Both the position numbers and the translations under genes were made by a program. Positions 1 through 64,000 of a stretch of DNA of 64,000 bases are shown here, piece by piece. The notes below the pieces were generated by a model. That model was not told the origin of the DNA, made no database searches, and worked only from the letters and a program-made list of their open reading frames with translations. The DNA comes from Trileptium ribeirensis (lineage: Eukaryota > Nematoda > Enoplea > Enoplida > Thoracostomopsidae), in assembly GCA_030248225.1 (NCBI GenBank), contig JASANE010024751.1, forward strand, positions 1 to 64,000, given 5' to 3'. Within the stretch, counting starts at the first letter, position 1. Each line of letters begins with the position of its first letter.

Positions 1-339
1 CTACCGTATAAACTAAACATTAAAAAATCTCTTAAAAGTAGGTTTTAAAACTTTAGCGCTCGATATATTAAAAGCAAATAAGTTTAGCTAAAAATATACC
101 TCGTTATCGGTAACAGTAACCTGGTGTTTTAAAACAAACAATAATCTAATGCTTTAAACGTGTACGAATTTTTGAAAAGATATATTTGTTGACTTTAATT
201 ATGTCAATAATTCTTAGTTGAGATATTTAAAAAACGAGGATCTATTCTAAGAGTCAATCGGGGATATTGGTTGTGAGCACCTACATGTGAATTAATTATA
301 TATGCTAGTGTGAAACCCGGCTTACGGCAGTGGTAGTTC
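1..339. other. AT-rich intergenic DNA, nothing recognised
   Basis: No open frame, repeat or RNA signal that I can support. Confidence 0.5.
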
Positions 340-344
340 TTCAG

Positions 345-867
345 AACGCTTCTCGTTACTTCGCGGACACTTGCCTTCGGCCAGCGTGGGTCTGTAATGC
401 ATGTAAGATTTGTGGAGTTATGTATGCCTCTTTCAGATTCATTTTTTCGCGTATTGTAGTTCCTAAACAAAAAAATAAAAAAGGCAATAATAATATAAAA
501 AATATATAAAGACAGAAAGTACTCAATAAAAATAACGACCCAAATAGATCCAAATGTTCAAAAGTTATGACTCAACAATAAAGCTGTCAATCCTCAAAAT
601 TTATACATATAATTTTGTGACAGAGCAAAACTAGACAGAGCAGGAGGAGCAGGCAATTTCCTCAAGTATATATACAGCTATGTCAGCCATTACATTTATT
701 AAAGGCTTCCCGTTACTTCGCGGCCACTTGCCTTCGAACAGCGTAGGTCTGTAATGCATGTAAGAATTGCGGAGTTACATATAATTTTGTGACAGAGCAG
801 GAGGAGCAGACAATTTCCTCAAGTATATATGCAGCTATATCAGCTATTATATTTATTAAAGGCTTCA
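345..867 (+). repeat. Degenerate composite tandem repeat, about 172 bp period
   Basis: Two modules alternate. One begins CGTTACTTCGCGG and runs to GTAATGCATGTAAGA, at 349-430 and 706-776. The other begins CATATAATTTTGTGACAG and ends with TTATTAAAGGCTTC, at about 604-705 and 777-867. The second module recurs at a spacing of 172 bp. Copies differ by substitutions and one indel. No coding frame spans the unit. This is an old local duplication or a remnant of a repeat family. Confidence 0.7.
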
Positions 868-3865
868 GGAGAGCAATAATGACGAAGTCTTGTGGGCTTG
901 CGTTTTAGGCCATTTTGAGGTAAATATATCGAGAGATCCAATTGATGGCATTGCTCGATCACTTGTAAATTTAATGCCTTTGTACAGCCACGGGACAGCA
1001 CAAATTCTGGATAGAGACATGCTGTATTATCAAATATCAGGTTTTTCAAATTCTGCTAGTATGTTTGGTGGCAATGCTGTCTGTAAAGAAATAAAATAGT
1101 GTAGGACAGTTGAAATTATACCTGCAAACATAAAGTAAGATTTGTTTTCTGAAGCAGAATTGTTACGACTTCTAATCAAGAAACGTGATTAGATTCGCAA
1201 ACCATTTCTTTTTCTGCACTTTTTGGCATGATACAAAAGGTTTGTAAAGTACATGTTCGCTCTGTACTAACTTGATCCTCCTTTTCCATTAGTAGCGGCT
1301 CCTTATTTGGATTATTAATAGTAATCGGAATAGTACATGGGCCAATCAAGAAATATATAACCTCCTATCGCTAGGCCCAACTGAAAAATATGTTCCTAAG
1401 ACTAGAAATTGTCAGACCTTCGAACCTTTCTTGACCGTGTAACCTTAGAAGCTCAGGTGTGATGAACGTGGCTCTGACCGCAGACACTACAACTAGTAGA
1501 CAGAAAAGTCCACCGCGACATCGTTTACTCAGTATCAGAGTTCTCTTAGTGCGGTTCACGGTATAACAGTATACAAGTATTGGGTAGATATGTCGTTAGA
1601 TATTTAGATGCTTGAAACTTAGTTAAGGTATGGTTGCCCTATGTGTAAGCGTCAGTACTGCGCACACATTACAAAAAGCGGCTCGACACTTGACAGGACC
1701 CAAGTATGCCTGAGGGGCGGTACATTGCAATGCGAGCACCAAGAGATATTTTATGGGCGTAATCTTAAGGCCTTAATGTGTCACCACTTATAACGCAAAT
1801 ATTTTACTTCGCTCACTACAACAAATTATAGCTTTTACACACATTAAACACATAAACGGCTGAACAGTACTCACCTTGATTGTGCAGCTTCTGAGGCCGG
1901 CTGAGGCCCTGATCTAACTGTGCAATTGCTTAAATAAACTTTCTAAATCCGATTTCTTGGAACTTAAAAGAAACCTAGTTCTCAAATGTCCCTAACCCGT
2001 TAGATTTTAATATAATCGCTGCCAACCGGGTTGCGGATTCTTAGAATTGTTAAATTCGCTCTCTAACATAAACTTTAATTTTTGTGTTAGAGAAACCCTT
2101 TTTATGAAATTCTCGGAATCCATAACTCATAACAAATTTCGGAAAATCCAGCAGAAAGACACTTACATATCTGCTAATGTAAGTGTAACAGTTAAGGCAC
2201 CCAGGGTTTACACTCAAGCTCGATATGTAACCAAACCATAGCCCCGGCACACAAATAGTAAAATTTTAAGTTGTTGTAAAACTCTCTAAAAGATATAATT
2301 TTCAAGTATTAATAAAATTCTTTGTTACCAGAAATGGCCAAGGGAATGAGGTTCGTAACTTCTTAACGGGTGGGCCAATTGTGATCAAATTTGGTATGGA
2401 TAATCAACAGCGTGCCCTATGGCATTTGACGTCAAAATCTGCCTATGCCCAAATCATCTCCCTGCTCAGTTTTGTATGAATTTGGGCCATGAACATAATA
2501 TGCTGAGAACTTTGCTATTTTCAAAACAACAAATTTTATAATATTTTTATACACACGGCACAAGATATAATATATACACGTCACACCACTATTATATCTA
2601 TTTCCTATATCATACTCACACAATTTTACAAACACAAACAGTAAATAATTCAGACGTCTTTGTACACTACATGCTATGTACTACAATTCACACGGGTAAA
2701 CAACACATTTTACAAACAAAAACACACTGTATAAACACAGAGATGACGCAATTACATTTAGGTTCCCACTACATTTTATAAAATCAAATTCGCTCATGTG
2801 AAGTGAAGTTAAGGGCTTCGGCCGTCGTGTTTGGGGTTCACGACTTAATACGTCTCCCAATGAGGGATTTGGTTTCACAAGTAAATACATCGTTACAATA
2901 AAGAAAAGTTAAATCTCATAGCTGAAGGATGTTTGAAAGTGTTGAGATTGCAGAAAAAAGAAATAGGTATTACTTAGGAAAAATTTTAAGAATTAAGAGA
3001 ACAATTTTAAGAGGGATGAAAACGAATTGAATCTTTCTTGAGTAAAAGATAATTTTATTTTAAATGAAATTTTGTAAATTCGAGTAAAGAGAAATATTGA
3101 GTTTTTAATGATTTTGAATGGCTTAATGCTAGCATTTTAGAAATTAGGGTTTTTGTAAATTTATATTTTTAAGAAGTACCTAGTACAAATAAAATTAATG
3201 AGGAATAACTATTGTCATTAAAATTAAATATTTAGCGTATATATATTGAGCTTATGACTAACAAGTAAAAGTGCCTAGGCCAGCGTAGGAACGCTTTGCC
3301 CTTTATCTCATATACAAAGAACACCAAATATAAGTGACAAAATAAGATATGCGCAAGTTTTATCATTTTACACAATAAAACTATATTTTAGAACAATTAT
3401 AAAGAAATTTGGTGAAATTTGTAAAATGTGGAAATAATAAAAAAGGAGATTATTTTGATAGGATTAGGATTTAGGAGTGAAAGAAATATAATTTAAATGA
3501 AAATTGATTCCAATTGAAAGTTTGGAAAGGGTTGGTGTATTTTGAAAAGGTTCGATGTTTGAGGAAATTTGGAAAAAGTAAGAATTCTATGAAGATTTAA
3601 ATGGAATTTGGTTTAAAGACGAATGAAATAACGTTTTGTATTAAAAATTTGATTTGAAGTTTAAATAGAACTATATAATTAATTTTAAGTGAATATTTGT
3701 GAGTTTTGATTTAAGAAAATGCGTATGATATTAATTTGGCCCATTGTCAGTATGTTTGCAAATATAATATATCTTATATATATTTAATTTCATAGCTAGC
3801 ACATAGCTACGAATGTAGGTTATAGTTACTTATTAATATTTGTTGTTGAGCATCCAGCAGATTAC
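868..3865. other. Intergenic DNA without recognisable gene
   Basis: AT-rich with frequent stops on both strands. The longest open stretches (890-1099 +, 1371-1559 -, 2047-2241 +, 2432-2890 -) are short, show no family motif and have no splice-compatible partners that I can see. An undetected short exon cannot be excluded. Confidence 0.4.
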
Positions 3866-5292
3866 TGTTAGGGGTCTACCAGGCTATCAGGGGGTTTCCG
3901 GTCCAAACCCGCCCCAAAACCCCAAAGTTTGTTAAAAACCCGGTTTGGTCACCAAATCCTCTATTATATCCATCCCTCCCTTTTTGTCCTTGGGCATTTC
4001 TTTTTGTTTTCGATTTAGTTGTTTACAAGTGATGCTAATTTGCATAATTAGCACAAGTTGCTTATTTTAGCTAACATACGTTAGCTTCATTTTCTGTTCA
4101 TTAATTAGTCTAGAGTTAGGTGGTCTCTGCTAAAAGAATTACAGGCTACATGTCTACATAGCTCCAGTCTACTTCCGGGTAATATCGCAGCATCTGAATA
4201 CGACTTAACATAGTTCCGAACATTTGTTTAGTAGTTTTTAAGTTTGGTTTCGCTTACGTGGTTACATAGCCAATCTGTTATGTATTTTCGAAATTGATGT
4301 AACGGTTTTAACTAATTTCTGAGTTTGTTCACGATTTGTTTATTGGCTTTCTGGTTTAATGGTTCCGAGCTTGATTCATGAACATTGGTGGGTATATACC
4401 TGGCATCGATTTATAAACCCAATGGAGATCGAAAATCACTTTTATCGAAATAATGAGCCGAGTCTAGTAGTACTATTCAAATAGTGATACACGTAAGTAT
4501 ATTATTTTCGTAATAATTTACGGTACTCTTATTAATATCCTTGATAAAAATGAGCGAGTACGTACGAGCGCAACCTTGAAGTAGTAATTATAGATCAGGC
4601 CTTGCTAGCCGTCCGGAAGCGGGAACGTTAATATATGGAAACCATTAGCGTAATTCTAAGACCCTAGGATAAGGTATTTAAATAAACGTTCGGGTCTAGC
4701 CGTCCGGAAGGCTTCGTACAAACCTCACAAGAGTAACTAATACCTAACCTAACTTCAAGTAGCAAATAATTATCTAGAATAAAGGGCGCTCAACTCTGAG
4801 TTTGAGAAATATATAAAAAGTGAGGCTCACTCAACTAAAATCAAAGTGAAACGAACCTAAGTTTAATAAAATCATAGCGGTGCTTTTATGAAACGATTGG
4901 CTAAATCATTTACAAATAAAAAGATATAAGTGACTGAAGTAGTGGTGCATAACGTGGTATAGGACTGACCGGCGTATAACCTGTTATTACAGCATTATTT
5001 TAACTTTGAATAAACATTCTAACTGTGGTTGTCTTGATTCTATGTTAGAACTATATCTCGAGCTAATCGAAGTAGTCACAGTGCAACGCCAGATAGATTA
5101 AGGCACGGAGTTATAAAGCCAAACGCGCTCCAAGAAAAGACATTTATTTATTCCCACCGGCATACTACTGGCCACGCGTACGAACCGCCACATCTTCGAG
5201 TCACGAATCCCGCCCCATTTTATAATCCGATAGCCGTCATAATAAAAATCACTGTCCAACCCTACCCCCAAACAAAAGCATACAAAATAACA
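3866..5292 (+). mobile_element. LTR-like unit 1 of tandem array 1
   Basis: Starts TGTTAGGGGTC and ends AAAATAACA, i.e. TG...CA ends typical of LTRs. Landmarks shared with the other units, in order: an AAACCC-rich start with TTGGTCACCAAAT; a short palindrome GCTAACATACGTTAGC near 4071; modules containing AGCCGTCCGGA followed by GTACAAACCTCACAAGAG; AATAAACGTTC polyadenylation-like signals; and a 3' end with CCACCGGCATACTACTGGCC, GACGAATCCCG and CCAACCCTACCCCCA. The same 3' end precedes gag at 14.79 kb, so I infer these are LTRs of the local Ty3/gypsy family. The long minus-strand frame 5098-5367 is a shadow of this unit. Confidence 0.65.
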
Positions 5293-6939
5293 AGCTACCA
5301 GGGTTAAACCCGGACCAAAACCTCCCCATAAACGCAAAATCACTAAAAACCCCGGATTGGTCACCAATTTCTTTATTATATCCCTTCCTCTCTTTTTCGT
5401 CCGTGGATTTTCTTTTCTATTCTGTTCCTTTTCGTTCTTGTGTTTCAGTTAATGCTAATTTGCATAATTACATTGTTTAATTTAGCTAACATGTGTTAGC
5501 TTCGTTTTTGTGTTTTTAATTTATTCGGGAAGAAGCTTCGAATCTTTTAGCAATAGAAAACGAGTGTGTGCTACCTTTTTCAATTAATTATTACGAAGGC
5601 ATTGCTTTTGCCGGATAAACTTCTACGATTCACTATAATTTTTGCGAATTACTTGAATTTATTTTTACTGTTTATTTTGTTGTTATGATCACTTAGCTAA
5701 TTCTATGGCGCGAGAAATTAGATTTAAATGAATAGTATAGCGTTGTACGACGAGTTCACGGATTTTCATCGGTGTTTGCAAATATTGACCATCTCTACTT
5801 TTGGTTTTGGATACTTGATATTTTCATACATAGAACTTAATGATTCTTGGAAAGATTGACGGACTTAGAGAACAGGTGTGCTCAACATCGGTTTGCCTTG
5901 CTAAAGAATTAAGGTTGAGTTAAACCAAGCTTCACAGACCTTGCTGTTTTATTAACTTAATTTAGTAATATCAGTATTCCCTAATAAAAATCTGAGTTGA
6001 GCACGAGCATTAAGTAAAGATCATAACAGTCCTCCCTTAGAGTTCCAACGTGAATACCCGTAACGTGAGAAATCCCCCGTGGATTTAATTTGCAAGCAAG
6101 TACGTGAGTATACCCAGGGTGAGCTCGGAACGTGGGTAACCAAAGTAATTAGTTGTGGAAACTAGAAATTAGTCGCCGTTACTAACTAGTTATAGCGGCC
6201 TCATCAGCCGTCCGGAGACGAGAACATTAATATAACTGGCACGTAGCTAGCGTAATTCTAAGATCTTAGGCTTAGGTCATTAAATAAACGTGCGGCGTCA
6301 GCCATCCGGAGGCCTACGTACAAACCCACAAGGGCAAAGTATATAATAGAGTAGTAATATCCAACACACGCCGTCCGGATACGTTGACGTTAAGGAAATT
6401 ATTAGTGTAAATGTATGGACAAGGTTAAGGTAATTAAATAAACGTACGTGTCTAGCCGTCCGGAAGGCTACGTACAAACCTCACAAGAGGACAAATCGTA
6501 ATTAAGCGCTAACCTAAACCATAAAATAAACCACATTTAATTAGAATAATCGTGCGCTCAAATACCTGAGTTAGAGAATCCTAAAACAACCCTTGGTTAG
6601 GAAAAGTCTTTAACGTTATCAAAAGCGAGTAGCTAAAGTGTCCGAGAGAAACCGAGGTGTATAAGTGGCGTAAATAGCAGTGGTTTATTGTGGCTAAAAT
6701 TAGGTTCGAAATCAGTATTTGGTGTATGATTACTAACTGTGAAATAAATATTCTAATACTGACTTTGTTGACTTTGTATTGGAGAAAAGAACACTAACGC
6801 TATCTCCACCGGCATACGACTGGCCACACCTCGAACTCCACATCTGGTGACGAATCCCATCCCATTTTTAATATCCGATAGCTGCCATAATAAATTCTCA
6901 GTCCAACCCTACCCCCATTCAAAATCATATAAAATAACA
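5293..6939 (+). mobile_element. LTR-like unit 2 of tandem array 1
   Basis: Abuts unit 1 with no internal element sequence between them. The first 15-20 bp of the consensus start are missing (it begins AGCTACCAGGG). The palindrome is at about 5486 (GCTAACATGTGTTAGC). Internally the GCCGTCCGG module is duplicated (about 6190-6300 and 6370-6490), each copy carrying ATTAAATAAACGT. It ends TATAAAATAACA. Confidence 0.65.
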
Positions 6940-6941
6940 CT

Positions 6942-8650
6942 TATTGGGCATCCGCCAGGCTACCAGGGGTGGTGCCAGGCCAAAAACTCCCTAAACCTAA
7001 AACCCCTAAAATTCCGAAAAACACGGGGCTTGTCACCAAAATCTCAATTATATCTGTCCCTCCCCTTGGTTTTCTTTTCTTTTCTGTTTTCTCGTTTTCG
7101 TTCTTTTTGTTTTCAATTGATGCTAAGTTGCATAATTAGCATCCATTGTTTACAGCTTCTGCGGCGAAAGAGCGTGTATGTGCGGGTTAACATAATTATT
7201 ACGAAAGTTTTTATTTTATTTTATTCGAATTCGGATAGCTTGCTACGGTTTTGGACGTTTGTACGAATTATTGTGTTATTTATATTGTCATGTTTAATTT
7301 TCCAATTGATCACCTAGGTAGTGGCGTGACGTGGTAGTTCATTTTCAAACGAATATCATAGACATTAACGACGAGTTTGCGATTTGGCACTTTTGTTACA
7401 CAACTGTTATCGAATTCTAGTTTTGGTTCTGATACCTGGCGATTTTATACAAAATCTACTCGAATTTTAGAATGAATTGTGGAGTCTTGGCGCGATATTA
7501 CACTGACCTGCCTTGCTTCAAAAATTTACGTTGAGTAAATCCAACTTCACAAATGGGAACGCTAATATTTGTACTAAAGTAATTTAGTAATATTATTGTT
7601 CCCTTATAAAAACTCGAGTAATATAGTTGAATGCGAGCGTTAAATAAAACCATAACGGCCCTCCCCATAGAGTTCCAAAGCGTACCACCATAGTTTAAGC
7701 AATTCCCCGTGGAGTTAATTGGTAAGGAAGTACGTGAGTATACCCAGGTTGAGTTCAGGACGTGGGCAACCAAAATAATTAATTGGGAACTAGAGAGTAG
7801 TCGCCGCTACTAACTAGTTATAGCGGGTTCGTCAGCCGTCCGGAGACGAGAACATTAATATAACTGGCACGTAACTAGCGTAACTCTAAGACACTAGGCT
7901 AAGGTAATTAAATAAACGTGCGGGGTCAGTCGTCCGGATGCCTACGTACTTACTCACAATAGTTTAATAGAGTAGCAATATCCAACTACATGCCGTTCGG
8001 ATACTGCCGGCTTTAATAAACTTATATATTAATGTAAATCTAAGGACGAGGTAAAGATAACTAAATAAACGTACGGGGCTAGCTGTCCGGAAGTATACGT
8101 GCAAACCTCACAAGAGGACAGATGGTATTCAGGCGCTAACCTAGACCATAAAATAGACACACAATTACTTAGAATAATAGTGCGCTCAAACACCTGAGTT
8201 AGAAAAATCAGAAAGCAAGGCTTGGTCAGTAACAGTCCTTAGCATTATCAAAAAGCGAGTGGCTAAAATATTAGATAGAGATCGAGGTGTATAAACGGTG
8301 CGAATAACGGTGCTTGTTACGGCTAAGACCCATGCGGTAATCAAAACCAGTACTTTTTATATACGTTGCTAACTTTGGAATAAACGTTCTAATACTGCCT
8401 TTATTGATTTATTATCTTAATCAGATTCAGAGCAAATCGAATTAGGCACGCGCAACGCTAACTGAGTCGAAGCATTCAAAGATAAAATAGACCCGCTCCA
8501 AGAAAGGATACTACCACGAGTCTCCGTCGGCATTCACACTTCGAACACCAAATCTTCTGGTGACGAATCCCGTCCCATTTTAATATCCGATAGCTGTCAT
8601 AACAAATTCCCCGTCCAATCCTTATCCCAACGCAAAGCAAATAAAATAAC
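6942..8650 (+). mobile_element. LTR-like unit 3 of tandem array 1
   Basis: Begins TATTGGGCATCCGCCAGGC two bases after unit 2 and ends AAAATAAC. It carries the same ordered landmarks, including duplicated GCCGTCCGG modules at about 7830-7930 and 7990-8110 and the 3' block TGACGAATCCCGTCCC. The open frame at 6847-7317 crosses the unit junction and is not a gene. Unit 2 and unit 3 are clearly similar along most of their length. Confidence 0.65.
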
Positions 8651-8653
8651 CAT

Positions 8654-9520
8654 ACTGTTGGGGGTTTCCTAAGCTATCGGGGGCCAAAAACCCTTAAAAT
8701 CTGGTTTTTTATTTTTCATCTATTTAATGGTCCCTTAAAAGCTTATCCTAAAAGTTTCTTTTCTTAAAATTTTATCCTAAACTTACCTAAGTTGCATGTT
8801 TTGCGTTTGTTTTTCAGCCTAGCTAACCTCTGTTGAGACCTCTGTTGTTTTAATTTTAGTCAGTCTGGGTTTAGTCGTCGTTGAAGCAACCGTAGCAACT
8901 TGAAAGCAGAACTTAATAATGTGTTACGTTATTTGTCATTTTAAATTTGTTTTATTGTCACAAGATCAGTTTGCTAACACCTTGGTGTCATCATGCTAGC
9001 ATAAGTGCGGCGGGAATACGTGGGATCTGTGTTAATTATAATCCAAGTACTGAAGGATATTCTGGTATGGTTTACTACGCGCATTTATGGTTCGGATTCG
9101 TCGTTACGCAAGGAATTGCGTCTAGGGTAGCGATATTGTGGAGAGTTGCGACTTATTGGTTTACGGATTTTGATAGAGGAAAGGCGTACACTCTGCTTTC
9201 CGGACTGTGTATAGAGACAATTACGAATAGAATGCGTACCTATTTGGTTTAATGTGGCATATTCAAAACTTTCATTGAAGAAGTGGCAAATAATTAGAAA
9301 CTTGCTTCACAGATAGGTAACCTAAAAATCTTATTAATTAACGTAGTAATATTAATTTTCCCAAATAAAATTGTAGGCTCTATAATTTCTTGGTATTAAG
9401 AGGGGCACCGTACTAACTATACTAGTTAATAATACGTAAATTTCGTTGTCAAGTGTCGGTGAGAAAGCCAGGGCGAGCAGAAAAGGCGGTGTCAACGTTT
9501 GGCAAGTCCAATTTTGTATC
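8654..9520 (+). mobile_element. LTR-like unit 4, 5' portion
   Basis: Begins CTGTTGGGGGTTTCCTAAGC directly after unit 3. Homology to the other units can be followed to about 9400 (ACGTAGTAATATTAATTTTCCC, matching the internal TTTAGTAATATTA block). The 3' end with GCATACTACTGGCC is absent. The 101-codon frame at 8947-9252 has no recognisable motif and lies inside the unit, so I do not call it a gene. Confidence 0.5.
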
Positions 9521-9545
9521 TCAAACCCCTAAGAAACATTATTTC

Positions 9546-9900
9546 ATTGTCCTAATTTCATTATTAAAATTAGGACAATTTTTACATTCTTCCCTAGGGG
9601 GAACATTCCTTTTCCCAGAGGGGTGAACTTTATTTCATCTCCGGCTGGGTAATACCTAGCGATATTCCGTATAAATATATACTTCTATTTCACCTTATTT
9701 TAAATACTCTGTTTCTTATAACCAATTTAAGGGCAAAATTCAACAAGTTCAATATTTCTACTTAAACACAAAGTTTATCAAGGATTACTTAATTTCATTG
9801 AATCTGGGTAATCCTTACCTATTACCGGTGTGTAGTAGCCATTTTCTGTGAGCTAGGATTCCGTTATTATCCCACTATTATTAATAGTTGGGATATCTTA
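9546..9900. repeat. Cluster of short perfect and near-perfect hairpins
   Basis: ATTGTCCTAATTT pairs with AAAATTAGGACAAT at 9546-9579. AAGGATTAC pairs with GTAATCCTT at about 9779-9817. ATCCCACTATTA pairs with TAATAGTTGGGAT at about 9868-9893. Spacing is irregular and no coding frame is present. The function is unknown; they may be small foldback insertions or structured non-coding DNA. Confidence 0.5.
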
Positions 9901-12488
9901 TTTCTTACAACTATCCCCGAACTAAAATATCTCGATATTTCACTGTTCCTAACTTTATACAATATCTCCAATATAGGAATTATCTAATTAGGCTCTGTTG
10001 GTCCCTTTCCGCCACTGAAAACCTCTTTAATTCCAACTAGATATCTCTTAAAACCACCCGTATTTCGACTAAAATCTACAAAATATTTCGCAAAATTTTG
10101 ATAAATTTAAAATAAATAAGTTTAGTTCAATCTGCGTCAGATTATTAGCTATCCAGTTCGACATGGTACGACGACTGTATGTATTGTTATTGTTATGTGG
10201 TATCTTTGTTTTATTGGTTTTTCTTTTTTGTATACACATATGCATTTTGCCGATTTTCTGTGGGTTACTTGCTTATTACTTTATTTTAAATTTCCACTTA
10301 TTATTTACAATTAATTAATAATTGTTACTAAATATTATGTATCACTATAATTTACTAATGTCGTAATGATAAGAATAATGTCAATTCTCTTTATTATACT
10401 TATACGAGTTTTTGCTCCGAATCTTGGATAGTTCTTGTTAGGCATTTGTGCGGTTCGGTTTACAATTTTACAGTTGAGCGACACTCATGTATAGAAGTAT
10501 ATATTTGAACACACAGGCATATATGTTTATACTGTCAAACGCTAGGTGACTGACCAGGAGGTTGTTCCTGCTTTTTCTGGATCCTGCCGAGGACGCGGGA
10601 TTATCAGACAAAGTAAGACCTGATATAGGGTTAAGGCAGACCAGACAATGGGCAGCCCATTTTATAAACGGGAACTTTTGGGTGGGTTTGGTCTGTCACT
10701 CTTTCCGGCACGTTTTTACCACCCGTTGGTTCCAGGCCGCTCCAACATGGGCTGCTCTATCGTCGAAGGCTACGACGTTGTATGTATTCCTTAGGGTGGG
10801 ACATGATTACCGGAATTATGTCTTCGCGTAAGCCTCGCCTAGGGGTTATGCAACGCGCAGGCCGGGTATATTACACGCTTAGGGGGCTTGGCGGTTATAA
10901 ACCAACACCCACGTTCTATTTAGCAGAAATCCTGTGTCACTTGTCTCATGCTAACACTAACACATAAACGTCTTTAAATTTTTCAGATATACCACCTTTG
11001 CGAATTTCTCACGTATAGTTACGAGTTCAGGTATGTACATGTATCCTCCAATGCATAAAAACTGTTAAAATATTGTTACAATATCGTTTTGAATTTATAT
11101 AAAACACAAAAATAGTTCCCGTTATACAGTGCAGATATGCGAGCCATACTTATTCACATCGCCTATGTAATTTGTTGCCAGTCCAATATCTAGTGCATAA
11201 TGGTAGCTCATTGTTAAGTTTTTGATATAATCAGTTATTTGTTGCTAACGTTTACTGCCATATATCATCCAATTTTTCAATTAACAATTGGTATTAAAAT
11301 TTTCAACCTTTTGTCTTCGTGTTGTTGATCCAGGTTGGCCGATGCCCAATTATTTTATCCAATTTGCTATTTTTGAAATAAAGTGCAAGTCACCAGTAAA
11401 CCCGTGCTTATGTTTTAGTTAAGCATTACTAAGTTTACCAAACGCCATATACCTTAAATCCAAAAATCACTAATCCTTGTGTTTTGTCTGCAATGAAATA
11501 TCTAATGCGATAAGGTCCAATATTACGTTTGCCTATTCCGAATTGGTATAATGTTAATTGTTAATCGGCAACTAGAGGGTTGTGCTCTAACTCAATCATA
11601 GACACGTGCGTACGTTTAATTTATTCAGTTTTGTTGTCCAAGACGACCTGTACATAATAATAGTTTTAGCGGTCTGCTGCAATTTGACGAATTCCTACCT
11701 TATTAATACGATCTTTAATGATAAAGCGTGGATATATTGTTTATTTTTACACAAGCAAAAGGGTTGAACACGACAGTATATGAATACCCGTACCAGACAG
11801 CTAACCCCAAGGATTCTTAAAGATTTTTAGTTTTTTGAACCAGCCCAGCTTCAGCACGTCTTAACCGTGGCCGCTTAGTCGAGCTAAGACAGAACCTGAA
11901 GCTTTCAGAACTAATGCAGTTCATTCAGGACAATGAATAAAGGTACTTCTATAAACGATTGAGATGGCGATGGCTAATCGCGTCGTTTCAAAGATTTTGA
12001 AATTCACACTACTATCCCTAAATTTCTATAAAATTAATGACTCTGTGGACTTTTACGCGAACGCTTCGCAGGAGAATCACTGCTAGGAAAACTTTGCAGA
12101 TGAACCACGGACTTGCTTACACGAGCGCTCCACGGTCATGCCAGTCGGATACTGTAGATTAGCTATTTGAGCATTTCGCAGTTGTGTTAACATGATGCTT
12201 TGGACCCGCCGACTCAAGCGCTCCATCGCAGGTCATGACGTGTTTCAGAATTGTCTAGGAGTGATGGTATAATTACGGACCTCATTTAGCTGGATTTTTA
12301 CCTTGGTAATCTAAGATACTGCGCAAAACATGTTAACGGTTCAAATTTCGTAACTAAGCCCATTATTTTCACCTAAAGTTTTAAACTCATAGATTAATAA
12401 AATCTTAGCAGCAATTTAACGGACCCAAATTTTAACTTCGAAATTTCATGAATGTTGCAGATATCCTGCCCGGTCCAGTTTCTCGAGC
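9901..12488. other. Intergenic DNA with one GC-richer open island
   Basis: Mostly AT-rich with no motif. The stretch 10545-10967 is less AT-rich and holds two overlapping + frames (10562-10831, 10782-10967), but neither has recognisable domains, a good splice context or a start context. I do not call a gene. Confidence 0.4.
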
Positions 12489-12794
12489 ATGCCCTGGAAC
12501 GCTATCTGTGGCACGGTTACTCGACCTCGCCAATACCTAACAGCATTTGTAAATAGTCATGTCGCAGGTAGTTTTATTGGATCGTGGCTGAAGGAAACTG
12601 AGTGTGCAGAATCAGACCAAGGTAGGGTTCTGGTTCCTTTGCCTCTGAAAACTCACCTTTCGCCCTGGCATTCCGTTATCTTCCACGCACAGCGCGCCCA
12701 TCGTGCTATTCGACCCGTATCATATGTACATGCATACATATTATATATATTTGTATATACAGCTGGGGACACCGAGTGTGTCAGTAAGCTGTAG
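12489..12794 (+). other. Unassigned 101-codon open frame
   Basis: The longest open frame in the 9.5-14 kb region that lies outside a known repeat. It is preceded by an acceptor-like TTGCAG at about 12455-12460. Composition is ordinary (no low complexity) and the last third is hydrophobic. I recognise no family. It could be an exon of an unidentified gene, TE debris, or chance. Confidence 0.15.
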
Positions 12795-12799
12795 TATGG

Positions 12800-13560
12800 T
12801 AATTAAGCGGAGCGAAGCGAAGCGTTTTTGTTTTCGTCAGAGGGGAAAATTCGGCACCGTCTGTCCGTCCGTCCGTTGTACTGCTCAATAACTACTGGGC
12901 CGATTTTAAAAAACTTTTTGTTTGAAAGGACTAATATCGGACAGGTGCAAGACATATAGATTTTTCAAAATTTGCTTTAGTTAATTAGTAATTACCTAAT
13001 TAGTTAAGCGTTTTAGCCTATTTTTAGCGATTTCAAACAAAAAATGTATATATATTTTTCAATAAATAATTAGTGCAAATCTAATATTTTGGTGCATTTA
13101 CTATATCTCGCGGTGGTCATTGTGAATATGGTGCTTATTTACTATTCGAGTAACAAAAAATGCTAATTAGTTAGTTAATTAGCTAATTACTAATTGTTAA
13201 TTAGCTAATTTTTTGAAAATTTTCAGTGTTCAAAAATTAAAAATAAATTGCGCCCGGGGGTTTTCTATGTCGCTGATCAGGAATATGACATTCCTGAAGC
13301 TCTAGAACCTCGCCGTATATGCTAATTAGTTGATTAATTAACTAGCTAATTGGTAATTTTATGCAAATTTTAAAATCACTTCAAAATTGCTAATTTGTTG
13401 TGCTCGGGGGTTTTCGATGTCGCTGATTATAAATTTGTGGCTTTCCAAGCTCTATGACTTATCGTTGGTGCTAATTAGGTAATTAATTAGCTAATTAGTT
13501 GATATTACTAATTAGCTAATTTCTTTTAGCTAGCGAGTTTTTTGTATGGTGGTTTTGACA
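12800..13560 (+). repeat. GAGCGAAGCGA / TTAATTAG repeat
   Basis: Starts with GGAGCGAAGCGAAGCG, then a GTCCGTCCGTCCG run and the phrase GGGCCGATTTTAAAAAAC. Then come many overlapping palindromes of the type TTAGCTAATTA. A block beginning CGGGGGTTTTC and ending GTCGCTGAT occurs twice at 149 bp spacing (about 13253 and 13402), each followed by TTAATTAG palindromes. A diverged relative lies at about 49640-49870. It looks like a non-coding dispersed repeat. Confidence 0.6.
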
Positions 13561-14449
13561 TCAATTGCCTAAATACTTATTATAAATTGATTAAATAGTT
13601 AGTTGAAACACATGTACACACAAATAAGATACAAATACTATGCCTGTTTTTTGTAATTTATTACGTTTACTAGTTATAACAATAGCAATAGTAATCATAA
13701 TAATAATATTATATTATTTCGCTCGTTTCCCAGTCGCTACGCTCGCTGCTTTGCGCTTTCTTTTCCTTGATTTATTGTTGCGCCGCCACATTTAGATTTC
13801 ATCAACGAACTTTCCAACCACATAGTTGAAGCTATTGTTTATGCAAATGTTGTTTTTCCTAGATTGCTTCTGTAGTCCGTTTTCTCGAACACGCTACAGC
13901 AGTATGAAAATCAAGGGAAACGTATAATAGCGCATTTGCTTTCACACGAATATAGGTATTGCTAGACTTGGTGGCCGATATGATCAATGACACAAGTGCG
14001 GCTCGGCTTATGAACTAGCTTATGTATACTAGGCACATCTATGGTACAGATAGTTTAAGCTCATCTAATTTATAATGCTCAGTTGCTAAATAATTTAGGT
14101 ATTACGATTATTTGGGTTAGTTTTATTTAAACTTGCACGCCCAGTTCATTTCGTTGGTTTTTGTAAGTTTTTCTGATTAGTTGTTTAAACACATGTGAAA
14201 CCCAAACTCAGCACCTCAGTCCGGGGCAATGACACGTCTATCCCATGAACTCGCGCATTTTTAATCTGTGGTAAAGGGTATCTCCGCCCGCTGGTAGACC
14301 GGTATATTACTTTGGTGGTTCCTTCCCCCTTATTTTTGATTTTATTATTCTATCTTGGGTATATATCTCACGAACTCGCTCTTTACTTCCGCCCCTTTTA
14401 ATTGGCCACCAGTGGGATGTTGGTTGTTTCTTATAGCATCATGCCGCGG
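13561..14449. other. Intergenic DNA, nothing recognised
   Basis: AT-rich. A GC-richer phrase CGCTACGCTCGCTGC near 13735 resembles the ends of the GAGCGAAGCGA repeat in reverse and may be its other boundary. No gene seen. Confidence 0.4.
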
Positions 14450-14789
14450 AGGTAGACAATCCCACAGGCGCGTCCATGGGTAGTAGCATCAATTGTTGGG
14501 TCTGTCAGCCATTCAGGGCGACTCAACAAGGGGTGTTATTCTTGAGAAGACCGGTTGAGTGAGGGGTTGAATTCGATTACCTCATCAAGCCTCCAGTAGA
14601 TCTCAACTACAAATTTTGGCCCAGCCATTCGGGGGCCTGGAATCTCCTCTGTGTACGGCAGCCCACTGGCCACACCTCGGACCACACAATTTTCAGGTGA
14701 CGAACCCCGTGCTTTTTTAATACCGATGGCCGTCATAAGGAAAAATCCCATTCCAACCCCTACCCCTTTGGATACTTAAAAATGTAACA
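14450..14789 (+). mobile_element. LTR fragment (3' part) preceding gypsy gag
   Basis: The blocks TTGTTGGGTCTGTCAGCCATT, CTTGAGAAGACC and CCACTGGCCACACCTCGGAC and the end TACTTAAAAATGTAACA align with the 3' halves of the LTR-like units (compare 40300-41356). The 5' part is missing. It lies immediately upstream of the gypsy internal region. No clear tRNA primer-binding site is visible just downstream. Confidence 0.6.
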
Positions 14790-15345
14790 TAGTGACCACG
14801 ATTTCGTATAAAAGTGGGACAAATTGCTAATAAAATATAGTGGTCAGTATTTTTCGAAAATTCAAAAATCAACCATCCAGCCCTAAATAAGGCAGAAGCC
14901 AAAATAGAAAATACTTATGCGGTTGTAGTAATTATTAGGCCACATAACCAGGATATTTTACGCAAGCCTGTTTAAATTCTAAATATTTAAATGCCACTTC
15001 AGAGAACGTCACCTAGCACAACAGCTTGCACAGAACCGACAACGAAAAACAATGTCGGGAGCGAAGAACGATCAAACGAAAAGGCGCAATAACTAACGAG
15101 AAGCTCAAATATGACGAAAGAAATCGGAAGAAATAATGCTATAATTCGACCCGAGTACGCCAGAACCTAAAAGACAAGAACAGAAGCAAGAAAGACGCCT
15201 ACAGGAAGCCTATACCGAAATATTTCAAGAAGAAGCGAGCACCGACCAAGTATTCGGAACAACAGAAGATCGCGAAACAGAAATCCGGAAGCGATGCAAT
15301 AGCTGCAACGACAAAAAGAAAGGCAGCTACAATTCATAAAGAAGC

Positions 15346-16284
15346 ATGCGACCAAGGAGCTCGAACGAATATGCCAAAGTTACAATGAAGACGAAGCGAG
15401 CTCAATTCGACACGAACTACGATTCCTTCGTTACAATCAACGACCAATCCGGTACAACTCAAACACGACTCAGTGCCAGCCGAGACCAAATGGATACGAA
15501 CTATGTTCAATTCGGAGCAAATAACGATCAACTCGGTGCAAATAGACGACGATTCAATGAAAATCGTGATCAATTCGATGCAAACTGTGACGAAACCGGT
15601 AGAAATAAAGAACCAACCGGTGCAAACCAAAGCCGACTTAATGCAAACGGTGACCAACCCGACGCAAACTACTACCAATTTATCGCAAGTGAAATTTGAT
15701 TCAAAGCAAATCGATAACAATTCGGGGCAAGTAATGATCAATACGTTTCAAGTCTTGAACGATTCGTTGCAAGTTGCGATGAATTCGGTGCAAACCAACA
15801 TCGATTTGACAAGAAACGAATGCGATTAAATACAAATCGAGACCAAATTGACACAAATTACGAACGAATAGACACAAATAAAAACGAATTCGGTGAAAGT
15901 CAAATACGATGCAATACAAACCGGGACCAACGCATCGTAAGCCAAACGGGGAACACATCGGATCGAGCACAAATCCCGAGCGCGACAATGAATTTCGGTT
16001 CCACGCAAAGCGAGAATGGATACAATCGGATGCAAACCCCGTATGTAACAACGAACTGCGGCGCGTTTCAAACGATGAATACATGGAATCAAGCGCAACC
16101 TACCTCCACCGGTACATACAATACAAAAGGCGCATATGGGTACTACGATGCAATACCATCAGTCCCACAATACAACCAAATTCCACTCGCGAATGGCAAT
16201 TCGATGATTAACCCCGGAGCGCCGTTAGGAACAACAACACCATCAACCACCACAAACAACGACGACAACGAGTCAAATCAATGA
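15346..16284 (+). pseudogene. gag N-terminal region with 25 tandem heptads
   Basis: Positions 15403-15927 hold exactly 25 in-frame 21 bp repeats with consensus (Q/R/E)-(F/L/I)-(G/D/N)-(A/T)-(N/S)-x-D. Clear copies read QFGANND, QFDANCD and QIDTNYE. The phase is kept throughout, although TGA (15697) and TAA (15709) interrupt the frame. The same 21 bp period leaves the +1 frame open at 15473-15829, but that frame is not continuous with the following N/T/Q-rich segment (15928-16284) and I regard it as a shadow. The repeat could form an extended assembly surface; coiled-coil character is uncertain because only one position is strongly hydrophobic. Confidence 0.6.
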
Positions 16285-16288
16285 TCTG

Positions 16289-16828
16289 ATGACATTGAAC
16301 CAACAGTTGATCGAAGTATTGACCAAAGTGGTGACCAAAGAAACGCCACAAGTACCGATTACAACGCAACAATCAGTCGGCCGAGCGATTATGGTCAAGA
16401 TGGAGAACGAGGCCCGAAACCTACAATCGTACAAAGGTGAGTCAAGCTTCGAGAAATTTCGGAAAGGACTCTAAAAAGCGCTGGCTCAATATGGGATTGA
16501 TGACGAGCAAGAGAAGTTGAGAGTCTTGAAAGCAAAAATGAGTGGGAAAGCAGAAGAATACATGGAAGTCTTGACGCTCGAAAAGGTCAAAGAACTCAGC
16601 AACTACAACGAATAAGTGGAGAAGTTCAAAAAAAGATTCGACTTGCCAAAGACATTGACGAATCACCTGAACAAGCTGCAAAGCTTACGGCAAACGGGAA
16701 CGGTCAAAGACTTCGTAGATGGTCTACGGGTGTACGCAGCACGACACCTCACCGCGAAAGCTATACCCGAAGTTATCGAAGAAGTCCTCAAGTCTGCGTT
16801 GATCACAGGGTTAAAGAACGAAATCTGA
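16289..16828 (+). pseudogene. gag capsid-like domain of gypsy element
   Basis: Read in one frame with stops at about 16472 and 16613. The translation contains FEKFRKGL, a charged helix, then VEKFKKRFDLP and a LQSLRQTGTVKDFVDGLR segment. This layout (W/F..F..RF ... L.Q..TV.DF...) is that of the retrotransposon gag family. It is a defective copy: the stops split it into three pieces. Confidence 0.6.
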
Positions 16829-17224
16829 AATCGATTGTGCGCGACAAAATAAAAACCTCTATGACATTGACGGAAAAAGCAGATGCATTGGAAAGCCATG
16901 ACCAGCAAATGACCCAAGGATTACAAAGCACAAGATAACAACGATCAAGTATCGAGAGATCCAATCTAACCGACCGGGCCAGTCGAACGTCAACCAAACA
17001 AGAACAAGTACGGTCAACAGATATGGCGACCGAAGGTACAAAGATTATAAATGCAATGGCGACCACAACCGTGGAGCAATCGACCGATGCAAGTACGTCA
17101 ACCGCAATAGCAACAGGTAGCGCAACTGTGCGCAACACCGATACCGATGATGCCAATGCAAACCGACTGGAATTACCAGCAACCTATGCAACTATACTAT
17201 GGACAGATATGAACACAGCAACCG

Positions 17225-17467
17225 ATGCTACAGACGATGCAACCGGTGCAAGTACCACAACAACCAATGCAACCTGAAATAAACTGGCAACAACAACAGA
17301 AAATGCCAGCACCGATAGCAAATCAACAGCAAAATCAGCAAACGGTGATGAGCCAAACGCCACCAAAATGCAACAACTGCGGAAAGGTGGGCCGTAGAAT
17401 GGAGCAATGTATCCCAAGAAATGTGGGACAAAGTACAACAGAAACCCTAATGGGAAATCAGCAATAA
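17225..17467 (+). pseudogene. gag nucleocapsid: Q/P-rich tract and zinc knuckle
   Basis: Glutamine- and proline-rich (MQPVQVPQQPMQPE, then QQQQ) followed by CNNCGKVGRRMEQC. This is a CX2CX4HX4C knuckle in which the histidine position is arginine, so zinc binding would be impaired. The reading frame is broken upstream and downstream. Confidence 0.7.
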
Positions 17468-17680
17468 GGTCAAAATCGGTATAGGACAATACCAAACCGA
17501 CTGAATTAATCAAACGAAATAACGAACGACCGACCACCAAATCGAGCGGGGTAGAAAGAAAAGAATTCGGGAAATCGGTGGACTAAAAGAAAGAAACATT
17601 CGTAGAACTAAATAAAGTGAATCAATCGAGAGAACACGAACCATGCAGCGATCCAACAGTCCTACCACGGTGCCACATCA

Positions 17681-18115
17681 GTGCACATCCAGAAGGGAAC
17701 GAAGAAGCGACAGGGTTTGGTCCATACTGGATCACAAATAACGATCATCAGCGTGGAACAATACGAACGGCATTTCAAACACCTACCGCTCAAAGAAACA
17801 GCGTTATGCGTAGCTGACAGCAGCAGAAATCTAACAGAAAGAGCAGTAATCTACTTCTTACATGTCCAATTAAAAAAGAAAGTAGGAAAGATCCGGTTCA
17901 TAGTAATCAAAAACTTTTCAAAGATTGCGGAAGACGGTCACGATTTCTTGGCAGCATTCGAATTGGTGATCGAATACCAACAGTTACGAATCAAAATGGA
18001 AGGTCGATCGATACCTCACTGTTGGAGGACTAATAAAATGGAATCGATCAGCCAAGAAGATCATAATCACCTTGAAATTTGCAAGTGTTCGTACAAACAA
18101 GTGATCCCACCATGA
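17681..18115 (+). pseudogene. Aspartic protease domain of gypsy element
   Basis: The motif GLVHTGSQITIIS corresponds to the catalytic L-V-D-T-G-S of retroelement proteases with Asp replaced by His, so this copy is catalytically dead. Downstream is FIVIKNF and an HDFLAAFELV segment in the place of the usual I-L-G-x-D-F-L block. It ends in a stop before the RT-connecting region. Confidence 0.7.
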
Positions 18116-18496
18116 TCAGCGAGATTCATCAAAGTAAAGACTCCGGAAGGAACAAAAGAAGGTGATACGCTAGTGGTAGAACCGTTGATGAAGACAAACA
18201 ACGGCCTGGAAATACCGAACAGTATTGTCAAACTAGAAGAAGCAACATCATGATACCAGCGTGTAATCTAAACACAGGCGAAATCGAAATAATTGAAGAT
18301 CAACCACTGGTACGAAAAGTAGAAGAGACAATCGTAAGAACGGTAGCCTACGAGGAGAACGCCCAAAGACCAATGGATCGGTTTGAAAAGAAAAAAGGAT
18401 GAACCAAATGGAAAAGAAAGAAGAATGCGCAGAATGGATCAAAGTCGGAAAAATAGGAAAGCCAATAATCAAATCGCGGACCGTTGAAATTCAAAT

Positions 18497-18945
18497 AAAG
18501 AATTCACAGACTACCTGGCGCTAAGTACCTTTCAACCCTCGATCTTAAGTCAGGATATTGGCAAGTACTAATGAAGGAACAGGATAAACAAAAGACGGCG
18601 TTCGTCTGTCAAGATGGACAGTTCGTGTTCAATGTCATGATGTTTGGATTAACGAACGCACCTGCAACATTTCAAAGAATGATGCAATTGGGTCTAGCGG
18701 GCGTCCTGATGGAATCATGCTTATGCAACCTCGATGACATCATAATCTTTTCAACGTGGTTTTGGGATCACCTATACGGTACCAGTCAAATACTACAACG
18801 ACTTCGCGAAGAAACCTTAAAAAATGATCGAAGTGGGAATTTCTAACAGAAGAAATTCTGTTTCTGGGATATACGTGTCGAATAAAGGCATCTCAACTGA
18901 CCCTGGAAAGATCGGGAAGATACAGAATTTCTCGAAACCCGTAAT
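18497..18945 (+). pseudogene. Reverse transcriptase core of gypsy element
   Basis: STLDLKSGYWQV (first catalytic Asp), then FVCQDGQFVFNVMMFGLTNA, PATFQRMMQ and CNLDDIIIFS follow in order and in one frame. The usual YLDD box reads NLDD. A frameshift after 18846 leads to FLGYT, the block after the catalytic box. Homology ends near 18945. These blocks are diagnostic of Ty3/gypsy RT. Confidence 0.88.
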
Positions 18946-18958
18946 ATTGGCAATAACT

Positions 18959-19105
18959 TAACGGCTTAAAAATAAGGGGAAGTCGGCAATAATTGGTGAT
19001 AAATTGGCAAAAATTGAGGAAATGAGGAAAAATTTATCGCAGATTGACAAAAATGAGTAAAATTTTAGCAACATTAGGAAAAATTTAAAAAATTCCCTTT
19101 TAAGC
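18959..19105. repeat. Small palindromic element at the gypsy break point
   Basis: GGCTTAAAAATAAGGGGAA at the left and ATTCCCTTTTAAGCC at the right are inverted copies about 145 bp apart, with an AT-rich GGCAAAAATTGAGGA-type interior. No target duplication is clear. It sits exactly where RT homology stops. Confidence 0.4.
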
Positions 19106-19611
19106 CGACAGAACCTTCGACAGCTAATATCTATCTATATAATATAGCGAAAAGAGGCAAAGTTTAATAATTTTGTTCCAAAATTTTGCGAATTTAATCT
19201 CCACAGCGCCTCACATGTTTAATAACAAACCCAATGTAGGTTTAAAACAATGAAACTAATGTGTTTAACGTATAAAATAGCGTTGTGAGTTAACCTAGTT
19301 TGTCAACATTTTTGAAATTTCACATTTGGGGTATTTTTAAACATTGCCTTATAGCTCGAAAACGGCTAATCTGGCAAAAATCTTGCAGCAAAGCACAACT
19401 ACATTCTATTACGCGGTAAAAATTTGGAAAATGTATCAATGTGATGAAGAGTTATACGTGACACAGATGAATAAGAAAGGACTTTTTGCAATATTATCCG
19501 CAAGTTGGGAAGTCCGGCTCGATGCGCTCGTTCTGCTTCAATACTCGTAGACTATAAGTGGTCTTCGTTTCAGTTTTCGCAAAAGTAGTTTGTGGTATAT
19601 GAATGTGGGTG
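19106..19611. other. Intergenic DNA, nothing recognised
   Basis: One short + frame (19344-19550) without motif. I see no RNA or repeat signal. Confidence 0.35.
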
Positions 19612-20687
19612 CTATTTTTCTTCCGGTACGGTTTTTGCCTGTTAACGGAATACAATTTTCATCGGAACCGGAATTCGGGTTTAAAAATTTTGTTTAAAAT
19701 TGTCCCATTTGTGGTTTAATTATAAGTTATATAATTATGATGATCAAGTGAATCGAAACGAAATCCAATACAACCAAACAAAAGAAATGATTAACTCAGC
19801 AAATTACCCTGTGAAGCTTAAGTTGGACAATAATTTCAGGAAGAATTTTTCATCTTCACCCGGCAGGAGTTTGTTAACAAAACAAAGCTAGGTCAATTCT
19901 TGCATAAGATTGCCCATTCAGAAATCTGCGGTATATGTTAGAATTCAGTCGGTCCAACTTGATATATATATATAACAGAGTATGACAGCTGTAAGCTTGG
20001 TTAATATAAATTGCGTGAAGCACCAGCCAGTGCGCTTGTAAACTTTGTAATCAGTCTGCATTGGGGTAAAGTAACATATCGTCACAGCAGCGCAAACAAC
20101 GTTCTTGATAACGAACTGTACGTATTCAAACTGTGCGAGCAGTGTCACTTTTTCTCATGTATAACATTTTGATCAGAAAATCATCATCTAATTGATGCTC
20201 ACTTGTTGCCCAACGCTAGCGGGAATAATGTCTGTGGCCATCGATCAGAAAATTATTGTATATATACCTTTTTATTGTCTTTTAGAACCGTATAAACCAA
20301 TACTTTCAAGTTTCCAACGGAATAACATGTAACGAATGTATGTCTAGTAAAGGGAGGTGATTAGAGAAAGGGCAAAATTGTCTCGTCTACGCTCCATGCG
20401 TTACAAGAACATAATTTGACACTGTTTACGCAAGCGTGTGTAGCGAAATGCATTTTTACGCTGGGAGTCCGAAAAACCGAAATCTTGATCTATAAATAAA
20501 TATTTTAGCTGACCTAGCCTCTTCAAAGTCCCATTGAGGCTATAATGTCATCGCAATACATAAAGTTTAATGTAAAATATATTTTTAAAGCATTTTAAAT
20601 CCACAATGCCTTGTTCTTCATCTGTTTTACTACTATTGGTTTACATCGACGGCTTCGGTTGCTGCTTCCGGTTTCGGTTATTCCCTA
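19612..20687 (+). mobile_element. Diverged copy of hAT-like CCGG-end family
   Basis: Shares ordered blocks with the intact copy at 24001-25142: GGAACCGGAATTCGGGTTTA, AAAAATTTTGTTT, CCAATACAACCAAACAAAAG, TTGCGTGAAGCACCAGCCAG, GAACTGTACGTATT, AACTGTGCGAGCAG, ATGTCTAGTAAAGGGAGG, and a CGGTTATTCCCT right end. The left terminus is rearranged. No transposase frame. It ends 77 bp before the BLOC1S5 start codon. Confidence 0.7.
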
Positions 20688-20764
20688 CATAGTATACAGC
20701 TCGGTATACCAATATAAATTCGTGCGTTTTGAATGGTAGTAGTTAAAATGTGTTTTAGCGTAAT
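20688..20764 (+). promoter_or_regulatory. Presumed BLOC1S5 promoter / 5'UTR
   Basis: Only 77 bp separate the end of the transposable element from the ATG. The stretch contains CCAATATAAATTCG (a TATAAAT at about 20713), which could act as a core promoter. Transcription may instead start inside the element. This is inference from position only. Confidence 0.3.
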
Positions 20765-20965
20765 ATGGCTTTAGATAATGTTATTTGCGCTTTGGATGAC
20801 GTTTACCAACGTTTATTTGATCATAAAGCCATCCCACAAGCGTCATCACAGGCATTTTACGACAATTTTGAGAACAAACGACACAAGGATTTTGATATCC
20901 TGTTACAAGTATTACAGAACGTGAACGAATGTAAAGAAACGGTGGATTTTGATCGTAACTTGCAA
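20765..20965 (+). CDS. BLOC1S5: BLOC1S5 exon 1
   Basis: Open from ATG to the donor CTTGCAA/GTATAT (phase 0). Translation starts MALDNVICALDDVYQRLFDH. Reading on past the donor gives 17 more codons with no family similarity, which supports the splice. Confidence 0.85.
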
Positions 20966-23900
20966 GTATATACATATTGTATATTCGAATATTTAACATG
21001 CAAAATTTGTTGTATCTAAAGACTGCTTGTTGATTTGATAGACACTCCTCAGATCTATTAGAAAAGCTGATCAGTTGGCGTTTTTAGTTTACGACGTTTG
21101 GTCTTATAGCCTCAACTTTAGCCTAAAATCGACTTTTAGCTTAGAAACAAGAGTGAAGTATGTGCCTTAATTTGTCACTGGGCTGGACAGATAAATCAGT
21201 TTGCCACATAACTATACCTTGCTTGTCACGATTAAAAATAACAAATGACACGAAGAGGCAAAAATGGAAATATCGTCAAGATTATTGTACAACCAACTCT
21301 GTTTTGACACTTTTCATTATTTGAATTTTTCGTACCAAATACATTTACAAAAATCAACATCGGGTCGTTTGAACAGGCTGGATATACCATAACAATGTCT
21401 ATTCAGAACGTAGTGAAAGGTAGTGAGATTGTGTGTTGCAGGGGTGAAATCTTATAAATTCCGTGTGTGTGTGATTGGCCGTAACTCGAGAACGCCTGAA
21501 CCGATTTTCATGATCTTGGACTCATTCGAACCAGCATAGTCGATTTACCTTTTACATCCCCGAGCGTTTTTGATTTGGGGTCTGGTTCCGGGGTAAGGGG
21601 TCAAAATATGAGTTTTTGGCCCCATTTTTACCCCATTTTAGTACCCTTCACGGAAGCAAAGTGATTTTTATCTTAACTTTGTCAAAATGAGGGTTTTCAC
21701 CCCATTTTAGCAACCTTCACGGAAATACGCAAGCTTATTTTTATCTCAACTTTCGAATTTTTATCTCAGGTTGGTTTTATTTCATAGTAAAATGATAAAT
21801 ACAGATGCCTCTTTTGTTTTTTCGATTATGGCACGGGGTTTGAGGTATGGAACCCCCGTGGGCACGGGGTTTGAGGTATGGAATCCCCGTGGTTCCTCAA
21901 CCCAAAATTCAAAAATTTGTTCTGACGTCCTGCGCAGCTGAAAAGTTTCACTTGGGGTTTTCGGACATTGGAAACTCATTGCCGGTGTTGGTTTGCTCTG
22001 TGACCGATGGTTCCATGGGTACGGGGGTATGGCGCCCCCAAGGTTCGGGGTCATAGGTCTAAATGAGAGTTTTTCACTCCATTTTGGTACCCTTCAAGGA
22101 AGCAAGCTTGTTTTTATCTTAATTTTCGAATTTATTTCTCTACTTGGTTTTATTTCATAGTAATATGATGAATACCGATGCCTCTTTTTTCGATTAAGGT
22201 TCCGGTTCTAGATTATTACTCCGACTCAAAATTCTAAAATTGTTCTGACGTCCTGGGCGGTTGAAAAGTCATACTTGGGTGTTTTCGAGCATGGCAAATT
22301 CATTGCTTGTGTTGATTTTGCTCTGCGATCTATTGTTCTATGGGTACGGGGGTATGGCGCCACCATGGTTCATCGACCTAAAATTCCCAATTTTGCTGTT
22401 ACGTCCTGGAAGGCTGATAGCTTGTACTTGGGGGTTTGGGGCGTGGGAAACTTATTGCCGGTGTTTTGTTCTAACTTGTGCGGTATTGTGTGATATCCAC
22501 ATATAGCATATCAACGTGTGCTATTGAGAGCTGATTGGCTGTGCACACAAAAGGCGTAGGTGTACCTATGCTTCACTACGTTGATATAACTGTTGTAATG
22601 TTTGTTCGGTTCGACTAGGGTAATTTACAACAGTAGCTTTTTCAGGCTGACCTCAATGGAAGAATGACAGTAGTGATGAATTGAGGGTCGAAAAAATTGG
22701 AAGTTTAGCAAAATTTGGAACTGGCCAGGTTGCCCGAATTACTGAACGGGCTATCCCGGGCGGGTAGGCGGACTGATATTTCAAGCAGGTCTTGTCCCGC
22801 CGGCTTATTGAAAGTGCAGGATGGTCCGACTTCGAAGTTAAACCTGACAGGCCGACTCAAAATATCAATGAGGACTGTGTTTCGCTCTGGCGCAGTCAGA
22901 GAAGCTGTTCATGTGTATCGTACAGGCATTCTAGCTATGGCAAGAATGTTTTAAATAATTGGAAAAAGCTTTAGTAATAATTAAAATTTGAATATTTGTA
23001 GATATTAAATTAAGCTTACTGGACGTAAACAGACACAATATTTTATGGCTTTTTTACTGGGGGCTACCCAGGTGAACTTTGATAGTTCGGAGAAGCCAGT
23101 GTAGCACTATATTATCTATTTTTAAATTCTGACTGAGTGAGTGAAATGAGCGAAGCGAAAAATCACCGGGCAGTGTGGTAAATTTTGCGGTGGCCGTTTC
23201 TTTGTTTTTGTGGGTGACACGCATAACTCAACTTCGGCTGAGCGGATTGGCTCGCGCGATAGCTCATTCGTAAGCATGAAATCTCGATTTATGCCATTTA
23301 GATAGGGGCGAAGCCCCATTCCAACATCTTCCTCCCCTTCCGAAAAACGGTTCAAATGGGATCGAGTCGGGTCCAGAAATCGTGTTTCTTATGGTAACTC
23401 GACTACAGATGCTGTAAGTGTCATAGTCAAATTGGGCTCCTTTCGTAGAGCAAATAAGTCTATAAATCTGTATATAGTGCTCTTCTACGTGATTCTCTTA
23501 TAACGCAGGATTTGTATCAAAGCGGCGAAAACGGGCCCATGAGACAATAAATACACGAAAACGGTAGCACCTCCACAACCATTAGATCTATATAGGTGTT
23601 TTTGGTCTTTCATTCTGTAGGGCCGTTCATCCTATGTGTACTTGAAACTCGCAAGCACAATAATCTGCTAATATGTACTAGTTTTTGAAAGTTACTTAGA
23701 ACATTGTATTTCTGCTTTCCGTGAACGGACAGGCGAAAACTAAATTTTGATTTACCACCTTGCCTAAAATTATGATTTAAGGGAAATTTTTCGCGTTAAC
23801 GTAATATTAGATGCATACAATACAAACATACAATTTGCTATAAACCCTTTTTAGCCTTCCTCGGACAGATTGAGGAATGTGGAATGTTTAAATTTGACTG

Positions 23901-26900
23901 CTGTCGATGCCTAAACTGACAATTTTTACTGTCCCATAGTGAGTTTTCTACGAAATATTGCAAAATCATAGCTATCGATGGCGTGATTCTAGCTATATAC
24001 CAGGGAGTAACCGGAATTCCGGTTCCGGCGAAAATTGTGTTCCGGTTGCGGTTTCGGCAAAGGGCAAAAACCATACCGGAACCGGAATTCCGGATTAAAA
24101 ATTTTGTTTGAAATTTTCCACGTTTTTTGCTTCATCCTGTAATCCAAACATATGTAATATATTATACAACGATCAAGCTCCAATACAACCAAGCCAAAGA
24201 AAAGATTAACTAACCAATTTGCCGTGTGAAACGTAAGTAGGGCACATAATTTGATCAGGAATTTTTCATAATAACCTGCAGGATTTTGTTAAATCAAAGC
24301 TAGGTCGATGCTTGTAGCAGCTATTTTACACATCCAGAAGTCTGTGGGATACGTTTGAATTAAATCGGTTCAAGTCGGTAACAGAGTATGGCTTACGCAG
24401 AAGTACTTAGGGTATGCTTGGCTAACATAAATTGCGTCAAGCACCCGCCAGTGCGCTTGTAAACTTGGTAAATCAGTCTAAATTGAAGTAAACTAACGTT
24501 ATCTGCAACGCAGCTAGAAACTGCTTTCTTGGCAAAGAACTGTATTTATTGAAACTGTGCGAGCAGCATCACAGTGTGTCTCATTTGCAACATTCTCATT
24601 AGAAAGTTATCATCATTATCATCTACCTGACAGGCATTGATTGCCCAACGCTTGCCTAAACAGTGCCTCTGACCTTTGATCACAAAATTACCTTCTATTA
24701 TTTTCTCTTAGAACCATATAAACCAATAATTTCAAGTTTCCTACAGAAGAACATGTAACAAACGTATGTGTAGTAAAGGAAGGCGACTGGAGACAGAGCG
24801 AAAGTGTGTATTCTACGCTCTAAGCTTTGCAAGCATATTCGATTTGACGCAGTATACGCAATGGTGTATAGTGGAAGGCATTTTTTGCTCTTAATGTCCA
24901 AAAACCGACATATTTGATCGATAAATAAACATTATTAGCTTCCTCAGTCTCTTTAAAGTTTCAGAAATGCAATAATACCATCGCAATACATTAAGTTTAA
25001 TGTAAAAGTAATTTTTAATGCATTTTAAATCCAGTATACCTTCATTTCTTCCATCATCTATATATAAATTTCGAAGACCAGGCTCCGGTTCCGGATCCGG
25101 TTTAAATGGACGGTTCCGGTTGCTGGTTCCGGTTATTCCCTGCTATATACATATTATGCTTCAACGCTTCTAGCAAACGTTACACCTCAAAATGCACTGG
25201 GACCCAATGTGTCCGAAATAACGTGCAGCTTGTAATGTCAATTTTTCGTTTTTTGCAATCATGCTTGCTGAGTTTTCATTTCATAAAATTTAAAATAGGA
25301 TGCACATTCAACCACGCGTCTAATAATACTTTTCGAATATGCTATCTGGCAAAATGTTGTGGTTATAACTAGCAAAGAATGATGATGTATTTGCACTTTC
25401 GCACGCCATATTTGAGGAATGCCTGAAATGACTGCTGACTTGTTCGGTGTTCCTCCAAACCTGTGTGTTTCTCATCGAAAGTTACAACAGGCAAAGTTTA
25501 GTGACGTTTTTGCATTTTAGCAAACTATTTGAAGATAATGGTGCATGTCATGGCTGCAGAAATATTTGTTAATACCTGGCTCTGTACAGTCCCTGTCAGA
25601 AATCACTGCTGTTGGTTCGACATTTGTTCGATGTTCGTTCAAGACTGTTCAAATATTTTCTACATCTCATCGAACGTGTGATTGAAAAAATTAAGAAAAA
25701 TAAAAATATTGTTGGTATAATAATGTTAATGTTGTTCGAAATGCTTTGGAAAATTGTTTGGTAGTTCGAAATTTTTTAAGAATAGTGTTCTATGTTCGCT
25801 CCATATCTGTTCGTTCGAAACCAGACAGTAATTTCTGGCATAAACTGTAGAAGTGACTGCCAGACATGGTCTACATAATGAGCGTCACTAAATACTGTAT
25901 GCTTTGAAAAAAATCGATAATTGTCTTCATATTTTTAATATAAAACTTGTTAATGCTCAGAAGACAGTTATTGGGTATAATTTGGTGCATTAAATACACT
26001 ATATTTTTGCATTTGAATTCTGAGGGAGTAAGTGAAACGAGCGAAGCGAAGAACTGTGTACGTTCCGTGACAGTGGTGAAGTTTGACAATGTCCGTTATT
26101 TTGTTTTTCAGGTAAAACGCATAACTCAACATTCAGCGGGCGGATTGATTCGCACTATATCTTATTTGAAAGCTTGAGATCTATATTTGTACCCTTTACG
26201 CGAAGACCAATTCCAACGTCTTTCGCCAGAAAAAATGGACCAAGGGGCTCCGGGTTCATGAGGGACCCAAAAATCACGTTACTCTCGCACAATTCGACAG
26301 CTCGACAATAGGTGCAACTCGACAATGTAGCTGTAAATGGTGTGCTGCTATTGCCATTTATTACGTTGCAGGGTTGGGCCAAACTGTGCTTTTCCATGGG
26401 CCTATGGGGTAGAAGATACACGGAAATGGTAATATCTCCGCAACCGCTCATGCTGTATGGGTTTTCGGTCTCATTGTGAGGACAAATTCAATTTCTATGC
26501 CACTGCAACATGTATGCTGTTATCGTCATTATTTAGACTTTAGGGTTGGGTTAACATGGGTTTTCTATGAGCCCATGAGACCCAAAATACACTAAAATAA
26601 TATCTGTGTAACCGCAGATTACAGAATAATTTATGCCCTATGTATTGGCATATTGCGAGCACGAATACTAGGGTATATCTTCTCAATAATTCAAGCAACA
26701 TGGCTGGTATTTGGTGTCCTATTGAGTTCCCGAAAATTATTACCGAGTAACTGCCTATTTGTAATTTAATGCTCAATATATCTGTGTACATCTCCCTGAA
26801 CTACACATTCAACATTCGGATTTCATCATCTTGGCCATAATACTAGTTACTATTATTTGTTTTAGACACAGGCAGTGTCTGCTCATCGTGTAATGACAAA

Positions 26901-27129
26901 AATGACGCTTGTTAGCGATACATTAGATCGCATTGTTGGACGCGGAATCGAATTCTCGCCCCGACACCAAGAGTATCTTCTCAATGAGCGCTCGAAAAAC
27001 GAACAAGACCTGAAACAATTTATTAGCGATATCGATCAAAAAAGAACTCAGGTTGATGCTGAATTTGAAGCTAAGGTTGAAGAGATGGCGGAACAATTTA
27101 GAGAACCAGAAAAGACGACGCCGACGTGA
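20765..27129 (+). CDS. BLOC1S5: BLOC1S5 (Muted) homologue, two exons
   Basis: Subunit 5 of BLOC-1, a cytosolic octameric coiled-coil complex that helps sort cargo into lysosome-related organelles. Exon 1 (20765-20965, 67 codons) and exon 2 (26866-27129, 87 codons plus TGA) join in phase 0 through a GTATAT donor and a TTTTAG acceptor, giving 154 residues against about 187 in human. Family features: the N-terminal block LDDVYQRLFDHKAIPQ with the NFENKRHKDFDIL segment matches the L-x-D-H...F-E-x-K-R region of Muted. Exon 2 is almost entirely helical and ends with FISDIDQKRTQVDAEF, matching the K-R-x-x-V-D-x-E block near the vertebrate C-terminus. ATG 20765 is the first in frame. The protein lacks the poorly conserved N-terminal tail. 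The intron is 5.9 kb and full of repeats. Identification is by eye from recalled family features. Confidence 0.85.
21400..22592 (+). mobile_element. Dispersed repeat with inverted ends (copy 1)
   Basis: The left end CAGAACGTAGTGAAAGG and the right end CTTCACTACGTTGATATAAC are imperfect inverted copies. The interior has GTGTGTGTGTGATTGG, CCGTAACTCGAGAACG and a CCGATTTTCATGATCTTGG phrase, followed by two or three repeats of a TTTTTATCTTAA / GGTTTTATTTCATAGTAA module. The right end carries GGCGTAGGTGTACCTATGC. A second copy with the same left and right blocks lies at 63170-63975. It is non-coding; open frames here are shadows. Confidence 0.6.
22593..23108. other. Intron DNA, nothing recognised
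   Basis: A + frame at 22715-22974 falls in a slightly GC-richer patch with no family motif. No splice or repeat evidence. Confidence 0.35.
23109..23640 (+). repeat. GAGCGAAGCGA-type dispersed repeat, copy a
   Basis: Left part GACTGAGTGAGTGAAATGAG plus CGAAGCG. Then GCATAACTCAACTTCGGCTG, GGCTCGCGCGATAGCTC, GGGGCGAAGCCCCATTCC and a right part with ACACGAAAACGGTAGCACC. The same ordered blocks recur at about 25996-26480, 55735-56330 and, more weakly, 58080-58640. No coding capacity. Confidence 0.6.
23641..23992. other. Intron DNA, nothing recognised
   Basis: AT-rich; no motif. Confidence 0.35.
23993..25150 (+). mobile_element. hAT-like non-autonomous element with 8 bp TSD
   Basis: The element spans 24001-25142 (1142 bp) and is flanked by perfect 8 bp duplications CTATATAC (23993-24000 and 25143-25150). 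The left end CAGGGAGTAACCGG and the right end CCGGTTATTCCCTG are inverted repeats, each followed inward by alternating CCGGTTCCGG / GGAACCGGAATTCC blocks. CAGGG-type ends and 8 bp duplications are hAT hallmarks. There is no transposase frame, so it must depend on an autonomous relative. A close copy lies at 44445-45570. Confidence 0.8.
25151..25584. other. Intron DNA, nothing recognised
   Basis: No motif; one short + frame (25106-25372) overlaps the element end. Confidence 0.35.
25585..25842. mobile_element. Small TIR element (MITE-like)
   Basis: TGTCAGAAATCACTGCTG with TTGGTTCGA at the left is an imperfect inverted copy of the right end (TTCGAAACCAGACAGT, AATTTCTGGCA). The interior repeats TGTTCGATGTTCGTTC-like motifs. 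About 255 bp; no convincing target duplication. Confidence 0.45.
25996..26480 (+). repeat. GAGCGAAGCGA-type dispersed repeat, copy b
   Basis: Shares GAGGGAGTAAGTGAAACGAG plus CGAAGCGAAG, GCATAACTCAAC, GGCGGATTG and ACACGGAAATGGTAATATC with copy a in the same order. Further similarity (CACTAAAATAATATCTGTG) trails to about 26630. Open frames on the minus strand here are shadows. Confidence 0.55.
26866..27129 (+). CDS. BLOC1S5: BLOC1S5 exon 2 (terminal)
   Basis: Acceptor TTTTAG/ACACAG at 26865. An alternative AG at 26871 would remove two residues in the same phase. The 87 codons are charged and helical; HQEYLLNERSKNEQDLKQF aligns without gaps to the vertebrate helix preceding the K-R-x-x-V-D block. 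TGA stop at 27127-27129. The first AATAAA downstream is at 27471. Confidence 0.85.
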   Translation, partial: TQAVSAHRVMTKMTLVSDTLDRIVGRGIEFSPRHQEYLLNERSKNEQDLKQFISDIDQKRTQVDAEFEAKVEEMAEQFREPEKTTPT

Positions 27130-27284
27130 GCGAGCCACGCTTGCGTGTATTGATAAATAATGCCGATGAGCGAAAGAAATATTTGGATAATTATTGATGA
27201 AACGGAGGGCTATGAGTTTCGTCAAATTGTCAAATGCTCATGGTTATGTATTGAAATAACTATCAATGTATATGCATGGCTGTA
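27130..27284 (+). other. BLOC1S5 3'UTR region
   Basis: Sequence directly after the stop. No canonical AATAAA until 27471, so the 3'UTR probably runs into the tandem duplication that follows. Confidence 0.4.
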
Positions 27285-27735
27285 TAATATACAACTTATA
27301 AATACATAATACATTTATATATATTTTTTGTCTCATAAGTTTATCCTGGGTACCGGTAAAGTAACGACCGGCAGCAAATGAACATTATTGACCTAGTTTC
27401 TCAGTGATCAGCGTTCGTCAACCGAAAACGAATAAGCGGCATTCAAATGACATTTACGCAGATGCATCTGAATAAATACATACTTAATTGTATAGAATTA
27501 TTCACACATAATAAATAATACATTTATAAATAGTTTCTAGTGTCATAAGTTTATTTTGGATACCGGTAACTTGAGAACAAAGTGCAAGTGTGCATTAATT
27601 GTCCTAGTTTCTTGTTTTCCAAAGCGGTTAACGTTCGTCAACGGAAAACAGAACAAGCTGTTCAATAAGCGATGTTCAAAATGATGTTTACGCAGATGCA
27701 CTTTAATATTAAATACGTAAGAGAATAAATAGATG
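27285..27735 (+). repeat. Tandem duplication, 211 bp period
   Basis: TCATAAGTTTATCCTGGG at 27332 recurs as TCATAAGTTTATTTTGG at 27543, each followed by ACCGGTAA, a GTTCGTCAAC(C/G)GAAAAC block and TTTACGCAGATGCA. AATAAA signals occur at 27471 and 27727. It lies just beyond the BLOC1S5 stop and may provide alternative 3' ends. Confidence 0.7.
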
Positions 27736-29759
27736 TTCCGTTTAACAGGCTTCAGTGATATAAATATACCTAATATAGAGATTTTTGGTGTAGCTGCTGG
27801 CTTTGTCAACCCGGATTGGATCGATTTGAAGGCGTTCGTTGCGATCATAATTTTAACACTGTTTAATACCTATACTTACATGTTGAAAGAATAGAACGAC
27901 GCCGAAGTAGCCGTATTACACAGACTGTGGCTACTTAATATTGTTCAATTCAACGCACAAATGTCCACGCTGTTTGCTTGATACATAATAAGCATCTTCA
28001 TTTTTTCAATTGAAGAAACGCACAGATAAATATAAGCTATATAATATGGTTTAAATTTCGTTCTCTAGAAATGAATTTATTCAGTTTATCTTGCGAAGAA
28101 TTTTGTGTGGCTTTACTCATCGATTCTTACGATAATCGACATTGTTCATTCGATATTTCAAGATTACGCTGAATGAAAATTTTTTTGGTGTCATATAATA
28201 ATCGTATGTAAAACTGAAAGCAACGTATTGAAACATTGTGTGCTTACACACATTTATTTAAGCGGTTCTTGAAAAGGTTTTATAAGAAAAGAAGGTGTTA
28301 GAAAATTTTACAGCAGCCGCTATTGTTGTAAGTAGTATGAAGACTTCGAGACTAATCTTACTTTAGTTTAACAGTTATATAATGGAAAATATGTTCTGTT
28401 GGACAGTTTGGACTGTCCTTTTTTTAACTTTAAGTAGAGTTTGAAACTAATCTACTTTGTTTATAGCGTAAAACTCCATCTTCTCGAAGCAAATAATGTC
28501 AGGTTTCTAGATGTTTGAATCAGCTTCACTTCATATTTATCCGTATTCCTTAATATCATATTTCTGGGCGCCCCATAAATTGGTCGGCTCATGTCAGCTT
28601 TAAATATAATGCATGCCGTGCCGTTCTCGATATACCAACCCTTTGTATTAGCCTAAGCTAAGGTCCTTATATGAGCCATGTACTAAGCCTAAGTCGGGGG
28701 CTGCCGCTCCCTAATCCCCCGCTCTAAGCTGTTCGTTTTTTTAACGTTATAACGTCCGGCCTCTATAGTTGACATGGGCCATCAATAATGGTGAGTAAAA
28801 TCCACGTATGTTTATATTGAGCTCGTTTGGTCTTCAGTAAAACAACATTGAAGTTTTGCCTTCGTTTCGGAATATAACTGATAATTTTGGCTTATCTATT
28901 GGACGATCATAATATCTGATTATAGTCACGTCTCTCTATATCAAAGGCTGAAAAACTAGGTATGGCTGCGATATGACAAAATTTAAAGCTTAATTGAGCG
29001 CATATGCTATGCTAGTTCCTTTAGATTTAGGCGTAGGTTTCGCCTTGGGATCACAAGAAATCTGCAAAACTTTCACATCCAGCACAGGTAAGAAGCTATT
29101 TTTCACAACAGAGCACAGCGTTGAGATACGAACGGATAATTTTGCGGGTCAATTAGAACAATTTAGAAGTTAATTTCTTTTGATACAGCTTTCAAAGAGT
29201 TGTAGTGGATTCACGGAAATATATAATTTGAATCCTGTGAAAGATGCTGTATATACAATTATTATTAGCGGGAAAACTCAAGTGGTAGAAAACTTGGTAC
29301 GATCGATCGTAAAATTGTGCTAAAACATCCACGTTCACATGGAGTTATTAAACTGTTAGTTCTTGAAATACCACATTGGTCAGCGCGTATATTGCAAAGC
29401 GATGAAAGAACCGATCAACAGCTCCCAGACAGCGTAGTAGGCTCGTACCAAAACGATCCAGATTCAGCCGCCGCTCGGTAACAGTTCACGAAACGATACA
29501 AAATGCATAGTAGTGTAAGAAGAAACGGTGTCATCGCTACATAAGAGAATGATTTTGGGTATAGGTTTTATTGAATAAAATGCTAACTTTACCGTGACTA
29601 ACCGTTAACCACTTTAAAGCAAAACTGTTGTATTAATGGAATAGTTTAATGTAAACTAATGCTGCGAGAAATAGTTGACCAAATTTCACGGGTGTTTTAG
29701 ACTTGAAAAGCCGTTTTCGCACTCACAAAACATGCTATTACGGCACGGGGGGGCGCCAT
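27736..29759. other. Intergenic DNA, nothing recognised
   Basis: AT-rich with scattered short frames. I see no domain, RNA or clear repeat. Confidence 0.35.
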
Positions 29760-30265
29760 GTAAATATGCGCGAGTAAACTTAAAATGACCCCTGCAACCA
29801 TCCTATTTTGTATTTTTGGATAAAATTTGTTACGGAGCACTTTTTGGTCAATTGAAATTCGACGTAAAACTGTTCGCAAACACAGTGCTCGAGATTGAAA
29901 TCGAACCATTTTGTGTTTGCGAAAATTGAAGTAAAAATACCCAAATGTTTGAGAAAGAAAATTTGCCGATTTGATTGTGACGTCCTTTTACATTAAATTT
30001 GTTCGCGAACACTGTATAATCCAAATTAAAATGATAATACATTAGGGAACAGAATTTCTGTAAAAACTGAAATCGCCAAAATTCTGTTCCAACGCAAGAT
30101 CTAATTTCTGACACTTGAAATTGATTTTGCCAATTTTCGGCTAGCGAAAAACCGAATGAGATTAAGCCTGTTTTCCGTAACCAGGGTTTGCGATCCGATA
30201 TCGGTAATGACAGAATAGGATGGTTGGCGGGATCACCTTGATTTTACTCACGCATTATGTCAAAA
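29760..30265. mobile_element. TIR element with GAGTAAA..CCATCCTATT ends
   Basis: Left end TGCGCGAGTAAACTTAAAAT then GCAACCATCCTATTTTGT. Right end ACAGAATAGGATGGTTGGCG and TTTTACTCACGCA, its inverted copy (about 50 bp). Both ends can be placed next to TA. The interior contains repeated TTCGC(A/G)AACAC motifs. Single ends of the same family occur at about 50425-50470 (+) and 54755-54805 (inverted). Non-coding. Confidence 0.6.
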
Positions 30266-30337
30266 AGTAGCTCAGTTGATCTACTAGAATGTAGTTGATT
30301 TATATCTTTTGTGATAGCCGCCATAAAAACCTTGATT

Positions 30338-30556
30338 TGCTGGCTAGTCCAAACCTAGGAAATTATATATAATAGCCAGGTCCCCCGGCTCACCTACCGG
30401 GGGTCCTGATTTTTCCTGGGGGCCAATTTTTTTGCCGGATTTTGTTGCGTTTAGACGTTAATTTTCGTCATCAGGGGGCTTTGGGCCGGGAGTACCCGAA
30501 TTTTCGCCAGGGAGCACCCGTAAATGCCGCCCCCTACTTTGGACTAACCAGATTCG
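30338..30556. mobile_element. Small TIR element, about 215 bp
   Basis: CTGGCTAGTCCAAACCTAGG at the left is inverted at the right (CCCTACTTTGGACTAACCAG). The GC-rich interior has CCCCGGCTCACCTACCGGGG hairpins and repeated GGGAGTACCCG / GGGAGCACCCG. Flanks ATTTG / ATTCG may be a decayed 5 bp duplication. Confidence 0.55.
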
Positions 30557-31987
30557 TAAGCGGCAGAATCTAGGTTGCTGTGCTATACATAGTAGAGCTG
30601 AAAACAAGTCATGGTTTGTTGCTGGTTTTCAGTTTTTATATATCAGTTTGTTTACCAAAATTTTGTAGAATCAGTTTGTTGCTCGCTTGGTGTTTGGTCG
30701 ACAAAAAACTCGATTCGTTCGCGGAAACTGTATTTATGTTCGAAAAGTTCGCTAAATATATTTTCGATAAATCTTTCATAGTCGGAAGAAATTTGGTCAG
30801 TTGATTATTCTGAAATATTTTCACATTAATCGTACATAAGATAGAACCCAGCGATCTGTGTTTTTTGAAACATAAAATATCACGATCGTGTATTAAGCTA
30901 TTGTGATTTTTGAAGGTAAAAGGTCAATGCTATGCTCGATCGCTTACAATTTATTAAATTAATATCAATGCTCACTTCTGATAATAACTGAATGTATAAT
31001 GGATGCATTTTTTCAAAACATAACTTGCATTTAAAACATTTTATTTTGTCCGCTATGTAAACAAAATAGTTTAAATGTATTACATAATATACTATAAAAT
31101 CTTGTATACGCGTTGTCTTCCTAACATTTGTTATTTTAAATATAATTAACCTACTTCGAAAGAAAAGTTTGAAGCTGTAGGTATATTCGTGTGCAATTTA
31201 TACCCGTACACGTTGAATACATCCAGTTTCGTACATTTGTCCACGTTTTTCATGTTTTATATTTGTGAACTTGAAATATCCATCTGTGATGCTTTGATAG
31301 TAAAAATGATACGCAGCTCATACTTGTTTATTCCCGGGGCGTTTAGTTACCTCCTAATTCTGTTAGCAATGGATATTTCTGTTAAAGTATTATCAAGGGT
31401 GCTAATTCGGGGAAACCCAGGTATGTACACTCGGACTCTCTATTCGGTGAAAATTTTGCCATGAGGATTTCTGAGGTCCCCCAGGGAGGTCGACATCGAA
31501 GTCTGCTCGCAGGTCATAATGTCAGACCAATATGTTAAGCTCATCTGGAAGTTGTTTAATTCGATATGATTTCGTAGTGAGCCTTGGAAATGGCGTATAA
31601 ATTTTAAGTTCACCCTGCCTAGTGGTTTAGTTGATTCTATGAATTTATTGTAGCCTATGTGGCCCCCACAGGGTTCCGACAGTCCCTGAGAATTTAATGT
31701 TGGACACGCTGATTCGTAATTCGATAACTGTTATTGTTCGTTTGAAATAATGAAGTCTTCTTGGTAAATTTTAACTACAATTTGAGCGTGACGGTTTTCG
31801 CGCGTGATTTCAGTTAATGATTTCGTGTGTTCCTCTCACAATGATTTCCTTGCTCTTTTATAAAAGCCTTGATGGCGAACCCTACGCATCGGGGCTTGGG
31901 ATATGTTCACCCGCAAGCCGGGGTGCGTAGCATTAGCCTATCCATGCGGACGAACATATCACGTCTCCGAATAATGCAGCGTTTACG
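30557..31987. other. Intergenic DNA, nothing recognised
   Basis: Short open frames 30580-30804 and 31189-31464 (+) are hydrophobic and AT-driven with no motif. A GC-richer patch at 31860-31960 has no recognisable content. Confidence 0.35.
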
Positions 31988-32393
31988 TTATAAAGGGCCC
32001 CCCATGTGAAGGTTTTGCCCACCCTGAGTGTCTCTTCCACCATCAATTATATGGTGTCTTCGACACCATGGTGTTTCTGATGGCATTTTCAGATAGTATA
32101 CCATCTGACCACTTTTATGGCAGTTAGCCCGTGTCCAACGACAAATGAAACAAAATGAGCAATGGGAGGGAAGCTGACCAGTACAGCGTTTGATTATAAA
32201 TCCGTTAATATTGTCTGGCCCTCTCGCTCTTGAACTGTCGAGTTTACGTAGCAGTGCGTTGACATCGGCAACACTGTTTACCGTAATATGCAATACGTTT
32301 GTTTTAACCCAAGTCTCATCGATTGGTATTTCACGATGTGGCTCATGAGTGAACACCTCGGTAAAATGATCGTTGATCATATTATTTCACGAT
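31988..32393 (-). pseudogene. Non-LTR retrotransposon (LINE) RT fragment
   Basis: The minus-strand translation NDHFTEVFTHEP...ADVNALLRKLDSSRARGPDNI is the region just before the first RT motifs of CR1/Jockey-like LINEs (F-x-x-V-F ... V-x-x-L-x-x-L-x-x-x-K-x-x-G-P-D). After FIIKRCTGQL the frame loses similarity. It is a 5'- and 3'-truncated, inactive fragment. Confidence 0.7.
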
Positions 32394-32440
32394 GTGGATC
32401 ATGAGTGGTCACATTGGTAATATGATCGTTGATCATATTA
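32320..32440. repeat. Direct tandem duplication, about 59 bp
   Basis: TATTTCACGATGTGG(C/A)TCATGAGTG...AATATGATCGTTGATCATATTA occurs twice in succession (from about 32330 and 32384) with few differences. It lies at the 5' end of the LINE fragment. Confidence 0.7.
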
Positions 32441-32639
32441 CTGATAGACAACGAATCAGGTTAGTGGGACGTTGGAATCGCTTGCTGTAGCGAAATCTTT
32501 GGGTCATTAGGGGTGTTTTTCGGACTTGTGGAGTTCCCCAAGCATACAACTAAAATTCTTAAAAACATAGAAAATATGATTAGATATACAAGTTAATATA
32601 AACGACAAAACAATCAAAATATATATCTTTTTATTTGTA

Positions 32640-33010
32640 AGTTGTTTTAGAGACTTTCTTCTTTGGTTGGGACCAGTTTCTTTCGGTTTGGCACTTTCGT
32701 AAACACCGTTCTAAAGCGTCTCGGTCGATCGTCGTAATTGGATAATTCATTTTGACGCCACTGGACGTCATTTTTCAAGTCAATGGCCTCGACGTCGTTT
32801 GGTTGAGACCGGTTTCTATTTTACAGGTTCTTTTGTCGTTGGTTGTGGTCGGTTCTTTTTGTGTCATCAATTGTCACCAATTGACTCATTTTGTTTGACC
32901 ACCGATTGTGCGATCAATAATATCGGCCTCCGATTGTATCGTTCTTTCATTCGATCCCCGATTGTTCAACCGTTCTTTTTGGTATCACCATTGGCTCCTT
33001 CAGTAAAAAG
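32640..33010 (-). mobile_element. Fragment of gypsy 3' internal region, inverted
   Basis: The minus strand shows AACCGGTCTCAACC, GACGTCGAGGCC and several CAATCGG(T/A)GG motifs that match the post-integrase spacer at 38.8-39.3 kb on the + strand. No coding capacity remains. The + frame at 32799-33128 is a shadow. Confidence 0.5.
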
Positions 33011-33119
33011 ATCAGCTGAAACTTTGGACGTCTTGAGGCGTAGAGAAACAAAAATTACCGGTGACAAGTATAGCATAACAGCGGTGCTAAGGAACTTTGC
33101 CTTACTATTATCGAAATGT

Positions 33120-33330
33120 TTTAAATAAACGTTTTATTTGCGGCTTTTGTTAAAGAATCGGCAGACGCAAAAAGGAGACCACTTAATACCCTCCGGCACA
33201 CTGCTGGCCATACCTCAAACGCCACAACTTCTAGTGACGAATCCCGTCCCCATTTAACATTCGATAGCCATCATAAAACATTACGATCCCATCCCTATCC
33301 CCATTCAAACCAAACTAAATAACAACGAAC
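33120..33330 (+). mobile_element. LTR 3' end fragment
   Basis: TTTAAATAAACGTTTTATT, then CCTCCGGCACACTGCTGGCC, GTGACGAATCCCGTCCCC and CATCCCTATCCCCATTC match the last 150-200 bp of the LTR-like units, in the opposite orientation to the adjacent internal fragment. This is a rearranged remnant. Confidence 0.55.
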
Positions 33331-33846
33331 ACACTTCGCTTGGCTCCGCTCCAATATAAAACATTACGCATTTACGCGCTATATAGCTATGTATTTGTTC
33401 ATGGATATTTCAGAACTATCGAGTAACGCCATCATTTCTATGGTTTGTAACCACACATGCTCATATGGAGACAGAGAGGATTATTTCTCGCTAAGGCTTA
33501 GATTCTCCTGAAGGCGTCACCGATCTACCTTGGAGAATAAAATGATTGCCTATAAGACTCCACACCCTCAACATGGCTCTACACTCCCTCCACTCGCGCG
33601 CCCTAATCGTGTGGAAAATTTTGAAAAATTGGCGAAAATCAGAAAACAATGAGCAGCAATTCCCAACCACCGTTGTGCCCTTAATACATCACAAAACTAA
33701 AGCACAAACGCAGTTTTTGTATAAAACCTATATCTTTATAAGAAGAAACATATATACTAATATGTACTATTATTGTCAAATCATCCATTATTCATTCATT
33801 TAGGCGAGCATGATGATGAAAGGATGCATAATGCAGCCAGCTGAAA
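33331..33846. other. Intergenic DNA, nothing recognised
   Basis: CACTTCGCTTGGCTCCGCTC near 33330 resembles GAGCGAAGCGA repeat ends in reverse. No gene. Confidence 0.3.
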
Positions 33847-33945
33847 TAATGTGCTGGTGCGGGACTCGAACTTACGATCCCCTGCCTTTATCCCACAAAT
33901 AGACATTCTACCGACTGTGTTATCTCTAACCGACATCACAGCAGT
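33847..33945 (-). repeat. tRNA-derived SINE-like piece (tRNA-His-like)
   Basis: On the minus strand TAACACAGTCGGTAGAATG (A-box-like), TTTGTGGGA (GTG anticodon-like) and AAGTTCGAGTCCC (B-box-like) are spaced as in a tRNA. Acceptor ends do not pair, so this is not a functional tRNA. A SINE head or tRNA pseudogene is likely. Confidence 0.4.
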
Positions 33946-36900
33946 TATAGCTACTATATTCGACAAACATCCTTTTGTCTTTCAATAATGCGCTGGTGGT
34001 CACTGCTCACGCTGCGCGGCCCCAGGTGGGGCGGATTAGTCGTAATCAGGGCGGGAAGGTCAACTCAGGAGCAACTGCACAAATGTAAAAAAAACATCCG
34101 GGGTGGTCGGGACGCGGAAAGGTCGAAAAAAACTATAGAAGGGTACGGGGCACAACCATTTTGAAGCATTTGTAGAGTTATTTTTACTATAAGGCAAATT
34201 TTTCGATTCGAATCGGTCGAACCCAAGCTACAAACAAAAACCCCTCCTAATTCCTTCAAGCGGGTTGCTTAATTACACCGTCAACTTCCTACTAAACGGT
34301 TTCCATACGACCCCTGCTTCCTCGACTTTCAAGAGAGAGGTAGAGACGCACCTAGTTCATAGGAATCGATGAGCTTAGCAGGCCGCTTTGCCAGGGTGTT
34401 CAGCGTGGTGTTTTTGGTAATGCATTTGTGTAGTTTTATAATACGATTCATTGGAAGTCCAACGGGGATGTCAACCACTAGTTGCATGTGCAGATAATAA
34501 GGTCGCTCGCAATTTTCCATCCGCGTACATGACGCTTAAATTTGTACCTGAAATGGTTTGAACAATCGTTCCTAACTGCTGCCAGTCTAATGCTCTCAAT
34601 GAAAGTTAAATTTACACACTGTTCTCCGTGTCCCATGGCGCGGTTCCCTCCTCCGTGTTCCTTAGAAGCTACAACAGATTTGGCTTGCGCTTCAATTTTC
34701 ACATCCCCTTAATAGATTTGGATTAATTTAGCTGGCTTTGTCGCCCTTTAACTTTGACCATTCTACGAAAGTGAGTATAGCTCAAGATCAATAGCTTTTG
34801 TAGTTATCTTTGTTTTGATTTACAAACTTGCAGGTTGCTATTGTGCAATAAATAGCTTGTCGTCTTATCAGTGCTTGTCAACACTGGTAAATATGAGTGA
34901 GGTCCGGCAATATAAACTTAACTCGTTTTGGTCACAGTTATTCCTTCTGGTTGTCAAGTTGGCTAGACCAATCAATTCGTTCACATGAAGTCTTTCACCC
35001 TGTACCAGGTCATTTTTGAATGGTTGCTATGCTCGTCCGAATGTGTCTGTCTTCTTTTGCTTTCCTACCAGCTGAAATATACGAGTTCGACAAATCCTCC
35101 TTTGCATTGTAATGTGAGAGAAATTCATTGTATGGTCGTTTTTTTCTTTTATCTCTTATGTTTCCCAAATGTTTTCCAGGAATTTATTCTTTGCTCTAGT
35201 ATGCTTTTTATGCATTTACTTGATAACAGTACACTATAGCCTTGCCTGACTTATCAGTATCGGTAAATTATATCGTAAGCTCGTCGGATAATATAAATCT
35301 ATTTTGGTCAGGCGTCATATTTGATAAACGAACGATTCCAGGGTCAACAACAACGCGTGTACCTGGTGGTATATTTTGTGCTTATTTAGGAATACGTGTG
35401 TCTGTCTAACTTGGCGGCTGGAAATCGGAGACCCCATTCGCAGTTTATCAAGAATATAGGAGCAGTTTTCGCTAGGGATACTGACAATTTTAAGAGCTAC
35501 GGTGTAGATTGCTTTCTTAAAAACGTCTTTATCCGTTATTGAACTCACGATTTGTGCATTCAAGTGCTAACTTCTACTAGTTGGTTGACACTGTGGTAGA
35601 GACAGGAAATTCCTACGGGCTCACCGTATCATCACCTATTGGCTCTGCATCCACTTTCTGATTTAACTCTAGGCCTAAGGTCATTGAAAACTGGTGAATA
35701 TACTAAATAAATAGAACATGTTTATGCTTATTGTTTTGATGCTGGATTGACACATGCGCTTTCCTCTAGTGCTAAGACGTAACATACATTCTTAGTTTTA
35801 GTTAAAGTTCATTTAATTGATTAGAATGGTTTTGTTTTACCCATCATCCTGCTCGATTCTACCAGGCTCATCTTATTTCTTGGAAATGGAGCACATAATG
35901 TGCCTTGTGTACATAGCCGGTCTGGATTTGATAACCATTTGCTTTGATGAACTATCGGCTTCCCTTTATAAATGCTATAATTTTGCATAAACCGATCACT
36001 AATAGTTTAGATACCAGCATAGAAAAGACTTGTGGTGGATTAGCTTAACTGGTCGAAATTAAAATTCCTTAGCTAAATTACATGTTGCGTATACCTGCTC
36101 GTCGAAACGTTTCGTCAAATTGGAATTTTGTTTCAGCAATTGTCAAATTTAGTACTTGATAGACATATGTTTTAGACTTCTCTCGCCTGAAATTTGTACT
36201 TCCGAGTGTCCAGCTAAATATTGGTATGCTTAAACTAACATACTTGACCTTAATTACTCTTGCCTCACCAATTGATATACTTTTTAGTTGTGGGAAAATT
36301 CTAGAGACAAAAGTCAAATTGCAGGCTCCTACTACAGCTCGCCTCTGATGGATGCGAACATTAATTAGCAGAAAGGTTTTCACTGCTCTTTCGGGCCAAA
36401 AATTTACAGCTACCTCAGCATAGTTCCGCTAAGATTCTAATTCTACTCAACAGTACTGTTGTCTTTTGGAAAGCAAATTAACATGCGTGTTTTCTACTGA
36501 GTGCTCGGAGTTTTATAGCTAAAAGCGTTGTACTTCAGCTTACTTTTTGTGCGCAAGTTCAAATAATTATAACTTGCACTCTTGGTCGACAAATGATAAA
36601 ATACTGGTTTGAACTTGCTACATCACTACAAAATGTCGTGCGACGTAGTAGAGCCCATAATTTTCATTTGACTGGCTTGGATCAAAGGTTTCCTCAAACC
36701 TATTAGCTAGGGACGTTCAAGGTAGTACTTGAGGTCAACGATGTTCTCCGATGGGTTCTCAGTTCGTATCCAAGCAAAACTTAGTTTTAGGTTATTTGGC
36801 AAGATGTTAAATATTGCTCCCTTTGGTACATATTTTGCTCTTTTGTCTCAGGAAATTTTGACGTTTTTCTCGTTTATAAGTAGTCGTGAATTTGTTAAAT

Positions 36901-37099
36901 AAGCAAAAAGTCTTGATGAATTAGGGTTTTGGTCATTTTCTCAGAGTTGTTCTGACCGTTCTAGGACCCGCTGACGTCAGCTACTCCCCATAAGTTAGGT
37001 ATCTAAACATATTTCTAGAATTGTAGGGTTGCTATTGGTAATAAAAGTAACCATGCTTGTTTTAACTTGCTTAGGTAGTAGGACAAATAATAATTCTGC
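33946..37099. other. Intergenic DNA, nothing recognised
   Basis: Several short minus frames (34329-34520, 34478-34702, 35315-35563, 36078-36383) show no motif that I can name. The block near 34330-34510 could be degraded LINE sequence, but I cannot support it. Confidence 0.3.
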
Positions 37100-37134
37100 T
37101 TACGTAATAGGTAATAATAATTCGACAAGGACCG

Positions 37135-38240
37135 AAACGAAGGAACCCGCCACAACCGATTAAAGCACTAGCACCATACCATATGCTAGGCATCGACATC
37201 ATGGAACCCTTACCGCCGACCCAATCCGGCAACAAGTATATATAACAACAACAACAACAACAATGACTTTATAACGCGCTTTTTTCGCAGGAGCGTTGCA
37301 GAAGCGCAAAAAGAGAATGTAATGATACGTGTACAGTATGAAAAATTGTCATGTCATTGGGAATAAATGAGTCTTTAGTTTAGATTTGAATTGAGTAATT
37401 TCAAGATCACGATTTCTCAATGTGGCTGGCAGTTTATTCCATTCTGAGGGTCCCAAAAATTGAAAACTGCCATTTCTTGTCATATCAATACGCAATACCC
37501 GTTCGTTGGCAAGTCGCGATCCTGCTGAGTTTGTGAGCATGTCGGCAATATATGTCGGACTGTTGACACTGAGTGCGTTGTATACCAGTAAGAGAATCTT
37601 GTATTGAATGCGTCGGTCAAGAGGCAAAATATACCATCTGCTTCATGGATTACTTCACGAAATGGCCACAGGGGTTCGCAGTACCAGATCAAACAGCTAG
37701 CGCGATTATCAAATTATTTATCGGAAGAATCGTGTGTCGATATGGAGTCCGTCACGTAGTACTAACCGACCAAGGCCCTTGCTTCACTGCCGAGAACTTT
37801 ACGTAAGATTTGGCAAAAATCGGAACAAAGAAAATGTACTCAGCCCCATATCATCTCCAAGCAAATGGACTAGTTGAAAGATGGAAACAAACACTCAAAG
37901 CGATGCTCAAACCAACATTAATTCCTGACAAATGGGACGAATTCCTCGAACCGTTGTGTTTTGCATACAGAACAGCGGTCCACGCTTCAATCGGCCAAGC
38001 CCCATTCTTCCTTCTACATGGCCGCGATTCCGATCTACCTGGAGAAAAAGCCGATTCATGGATATTTAACGGCAACTACAGATGAAGGATACGCTCCACA
38101 ATTAATCGATAGATTAACAGTAGCATGGGAACGAGTACGAAAATAAATATTTTTAGCACAAAAACAATACAAACAATCTTTCGATCCGAGAGCAAAGAAA
38201 AGAAAGTTCAGTAATGGCGATCTCGTTTTATGAAAAACCC
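37135..38240 (+). pseudogene. Integrase of gypsy element, LINE-interrupted
   Basis: MLGIDIMEPLPPTQSGNKY carries the first catalytic Asp. After the insertion, FMDYFTKWPQGFAVPDQTA follows, then LTDQGP (second Asp) and HLQANGLVERWKQTL (Glu), with 35 residues between the last two: the D,D35E signature. Defects are the 386 bp insertion at 37241-37626, an in-frame TAA at 37804-37806, and later frameshifts around 38085-38230. FHGRDSDLP-type sequence (LLHGRDSDLP) matches the family's block after the core. Confidence 0.85.
37241..37626 (-). mobile_element. 5'-truncated LINE insertion with (TTG)n tail
   Basis: The minus strand encodes an uninterrupted 92-codon tail of a CR1-like RT: IQYKILLLVYNAL, then FLGPSEWNKLPATLRNR and FKSKLKTHLF. 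This is followed by about 85 bp of 3'UTR and a (TTG)n microsatellite tail (37244-37263). Flanking AAGTATA / AAATATA look like a 7 bp target duplication with one change. The intact frame suggests a younger insertion than the host gypsy element. Confidence 0.8.
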
Positions 38241-38360
38241 ACACAAATCGTCGATGGGCCCCTGTAGCAGCGTATATTACCCGGAGTTCGATCCACTTTT
38301 TCGAGTCGTCGGGGTCAAGTTCCCGGACATTTTATTGGTGGTAGCGCAACTCAACGCCCG

Positions 38361-38735
38361 AAATGGTACAACTGCACGGAATTCAAACAATTCAGTGGTG
38401 ATCCAGAAGATTACACAGGTTATTAAGCCAAACTAAGGCGCATTCAAAAAGAATCACGCCAACGGTTAGCCTCCGAAGACTATTATTGTGGAAGATGTAA
38501 ATGCTCATGGAAAGAAGATAATGAAACTTGTGTTATTATGAAATGGGTACAATGCGATAGATGTTTTTTTGGTTTCACCAGGCATGCGTGGGATTGGAAG
38601 ATGATCCTCTAGAAGCGCCGTGGTATTGTTCCCCATGCATCAAAATCTATACGACGCAAAAACATATTTTACACGGAGTATTACATGACCATAAATGCGG
38701 AGCTAGGTCCGAACAAAAAAGCAAGGAGTGAAAGC
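38361..38735 (+). pseudogene. PHD finger at the C-terminus of the gypsy pol
   Basis: One frame runs from KWYNCTEFKQFSGDPEDYTG (stop at about 38424) to YYCGRCKCSWKEDNETC and KWVQCDRC. A single-base loss in a T run (38564-38570) shifts the remainder, WFHQACVGLED and WYCSPC, into the next frame. Together these give the Cys4-His-Cys3 pattern with the W-F-H-x-x-C and W-Y-C-x-x-C signatures of PHD zinc fingers, which commonly read histone H3 tails. By analogy with integrase chromodomains it may have guided integration; that role is inference. Confidence 0.7.
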
Positions 38736-39817
38736 GGTGGACGCAACGAGCAAAAAGTGAATCGAAAAAAAACGATAAATCGGTGAACCTTGAAAGCGAA
38801 CTTACAATCGGGGAACAAGGAATGAATCAATCGGTGATCATAGTGAATTCAAACTTACAATCGAAAAAGAATTCGAAATCAACAAACGGTGAATAAAAAG
38901 AAACCTAAATTAACAATCGGTGTGACAAATCCAGTACAATACAATTGGTGCCATTCGGATCAACAATAAAGAAAACGGTGCAAAAACGACTAAGATAAAG
39001 ATATCCATACAAAGATAAAGAAACCGGTGCAAAATGACAAACAATCGGTGTATCAGAATCAATACAACATGTGCAAATTATGGTTACAAAGAATCGGTGC
39101 AACGGCAATCGGTGATAAAAGAATCCAGTACGAAAATAATGACCGGAAATGACGACAACACAATACAGCAACAAAAAATGACACGACCGAAACTCCGAAA
39201 GAACACCAGTCATAACTAAACCGGTCCATTATTCAACAACGTCGAGGCCCGTCGCCCCGAAGAAAATTTAGTGGCCTCACAAACGATCTCAAATGCTACC
39301 ACGATCGAAAACAGACGATCTAATAATAGTTTAATAATATTGCCAATAATATTCCCAAAGAACAATCTTGTCAAGCCGGAAGAAACTGAGTCCAAAAACC
39401 ATAGAAGAGAGTCTCATAAGAACTGTCAAAATAGTGCTTTATATATTTTGGTGTTTAATAGCTTGTTGTTTTATATTAACCATATCATTGTCTAATCATA
39501 TATTTGTTGCAGGCAATTATGTTTGAAGGGGAACCCACAAGTTTGAAGAACCCTTCCTCGACAAAGAAATAAGATTTTAAAATAGGGATGGAAATTAAAC
39601 AAGAAAATAAAAATCGGAATGGAATCGATAGAAATAAAACGGGGTGGAAATGAGGGGCCGGTTAATGGAAGAAATAAAATTGGGAAATAGAAGCGTCAGT
39701 AGTAGACGCAGTTTCAACGGAAGAGGTAAATGGTAAATGAAAGAAACATAAAACCGGGAACGGTATATTTAAGTGAAGATTAAAGAATGGCATCAGTGCT
39801 ACTCCGATAACCTGAGA
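38736..39817 (+). other. Gypsy 3' non-coding spacer
   Basis: A- and G-rich with about ten CAATCGGTG / AATCGGTGA motifs (38780-39110), then a purine-rich run (39570-39780) before the LTR start. No envelope-like frame with a signal peptide or membrane segments is visible. Confidence 0.5.
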
Positions 39818-41356
39818 TGTTGAGGGTCCGGTAGGCTAGTAAGCCATTACCTAGCTAGTCAAGCTAGAATATTGCGTCAGTTTATTAGGCCGGATGCCTC
39901 TGTGTTTTTCAATTAATATTTAATGATAAGGAAGGCTCATTTTTACTTTACGGCTTTAGATTTAAACTAATTTCTGACAAATATCGAGCTAATTTTTGGT
40001 TACGCAAAAGAATCGTGTAGGAGAGAGCGGTTTAAGCGACATTGTAATTTACGCTTGAAAGATTGTGGGTTTAATCCCAGGATGATTTGTAAAGAATTAC
40101 ATGTTTCACAATTAAGTAATTTTAATTTAAATTATAAAGACACAGTAATATTTATCTTCCGTATAAAAACTAGAAGTTCCAATACTACGCTTAATAAGGG
40201 TGACAACTTAATAACTATAGGAAGCTAGTAATATTTTAAAACGTAGGCTCAGAGTGCTGACTGAGTATTACCAGGGCGAGAAGAACAGTTGTGCTCGTGG
40301 TTAGTAGCATTGCTTGTTGGGTGCGGTAACCATTCGGGGTGGCTCAGCAAGTGGTATTAGTCTTGAGAAGACCAGGCGAGTAAGGGGTGCGGAATCGGTA
40401 ACCAACATCTCGAGAACTCTATACCTAATAACCAGCCATTTGGAAGCCTAGGGACTGAGCAAAAGTTCAAGTATCCAGTATTCAGCCACTATTTGATAGT
40501 TTATCATAAATAGCTAGCCAGCCATTCCGAGATGACTACAAAGGATAACATAACCGGCACGTAATGGTGTAATCCTAAGGCTAAGGTTAAGATAATCAGA
40601 AAAACTTACGCGGCCAGCCATTCGGGGGTCGTCGTACTAACTCACAAGAGCTTTAATAAATCAACAGCTAAACTAAACCTAACAGGTTGTCACTCAAGTC
40701 GTAGCCCATAAGGACAGTATCAGCGTAAATCTAAGGACCTAGGTTCAGGTACTTACATAAACGTGCGGCGTCAGCCATTCGGTGGTGGTCATATAAACCT
40801 CACAAGAGGCGTAGTCGTACGTAACATATCCTTAACGCTACTAGAAGTAAGGACCAAGTCAGCGGAGTTCTTTAGTGGCCGAAGAGTGACAATATCTAGA
40901 GTCGAGCGAAAGTGTCCGGCGTTTTTAAAAGCAGGATCTATAACGTCGATACTAAAGAACTGTATCGGGTCTAAAGGCCAACGGGTTATCATTGCTCAAT
41001 ATTGTGCCTAACATTTTATTCTGCTATAATAAACATTGTTCACTGCGCGTTTGGTACTCAACTATCTAAACCACGAGTGCTCCGGAGTTAGTCAGTGCTC
41101 CGCAGCGCGAAATATAGGGCAATAATAGTTATCACGAAAAAGAAAGACGGTCTCCATTATAAGCGTCCCACCGGCATATTGCTGGCCACACCTCGGACCG
41201 CACAATCTTCGGTGACGAATCCCGTCCCCTTTTTAATTCCGATAGCCGTAATAACAAGAAAGTACCCATTTAACCCCTATCGCAATCAACCCTTAAAATA
41301 TAACTTACTCTTTTATTTGATATGCATATCAATGATTATTGCCTAATAAAATAACA
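39818..41356 (+). mobile_element. 3' LTR of gypsy element / first unit of array 2
   Basis: Starts TGTTGAGGGTCCGGTAGGC and ends AATAAAATAACA. It follows the gypsy internal region directly, which ties the LTR-like units to this element family. It shares AGCCATTCGG / CTCACAAGAG modules (40620-40810), AATAAACATTG, CACCGGCATATTGCTGGCC and TGACGAATCCCGTCCC with the other units. Confidence 0.7.
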
Positions 41357-41368
41357 CTGTAGGAGGTA

Positions 41369-41795
41369 TGTCGGGGGTTTCCTAGGCTATCCCAAAAAGT
41401 TTTGGGTCTAAACCCGTGCAAAAATTCCAAAGTTGTTCTTAAACCCCCATTAGACCAAAATCTATAAGTTTAATAAATTTTTGTTCATTACTCGCTCCCT
41501 TCCCCTTTCATCACTCAATTTCAAAAAATCATTCTCATTTCATTCTTAATTGTCCTCATTTGCATATTTTGTACTCTTTTGGAGTCACTAGCTAACATCC
41601 TTTTATTGTGATTTTGGATTTTAATTTTAGTGACGTTGTTGCATATTGCGAGTTGGGTGAATGATTACAGAATATATCGACTGGGCATAAAGCGCCATAA
41701 ACTTAGCTATGTCGACAGCTGTTGTTCGTATAATACACGTATAGTGCGGCCGCCATTTTTGTTCTTGTTTATACGTAAAGCTTAATACGGGTTAT
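41369..41795 (+). mobile_element. Truncated LTR-like unit (5' part), array 2
   Basis: Begins TGTCGGGGGTTTCCTAGGC after a 12 bp gap from the previous unit. About 430 bp carry only the AAACCC-rich and TTTGCATA blocks of the unit's start before a new unit begins. Confidence 0.55.
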
Positions 41796-43648
41796 TGTCG
41801 GGGGTTCTCCAAGCTATTCTAAGGATTTTTGAGCCCAAACCCTTCTAAAAACCCTAAAAATTGTCGTTAATTCCCTGGGTAACTAAACCTTTTAATTTTT
41901 CAAGTTTTTAATTATTAATTACTCTCTCCTCAAATTTTATATTACTTAATACTTATCCTAAACCTCCTAAGTAAATTTGCATAAAATCCTTTCATTTTAG
42001 TTATTAAGTTGTAACTTTAAGTTTAACTTTCGTTTTTAGCTTAGTTTAGTTTCAATTGTTGTCTTACGCTGTGATCGGACGCAAAATACGCTAGTGAATA
42101 GATTTCACCTAGCTTAAATTGCGGTTATATGGTAGGTAATTACGGCTCTACGATTTAGTGTTACGACATGTTATATGTCAGCTCCAATGTTTTCTTTTGT
42201 GTAATATAGCATATACGAATGATTGATTTTGAGTTGTAGCCTGATAATTCTAGTGTTTTTTGGAATCGTGTTTATAGGCTACTTAAACGCAAAGAATTGC
42301 GCACGTTTGGTTGATTCATAGGGTTTAAAGGTTTGACTTGCACTTTTGGTCTATTGATTGTTGCGCTGGTTACCAGGAAGCTAAGATCACATAGCACCTA
42401 GGTAAAATAATCCATATTTTTTATAGCATAAAAATATAGGTGTTAAGCTTAGTTGCAGATAAATTAGTTAAAAATACATATTGTCAATTATTGGCCGTGA
42501 GTTGAGTGAGAACCTCTGAGGCGAGTATAGTGAAAGCGGGGTAACTTCTTGAGAAACCCGGGGCGAGTACGGGGTATGGATTAGGGCAACCGCACTTGAG
42601 ATTCTTTCTCTCCTCATAACCATCTGTTGTCGCACGCCTTCGCCTGCCGGAGGACTGGCAGAAAAAAGTTCCTACTGGGACGGTGTTCGTACGTCACCCA
42701 TTCAGTTCATAAAATAATACAGTGCACACGCCGTCCTGGTGTCACTGACGTAATATGAGGATTATTAGCGTAAATCTAAGACTTAGGGTCAGGTATTCGA
42801 ATAATCGTACGGGTCGCAGCCTTCCGGAGCGTCCGTATCGACCTCAAAAGAGGAGTAATAAAATAATATAACCTAATTTTTAAGCGTAATAGAGGAAATA
42901 GGAAAGGCCAGTAGCATTGTACTGTTAACAGAATAGTTCAGAACGAGGAGTACAATTATCGGTGGTTATACGTTGGCATAATCTAAAAAAATGGTGTCAC
43001 ACAATCGTGCCTTGTTATTCATTAACTGTGTTATAGATACGGGCGTAGCCAGGAATTTTGAAAGGGGGGGGTCGCGGCCCACAGTGGGTACCGAAAAAAA
43101 AGGGGGGGTCGCGCTCAGTAACGTGAAACCGGGGTCCACAATTGGTATATTAAGTACACCATAAACAAGTAAAAAATGCAACTGTTGCAAAAATAGAGAA
43201 TTTTAAACAAAAATGTGATGTTTGGTCAAAAATACATTTGAAAGTAATTGTTTTTTAGTGCGAGAGAGGCTAGTTTTAGGATAATTTCCGACATGATTTT
43301 CAACCTTAATCATTCAAAAAAATTTAGTCTGTGGTTGAATCAAAACGGGGGCGCGACCCTCGCAACCCCCCTGGCTACGCCCTTGGTTATAAATAAACGT
43401 TTTTAACTGTATCTTTAGTTTTGAAGTCTTTGTGCTTAGAAGTGTTTAGAAATAGTCACGCCGCAGCGCAGCCGTAGGTCGCAATACAAAAAGAACGCGA
43501 GCCATACCCGTTGTTTCACCGGCATACTACTGGCCATACCTCGTTCCTATCAATCATCGGTGCCGAATACCTTCCCTTTTAAAATGCCGATAGACGTCAT
43601 AAAAATTTCCATACCAACCCTATCCACACATTTCCAACTAATATAACA
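41796..43648 (+). mobile_element. LTR-like unit in array 2, with nested MITE
   Basis: Begins TGTCGGGGGTTCTCCAAGC, ends CTAATATAACA. Without the nested insertion at about 43034-43390 it is about 1.5 kb, close to the array 1 units. The 3' block CACCGGCATACTACTGGCC is present at 43519. Confidence 0.6.
43026..43398. mobile_element. TIR element with GGGCGTAGCCAGG ends
   Basis: ACGGGCGTAGCCAGG at 43039 and CCTGGCTACGCCC at 43371 are inverted repeats, followed inward by GGGGGG-rich GTCGCG motifs. The flanks GTTATAGA and GTTATAAA look like an 8 bp target duplication with one substitution, consistent with a hAT-like MITE. No coding frame. Confidence 0.65.
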
Positions 43649-45760
43649 GTTATTGTTACGTTTTTGTTTTATAGTATTGCGATTTTGAATTTTTATGACC
43701 CTATGATCGAATGGAGTTACACGCAAAGAACTGCGTGAGTGGAGCCGCTATTATTTCTGATTTACACTGATGAGCTGGATTGCAGGAATACTAGATGCTT
43801 CACATATAGGTGAAGTAACTATGTATTAATCTATAACCTAGTAATATTATTTTCCTAATAAAACCATGGGCGCTGGCTTAACGAATTAAGCCGTATGGTG
43901 GCAGATAATTATAAGAAAATAGATAAACTCAATATCGCCCGAGTTAGCCACAGTTGAGCATCTTCCGATTACATGAAGTAACTTCGTGAGTCTCATTGGA
44001 AAGTTCTGAGTGTGGCATTAGGAAGACCGACCTTAAGCTACCTACATTCCTCAATTACCACCTGTTGAGCATTCCGACCGGGTGCTGGAGGACCTGAGCA
44101 GACAAAGTTCTAACTGAGTCGGTGTACTACCGTCACCACCCAGTTCATAAAATTAGAATCGTTACATAAGGTAGGGGTAATATCCAGCTTAACTCTAAGC
44201 CCTTAGGCTAAGGTAATTAAAAAATAGAATTGCGGTGTGCTTTCTACCAGGAGCCTCCTAACTAATCTGAAAAAAGAACTAACTGACTGATAACCTAAAT
44301 ACTAAGGGGTATTAGAAAAAGATCAGAAGTAGTATTATCTGATTACGAATATGGTCGCCGAGAAAGCCAACAACAAACGTAAAAGTAAAGTGGTCAATTA
44401 TACACAATCATAAAAACCTGTGTTTAACCTGGTGTGCGTGATACCAGGGAGTAACCGGAATTCCGGTTCCGGCGAAAATCGTGTTCCGGTTGCGGTTCCG
44501 GCAAAGGGCAAAAACCATACCGGAACCGGAATTCGGGTTTAAAAATTTTGTTTGAAATTTTCCACGTTTTTTGCTTCATCCTGTAATCCAAACATATGTA
44601 ATATATACTATACAATGATCAAGCTCCAATACAACCAAGCAAAAGAAAAGATTAACTCACCAATTTGCCGTGTGAAACGTAAGTAGGGCACATAATTTGA
44701 GCAGGAATTTTTCATAATAACCTGCAGGAGTTTGTTAAATCAAAGCCAGGTTGATGCTTGTAGCAGCTATTTCACACATTCAGAAGTCTGCGGGGTACGT
44801 TCGAATTATACCGGTCCAACTCGGTAACAGAGTATGGCTTACGTAGAAGTACTTAGCCTATGCTTGGCTAACATAAATTGCGTCAAGCACCAGCCGGTGC
44901 GCTTTAAATTGCAGGTGAAATTGAAGTAACGTTATCTGCAACGCAGCCAGATACTGCTTTTCTTGGCAATGACCTGTATTTATTGAAACTGTGCGAGCAG
45001 TATCACAATTTGTCTCGTTTATAGCATTCTGATTAGAAAGCTATCATCATTATCATTTAACTGACGGGCACTGTTTGTCCAACGCTAGCCTAAACAGTGT
45101 CTCTGACCACTGATCAAAAAATTACCTTCTATCTAATATCTTCTCTTAGAATCATATAAACCAATAATTTTTAGTTTGCTACAGAATAACATGCAACAAA
45201 CGTATGTGTAGTAAAGGGAGGCGACTGGAGACAGAGCGAAAGTGTGTATTCTACGCTCCAAGCTTTGTAAGCACATTCGATTTGACGCAGTATACGCAGT
45301 GGTGTATAGTGGAAGACATTTTTTGCTCTGAATGTCTAAAAACCGACATAGTTGATCGAAAAATAAACATTATTAGCTTCTTCAGTCTCTTTAAAGTTTC
45401 AGAAAGGCAATAATACCATCGCAAATACATTAATTTTAATGTAAAAGTTATTTTTAATGCATTTTAAATCCACTACGCCTTCATTTCTTCCATCATCTGT
45501 TTTACTATATATAAATTTCGAAGACCAGGTTCCGGATCCGGTTTAAATGGACGGTTCCGGTTATTTCCTGATATATATTCCCTAATCGTTTTATCACAAT
45601 AAACTGTTTTTGCTCGTGTATTTGGTTTCAAAGTTTCTAAACCACGAGTGTGCGCAGAGTAGTCACGACGAAGCGCCAGTCAGCGTCACGCCGCCCCTCA
45701 AGAAATCGTTATAAATAAAAAGAACGCATGCCATACTCGCTATCCCACTGGCATACTACT
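43649..45760 (+). mobile_element. 5'-truncated LTR-like unit interrupted by hAT-like copy
   Basis: It lacks the TGTCGGGGG start. It shares ACGCAAAGAACTGCG, AGTAATATTATTTTCC and GTACTACCGTCACC blocks with the previous unit. Split by the hAT-like element at 44445-45570. The unit resumes with AATAAACTGTTTTTG and TCCCACTGGCATACTACTAG. Confidence 0.5.
44445..45570 (+). mobile_element. hAT-like CCGG-end element, second near-intact copy
   Basis: Near-identical to 24001-25142 over most of its length, including CAGGGAGTAACCGGAATTCC and GGAAAATTTC-type blocks and TGGACGGTTCCGGTTATT at the right. The right end lacks the GCTGGTTCCGG step of copy 1. The flanks CGTGATAC and ATATATAT do not match, so the target duplication has been lost or the end rearranged. 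Confidence 0.75.
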
Positions 45761-47238
45761 AGATAAGCCTCTTTCCCGTCTTTAGGTTTTCCAAGCTCTA
45801 ATCACGATATCACGCTGATTTGCATAATAGTGTGCTACAATTTAATTTTAATTAGTTTAGTTTATTCTGGAGTGAGCCGTTCAATAGCTGTTGCCGAATT
45901 TGTATAGGTTTTGAATTTTTCTTTCAGTTTTACACGACACACGCAAGAATTACGTCTTGGATGCTAATTATTAGGGATGGTCTCAAAGAGAAGTCCCACG
46001 TTTTTCTGCTTTGGTTTATAGTTTCCAGATGCAAAGATTTTGTACCATCGTAAGTTGGAGAAAAGTGTATGCTGGATGACGGACTAAGATCACATAGCAT
46101 TTGTAAGCGAAACCACAATTACCTGGCGTTCGAGGATTATATCCAAATATTGGGCGCTGCATAAGAGAAGTGCTGATAAGACAAGAATACAGGCGGTGTT
46201 GGCTTAGAGAATTAAGCCTATAACAAAATAAAACCTGAGTGGCATAAGATCATTTATTAAAATATAGATTCAAGAATTTTGTCCCGAGTTAGCCCTATAG
46301 AGTGAGAACTTGAGCGAGATTTAGTAAATTAATGGGAAACTTATTGAGCATCCGGGGTGAGAGAGAAGGGTGTCGCACTAAAACCACCCTATTTTAAGAT
46401 TTTTCAGAAATTCCTTAAAGTTACCTGTCAGCATTCTGGTCGCGTGTTGGAGGACCAGTAGAAAAAGTTCAACTAGGATGTCAACTAACGTTTGTGGCAA
46501 TATAACTCTCGTACGTTCCGGTCTGGTGTTCGGGTAATAATATAAGACGTATATATTAGTAATATTAAATCTAAGGTCCTAAGTTGAGATAATTAAATAG
46601 AATGGGGTAACTGCGGTCGCGATAATTCGTGTAAAGCTAAAGACGTAATAAATTAGTAAATAACTTAAACCATAAAGTATTAGAATGGGAGCGCAGCAGT
46701 CAGAAGTGCAGGGACACAAGTAGACACGAAACGAGCTAAAATATCAGTGGCCAGAGATAAACGCAAACCAAAAAGAATTGCGTACTGTTTGGTGTCTCGT
46801 GCGTTTGAATTGTATTAACAAAAATATACATTTCTACCTCGTGCTTTTGGTGCCGAGTATTGCAAAACACTAGTGCATAGTCATAGTCAGACAGCTGCGC
46901 AAGATACGAATTACGCTAAAAAGAACGCGTGCCAACACTTGCTGATTGGTGTGTCGTACGTTTGAATTGTATTAACAAAAATATACATTTCTACCTCGTG
47001 CTTTTGGTGCCGAGTATTGCAAAACACTAGTGCATAGTCATAGTCAGACTGCTGCGCAAGATACGAATTACGCAAAAAAGAACGCGTGACAACACTTGCT
47101 TTCCCACTGGCATACTGGCCACACCTCGGACCACACAATTTTCGGTGACAAATCCCGTCCTCCGTCGAAAAACGACATAAAATCTTATTGCCAGCCCACC
47201 CCCACCCCTCCCCCCATTTAAAAATTCAAAAATAACAC
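45761..47238 (+). mobile_element. Last LTR-like unit(s) of array 2
   Basis: Starts internally near TTTTCCAAGCTC/GATTTGCATAAT and ends TTCAAAAATAACA. Near the 3' end a segment of about 170 bp (AATTGTATTAACAAAAATAT ... ACGAATTACGC) is tandemly duplicated at about 46807-46925 and 46966-47075. The 3' block CCCACTGGCATACTGGCCAC follows. Confidence 0.5.
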
Positions 47239-47240
47239 CA

Positions 47241-47785
47241 TCCAGTGCGCCTTGTCAATTTGTAATCTACGTTGAAGTAGAGCAGCTATATGGTACGCGG
47301 CTGGAAACTAAATTTTTGGTACTGAACTGTAAATTTTACAACTGTGCGGACAAGTGCCACAGTTTATCTTATTTATAGCACTTTGTTCAAAAGATTATAA
47401 CATAATTTGTTTATTTTTCTTAGTGCAGTAAAATCAATATCAATTTCAGGTTTCTGTGGAAAAACAAATAACAAACCTATTTCTAGTAAATGCCGGCAAC
47501 TAGAAACGTAGCGAAATTGTTTAGCGTAAGTTACATGCGTTTCAAGCACATTCAGTATGACTCCCAGGCCTGCATAGTGGAAGACATTTTTTATAGTGCA
47601 AAACTTCCAAAACACTGCAAACGACATCTTGGTCAATAAACATTAGTTTCATCAGCCTTTACAATGTCCTAGCAAAACAATGTTGACTTCGCAATACATT
47701 AGCTATGTTGTAAAGTTTATCGTACATTTTAAAACCACAATACCTTCATTTCGTCCTTCATCTGTTTTCCTTAGTGACTAACCGG
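47241..47785 (+). mobile_element. Old, end-less copy of hAT-like family
   Basis: CCAGTGCGCC, GTTGAAGTAGAGC, AACTGTGCGGACAAG, TCTAGTAAATGCCGG and ATACCTTCATTTCGTCC follow the internal order of 24001-25142 at lower similarity. Terminal CCGG blocks are missing or degraded. Confidence 0.45.
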
Positions 47786-48639
47786 GACCATAATTACCAG
47801 GAACTGCAATTTTTTGCCGGAACTGTAGCTGAAACCAAAACTTGGTTTTATCTACAAAGTAAAATATAAGGAAGTATTACTGAGGATCTTGTTTGTTGGA
47901 TGTAAATGATAGGCACACACGGTTATCGAACTGGCTAAACACTTAGGTTTCATTGCCATAAGCTACGTGGCTACCCTCTGTGGCACTCTAAAGGGCTACA
48001 AATGCTAAATTTCGTTAATAAAATTATAAAATATTTGCATTTTTTTCAATTAGTTATACGTTGCAGACTATATTGGTCTGCAACTTTTTGAGATAGCTGG
48101 CTACGGTGAATTCAATTGCACCCGCGTTGACTGCAGCCAACTCGGTGATTACTATTAGTCCATACGCTTTAAAACTTTTTTGAAATTATGATTTTCTTGA
48201 AAGCTGTGATTTAATTTCGGATGATTTCTTATACCGATGTTTTGTTAAAGGTTAAGACGAATAATTAATGCATGAATAGTTACATGATATATATATTTTG
48301 CTCACCATCGAATCGGTATTAGAGAATTTTAGAAAAGTGAAATATTTGATATTTACTTTAAGATGTTGTCTCTTGAGCATTTGTGAAAATTAAATGGTAA
48401 CGACAGTTGATTGGCAGCAGTTGTTTGTTGCAGGGTACTGAGCAGGAACCGTTTGCTAATGGCATAGCTAACAAATTCTGGTCTAAGGAGTACTTCTATA
48501 ATTATAAATATGCTAGTGTATGGTTCATTAACGCTGTATATCTGTGGCTGATAAACTGTTTAATATATATAGAGAAAAGGCTGGTGGAAAATTAAAGAGT
48601 TATCAACGGTACCAGAGCGAACACCAAGACTGCAAATAA
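47786..48639. other. Intergenic DNA, nothing recognised
   Basis: AT-rich; one short + frame (48407-48595) without motif. Confidence 0.35.
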
Positions 48640-48956
48640 TTTGTGTTACGCTATACAAATTGCTCCAAGAATATTGCACACTTACGGATTAGTTTATTAG
48701 CTAATTTTAAAAAGGAAATGGAAAAATTTCGCTTTATGCAGATATTCAAAATTGACGAAACCTGAACCTCGATTCCCGCAAGAATTAGGCGGTACGAAAA
48801 CCAGAACCGGAACCTGAATTTTGTCGGATCCGGAATTTCAATTCTCCCAGATTTTGCTATATATAAGTTTTGAAGACCAGGTTCCGGATCCATTTTAAAT
48901 GGGCAGTCCGGTTGCTGGTTCTAGTTACGGTAAACTTCCGTTCCGGTTATTCTCTG
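48640..48956 (+). mobile_element. hAT-like remnant upstream of Apaf-1-like gene
   Basis: GAACCGGAACCTGAATTTTG, GGATCCGGAATT, AAGACCAGGTTCCGGATCC, TTTTAAATGGGCAGTCCGG and TCCGGTTATTCTCTG correspond to the right end of the family. The element ends 103 bp before the ATG at 49060. Confidence 0.6.
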
Positions 48957-49059
48957 CCCTGGATATATTCGTACATACAGTCAATGTAAATTTTAGAGAT
49001 TATGCGGCACACATTATTTTATTGTCTATTTACAATTGCTGTTTCAATGTTGTAGCATA
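48957..49059 (+). promoter_or_regulatory. Presumed 5' region of Apaf-1-like gene
   Basis: Between the element end and the ATG. CAATGTTGTAG/CATAATG just before the start could be a 3' splice site, so the true first exon may be non-coding and lie further upstream. Confidence 0.3.
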
Positions 49060-49275
49060 ATGAGTGTTATAAAAATTGATATTGCTGGAATTTCATCCAG
49101 GGGCAATGGACTACAAACCAGTGATACCATCATGGGAATGCAAGGCAGGGATCTTCTCTTACGGGCACAAGATGAGCTAATAAAAAATTTTCCATTTGAT
49201 GCTGATGTTCAAGCTCGTCTGATCTCACAGCGCTTCTTGAGTGAAGTCGAGATGCGTGATTTGTTGCAGAAATAT
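49060..49275 (+). CDS. APAF1: Apaf-1-like exon 1: CARD helices 1-3
   Basis: 72 codons. ATG 49060 gives a 24-residue extension before MGMQGRDLLLRAQDELIKN; ATG 49132 or 49138 would start nearer the usual Apaf-1 N-terminus. FLSEVEMRDLLQKY matches the F-L-x-x-x-E-x-E turn of CARD helix 2-3. Donor TAT/GTAAGT, phase 0. Confidence 0.85.
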
Positions 49276-52200
49276 GTAAGTTTGCTATAAATTTACTGTT
49301 AACAATTTTTCTTGAATCACAGATTGCTGTAAATGGTAACACTATATTCGAGTATTACGTACGCCGTATGTGCATCGCGTTTGATCATATCCTGATTTGT
49401 GACCACGTTACATTCGATTTGGCTATCCCAAATTCTAATACGACTGTATATTAAATATATATTGTACGTATTTGTCTTGCTGCGTCATCCAGCATGGATC
49501 TAATATTTGTGTATGCGAATCTGATGGCATCGGACGCAATGTGATCACGGTCTTAGCAACTGGCTGAAATACTTCTTTAACAGACGTGGCGACAGAAATT
49601 CGGCCGTATATGCTTTTTGACACATATTAATCAAATTATTGAGCGAAGCGAGGCGACCGAGCGATGCTTTTTTATTTTCTGTCTGGGAGCAAAAAAGTCG
49701 ATGTCCGTTCGTCCGTTAGTCTTTCATGGATCTCAAGAACCACTGAACCTATTTCAAGAAACTTTTTTGTTTGAAAGCTTATCATGTGAGGATGTGCACC
49801 TGATATTTTGGCAACTTGCTAATTTTATCATTAATTAAGCTAATTATCTAATTAACAGCCTAATTAAGCTCATAACAGCTTAATTATTGGTCGTAGAATC
49901 GTTTTAACGGCATATTATACCATGGGGTTTTCAGGTATGGCGAATAGCAACTCTTACATTTTTAATTATGCGTTTCCAAGCCTACATGTTCAGAATTCTT
50001 CGGTATGGGATAGGTAGCATGTGTAATATTATTTTTTAACCTACTTGCTGTACATTGCTATTTTCGATTGGTGAGGTTGAGTTTTCCATGGGGAAAAAAG
50101 AAAATAGATGCATTGTACATACAGGAATAGTATAGTACGAATGTTATAGACAAAATTATTTTCAGACTTCGTGTCCTATGATTTAATTGCTGTGCTTCGA
50201 TTGCTATTCATCACCATGCTGTCTAAGCCATGTGGCTTCCTTTGTCTTGCTTTTCGTTCGAACGGAATAAAACTATTCTCTCATTTACTCATTGTTGTCT
50301 AGGTAATAATATATTCCCAAGACATTGAGTACGTTCATATTACTAAAGCCGACGCTCCGCTCAAAAAAATGTAGTTCCACTACGACTGGTTACCTTATTT
50401 GTATTGCCGTAACTCTTATAAATTATGCATGAGTAAACTTAAGCAGTGCCGCCTACCATCATCTTTTGAGGCTATGTACAAAACACTGCTAGAGAATAAA
50501 ACTGTCGTATAGCCAATACCAAATCCAAAAATTTCCGTTCGCTATCGCAGAGCGACTGGTTGAAAAATGGGGTAATTTCTGTTCGCTAACACAATACACC
50601 TGTTTGCTGTCAACAACACGCAACGTTGTAACTCGCATTCCGCATTTTTTCGGTTCGCTAGCAATGCAATTTTTTGTATTAGGGACCGTTTTTGAGCCAC
50701 GAGCCGAAAGTTTTAAAAAGACCAACAACAGTGAATTTTTTAAAATGTCGGCTAAGTTGGTTTCTTGCTTGCTGGAGGTGAACTGTAGGCTATTATTATT
50801 ATTAGGTATTATTTACCCGTTAAGCATCTTGATTTCGTTGTTTCAAACCTTGTATATGTTATTTACATTGTAGGACGGTGGCGGAGGCTAACTGTGATAA
50901 TTTTATAACCAAATTGTCAGATATTGATATTTTTTCAAGCTGGCTGTACTTGTGGGAGTAAGCTGCGTGTATAGGATTTCGGGTGCAATGAACATAATGA
51001 ATGCAATAATGCTTGCATGGTGTGTGTCCAGTTCGGCATTGTAAGCGCTTAGTGGCTGTAGCGTGAAAAGTAACTCCTGAAATTGCAAATCTCAATGAAA
51101 GTGTTGATTTTTTAAATTCAAAACTTTCCCCCTTAGTAGTGACGGAAGAAATAATATAGCGTCCCATGGTTTTAATATGTGCTGAAATGGCCGCAATGTT
51201 GCTCGTAATGGTACAACAAAATATTTAATGGTAAATAATAGTATCGTATTAGACATGAAGTATCACGTTTATTCACAACAAAAGACTGATTCCTAACGTA
51301 TATGTTGTTGATCTACACAGTAACAAATAAACCCAGAAGAAGAATATTAAGCCGGTTACCTGACTAAAGAAGTTATATTGAAGATAGTTTTCAAGATTCT
51401 TTTTATTTAATTGTGGTATGAAAGTGTCTGAATCTTTAGCTGTAATATTGGTGGCCGTCTGACCTAGTGATTACCAGGGCATGCCTCACAATCGCTATTT
51501 TAGATATGTAATAACAAGCTATAGTTTAGTCTGCAATTTAGGTATTACGTTAATTTAAAAACTATTTGGCCTTATGATTTGTCAAATTGTTAACCTTGAA
51601 AGGGAATTTGAGAAAAGTCATCGTCAAGTTTTGTCACAGGGGCTTTCTTGATGAAGTAAAATTTTTGAGGAGCTGTAGCAGGAGAACAAAAAATCTTGGC
51701 AGTGGTAACTAAAAACAACAAGGGACAATAAACAACACATAACTCAACCAGATGACGGTTTGCTCTCAAAAAGCTTTGCTGAGCAGCTCTTAAGATACCT
51801 CCAAACGACTGCATTTTGTACTTATTGTGATCCATAAATAAAGCTAATGTTTTTCCGTTGTAAAATCCTATTTCGAATCTGCCCAGTGAAATTCTTTCCC
51901 TCATTTACTTTTCTGACAGTAGGAAAGCTGTAGCTGGAAATGGTATGATGTTGATGATTGTGTAAAATTTGAGTTTCAGAATTGTATAAAAATTAGAAGC
52001 TCCTTAATAACAATGCGAGTCACAGTGAATTACACCATTAACATCGGAATGTAATTAATCCGACGTTTTCTAAGATAATTAATGTATAACTTTAGCCTAC
52101 GGAGTCGAGCCGCGTTGCAGCATTTCTGAAGTTATTGCCGTACCGGTGTGTAGACTTGTCGAAATTTATAAAGCTAATGGAAACGCTGGGATACAATTAT

Positions 52201-54391
52201 CTTGCGCGCTGGCTGCGTCCAGAAACATATCTGCTCATTAAGTCTTACGATGCAAGCGAGCGGGACCACGTTGAAACTGTGCTGAAATTAGGTAAAACTA
52301 TATTTCGTTACTTCGATGGTAATCTAGGAACAGAATAGTGTAGTTGAGGACGGCTTGGCTAGTTTTGATTTATGCTTTGGGCCATGTGTTTCCACTATAC
52401 TTGGCCTTCTGAATCTAAGACAGTTGCAACTCTGTTTTAGTGGCAGCTACATATATAAAAATGACCGCTGTAAACAACGGTGCAGTGCCATCTCCTTTTC
52501 CCTACCTTTTGGTCCATGCGAGGTGCAGAAGGACAGTTTAAACTACAAGTGGTACGCTCACAATCGGTCATGCTACTCAATTTACAGACCCCGGAAGGAT
52601 GAGTCTTCCTGGCCCGGGTTCGAATACCCGCAAGTGAGTATTAAATTGGTCTGCAAATCATGGATATTATAAGCATTTCCTGGTCATGATCCCTGGACTG
52701 AAATGTTGTGGGTAAATATTCACTTAGAGTTGGTCTGGAACTGTACTCAAATAAGCTTACAGGCTCAGTTGGTATGCCTTATAGTTTAAAACTTATTTAC
52801 CTTCAGCTATATATAACATTAAAAACTTTAAATTGTGGTTCCGAAAGCACTGATATGGAGGGATGTTCCGGTGTCAGTTGTTTTCATATTGGTATTAGTA
52901 GAAGTAGTGTTTATTTTAATATGTAAATTGCATGGAACGGGTATATAAACTTTATTAAATTAATTTTGCTGTTGCATGCGGGTAAACTGAAGAAGGATCG
53001 GTCCGCTAGTTTACGTGTCAGCACATCCCCGAAATTTCGGATCTCCGGCGCTGCACTTTGAGTTTTCCAGGCAAAAAATTTTATTTTTGTATTTTGGAAA
53101 CAAGAGTGGCTGGGTAAATAAATGCGATGGGACCGAAGAAAACGTACCTACATTTAGTTCGTAAATTTTGCTCGTACCTTTTATTTATATAGCCTTAACG
53201 CCGATGTCGACAGAAAAAATATACCTGATAATGATGTTGTGTTGAGTTGGGTTTAAATGTAACACCACTCCTTTGCTTGTTATGGTGGAATATAGAACTA
53301 TTTTTGACTCCTTCTATATAAATTATGTTGTAATTTTCAAAAATATTTTTTAATCTCGCAAAATTGTAGGAAGTGGGTTATGTCATTACATTTCGGTAAA
53401 TAAATCCGCTGGAAAACCTAAAAATGGCTATGCCGTATCGTTATTTTATATATGCCCAGATTGGATCTAAAACATTCAGCTCAATGGTCCGACAATATTT
53501 GATAGTTATTGTATATACTTATTGCGGAGTTGTACCAATTACACTTAATAGCACGCGCCTCGAATATATATTGCACATTGGAAACCCGCACTACTCTGAC
53601 CTCATGATTTGAGACGTCCATCGACAGCCACTGCTCCTCACGGCAAATGTAACTAATATATACCTAATAAACTTGTGTATATAATATATAGTTAATATAG
53701 AAGCGTACTTTTATATTTGCTTATTATTATTATTATTCTTTTGAACTTTGTAATAATCTGGCTTGTCTGTTTAGATTTATTGCCTGTTTGCTATTTGGGT
53801 ACGTTTTGGAAATGACCGACTATTGCGAAGGCATAAAACACTCTCCTACAGTGTTTTTACTTGCATACGTAATATTAATCATTCAGGTAGTGTTCCCTTT
53901 CTACCGCAAATTCATGTCAGTCGGCCTTCGCTTACAAATCGGCTGAAAGCAACTTTACTCGATATGATACGAACGAATTGTCACTATACAATTTTGCACG
54001 GTGGACGGGGTGTCGGTAAAAGCATTTTGGCCGTCGAAGCCCTGCGTGATTCAAGCCTTGTTGGAACGAAAAGTCCTTTTCGGAGAGTTTTTTGGCAAAA
54101 AGTCGGCTGTCATGTGTTAACACCATCACCTGTTCAGCATCTATCGACAGTCGGAACAACCACAAGTTTGGCGCATCCAGTGGATTCAAGTCGATCTAGT
54201 GCAGACAGTGTCATTACTCCTAACCAAAACATCGGCGTTGAATCTCCATCTGGTGTAACGCCTGCACCAACCGTCGACCATAATCAGTGAGTCTTTTTTG
54301 GTTAATGTTGAGCCATAGTATGGACAATAATGTAATGCCTATTGCGATCTGTGAAACCTTATTTACGAACATGTTATACAGAGTTAAAAAT

Positions 54392-54451
<60 letters not shown>

Positions 54452-57400
54452 CCAGTAATGTAATTGCAAGCTCAACCTCCTTGCACCACCATGTAGTCCG
54501 TGTTTATTATTTCAATTGGCGATGCGGGAAACATGCCGAAGTGACTGAAAGTTAAGCGCTCTGTACTGCAAGGAAATTTCCTCTTGCTAAGGTCGTCAAC
54601 ACTTACCAGTATTTCTGTTCAAGGCAAACAGAATTCTGACGACGTTTCTTGCGACATCAAAACGGTGCACTGCGGCTTTGAGGACAAGGGCGGACCAAAA
54701 TAGGGGTGACGTGTACATAAATACTTTAGTTCATTCAAAAACGGTTCATTACAAAATAGGATGTTTGACGGATGTGTCACCTTAAGTTTACTCGCGCAGC
54801 ATTCTGCAGCACGCCAGTTTATGAAGATCGGTGAAGACAAAGAGTCTGCACGCCAATTTAGGACGACAGGTGAAGACGAGTCTGCAGTGTATACGTAATA
54901 AACGTTACTATATCGTCGAAGCGTCATGTCCTTCCAAGATTATCTACCACTAAGCTGTGATTAAAATACCACCCAGAGAAAAGCCCCATGTGCTAAAGAT
55001 TAATATTGCTTTCTAAAGCCTAGTTGTGCAACAATTTTATTACCGAAAATGTCTGCTGAGCAGCTCACTGGCTAAATATGGTGCGCAGCGAATCATAAAG
55101 TAGTGGGTTCGAATCCTATCTCTTTGGGGATTTTCTGGTATTCTATATTATCATGTGAGCATCAAGATTCCATTCATACATAGGTTTTTGCAAAATCCGG
55201 AATATTAATTTCAAATGTAGCTTTAAAAGCAAAATCGATTTTTGTGGTATCGAACACCCCACAAATATGCAAGACGATGGAATGACATAGTTTCCATAAC
55301 ATCTCAGCTTGAGTCCATGGTATTTCATAGGGAATAAAGTAGAGTGGCGTTCTTACATGGGTGCGTAAGTATGCTGATTATCATGTACAAGTCTGCAGGC
55401 CAACACTCATTCTTTAATGACATTATCAATGATTTTTTATATTTTTCTTCACAAGAAAGGCAGAAATACAAGTCGAATATAAAGGTTTTATCACTTCATG
55501 TGCTGCTGAGGCTTTTGAATAAAATCGACCTAACATAGCTCTTTATTAATGCAAAATGGTCTGTACACATTCAGGGCCGAAAACACTCTCGCCAAAGTAT
55601 TTTCAAGCTAAGATATTTCATTAGTGTAATGCTACATATCACGCTAGGACTATGGGTATTAACTACGATATGCCGTCATTGTCGCTATGAGTTTTATATT
55701 CTGTTATAGTCCTGTTGAAATCGAAGTGTAGTGAACAAATTGAGCAAAGCAATGAATTCTTACTAGCTGTATGATGGAGCAATTATTGGACTATGAGCGT
55801 TATTAGGTTTTTGAAGCTGACTCGCATAACTCAACTTGCGCTGGAAGGATTGTTTCGCGCGATCCCTCAATGAAAGGTTGAAATAGTTTGCTTTTCTGTT
55901 TAGGCGCAAAGCCCGATTCCGAAATCTTCCCTCTCGAATCATCATGCCGAAGGGCCTCGGGTCGCGTTGCGAAGGGGCCCAAAAATAACATTATTTACTG
56001 GATCTCGAAACCGGTGTGGGTATCTGTGTCAAATTGGGCTCATTTAGAACAAACTTCTGTAAAACTGAATAAAGTGCCTTTCTGCACGGCTGTTTTGGGA
56101 TATAGGATTTGGGTCAAAGGGGCTCTTGCAATAGGTTTACGCGATTCAAGCTATTGAGAAACGACACTATCTGAGTGAGCCATAATGGATGTTATTGGTC
56201 TTATTTTGTAGAGCAACTCGTGCTCTATATACCTACAGGATTGAGTCAAATTGTTTTTTGAATACGCCCATCGAACCTGAAATACACGAAAACGGCAGTA
56301 TGTGCGCAACCGCTCCAGATATAGTTTTCATTTTGTTGTGTAATTTATCTCCTAAATACTTGTGCATACACATTCAAAATACGCATTAAGTGTGTATATA
56401 TCCGTACACTGTTGAAGTAACATGGCTGACATTTTGGCTCATTTTGCAAGATGATGCTCATTTGCTATTTACGTCTCTCTAATTGCATATTCAACACTTT
56501 CAATTTACCACCATGGAGATAAAGAGCCCCCATCATCGGTTCGTGCTCCCTGAAAAAATTTTGGGAGAGCCCAGTCGTACAGCACCCTGCTATCAAAATG
56601 AGATCAGATACAGCAACTGTGTTATGCTGAAAAACTGAATTGTATGCTTTGTGACAAAGCTGCAACAGACCTTTACATTAACAACTTAGAAATTTATAGT
56701 AAGAATGTACAATATAGGTATCAAGATTCTGGGCTCTGTGTTTAACGTACGTAAGCTCATGGATACGCATTGGCATAACAGTCAATCTAGCTTCTATAAA
56801 CTACCAAAATTATTCCTGGGGCATAACTTAGGGAACCCCCAATTAGCAGCTGAGAGAACCGAAAATAATTGGGCACTATAAAGTACTGTCACTGTCAGAA
56901 AACGTTTAAACTGCTGCTAAACAGCAAGACGTATGAAAGTGCCTGGAAGCATGAATTGGGTGGAATCTAAAATTCAGCTGAGGAATGAGAAACGTCAACG
57001 GTATGGATTACTAGAGGTACCTACCTGCCGCCCCTTTCCCATTTGTAGAAGCTATGACCCAGTCTTTTTTGCGAGTATTGTTATAACACATATGAACCTG
57101 AACCTGTGTAGACTCAACAGTTGAACACCGTTATCAGGTTTGCTCCAGATTGATCCAGGCATTGACAAGTAGTACAGAGACCGTCAAACCACATAAACCC
57201 ATTACGGGCATGGAAGGAACTTTGCATTTTATTTGCCGCTGTCTCTAGAAGCAAGGTTTTCCAGTGATATCAACAACTCGTATACTCAACCTAGGTTCAG
57301 ATGTATTGTTAAACCTTGAGCCTAATAGCAACAGCTGCTGACAAGACACACATGGTGATGGCTTAATCAGTACCAGTCTTGGGTTGAAAAGAGAGATCGG

Positions 57401-60400
57401 ACTCTGATTTTATGACAACAAAGGAAGTAATAACTTAATATTATGGTTATGAGTAAGCAGTTTAACCATAGTTATGCTGTGAAATTATGAGCCAAATCGG
57501 AGGAACAAAGCTGCCCACAACAACGTGGAGATTACCAAACTACATACAACAATCGTTAGCTTGGGTTACGTAATTTTGATCCTGTGACTTTGAAGAAAGC
57601 AGACATTGCTGTGATGTCGTTATTACGATAAATTATATAAGCATAGCTATACTATGGAAACTTCAGCCAAATGGGTCCAGTATCAGCAAAATGCGCGTGG
57701 TAATGACTAAAACCTGGAAAACCCGGGCCGGAAAAAGGACTTTGACCCTCGTATTTACGAAGGGATTGCGCTGATAGCAAATTTTGCAAATTCACATGGT
57801 ATATAATGTAAAATTGCCAAAGTAGGTGTTTTCTTCTAAAGTGGTTTCAAAACATGGTCTGAGTTAAGTTGGCTGCACAACGCTATCGGAACACACGGGT
57901 TCTATCAGACAACACGTCATCGAGTTACAAATTCCAAGGATAAAAGTTAGGATTTAATATCAGCTTGCCACCATCGTTATCTGCAACGAACAAAACTCCA
58001 CGAGGATTTATCACACTTTGTTTGCTCAGGAGGATTTATCACACTTTGTTCACTCTAGTTCAGTCAAGCTCTTTAGTTTATATATATTTGAATTCTGTGT
58101 GCCACCGTAGATTTCATAGTTTTAGTGTGGTAAAATTTGAAACTACTAGTTTGTATATTTTTCTTTTGGCATCCATAACTCAAATTTGTGCCTTTCTGTT
58201 AGGCGCAGTTAGCAGTTTCAATTAAAGCTCGGTTGGGTCGAAAAAGCCCGGACAAAACACGTTCTTTGTTGTATTTCGACAAGCTTTGCAAATATTTCAG
58301 TCAAATTAGATACATTTTGTAGAGATGACAAGGCTCTGTGTAACGCTTTTGCACAAGGTTTTTTCCTTGGGTACACGAGTAATGTTCACTTGGGCACAAG
58401 ATTAAGGTTTATAGGAATTTTAAAAGTTTCGTTCAAAAAAATGGTCATAGTCTCCGTAAAGATGAAAATGGTCATATCTTTACAGAAATGAAAATATATT
58501 TGCCTATTTTGATTCATTATTAAGCTATAGTTACCTATTTCTGAGATTAAGTGAAGGGGCTTTTGAAGTGGCCTCATCTATACGCGAAAACGGTCTGATC
58601 TCCATAAACGATTTAGATATATGGGTGATATTGAGCTCACTTCGCACAGCAATATGCATGACACGGCTTCTTATACAGCAGCTCCAGCACTGTGTAGCTA
58701 TGAGCTGTAGGTTGCTACAACGTGTGGTTGCATAGCTACATAACATCTTTATTCGTTAAACATGCGTTTGCTATGAGCTTCGTATATTTCTTGTATATCG
58801 AGAGAAGTGCTGCGCTTTAACCTGTACAAATCGGCAGTTCTATGCTTGACAAAGTCGAGCGATAATGATATGGTGGCTTCTCCAAACACCAGGGGTTGCC
58901 ACCCAACGCTTTTCGTCTCCCCAAAGTCTGGCCTGTGCCCACTATGCTCCCTACGTAATTTTGCGCCCCGAAACTAGATTTTTAGCTCCAAAAACGTTCA
59001 TGTTTACAGTTTTCGAAGCTGTGTTTCGAGTTTTAGTCCCAAAAATGTTCGAAAAAACGCTCATTTTTTACAGTTTTTGCCCCTTTTGCACCTTTCTTTC
59101 GATTTCTAGCTCCAAGATTTTTCAGTTGTCCCCAATTTCAAGCCCCCTTCCCGGTTTTTTGCTCGTCCTCTTCCGAAGAGGGGCTCATATATTAGTGATG
59201 GAACTTTTACTGAACGACTATATACCTGTTGCTGTTCATGATTTAGATTTTTGTTACGCATACAGCAGCAAATGAAATTGAATATTAAATATTCACACAG
59301 TATTTGCGTTTTTTAGGCTTCTGAAGGTGTTGCTGTCTCTCGTTGCCAAGTTGGCTAGTACAACCAGTTTCCAGATGTCATCGAACAAGATTACACTCGG
59401 TTACGCTAGTATTGAAGAAGCGGCGGAAAAAATTCGCTCAACTCTGTGTCAGGCTAGTACAGTAAACGTTTAGCTAATATAGAGTTTGAAAAATAGTGGT
59501 TTTAGTTTAATATTATGGTATACTGCGATATAACGGTTTTTTTCAAATGGCTAGCCATTCGTTTCACCATAACCGTTTTAATAACAAACCCACCATTAAT
59601 AACAAAACAATTTTTAAACCAAAATTAATATAACTAGTAAGTCGCAAGCGAGGGTGAAACGAAGCGAGCGTAGTTTCATCAATTGTTTATTTTGTGTAAT
59701 CTCTGGTAATAGGCTTTGTGTTTGATGTATGTACTACACTAATACCTCTGTTAACCTGAACCCATTGAAAACCCTAAAACATCGTGGACCATAAACCCAT
59801 CAAAAAGTGAAATCATATGGAGTATTCGTGTTAGTCTCTTGATAACAAAACCATCGCTTTCAGCATAATTAAGAATAACAACCTAGATATAAACCAGTCT
59901 TGATATCGTGTACGAAATACGTTTCCAAACTACTGAAAGAGAGACTGTATTTCGACAATCGGTTTCACTGACCCTCAGTCCATTGAAAACATCTGAAAAG
60001 GTGTGAAATATTCATGCTGGTCTCTATATAACCAAACCATCCTTTTGAGCCTACCGTAAAACCTATATATATATATATATATACACTATTCTTGATGCCC
60101 TGCAAGCAGTGAATAACCAAACAAATGAATACACTACATTTTAGAAATCGAGTTCATCGATAGTAAAACCCTTGAAACCCCAGTGAAAACGTATAACATA
60201 GTCAAGTTGGGCACTAAATAGCAAAACCGCGTGCTTCATAACTTAACAGACACTCGTTTCAAGGTAAAAACACGCAACAACATGTCGAAATTTGAAAATT
60301 CGTTATCTTTGGCAAAGGGTCGACGTGCCATATTAAGGCGCACAGCTGCCGAAGGAGTGATCCCACAAAAATTTTTGGTCACCAAATTTATAGATCTCCA

Positions 60401-62284
60401 TGAGCTGATTCTGCGTTGTAAATATTGTTTCCGACAGACTGGCACCCGTATGGCAAAGTTTCGCTAAGAATTCGCAAAAACCTGTTTTTGGTATTTTGAC
60501 CATGAAGGTGCCGTCGGAGCTGTTCACATTCGTAATAACTTTTGCTATTGAACATAAATTATCAAAATCCGTCTATCTGAAGATGAGTTATGACTGACAC
60601 TAACAGACACCATAGAATTTTTTAAGATCCCCCACCCAGCGCCCTCATTAGAAACTCCGTTGGCTTCGCTCACTCTTTTCAAATATTTGCAAGATGTATT
60701 TTGATATTTACCAGCTTTTGTAGCACAACGAATGTGCTTATTTGAATGTTCATTGCAAAATTATTCATGTCTATCATTTCATGTAAGATTTATAAGCTAA
60801 GGTTTAATACCAGCGTCACACAGTGTCTTAATAATATTAAGAGTGCATTTGGGAAAAGTATGACGCTTCCCTGTACTCAAATATTAGCCTGTGTTTGATG
60901 ATACGGTCGTTTTCGGCCTGACCCACCTTCCAGTTTTTGAGGGGGTTTGGGGGGATCTCGAGATGCCCCGACTCCGCCCCCAGGTTCTGGGGGGTAGCTC
61001 GGACCCGCCCAGTTTTTTTTTGGTGGGGGGGTCGGTCGGACCCTCCAATTTCTGTGAGGGTCGGTTCAAAAACATCTGTTTATAAACCGTCCCTTTTAGA
61101 AATGGGCGGTCAGGCCGAAAACGCCCGTATCATCAAACACGTTCTAACATGTGAGTGCAGGGAAGTGTCATACTCTTCCTTAATGCACTCTTGATATGTA
61201 TTGTTTAAAAATATTAGTAAGTTATATATTGAATTAATCACAATTGGACTGATCACGAGAAAAGAAATATATTTGCAAGCTGGAGAATAAGACGCTACAG
61301 TACTACTGATCAGAAAATTGCTTTAATGACTGTGAAGGTCATTTAATGGTAGTCTCGTTTCAAAAGAATAAACATCGACCGTAAATGGGACAAAACTAGT
61401 CAGTTTTCGAACATGTTTCTACCAAATAAATTTTGAACAGTTCACGACCAAAGTAAAAGCGCCCTAAAAATTTATAATTCGAACTTCAACATTAAGTTGA
61501 TTCTCTTGCGATCAAATTTTTAGCACTAACACCGAACGAGCATTTAGCGAACGCAGAACGAACTGCACTCAATTCTTGTGAACGGTTTATGTAGGGAAAT
61601 TGAATAATTTTTAGGATTTTGTTAGCCATTGGAATTACGCAGCTATTTTTGCGGAGTAATCGTGATTTAAAGCTGAAATGTGAAAAATAGATTTGATTTC
61701 AAAACAAGAAGCTTTTTCAGGCACGGGCTGTGAATTTAAAGTAGCGATATACAAATTCGCTTTTTAGCAAGAATGGAGATCTATGACGAAATTATCCCGA
61801 AATGTGTTTTCAAAATACTGCATTTGTTAGCAACTATGCGATGAATCGTTATTACACGTTGTATCATTCCATATTTTATACATGTTTTATTTAGATTAGT
61901 TCTGTCGTTCAATCCATATATATGTGTGTGTTATGATTAAGTTATTTTTTCACGCTGTCGTAGATATGACTTCTGAACTTTTATTTCTAAGCACAATTTT
62001 ATATCACCAATAATGAATAAATACTTTGTGATCTAATACCTGGATGACTTTACTACTTAATTTTCGTTATGTAGGATTTTCCGAACTGCCTTTTGGTGCT
62101 TGACGACGTGCCTTCGAAGGATGTGGCTCGTATTCTTGATTTTGGCTGTTTTACTTTGGTAACCACAACTGACGAGGGTGTTGCAGACGTATATGCGGGT
62201 CCAAAGCAAAAATTCAAGCTCAGCGATCCATTTACGCCTGAAGAAAGCGCGGAGCTATTTGCGATCACGATCAACTGTGACAAG
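49060..62284 (+). CDS. APAF1: Apaf-1-like apoptosome ATPase, 5' part (six exons)
   Basis: Apaf-1/CED-4 proteins bind (d)ATP, oligomerise and recruit initiator caspases through a CARD. Six exons (49060-49275, 49323-49365, 52121-52291, 53887-54286, 59317-59461, 62075-62284) have GT-AG borders and agreeing phases (0, 1, 1, 2, 0) and give 395 residues before the donor at 62285. CARD: residues about 27-130 (GRDLLLRAQDELIKN ... KFIKLMETLGY). Linker: HVETVLKLG to QIHVSRPSL. NB-ARC: P-loop GGRGVGKS (182-189, Lys188), IEEAAEKIRSTL helix, Walker B CLLVLDDV (330-337), then LVTTTD and LSDPFTPEESAELF. Order and spacing follow Apaf-1. Odd points: about 50 extra S/T/P-rich residues after the P-loop helix, and Thr in place of the sensor I Arg. 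The 3' part is beyond the window. Confidence 0.87.
49323..49365 (+). CDS. APAF1: Apaf-1-like exon 2: 43 nt microexon (tentative)
   Basis: Follows a 47 bp intron with a pyrimidine-rich TTTTTCTTGAATCACAG acceptor. It ends at CGCC/GTATGT, phase 1, and joins exon 3 as a Pro codon. It encodes 14 residues with a Thr at the helix 4 cap position and closes an otherwise missing part of the CARD. An earlier donor at 49336 (phase 1 as well) would give 13 nt instead. Confidence 0.55.
49366..52120 (+). other. Apaf-1-like intron 2
   Basis: 2.75 kb. Holds a GAGCGAAGCGA/TTAATTAAG repeat (about 49640-49870), an end of the GAGTAAACTTAA TIR family (about 50425-50470), and a minus frame of 105 codons at 51590-51904 with no recognised motif. 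Otherwise featureless. Confidence 0.6.
49636..49875 (+). repeat. GAGCGAAGCGA / TTAATTAAG repeat, second copy
   Basis: TTGAGCGAAGCGAGGCGACC, GTCCGTTCGTCCG, AACTTTTTTGTTTGAAAG and TAATTAAGCTAATTA match 12800-13030 in order. Non-coding. Confidence 0.6.
52121..52291 (+). CDS. APAF1: Apaf-1-like exon 3: CARD helices 4-6 and linker
   Basis: Acceptor GTTGCAG; begins with two bases of a split codon. FLKLLPYRCVDLSKFIKLME and TLGYNYLARWL match the last CARD helices (F-x-x-L-x-x-x-G-x-x-x-L-A-x-x-L). DHVETVLKLG aligns with the linker before the ATPase. Donor TTAG/GTAAAA, phase 1. Confidence 0.85.
52300..52670 (+). repeat. Possible tRNA-derived SINE in intron 3
   Basis: GGAAGGATGAGTCTTCC hairpin followed by GGCCCGGGTTCGAATACCC, a B-box-like element in a short T-arm-like hairpin (52590-52632). 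The preceding 250 bp are GC-richer than the flanks. The A box is unclear. Confidence 0.35.
52671..53886 (+). other. Rest of Apaf-1-like intron 3
   Basis: AT-rich, a short (TTA)n at about 53724-53738, two short motif-less + frames. Nothing else seen. Confidence 0.4.
53887..54286 (+). CDS. APAF1: Apaf-1-like exon 4: P-loop exon with S/T/P insert
   Basis: Acceptor AATCATTCAG, donor AATCA/GTGAGT, phase 1 in and phase 2 out. It encodes PFLPQIHVSRPSL, the TNRLKATL helix, ILHGGRGVGKS (Walker A), ILAVEALRDSSLV and FRRVFWQKVGC (Apaf-1: H-W-V-S-V-G). Residues 219-276 are a Ser/Thr/Pro/Val-rich segment not present in Apaf-1, which has about six residues there. The frame stays open right up to the phase-matched donor, so the insert is probably translated. 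Confidence 0.85.
54394..54450. repeat. (TA)n microsatellite, 57 bp
   Basis: Uninterrupted AT dinucleotide run of about 28 units, likely polymorphic. Confidence 0.95.
54600..54930 (-). mobile_element. Partial copy of GAGTAAA TIR family
   Basis: ATTACAAAATAGGATGTTTG then TTAAGTTTACTCGCGCAG (54755-54805) is the inverted form of the 29760 end. Nearby CGCCAATTTAGGACGACAGG and CGCCAGTTTATGAAGATCGG are short direct repeats. The matching opposite end is not seen. Confidence 0.45.
55050..55135 (+). repeat. tRNA-Met-like SINE head
   Basis: GAGCAGCTCACTGGCTAAAT, an AATCATAAA anticodon-loop-like segment (CAT) and a perfect B box GGTTCGAATCC are spaced as in a tRNA. Stems pair poorly, so it is a tRNA-derived SINE or pseudogene rather than a working tRNA. 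Confidence 0.5.
55735..56330 (+). repeat. GAGCGAAGCGA-type dispersed repeat, copy c
   Basis: TTGAGCAAAGCAATGAATTC, CGCATAACTCAACTTGCGC, TTTCGCGCGATCCCTCAATG, GGCGCAAAGCCCGATTCC and ACACGAAAACGGCAGTATG follow the same order as copy a (23109-23640). Frames on either strand are shadows. Confidence 0.55.
57995..58060 (+). repeat. Short direct duplication
   Basis: GAGGATTTATCACACTTTGTT occurs twice 32 bp apart (from about 57999 and 58031) with CTC after each copy. Confidence 0.8.
58080..58640 (+). repeat. GAGCGAAGCGA-type repeat, diverged copy d
   Basis: ATTTGAATTCTGTGTGCCAC, GGCATCCATAACTCAAATTT, TTAGGCGCAG and ACGCGAAAACGGTCTGATC keep the family order, but similarity is patchy. Confidence 0.4.
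59317..59461 (+). CDS. APAF1: Apaf-1-like exon 5: helix between Walker A and B
   Basis: Acceptor CGTTTTTTAG, one base completing a Gln codon, then 48 codons to ACA/GTAAAC (phase 0). LLKVLLSLVAKLAS and YASIEEAAEKIRSTLCQ correspond to L-L-x-K-L-x-x-L-C-x-R-L and I-E-E-A-K-D-R-L-R in Apaf-1. Confidence 0.82.
59462..62074 (+). other. Apaf-1-like intron 5 (2.6 kb)
   Basis: Contains a (TA)n run at 60064-60083, a GCAAGCGAGGGTGAAACGAA repeat-like phrase near 59643, a 78-codon + frame at 60231-60467 with charged composition but no known motif, and the foldback element at 60833-61197. Confidence 0.6.
60833..61197. mobile_element. Foldback MITE, long inverted repeats, TA flanks
   Basis: Left AAGAGTGCATT, AAGTATGACGCTTCCCTG then TGTTTGATGATACGGTCG and GGCCTGACC. 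The right arm is the inverted copy (GGTCAGGCCGAAAACG, CGTATCATCAAACA, CAGGGAAGTGTCATACT, AATGCACTCTT). Arms of about 90 bp flank a GC-rich centre with G runs. TA lies on both outer sides, suggesting a Tc1/mariner-type TA target. Non-coding. Confidence 0.7.
62075..62284 (+). CDS. APAF1: Apaf-1-like exon 6: Walker B / sensor I exon
   Basis: Acceptor CGTTATGTAG, donor GACAAG/GTATAAG, phase 0 at both ends, 70 codons. DFPNCLLVLDDV is Walker B with the Asp pair; FGCFTLVTTTDEGVAD aligns with the Apaf-1 L-L-T-T-R-D sensor I block but has Thr for Arg; KFKLSDPFTPEESAELFAI matches the following strand and helix. Nothing downstream to 64000 resembles the next NB-ARC segment. Confidence 0.85.
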
Positions 62285-62471
62285 GTATAAGGTTTCGTCT
62301 AATTTGTTCCGTTCTTCGGTACGTTATATGTGCTGTTAGCCAACAATATTTTAGTTTATTTATGAATGTTTGTAGTTTTGTAGCCACGAAATTGGGCGCT
62401 TACACGCACTTGGGTGTGAGTGAGTTTAGTATGTGAAAGTGTGCAGTTAATTCTACTTTGGGATACCGGGG

Positions 62472-62907
62472 TTATTTTAAGCCCTCCCAGATAGGGGTCA
62501 GTAAACGGAAAAATTTACTGACCCCTAAGGGGTCAGTAGCAAGGGGTCATTTCGGAAACTAGGGGTCATGACCCCTTAAGGGGTCAGTAATTTTATAAAA
62601 ATTAATACATTTTTTCTTTCAGGTGTCCCAACATACGCCTGTGGCGCTGGTTTTTTTCAGTTTTTGGCCATAATATATAGTAAAAAATTCATATTTTAGG
62701 TTTGGTGACCAAATAATTGATCGTTTAGCCTACGATATGCGTGTATATGAGTATAAATTTTTTAGTGACCCCTTAAGGGGTCAATTTTTTGAAAAAAACG
62801 TAAATTTTAAGGGGTCGTTTTTGCGAAAAAATAGGGGTCGGTGTCTAGGGGGGAAGCCGATCCTTGGGGTCGCCCCCCTTCCCCCCTCTAAAATAACCCC
62901 GGGGATA
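62472..62907. mobile_element. TIR element with GGGGTCA repeats
   Basis: CGGGGTTATTTTA at the left and TAAAATAACCCCG at the right are perfect inverted 13-mers flanked by a 7 bp direct GGGATAC (target duplication). The interior holds about eight (A)GGGGTCA or TGACCCCT motifs, several as CCCTTAAGGGG palindromes. Non-coding. Confidence 0.7.
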
Positions 62908-63169
62908 CGTAGGCTTTGTTGGTATTATAGATATTTATTTATATCAGGTATCACTTTACAAAGATTTACTAAAGTACGAAACTCTACATAGTGAAAACTA
63001 ACCGCAACCGTGTGCTGAATTTTTTAGATAACATGTACCTAAATGGCACAGTTTGGTCGCGTAGGGCTGTATAATCAGGTGGTTAAAATATGCAACAAAG
63101 TAATATGTACCTAAAATCCCTTTTTCAGGAATCTGGATTATTGATGTACAGCAATTATTTAAGGTAACA

Positions 63170-63975
63170 GCTAATCAGAGCGTAGTGTAACGTAGCGGAG
63201 ATTGTACAGTTGCAGGGGTGAAAGGTTTTAAATTCCATCTGTGTGTGTGATCGGCCATAACTCGGAAACGACTTAACCAATTTTCATGGTCTTGTGTTCA
63301 TTAGAACCGGCATATACTATTTACAGGGTACCTCGAGCATTTTTTGATTTGAGGCCTGGTTCAGTCAGAGGTCAAAATGAGGGTTTTTATGCAATTTTAG
63401 TACCCTTCTCGGAAGCAAGGTTGTGTTCTATGTTAAGATTCGAATTTTTCTCGGTGGGTTCTAAGAACTTGATGGCAGAGCGCAGATGGCAAGGACATTC
63501 GTTATGGTAGTTCGCTATATTGCAAGTTGTGTTTGGATCCGGGATTGATTGTCTGAAAGATTATGTTATGTCTGTTGACCTTAATCGCCAACGCGGGTTA
63601 GAGTCTGGTTAGCTAATCCAGCTTTACATTACATGTTATATGCCTTGCTTCCTGCACCAAATGGATTTACAGCTTTTCAATGACTTTTTTAATTGTTTTT
63701 AGGAACATGAATTTTCGCTGTATAGCACGTACTGAATTAAAAACGTGAACTAGAAAATTTATCATTAATTAACCAAAATATAATGTGAAAAACCCCTTGT
63801 TCAATATTCGATGTTCGATTCACACTAATGTATATAAGTAGTAGGACGATTGAACTTGTGCGGCATTGTATGATATCCACATCATATAGCATAGCTACGT
63901 ATGCTATCGGGAGCTGAATAGTGTGTGGGCAAAAGGCGTAGGTGTACCTATGCTTCACGACGCTTTGCAGTTTAT
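63170..63975 (+). mobile_element. Dispersed repeat with inverted ends (copy 2)
   Basis: GCGTAGTGTAACGTAGCGG, GTTGCAGGGGTGAAAGG, TGTGTGTGATCGGCCATAAC and a CCAATTTTCATGGTCTTG phrase match copy 1 (21400-22592). The right end GCGGCATTGTATGATATCC and AAAGGCGTAGGTGTACC, CTATGCTTCACGACGC matches 22470-22575. The middle is shorter than in copy 1. Confidence 0.55.
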
Positions 63976-64000
63976 GTAGAGTTACTAGTAAATTGAGGCA

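Follow-up and report, generated by a model that had tools for sequence, protein, structure and literature searches.

The initial annotation read scattered frames at 49060-62284 of the window (the whole stretch of DNA analysed, 64,000 nucleotides) as a single Apaf-1-like gene. Do these frames form one gene, does the encoded protein belong with Apaf-1 or with another nucleotide-switched family member, and are the residues of its switch those of the human protein?

Predicted exon structure of the Apaf-1-like gene

Five predicted exons, all on the forward strand, make up the region:

49060..49275, + strand: exon 1, with the start codon, a 24-residue leader and the N-terminal half of the predicted CARD; phase 0 out
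52096..52291, + strand: exon 2, with the C-terminal half of the predicted CARD and the linker; phase 0 in, 1 out
53887..54286, + strand: exon 3, with the predicted start of NB-ARC, the Walker A motif GGRGVGKS and almost the whole of a Ser/Thr/Pro-rich insert; phase 1 in, 2 out
59317..59461, + strand: exon 4, the predicted middle of NB-ARC (LLKVLLSLVAKL...IEEAAEKIR); phase 2 in, 0 out
62075..62284, + strand: exon 5, with the Walker B motif LLVLDDV and the predicted sensor-I strand; phase 0 in, 0 out

Joined, they yield an open frame of 389 residues. The four introns are all GT-AG and their phases (0, 1, 2, 0) agree, in line with the initial claim that phases match at every junction; with the border marked by a slash, exon 1 ends in the donor AAATAT/gtaagt and exon 2 runs from ctttag/CCTACG to AATTAG/gtaaaa. 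Both outer ends of the annotated interval are exact to the base: 49060 is the first in-frame ATG after an upstream stop, with none between, and 62284 is the end of the last codon before a donor. The number of exons had to be revised from six to five. As exon 3 leaves and exon 4 enters in phase 2, a sixth exon between them is unneeded, and a candidate within 54287-59316 was dropped after a permissive tblastn with human Apaf-1 returned nothing there at E values up to 10. Exons 1, 2 and 4 likewise escaped this search, so its silence leaves room for a short exon in this interval.

Three further in-phase predicted exons lie past the window (64522-67178) and add helical and winged-helix domains. The resulting eight-exon model comprises 563 codons with no stop and no frameshift, all seven introns are GT-AG, and each of the seven junctions is consistent in phase. 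Because splice sites were picked with homology in view, this agreement is supporting rather than independent evidence.

We compared each exon separately with human Apaf-1 by local alignment, using 1000 shuffles per exon. The scores of exons 3, 5 and 7 alone were reached by none of the shuffles, and tblastn places exon 3 at human residues 110-188 (E 5e-7) and exon 5 at 229-303 (E 2e-6). Exons 2, 4 and 6 each have their best match at the expected place and in the expected order, exon 2 at residues 47-87 (equalled by 151 of 1000 shuffles) and exon 4 at 195-228 (35 of 1000, or 3 of 5000 if confined to the expected place). Exon 1 alone matches best on a wrong part of the protein (243 of 1000 shuffles), and exon 8 alone does not rise above shuffles (780 of 1000; 819 of 5000) or match its own place. 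When exons 1 and 2 are joined and compared with the human CARD and linker, a single one of 5000 shuffles reaches the score. The initial statement that every piece matches the correct successive part of Apaf-1 is thus true of four of the five pieces taken alone, weakly for exons 2 and 4, and of exon 1 only together with exon 2. The misplacement of exons 1 and 8 and the shuffle rate of exon 2 would be in keeping with unrelated frames joined by wishful splicing, an explanation to which we give next to no credence in view of the results for exons 3, 5 and 7 and the correct placement of exons 2, 4 and 6.

Relationship to Apaf-1, CED-4 and DARK

To place the predicted protein we searched the PDB by phmmer with both models. 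The 389-residue frame gives seven matches up to E 1; six of them are Apaf-1, with a best E of 2.9e-19, and the seventh is CED-4 (3e-7). The 563-residue model gives 13 matches up to E 10, comprising six Apaf-1, one CED-4 and six DARK sequences with best E values of 6.4e-34, 9.8e-7 and 8.2e-5, respectively. Apaf-1 therefore stands first among solved structures, before CED-4 and DARK, which supports the initial Apaf-1-like reading. As far as the gene has been read, its domain order is shared with human and mouse Apaf-1 (PDB 1z6t, 3j2t, 5juy, 3jbt, 3sfz, 3shf), with a CARD-like region, NB-ARC, HD1, a predicted winged helix and weak WD40-like frames, and 138 of 432 residues aligned with human Apaf-1 1-460 are identical. 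The alignment to C. elegans CED-4 (PDB 2a5y) covers the CARD, linker and P-loop region (query 54-207) and scores far below Apaf-1, and that to Drosophila DARK (PDB 3j9k, 5jul) is much weaker and shorter, extending from NB-ARC to HD1 (query 293-415).

In profile HMM searches, NB-ARC passes its Pfam cut-off in the 389-residue frame (32.4 bits against 23.5). The predicted CARD is the weakest part of the model: exons 1 and 2 alone find nothing in Pfam up to E 10, and in the PDB nothing up to E 10 save one unrelated chain at E 0.79.

The search for downstream exons suggested at the outset had results on the same contig and strand: HD1 and the winged helix were recovered well enough to extend the alignment with Apaf-1, and WD40 repeats as weak frames only. 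The PDB alignment continues through HD1, where GHP stands at the human GSP site and the HD1 proline is kept, and, for the winged helix, extends to Apaf-1 residue 427. The Pfam profile APAF-1-like_WHD matches weakly (16.1 bits against a cut-off of 27, E 0.014). No HD2 domain was identified on the contig between the winged helix and the WD40-like frames. A candidate HD2 exon at 72901-73095 (+ strand) was rejected; it aligns weakly to human residues 466-491 (z 5.3) and no fitting splice border was seen.

Human Apaf-1 carries 15 WD40 repeats in two C-terminal propellers (PMC5050015). On the + strand of the present contig, which ends at 105158, weak WD40-like frames occur near 84, 93, 99 and 103 kb. 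When a WD40 profile was run over the 3614 frames of at least 20 residues from both contig strands, the three best matches (98783-99124, 92618-92887 and 83957-84295) were all downstream on the + strand, and the frame at 83957-84295 aligns with human Apaf-1 611-643, the first WD repeat. Pfam WD40 matches three of six downstream frames (E 0.0052 to 0.017) and gives no match in the other three; every WD40 and winged-helix match stays under its Pfam cut-off. An unrelated helicase domain matches the 92.6 kb frame equally weakly (E 0.018), and an antisense frame (z 5.3) equals the score of the 84 kb frame.

These sub-threshold WD40 matches, the failure to identify HD2 and the appearance of CED-4 as the second molecule in the PDB could be reconciled with a CED-4-like or other STAND NTPase rather than a WD40-bearing Apaf-1 type. 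The distance between the E values of Apaf-1 and CED-4 and the presence of WD40-like frames on the same strand, the first of them aligning to the first WD repeat of Apaf-1, make such an assignment very improbable. CED-4 is not known to carry WD40 repeats, and the weak WD40-like frames that follow the present gene on its own strand make the Apaf-1 type likelier than the CED-4 type.

Taken together, the predicted exons at 49060-62284 very probably constitute, in one frame, the N-terminal half of an Apaf-1-like gene, covering a CARD-like region and NB-ARC. Its product likely serves as a nucleotide-switched scaffold on which caspases would be gathered and activated. A search for homologous proteins with the 389- and 563-residue models found none among 7135 and 7997 candidates, respectively; its length filter (0.55-1.75 times the query) shuts out full-length Apaf-1, so this result says little. 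A whole-genome search by NB-ARC family gave no matches and hence missed the present gene as well. Apaf-1 genes are reported from platyhelminths and other invertebrates, including Schmidtea mediterranea and Schistosoma (PMC8998228, PMC5595316), and PMC5595316 names Smp_140260.

Residues of the nucleotide switch

The following elements of NB-ARC were located in the model:

54018..54020, + strand: codon of the Walker A lysine, Lys182 (human Lys160)
54108..54286, + strand: 60-residue insert (212-271) that includes 25 Ser, Thr or Pro residues, its last codon being completed by exon 4
62102..62107, + strand: Walker B Asp329-Asp330 (human Asp243-Asp244)
62168..62170, + strand: codon of Thr351, at the site of the human Apaf-1 sensor-I residue Arg265

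Both Walker motifs are intact and kept as in Apaf-1, as are the residues corresponding to Arg129, Pro321 and Tyr359. The insert sets the protein apart from human Apaf-1, which has about six residues at this site (189-194); exon 3 aligns up to human residue 188 and exon 4 from 195. In human Apaf-1 the network of Arg265, Asp392, Asp439 and His438 distinguishes ADP from dATP. The present model differs from human Apaf-1 by Thr at Arg265 and Gly (Gly480) at Asp392, and additionally by Gln at Glu366, Asn at Ser325 and Pro at Trp246. Judged by eye, LSD (with Ser546) takes the place of the human LHD motif, which contains His438; the motif is left unpaired in the program alignment. In the alignment, the mouse chain 3shf, presumably an engineered mutant, has Ser at the Arg265 site. 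Because Arg265 is changed together with the neighbouring Asp392 and Glu366, and apparently the winged-helix His as well, discrimination between ADP and dATP is likely to be unlike that of the human protein.

A decayed or silent Apaf-1 copy would also account for the changes at the sensor residues and for the weakness of the CARD, and the poorly conserved CARD and winged-helix exons fit this picture. Such a pseudogene is nevertheless improbable. A decaying copy is expected to gather stops, yet all eight exons read through without a stop or frameshift across in-phase GT-AG introns, with Walker A and B preserved.

The evidence suggests that this Apaf-1-like gene is a member of a known family, ordinary in kind, with changed amino acids that hint at a modified nucleotide switch. 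A bolder proposal, which we consider doubtful, is a rebuilt switch lacking three of the four members of the Arg265-Asp392-Asp439-His438 network, in which apoptosome opening would no longer read the gamma-phosphate via sensor I and the Ser/Thr/Pro-rich insert would form a novel latch, perhaps controlled by phosphorylation. On the model of human Apaf-1, WD40 propellers would keep the protein in a closed state in the absence of a death signal; nucleotide exchange would then open it, and the NB-ARC domains would assemble into a ring, with the CARDs recruiting an initiator caspase. The protein likely builds a platform that would turn on programmed cell death. Should the altered sensor residues prove lineage-wide, they would provide a natural experiment on the contacts truly required for ADP/dATP switching in the apoptosome.

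Gene layout and surroundings

The locus represents a further Apaf-1-like gene. Its eight predicted exons span 18 kb (49060-67178), and the whole would cover some 54 kb if the WD40-like frames belong to it; gene finders tuned to short exons may split such a layout. No Rfam family reached its gathering score over 109158 bases, and ARAGORN predicted no tRNAs within the window. Further along the contig lies a reverse transcriptase frame whose 95 matches, mostly unnamed, do not place the species, the few named ones including nematode, moth, liver fluke and lancelet sequences.

Exon structure and identity of the gene

The initial annotation placed six in-phase frames at 49060-62284; the in-phase joining holds, but the count is reduced to five exons forming one open frame. 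The contig runs to 105158 bases, of which the window covers the first 64000. Downstream, where winged-helix and WD40 exons had been anticipated, lie three further in-phase predicted exons, and WD40-like sequence in the form of weak frames.

Predicted exons of the Apaf-1-like gene (contig positions)
49060-49275, + strand: exon 1, phase out 0
52096-52291, + strand: exon 2, phase out 1
53887-54286, + strand: exon 3, phase out 2
59317-59461, + strand: exon 4, phase out 0
62075-62284, + strand: exon 5, phase out 0
64522-64643, + strand: exon 6, in-phase join
65737-65905, + strand: exon 7, in-phase join
66948-67178, + strand: exon 8, in-phase join

The introns between exons 1-5 are all GT-AG, and the joined exons encode 389 residues free of stops. 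Exon 1 begins at the first ATG past an in-frame stop. By direct reading of 49050-49060, an acceptor-like tag lies 4 bases upstream of this ATG, separated from it by cata; a splice acceptor just upstream is therefore possible, ending a 5' UTR intron or serving in trans-splicing.

The identity as an Apaf-1-like gene is borne out by searches of the PDB. Among its 177635 distinct sequences, the only matches of the 389-residue frame up to E 1 are to Apaf-1 (six sequences, the best at E 2.9e-19) and to CED-4 (E 3e-7). The 563-residue model of exons 1-8 matches Apaf-1 best (E 6.4e-34), ahead of CED-4 (9.8e-7) and DARK (8.2e-5), with other molecules absent from all 13 matches up to E 10. Pfam NB-ARC scores 32.4 bits on the joined exons, above the cut-off of 23.5. 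An NB-ARC family search of the genome gave 0 matches at E <=0.001 and so overlooked this very gene; exon by exon it is therefore too insensitive to exclude a second copy. Apaf-1 has been reported in many animals, flatworms included (PMC8998228, PMC5595316, PMC4445527). The gene is an additional member of an already known family and is ordinary in kind, the altered switch residues being the sole surprise.

Support for the individual domains

To reduce circularity, each exon was scored singly against human Apaf-1 with 1000 shuffles apiece. No shuffle attains the score of exons 3, 5 or 7. Exons 6, 4 and 2 find their best match at the expected place (8, 35 and 151 of 1000 shuffles attaining the score), and exons 1 and 8 off their own place (243 and 780). 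The claim that each piece fits a successive part of Apaf-1 thus stands for exons 2-5 and fails for exon 1 taken singly. With the target restricted to the expected region and 5000 shuffles, the score is attained by 0 for exon 6, 3 for exon 4, 42 for exon 2, 169 for exon 1 and 819 for exon 8, and by 1 for exons 1 and 2 together. On these scores an NB-ARC in the predicted gene is therefore certain and a CARD likely, albeit diverged. For the predicted winged helix, the support comes from the order and phase of the exons, from the last part of the PDB alignment and from a weak Pfam match (E 0.014).

Nucleotide switch residues

In Apaf-1, according to PMC5050015, a carboxyl triad of Asp244, Asp392 and Asp439 is neutralised in part by Arg265, Glu366 holds Arg265, and Tyr359 is a possible second sensor. 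The predicted protein retains Lys160, Ser161, Asp243, Asp244, Arg129, Pro321 and Tyr359 of the human protein. By global alignment, Arg265 is replaced by Thr351, Asp392 by Gly480, Glu366 by Gln454, Ser325 by Asn411, Lys391 by Val479 and Trp246 by Pro332. Trp184 is wrongly placed by this alignment; the PDB alignment matches it to the Trp of VFWQKVG. The LHD motif, left unpaired globally, reads by eye as LSD at residues 545-547. From the predicted sequence we infer that Arg265 and two of its partners appear to have been lost in a linked change. Where human Apaf-1 has about 6 residues, the predicted protein has 60, of which 25 are Ser, Thr or Pro.

By homology, the protein would start as a closed ADP-bound monomer restrained by WD40 propellers; opened monomers would assemble into a ring, whose CARDs would recruit an initiator caspase.

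Downstream WD40-like frames and surrounding repeats

Fourteen repeats of human Apaf-1 were used to build a WD40 profile. Run over 3614 frames of at least 20 residues on both strands, it ranks highest three frames that all lie downstream on the + strand.

WD40-like frames (contig positions, profile E)
98783-99124, + strand: E 2.2e-4
92618-92887, + strand: E 0.014
83957-84295, + strand: E 0.24

The last contains LRPHEAKIYRLCYYNHDNSPFVISCAADGYIK, which aligns to human Apaf-1 611-643, where the propellers start. Pfam WD40 matches three frames, at 92.6 kb (E 0.017), 98.8 kb (E 0.0052) and 103.4 kb (E 0.017), each with a score under the curated cut-off. With WDHD1, another WD40-propeller model, the score of the 98.8 kb frame is slightly higher (E 0.00048, also far under the cut-off of that model), and an unrelated helicase domain matches the 92.6 kb frame just as weakly as WD40 (E 0.018). 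The other three downstream frames searched, of which two lie at 87.6 kb and the third at 100.7 kb, have no Pfam match. The score of the 84 kb frame is equalled by that of an antisense frame (z 5.3), so that no WD40-like frame is decisive singly. For HD2 the sole candidate, 72901-73095, is weak (z 5.3) and without a fitting splice border. The in-phase exons therefore place the predicted gene at 49 to 67 kb; should the WD40-like frames be part of it, its end would lie near 103 kb.

The stretch 15340-18846 consists of long frames rich in A (the AT skew is 0.40 at 16001-18000) and, after them, a reverse transcriptase frame at 18499-18843 (Pfam RVT_1, E 2.1e-17). Together they resemble a degraded retroelement whose gag-like part is of low complexity, with much Asn, Thr and Gln. 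Some 2 kb before the start of the gene, at 46785-47100, a 157-base unit stands twice in tandem (96% matches), and a perfect (AT)28 microsatellite lies at 54394-54449, about 100 bases past exon 3. Between exons 4 and 5, an inverted 90-base repeat pair at 60834-61197 (87% complementary, 184-base gap) resembles a small insertion of the foldback or MITE type. The next intron, between exons 5 and 6, carries at 62569-62798 two copies of a 33-base block, 85% alike and containing the palindrome CCCCTTAAGGGG, with further GGGGTC motifs around them. In L002, a piece of the contig past the window with its own numbering, an uninterrupted 373-residue reverse transcriptase frame (7916-9037, - strand, about 11 kb past exon 8; RVT_1 E 1.7e-26; closest relative 48% identical) is by its look a non-LTR element. 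In L003, another such piece, an identical 87-residue frame occurs twice on the + strand (9022-9282 and 9691-9951, 669 bases apart), between the 84 and 93 kb WD40-like frames; this is a recent local duplication.
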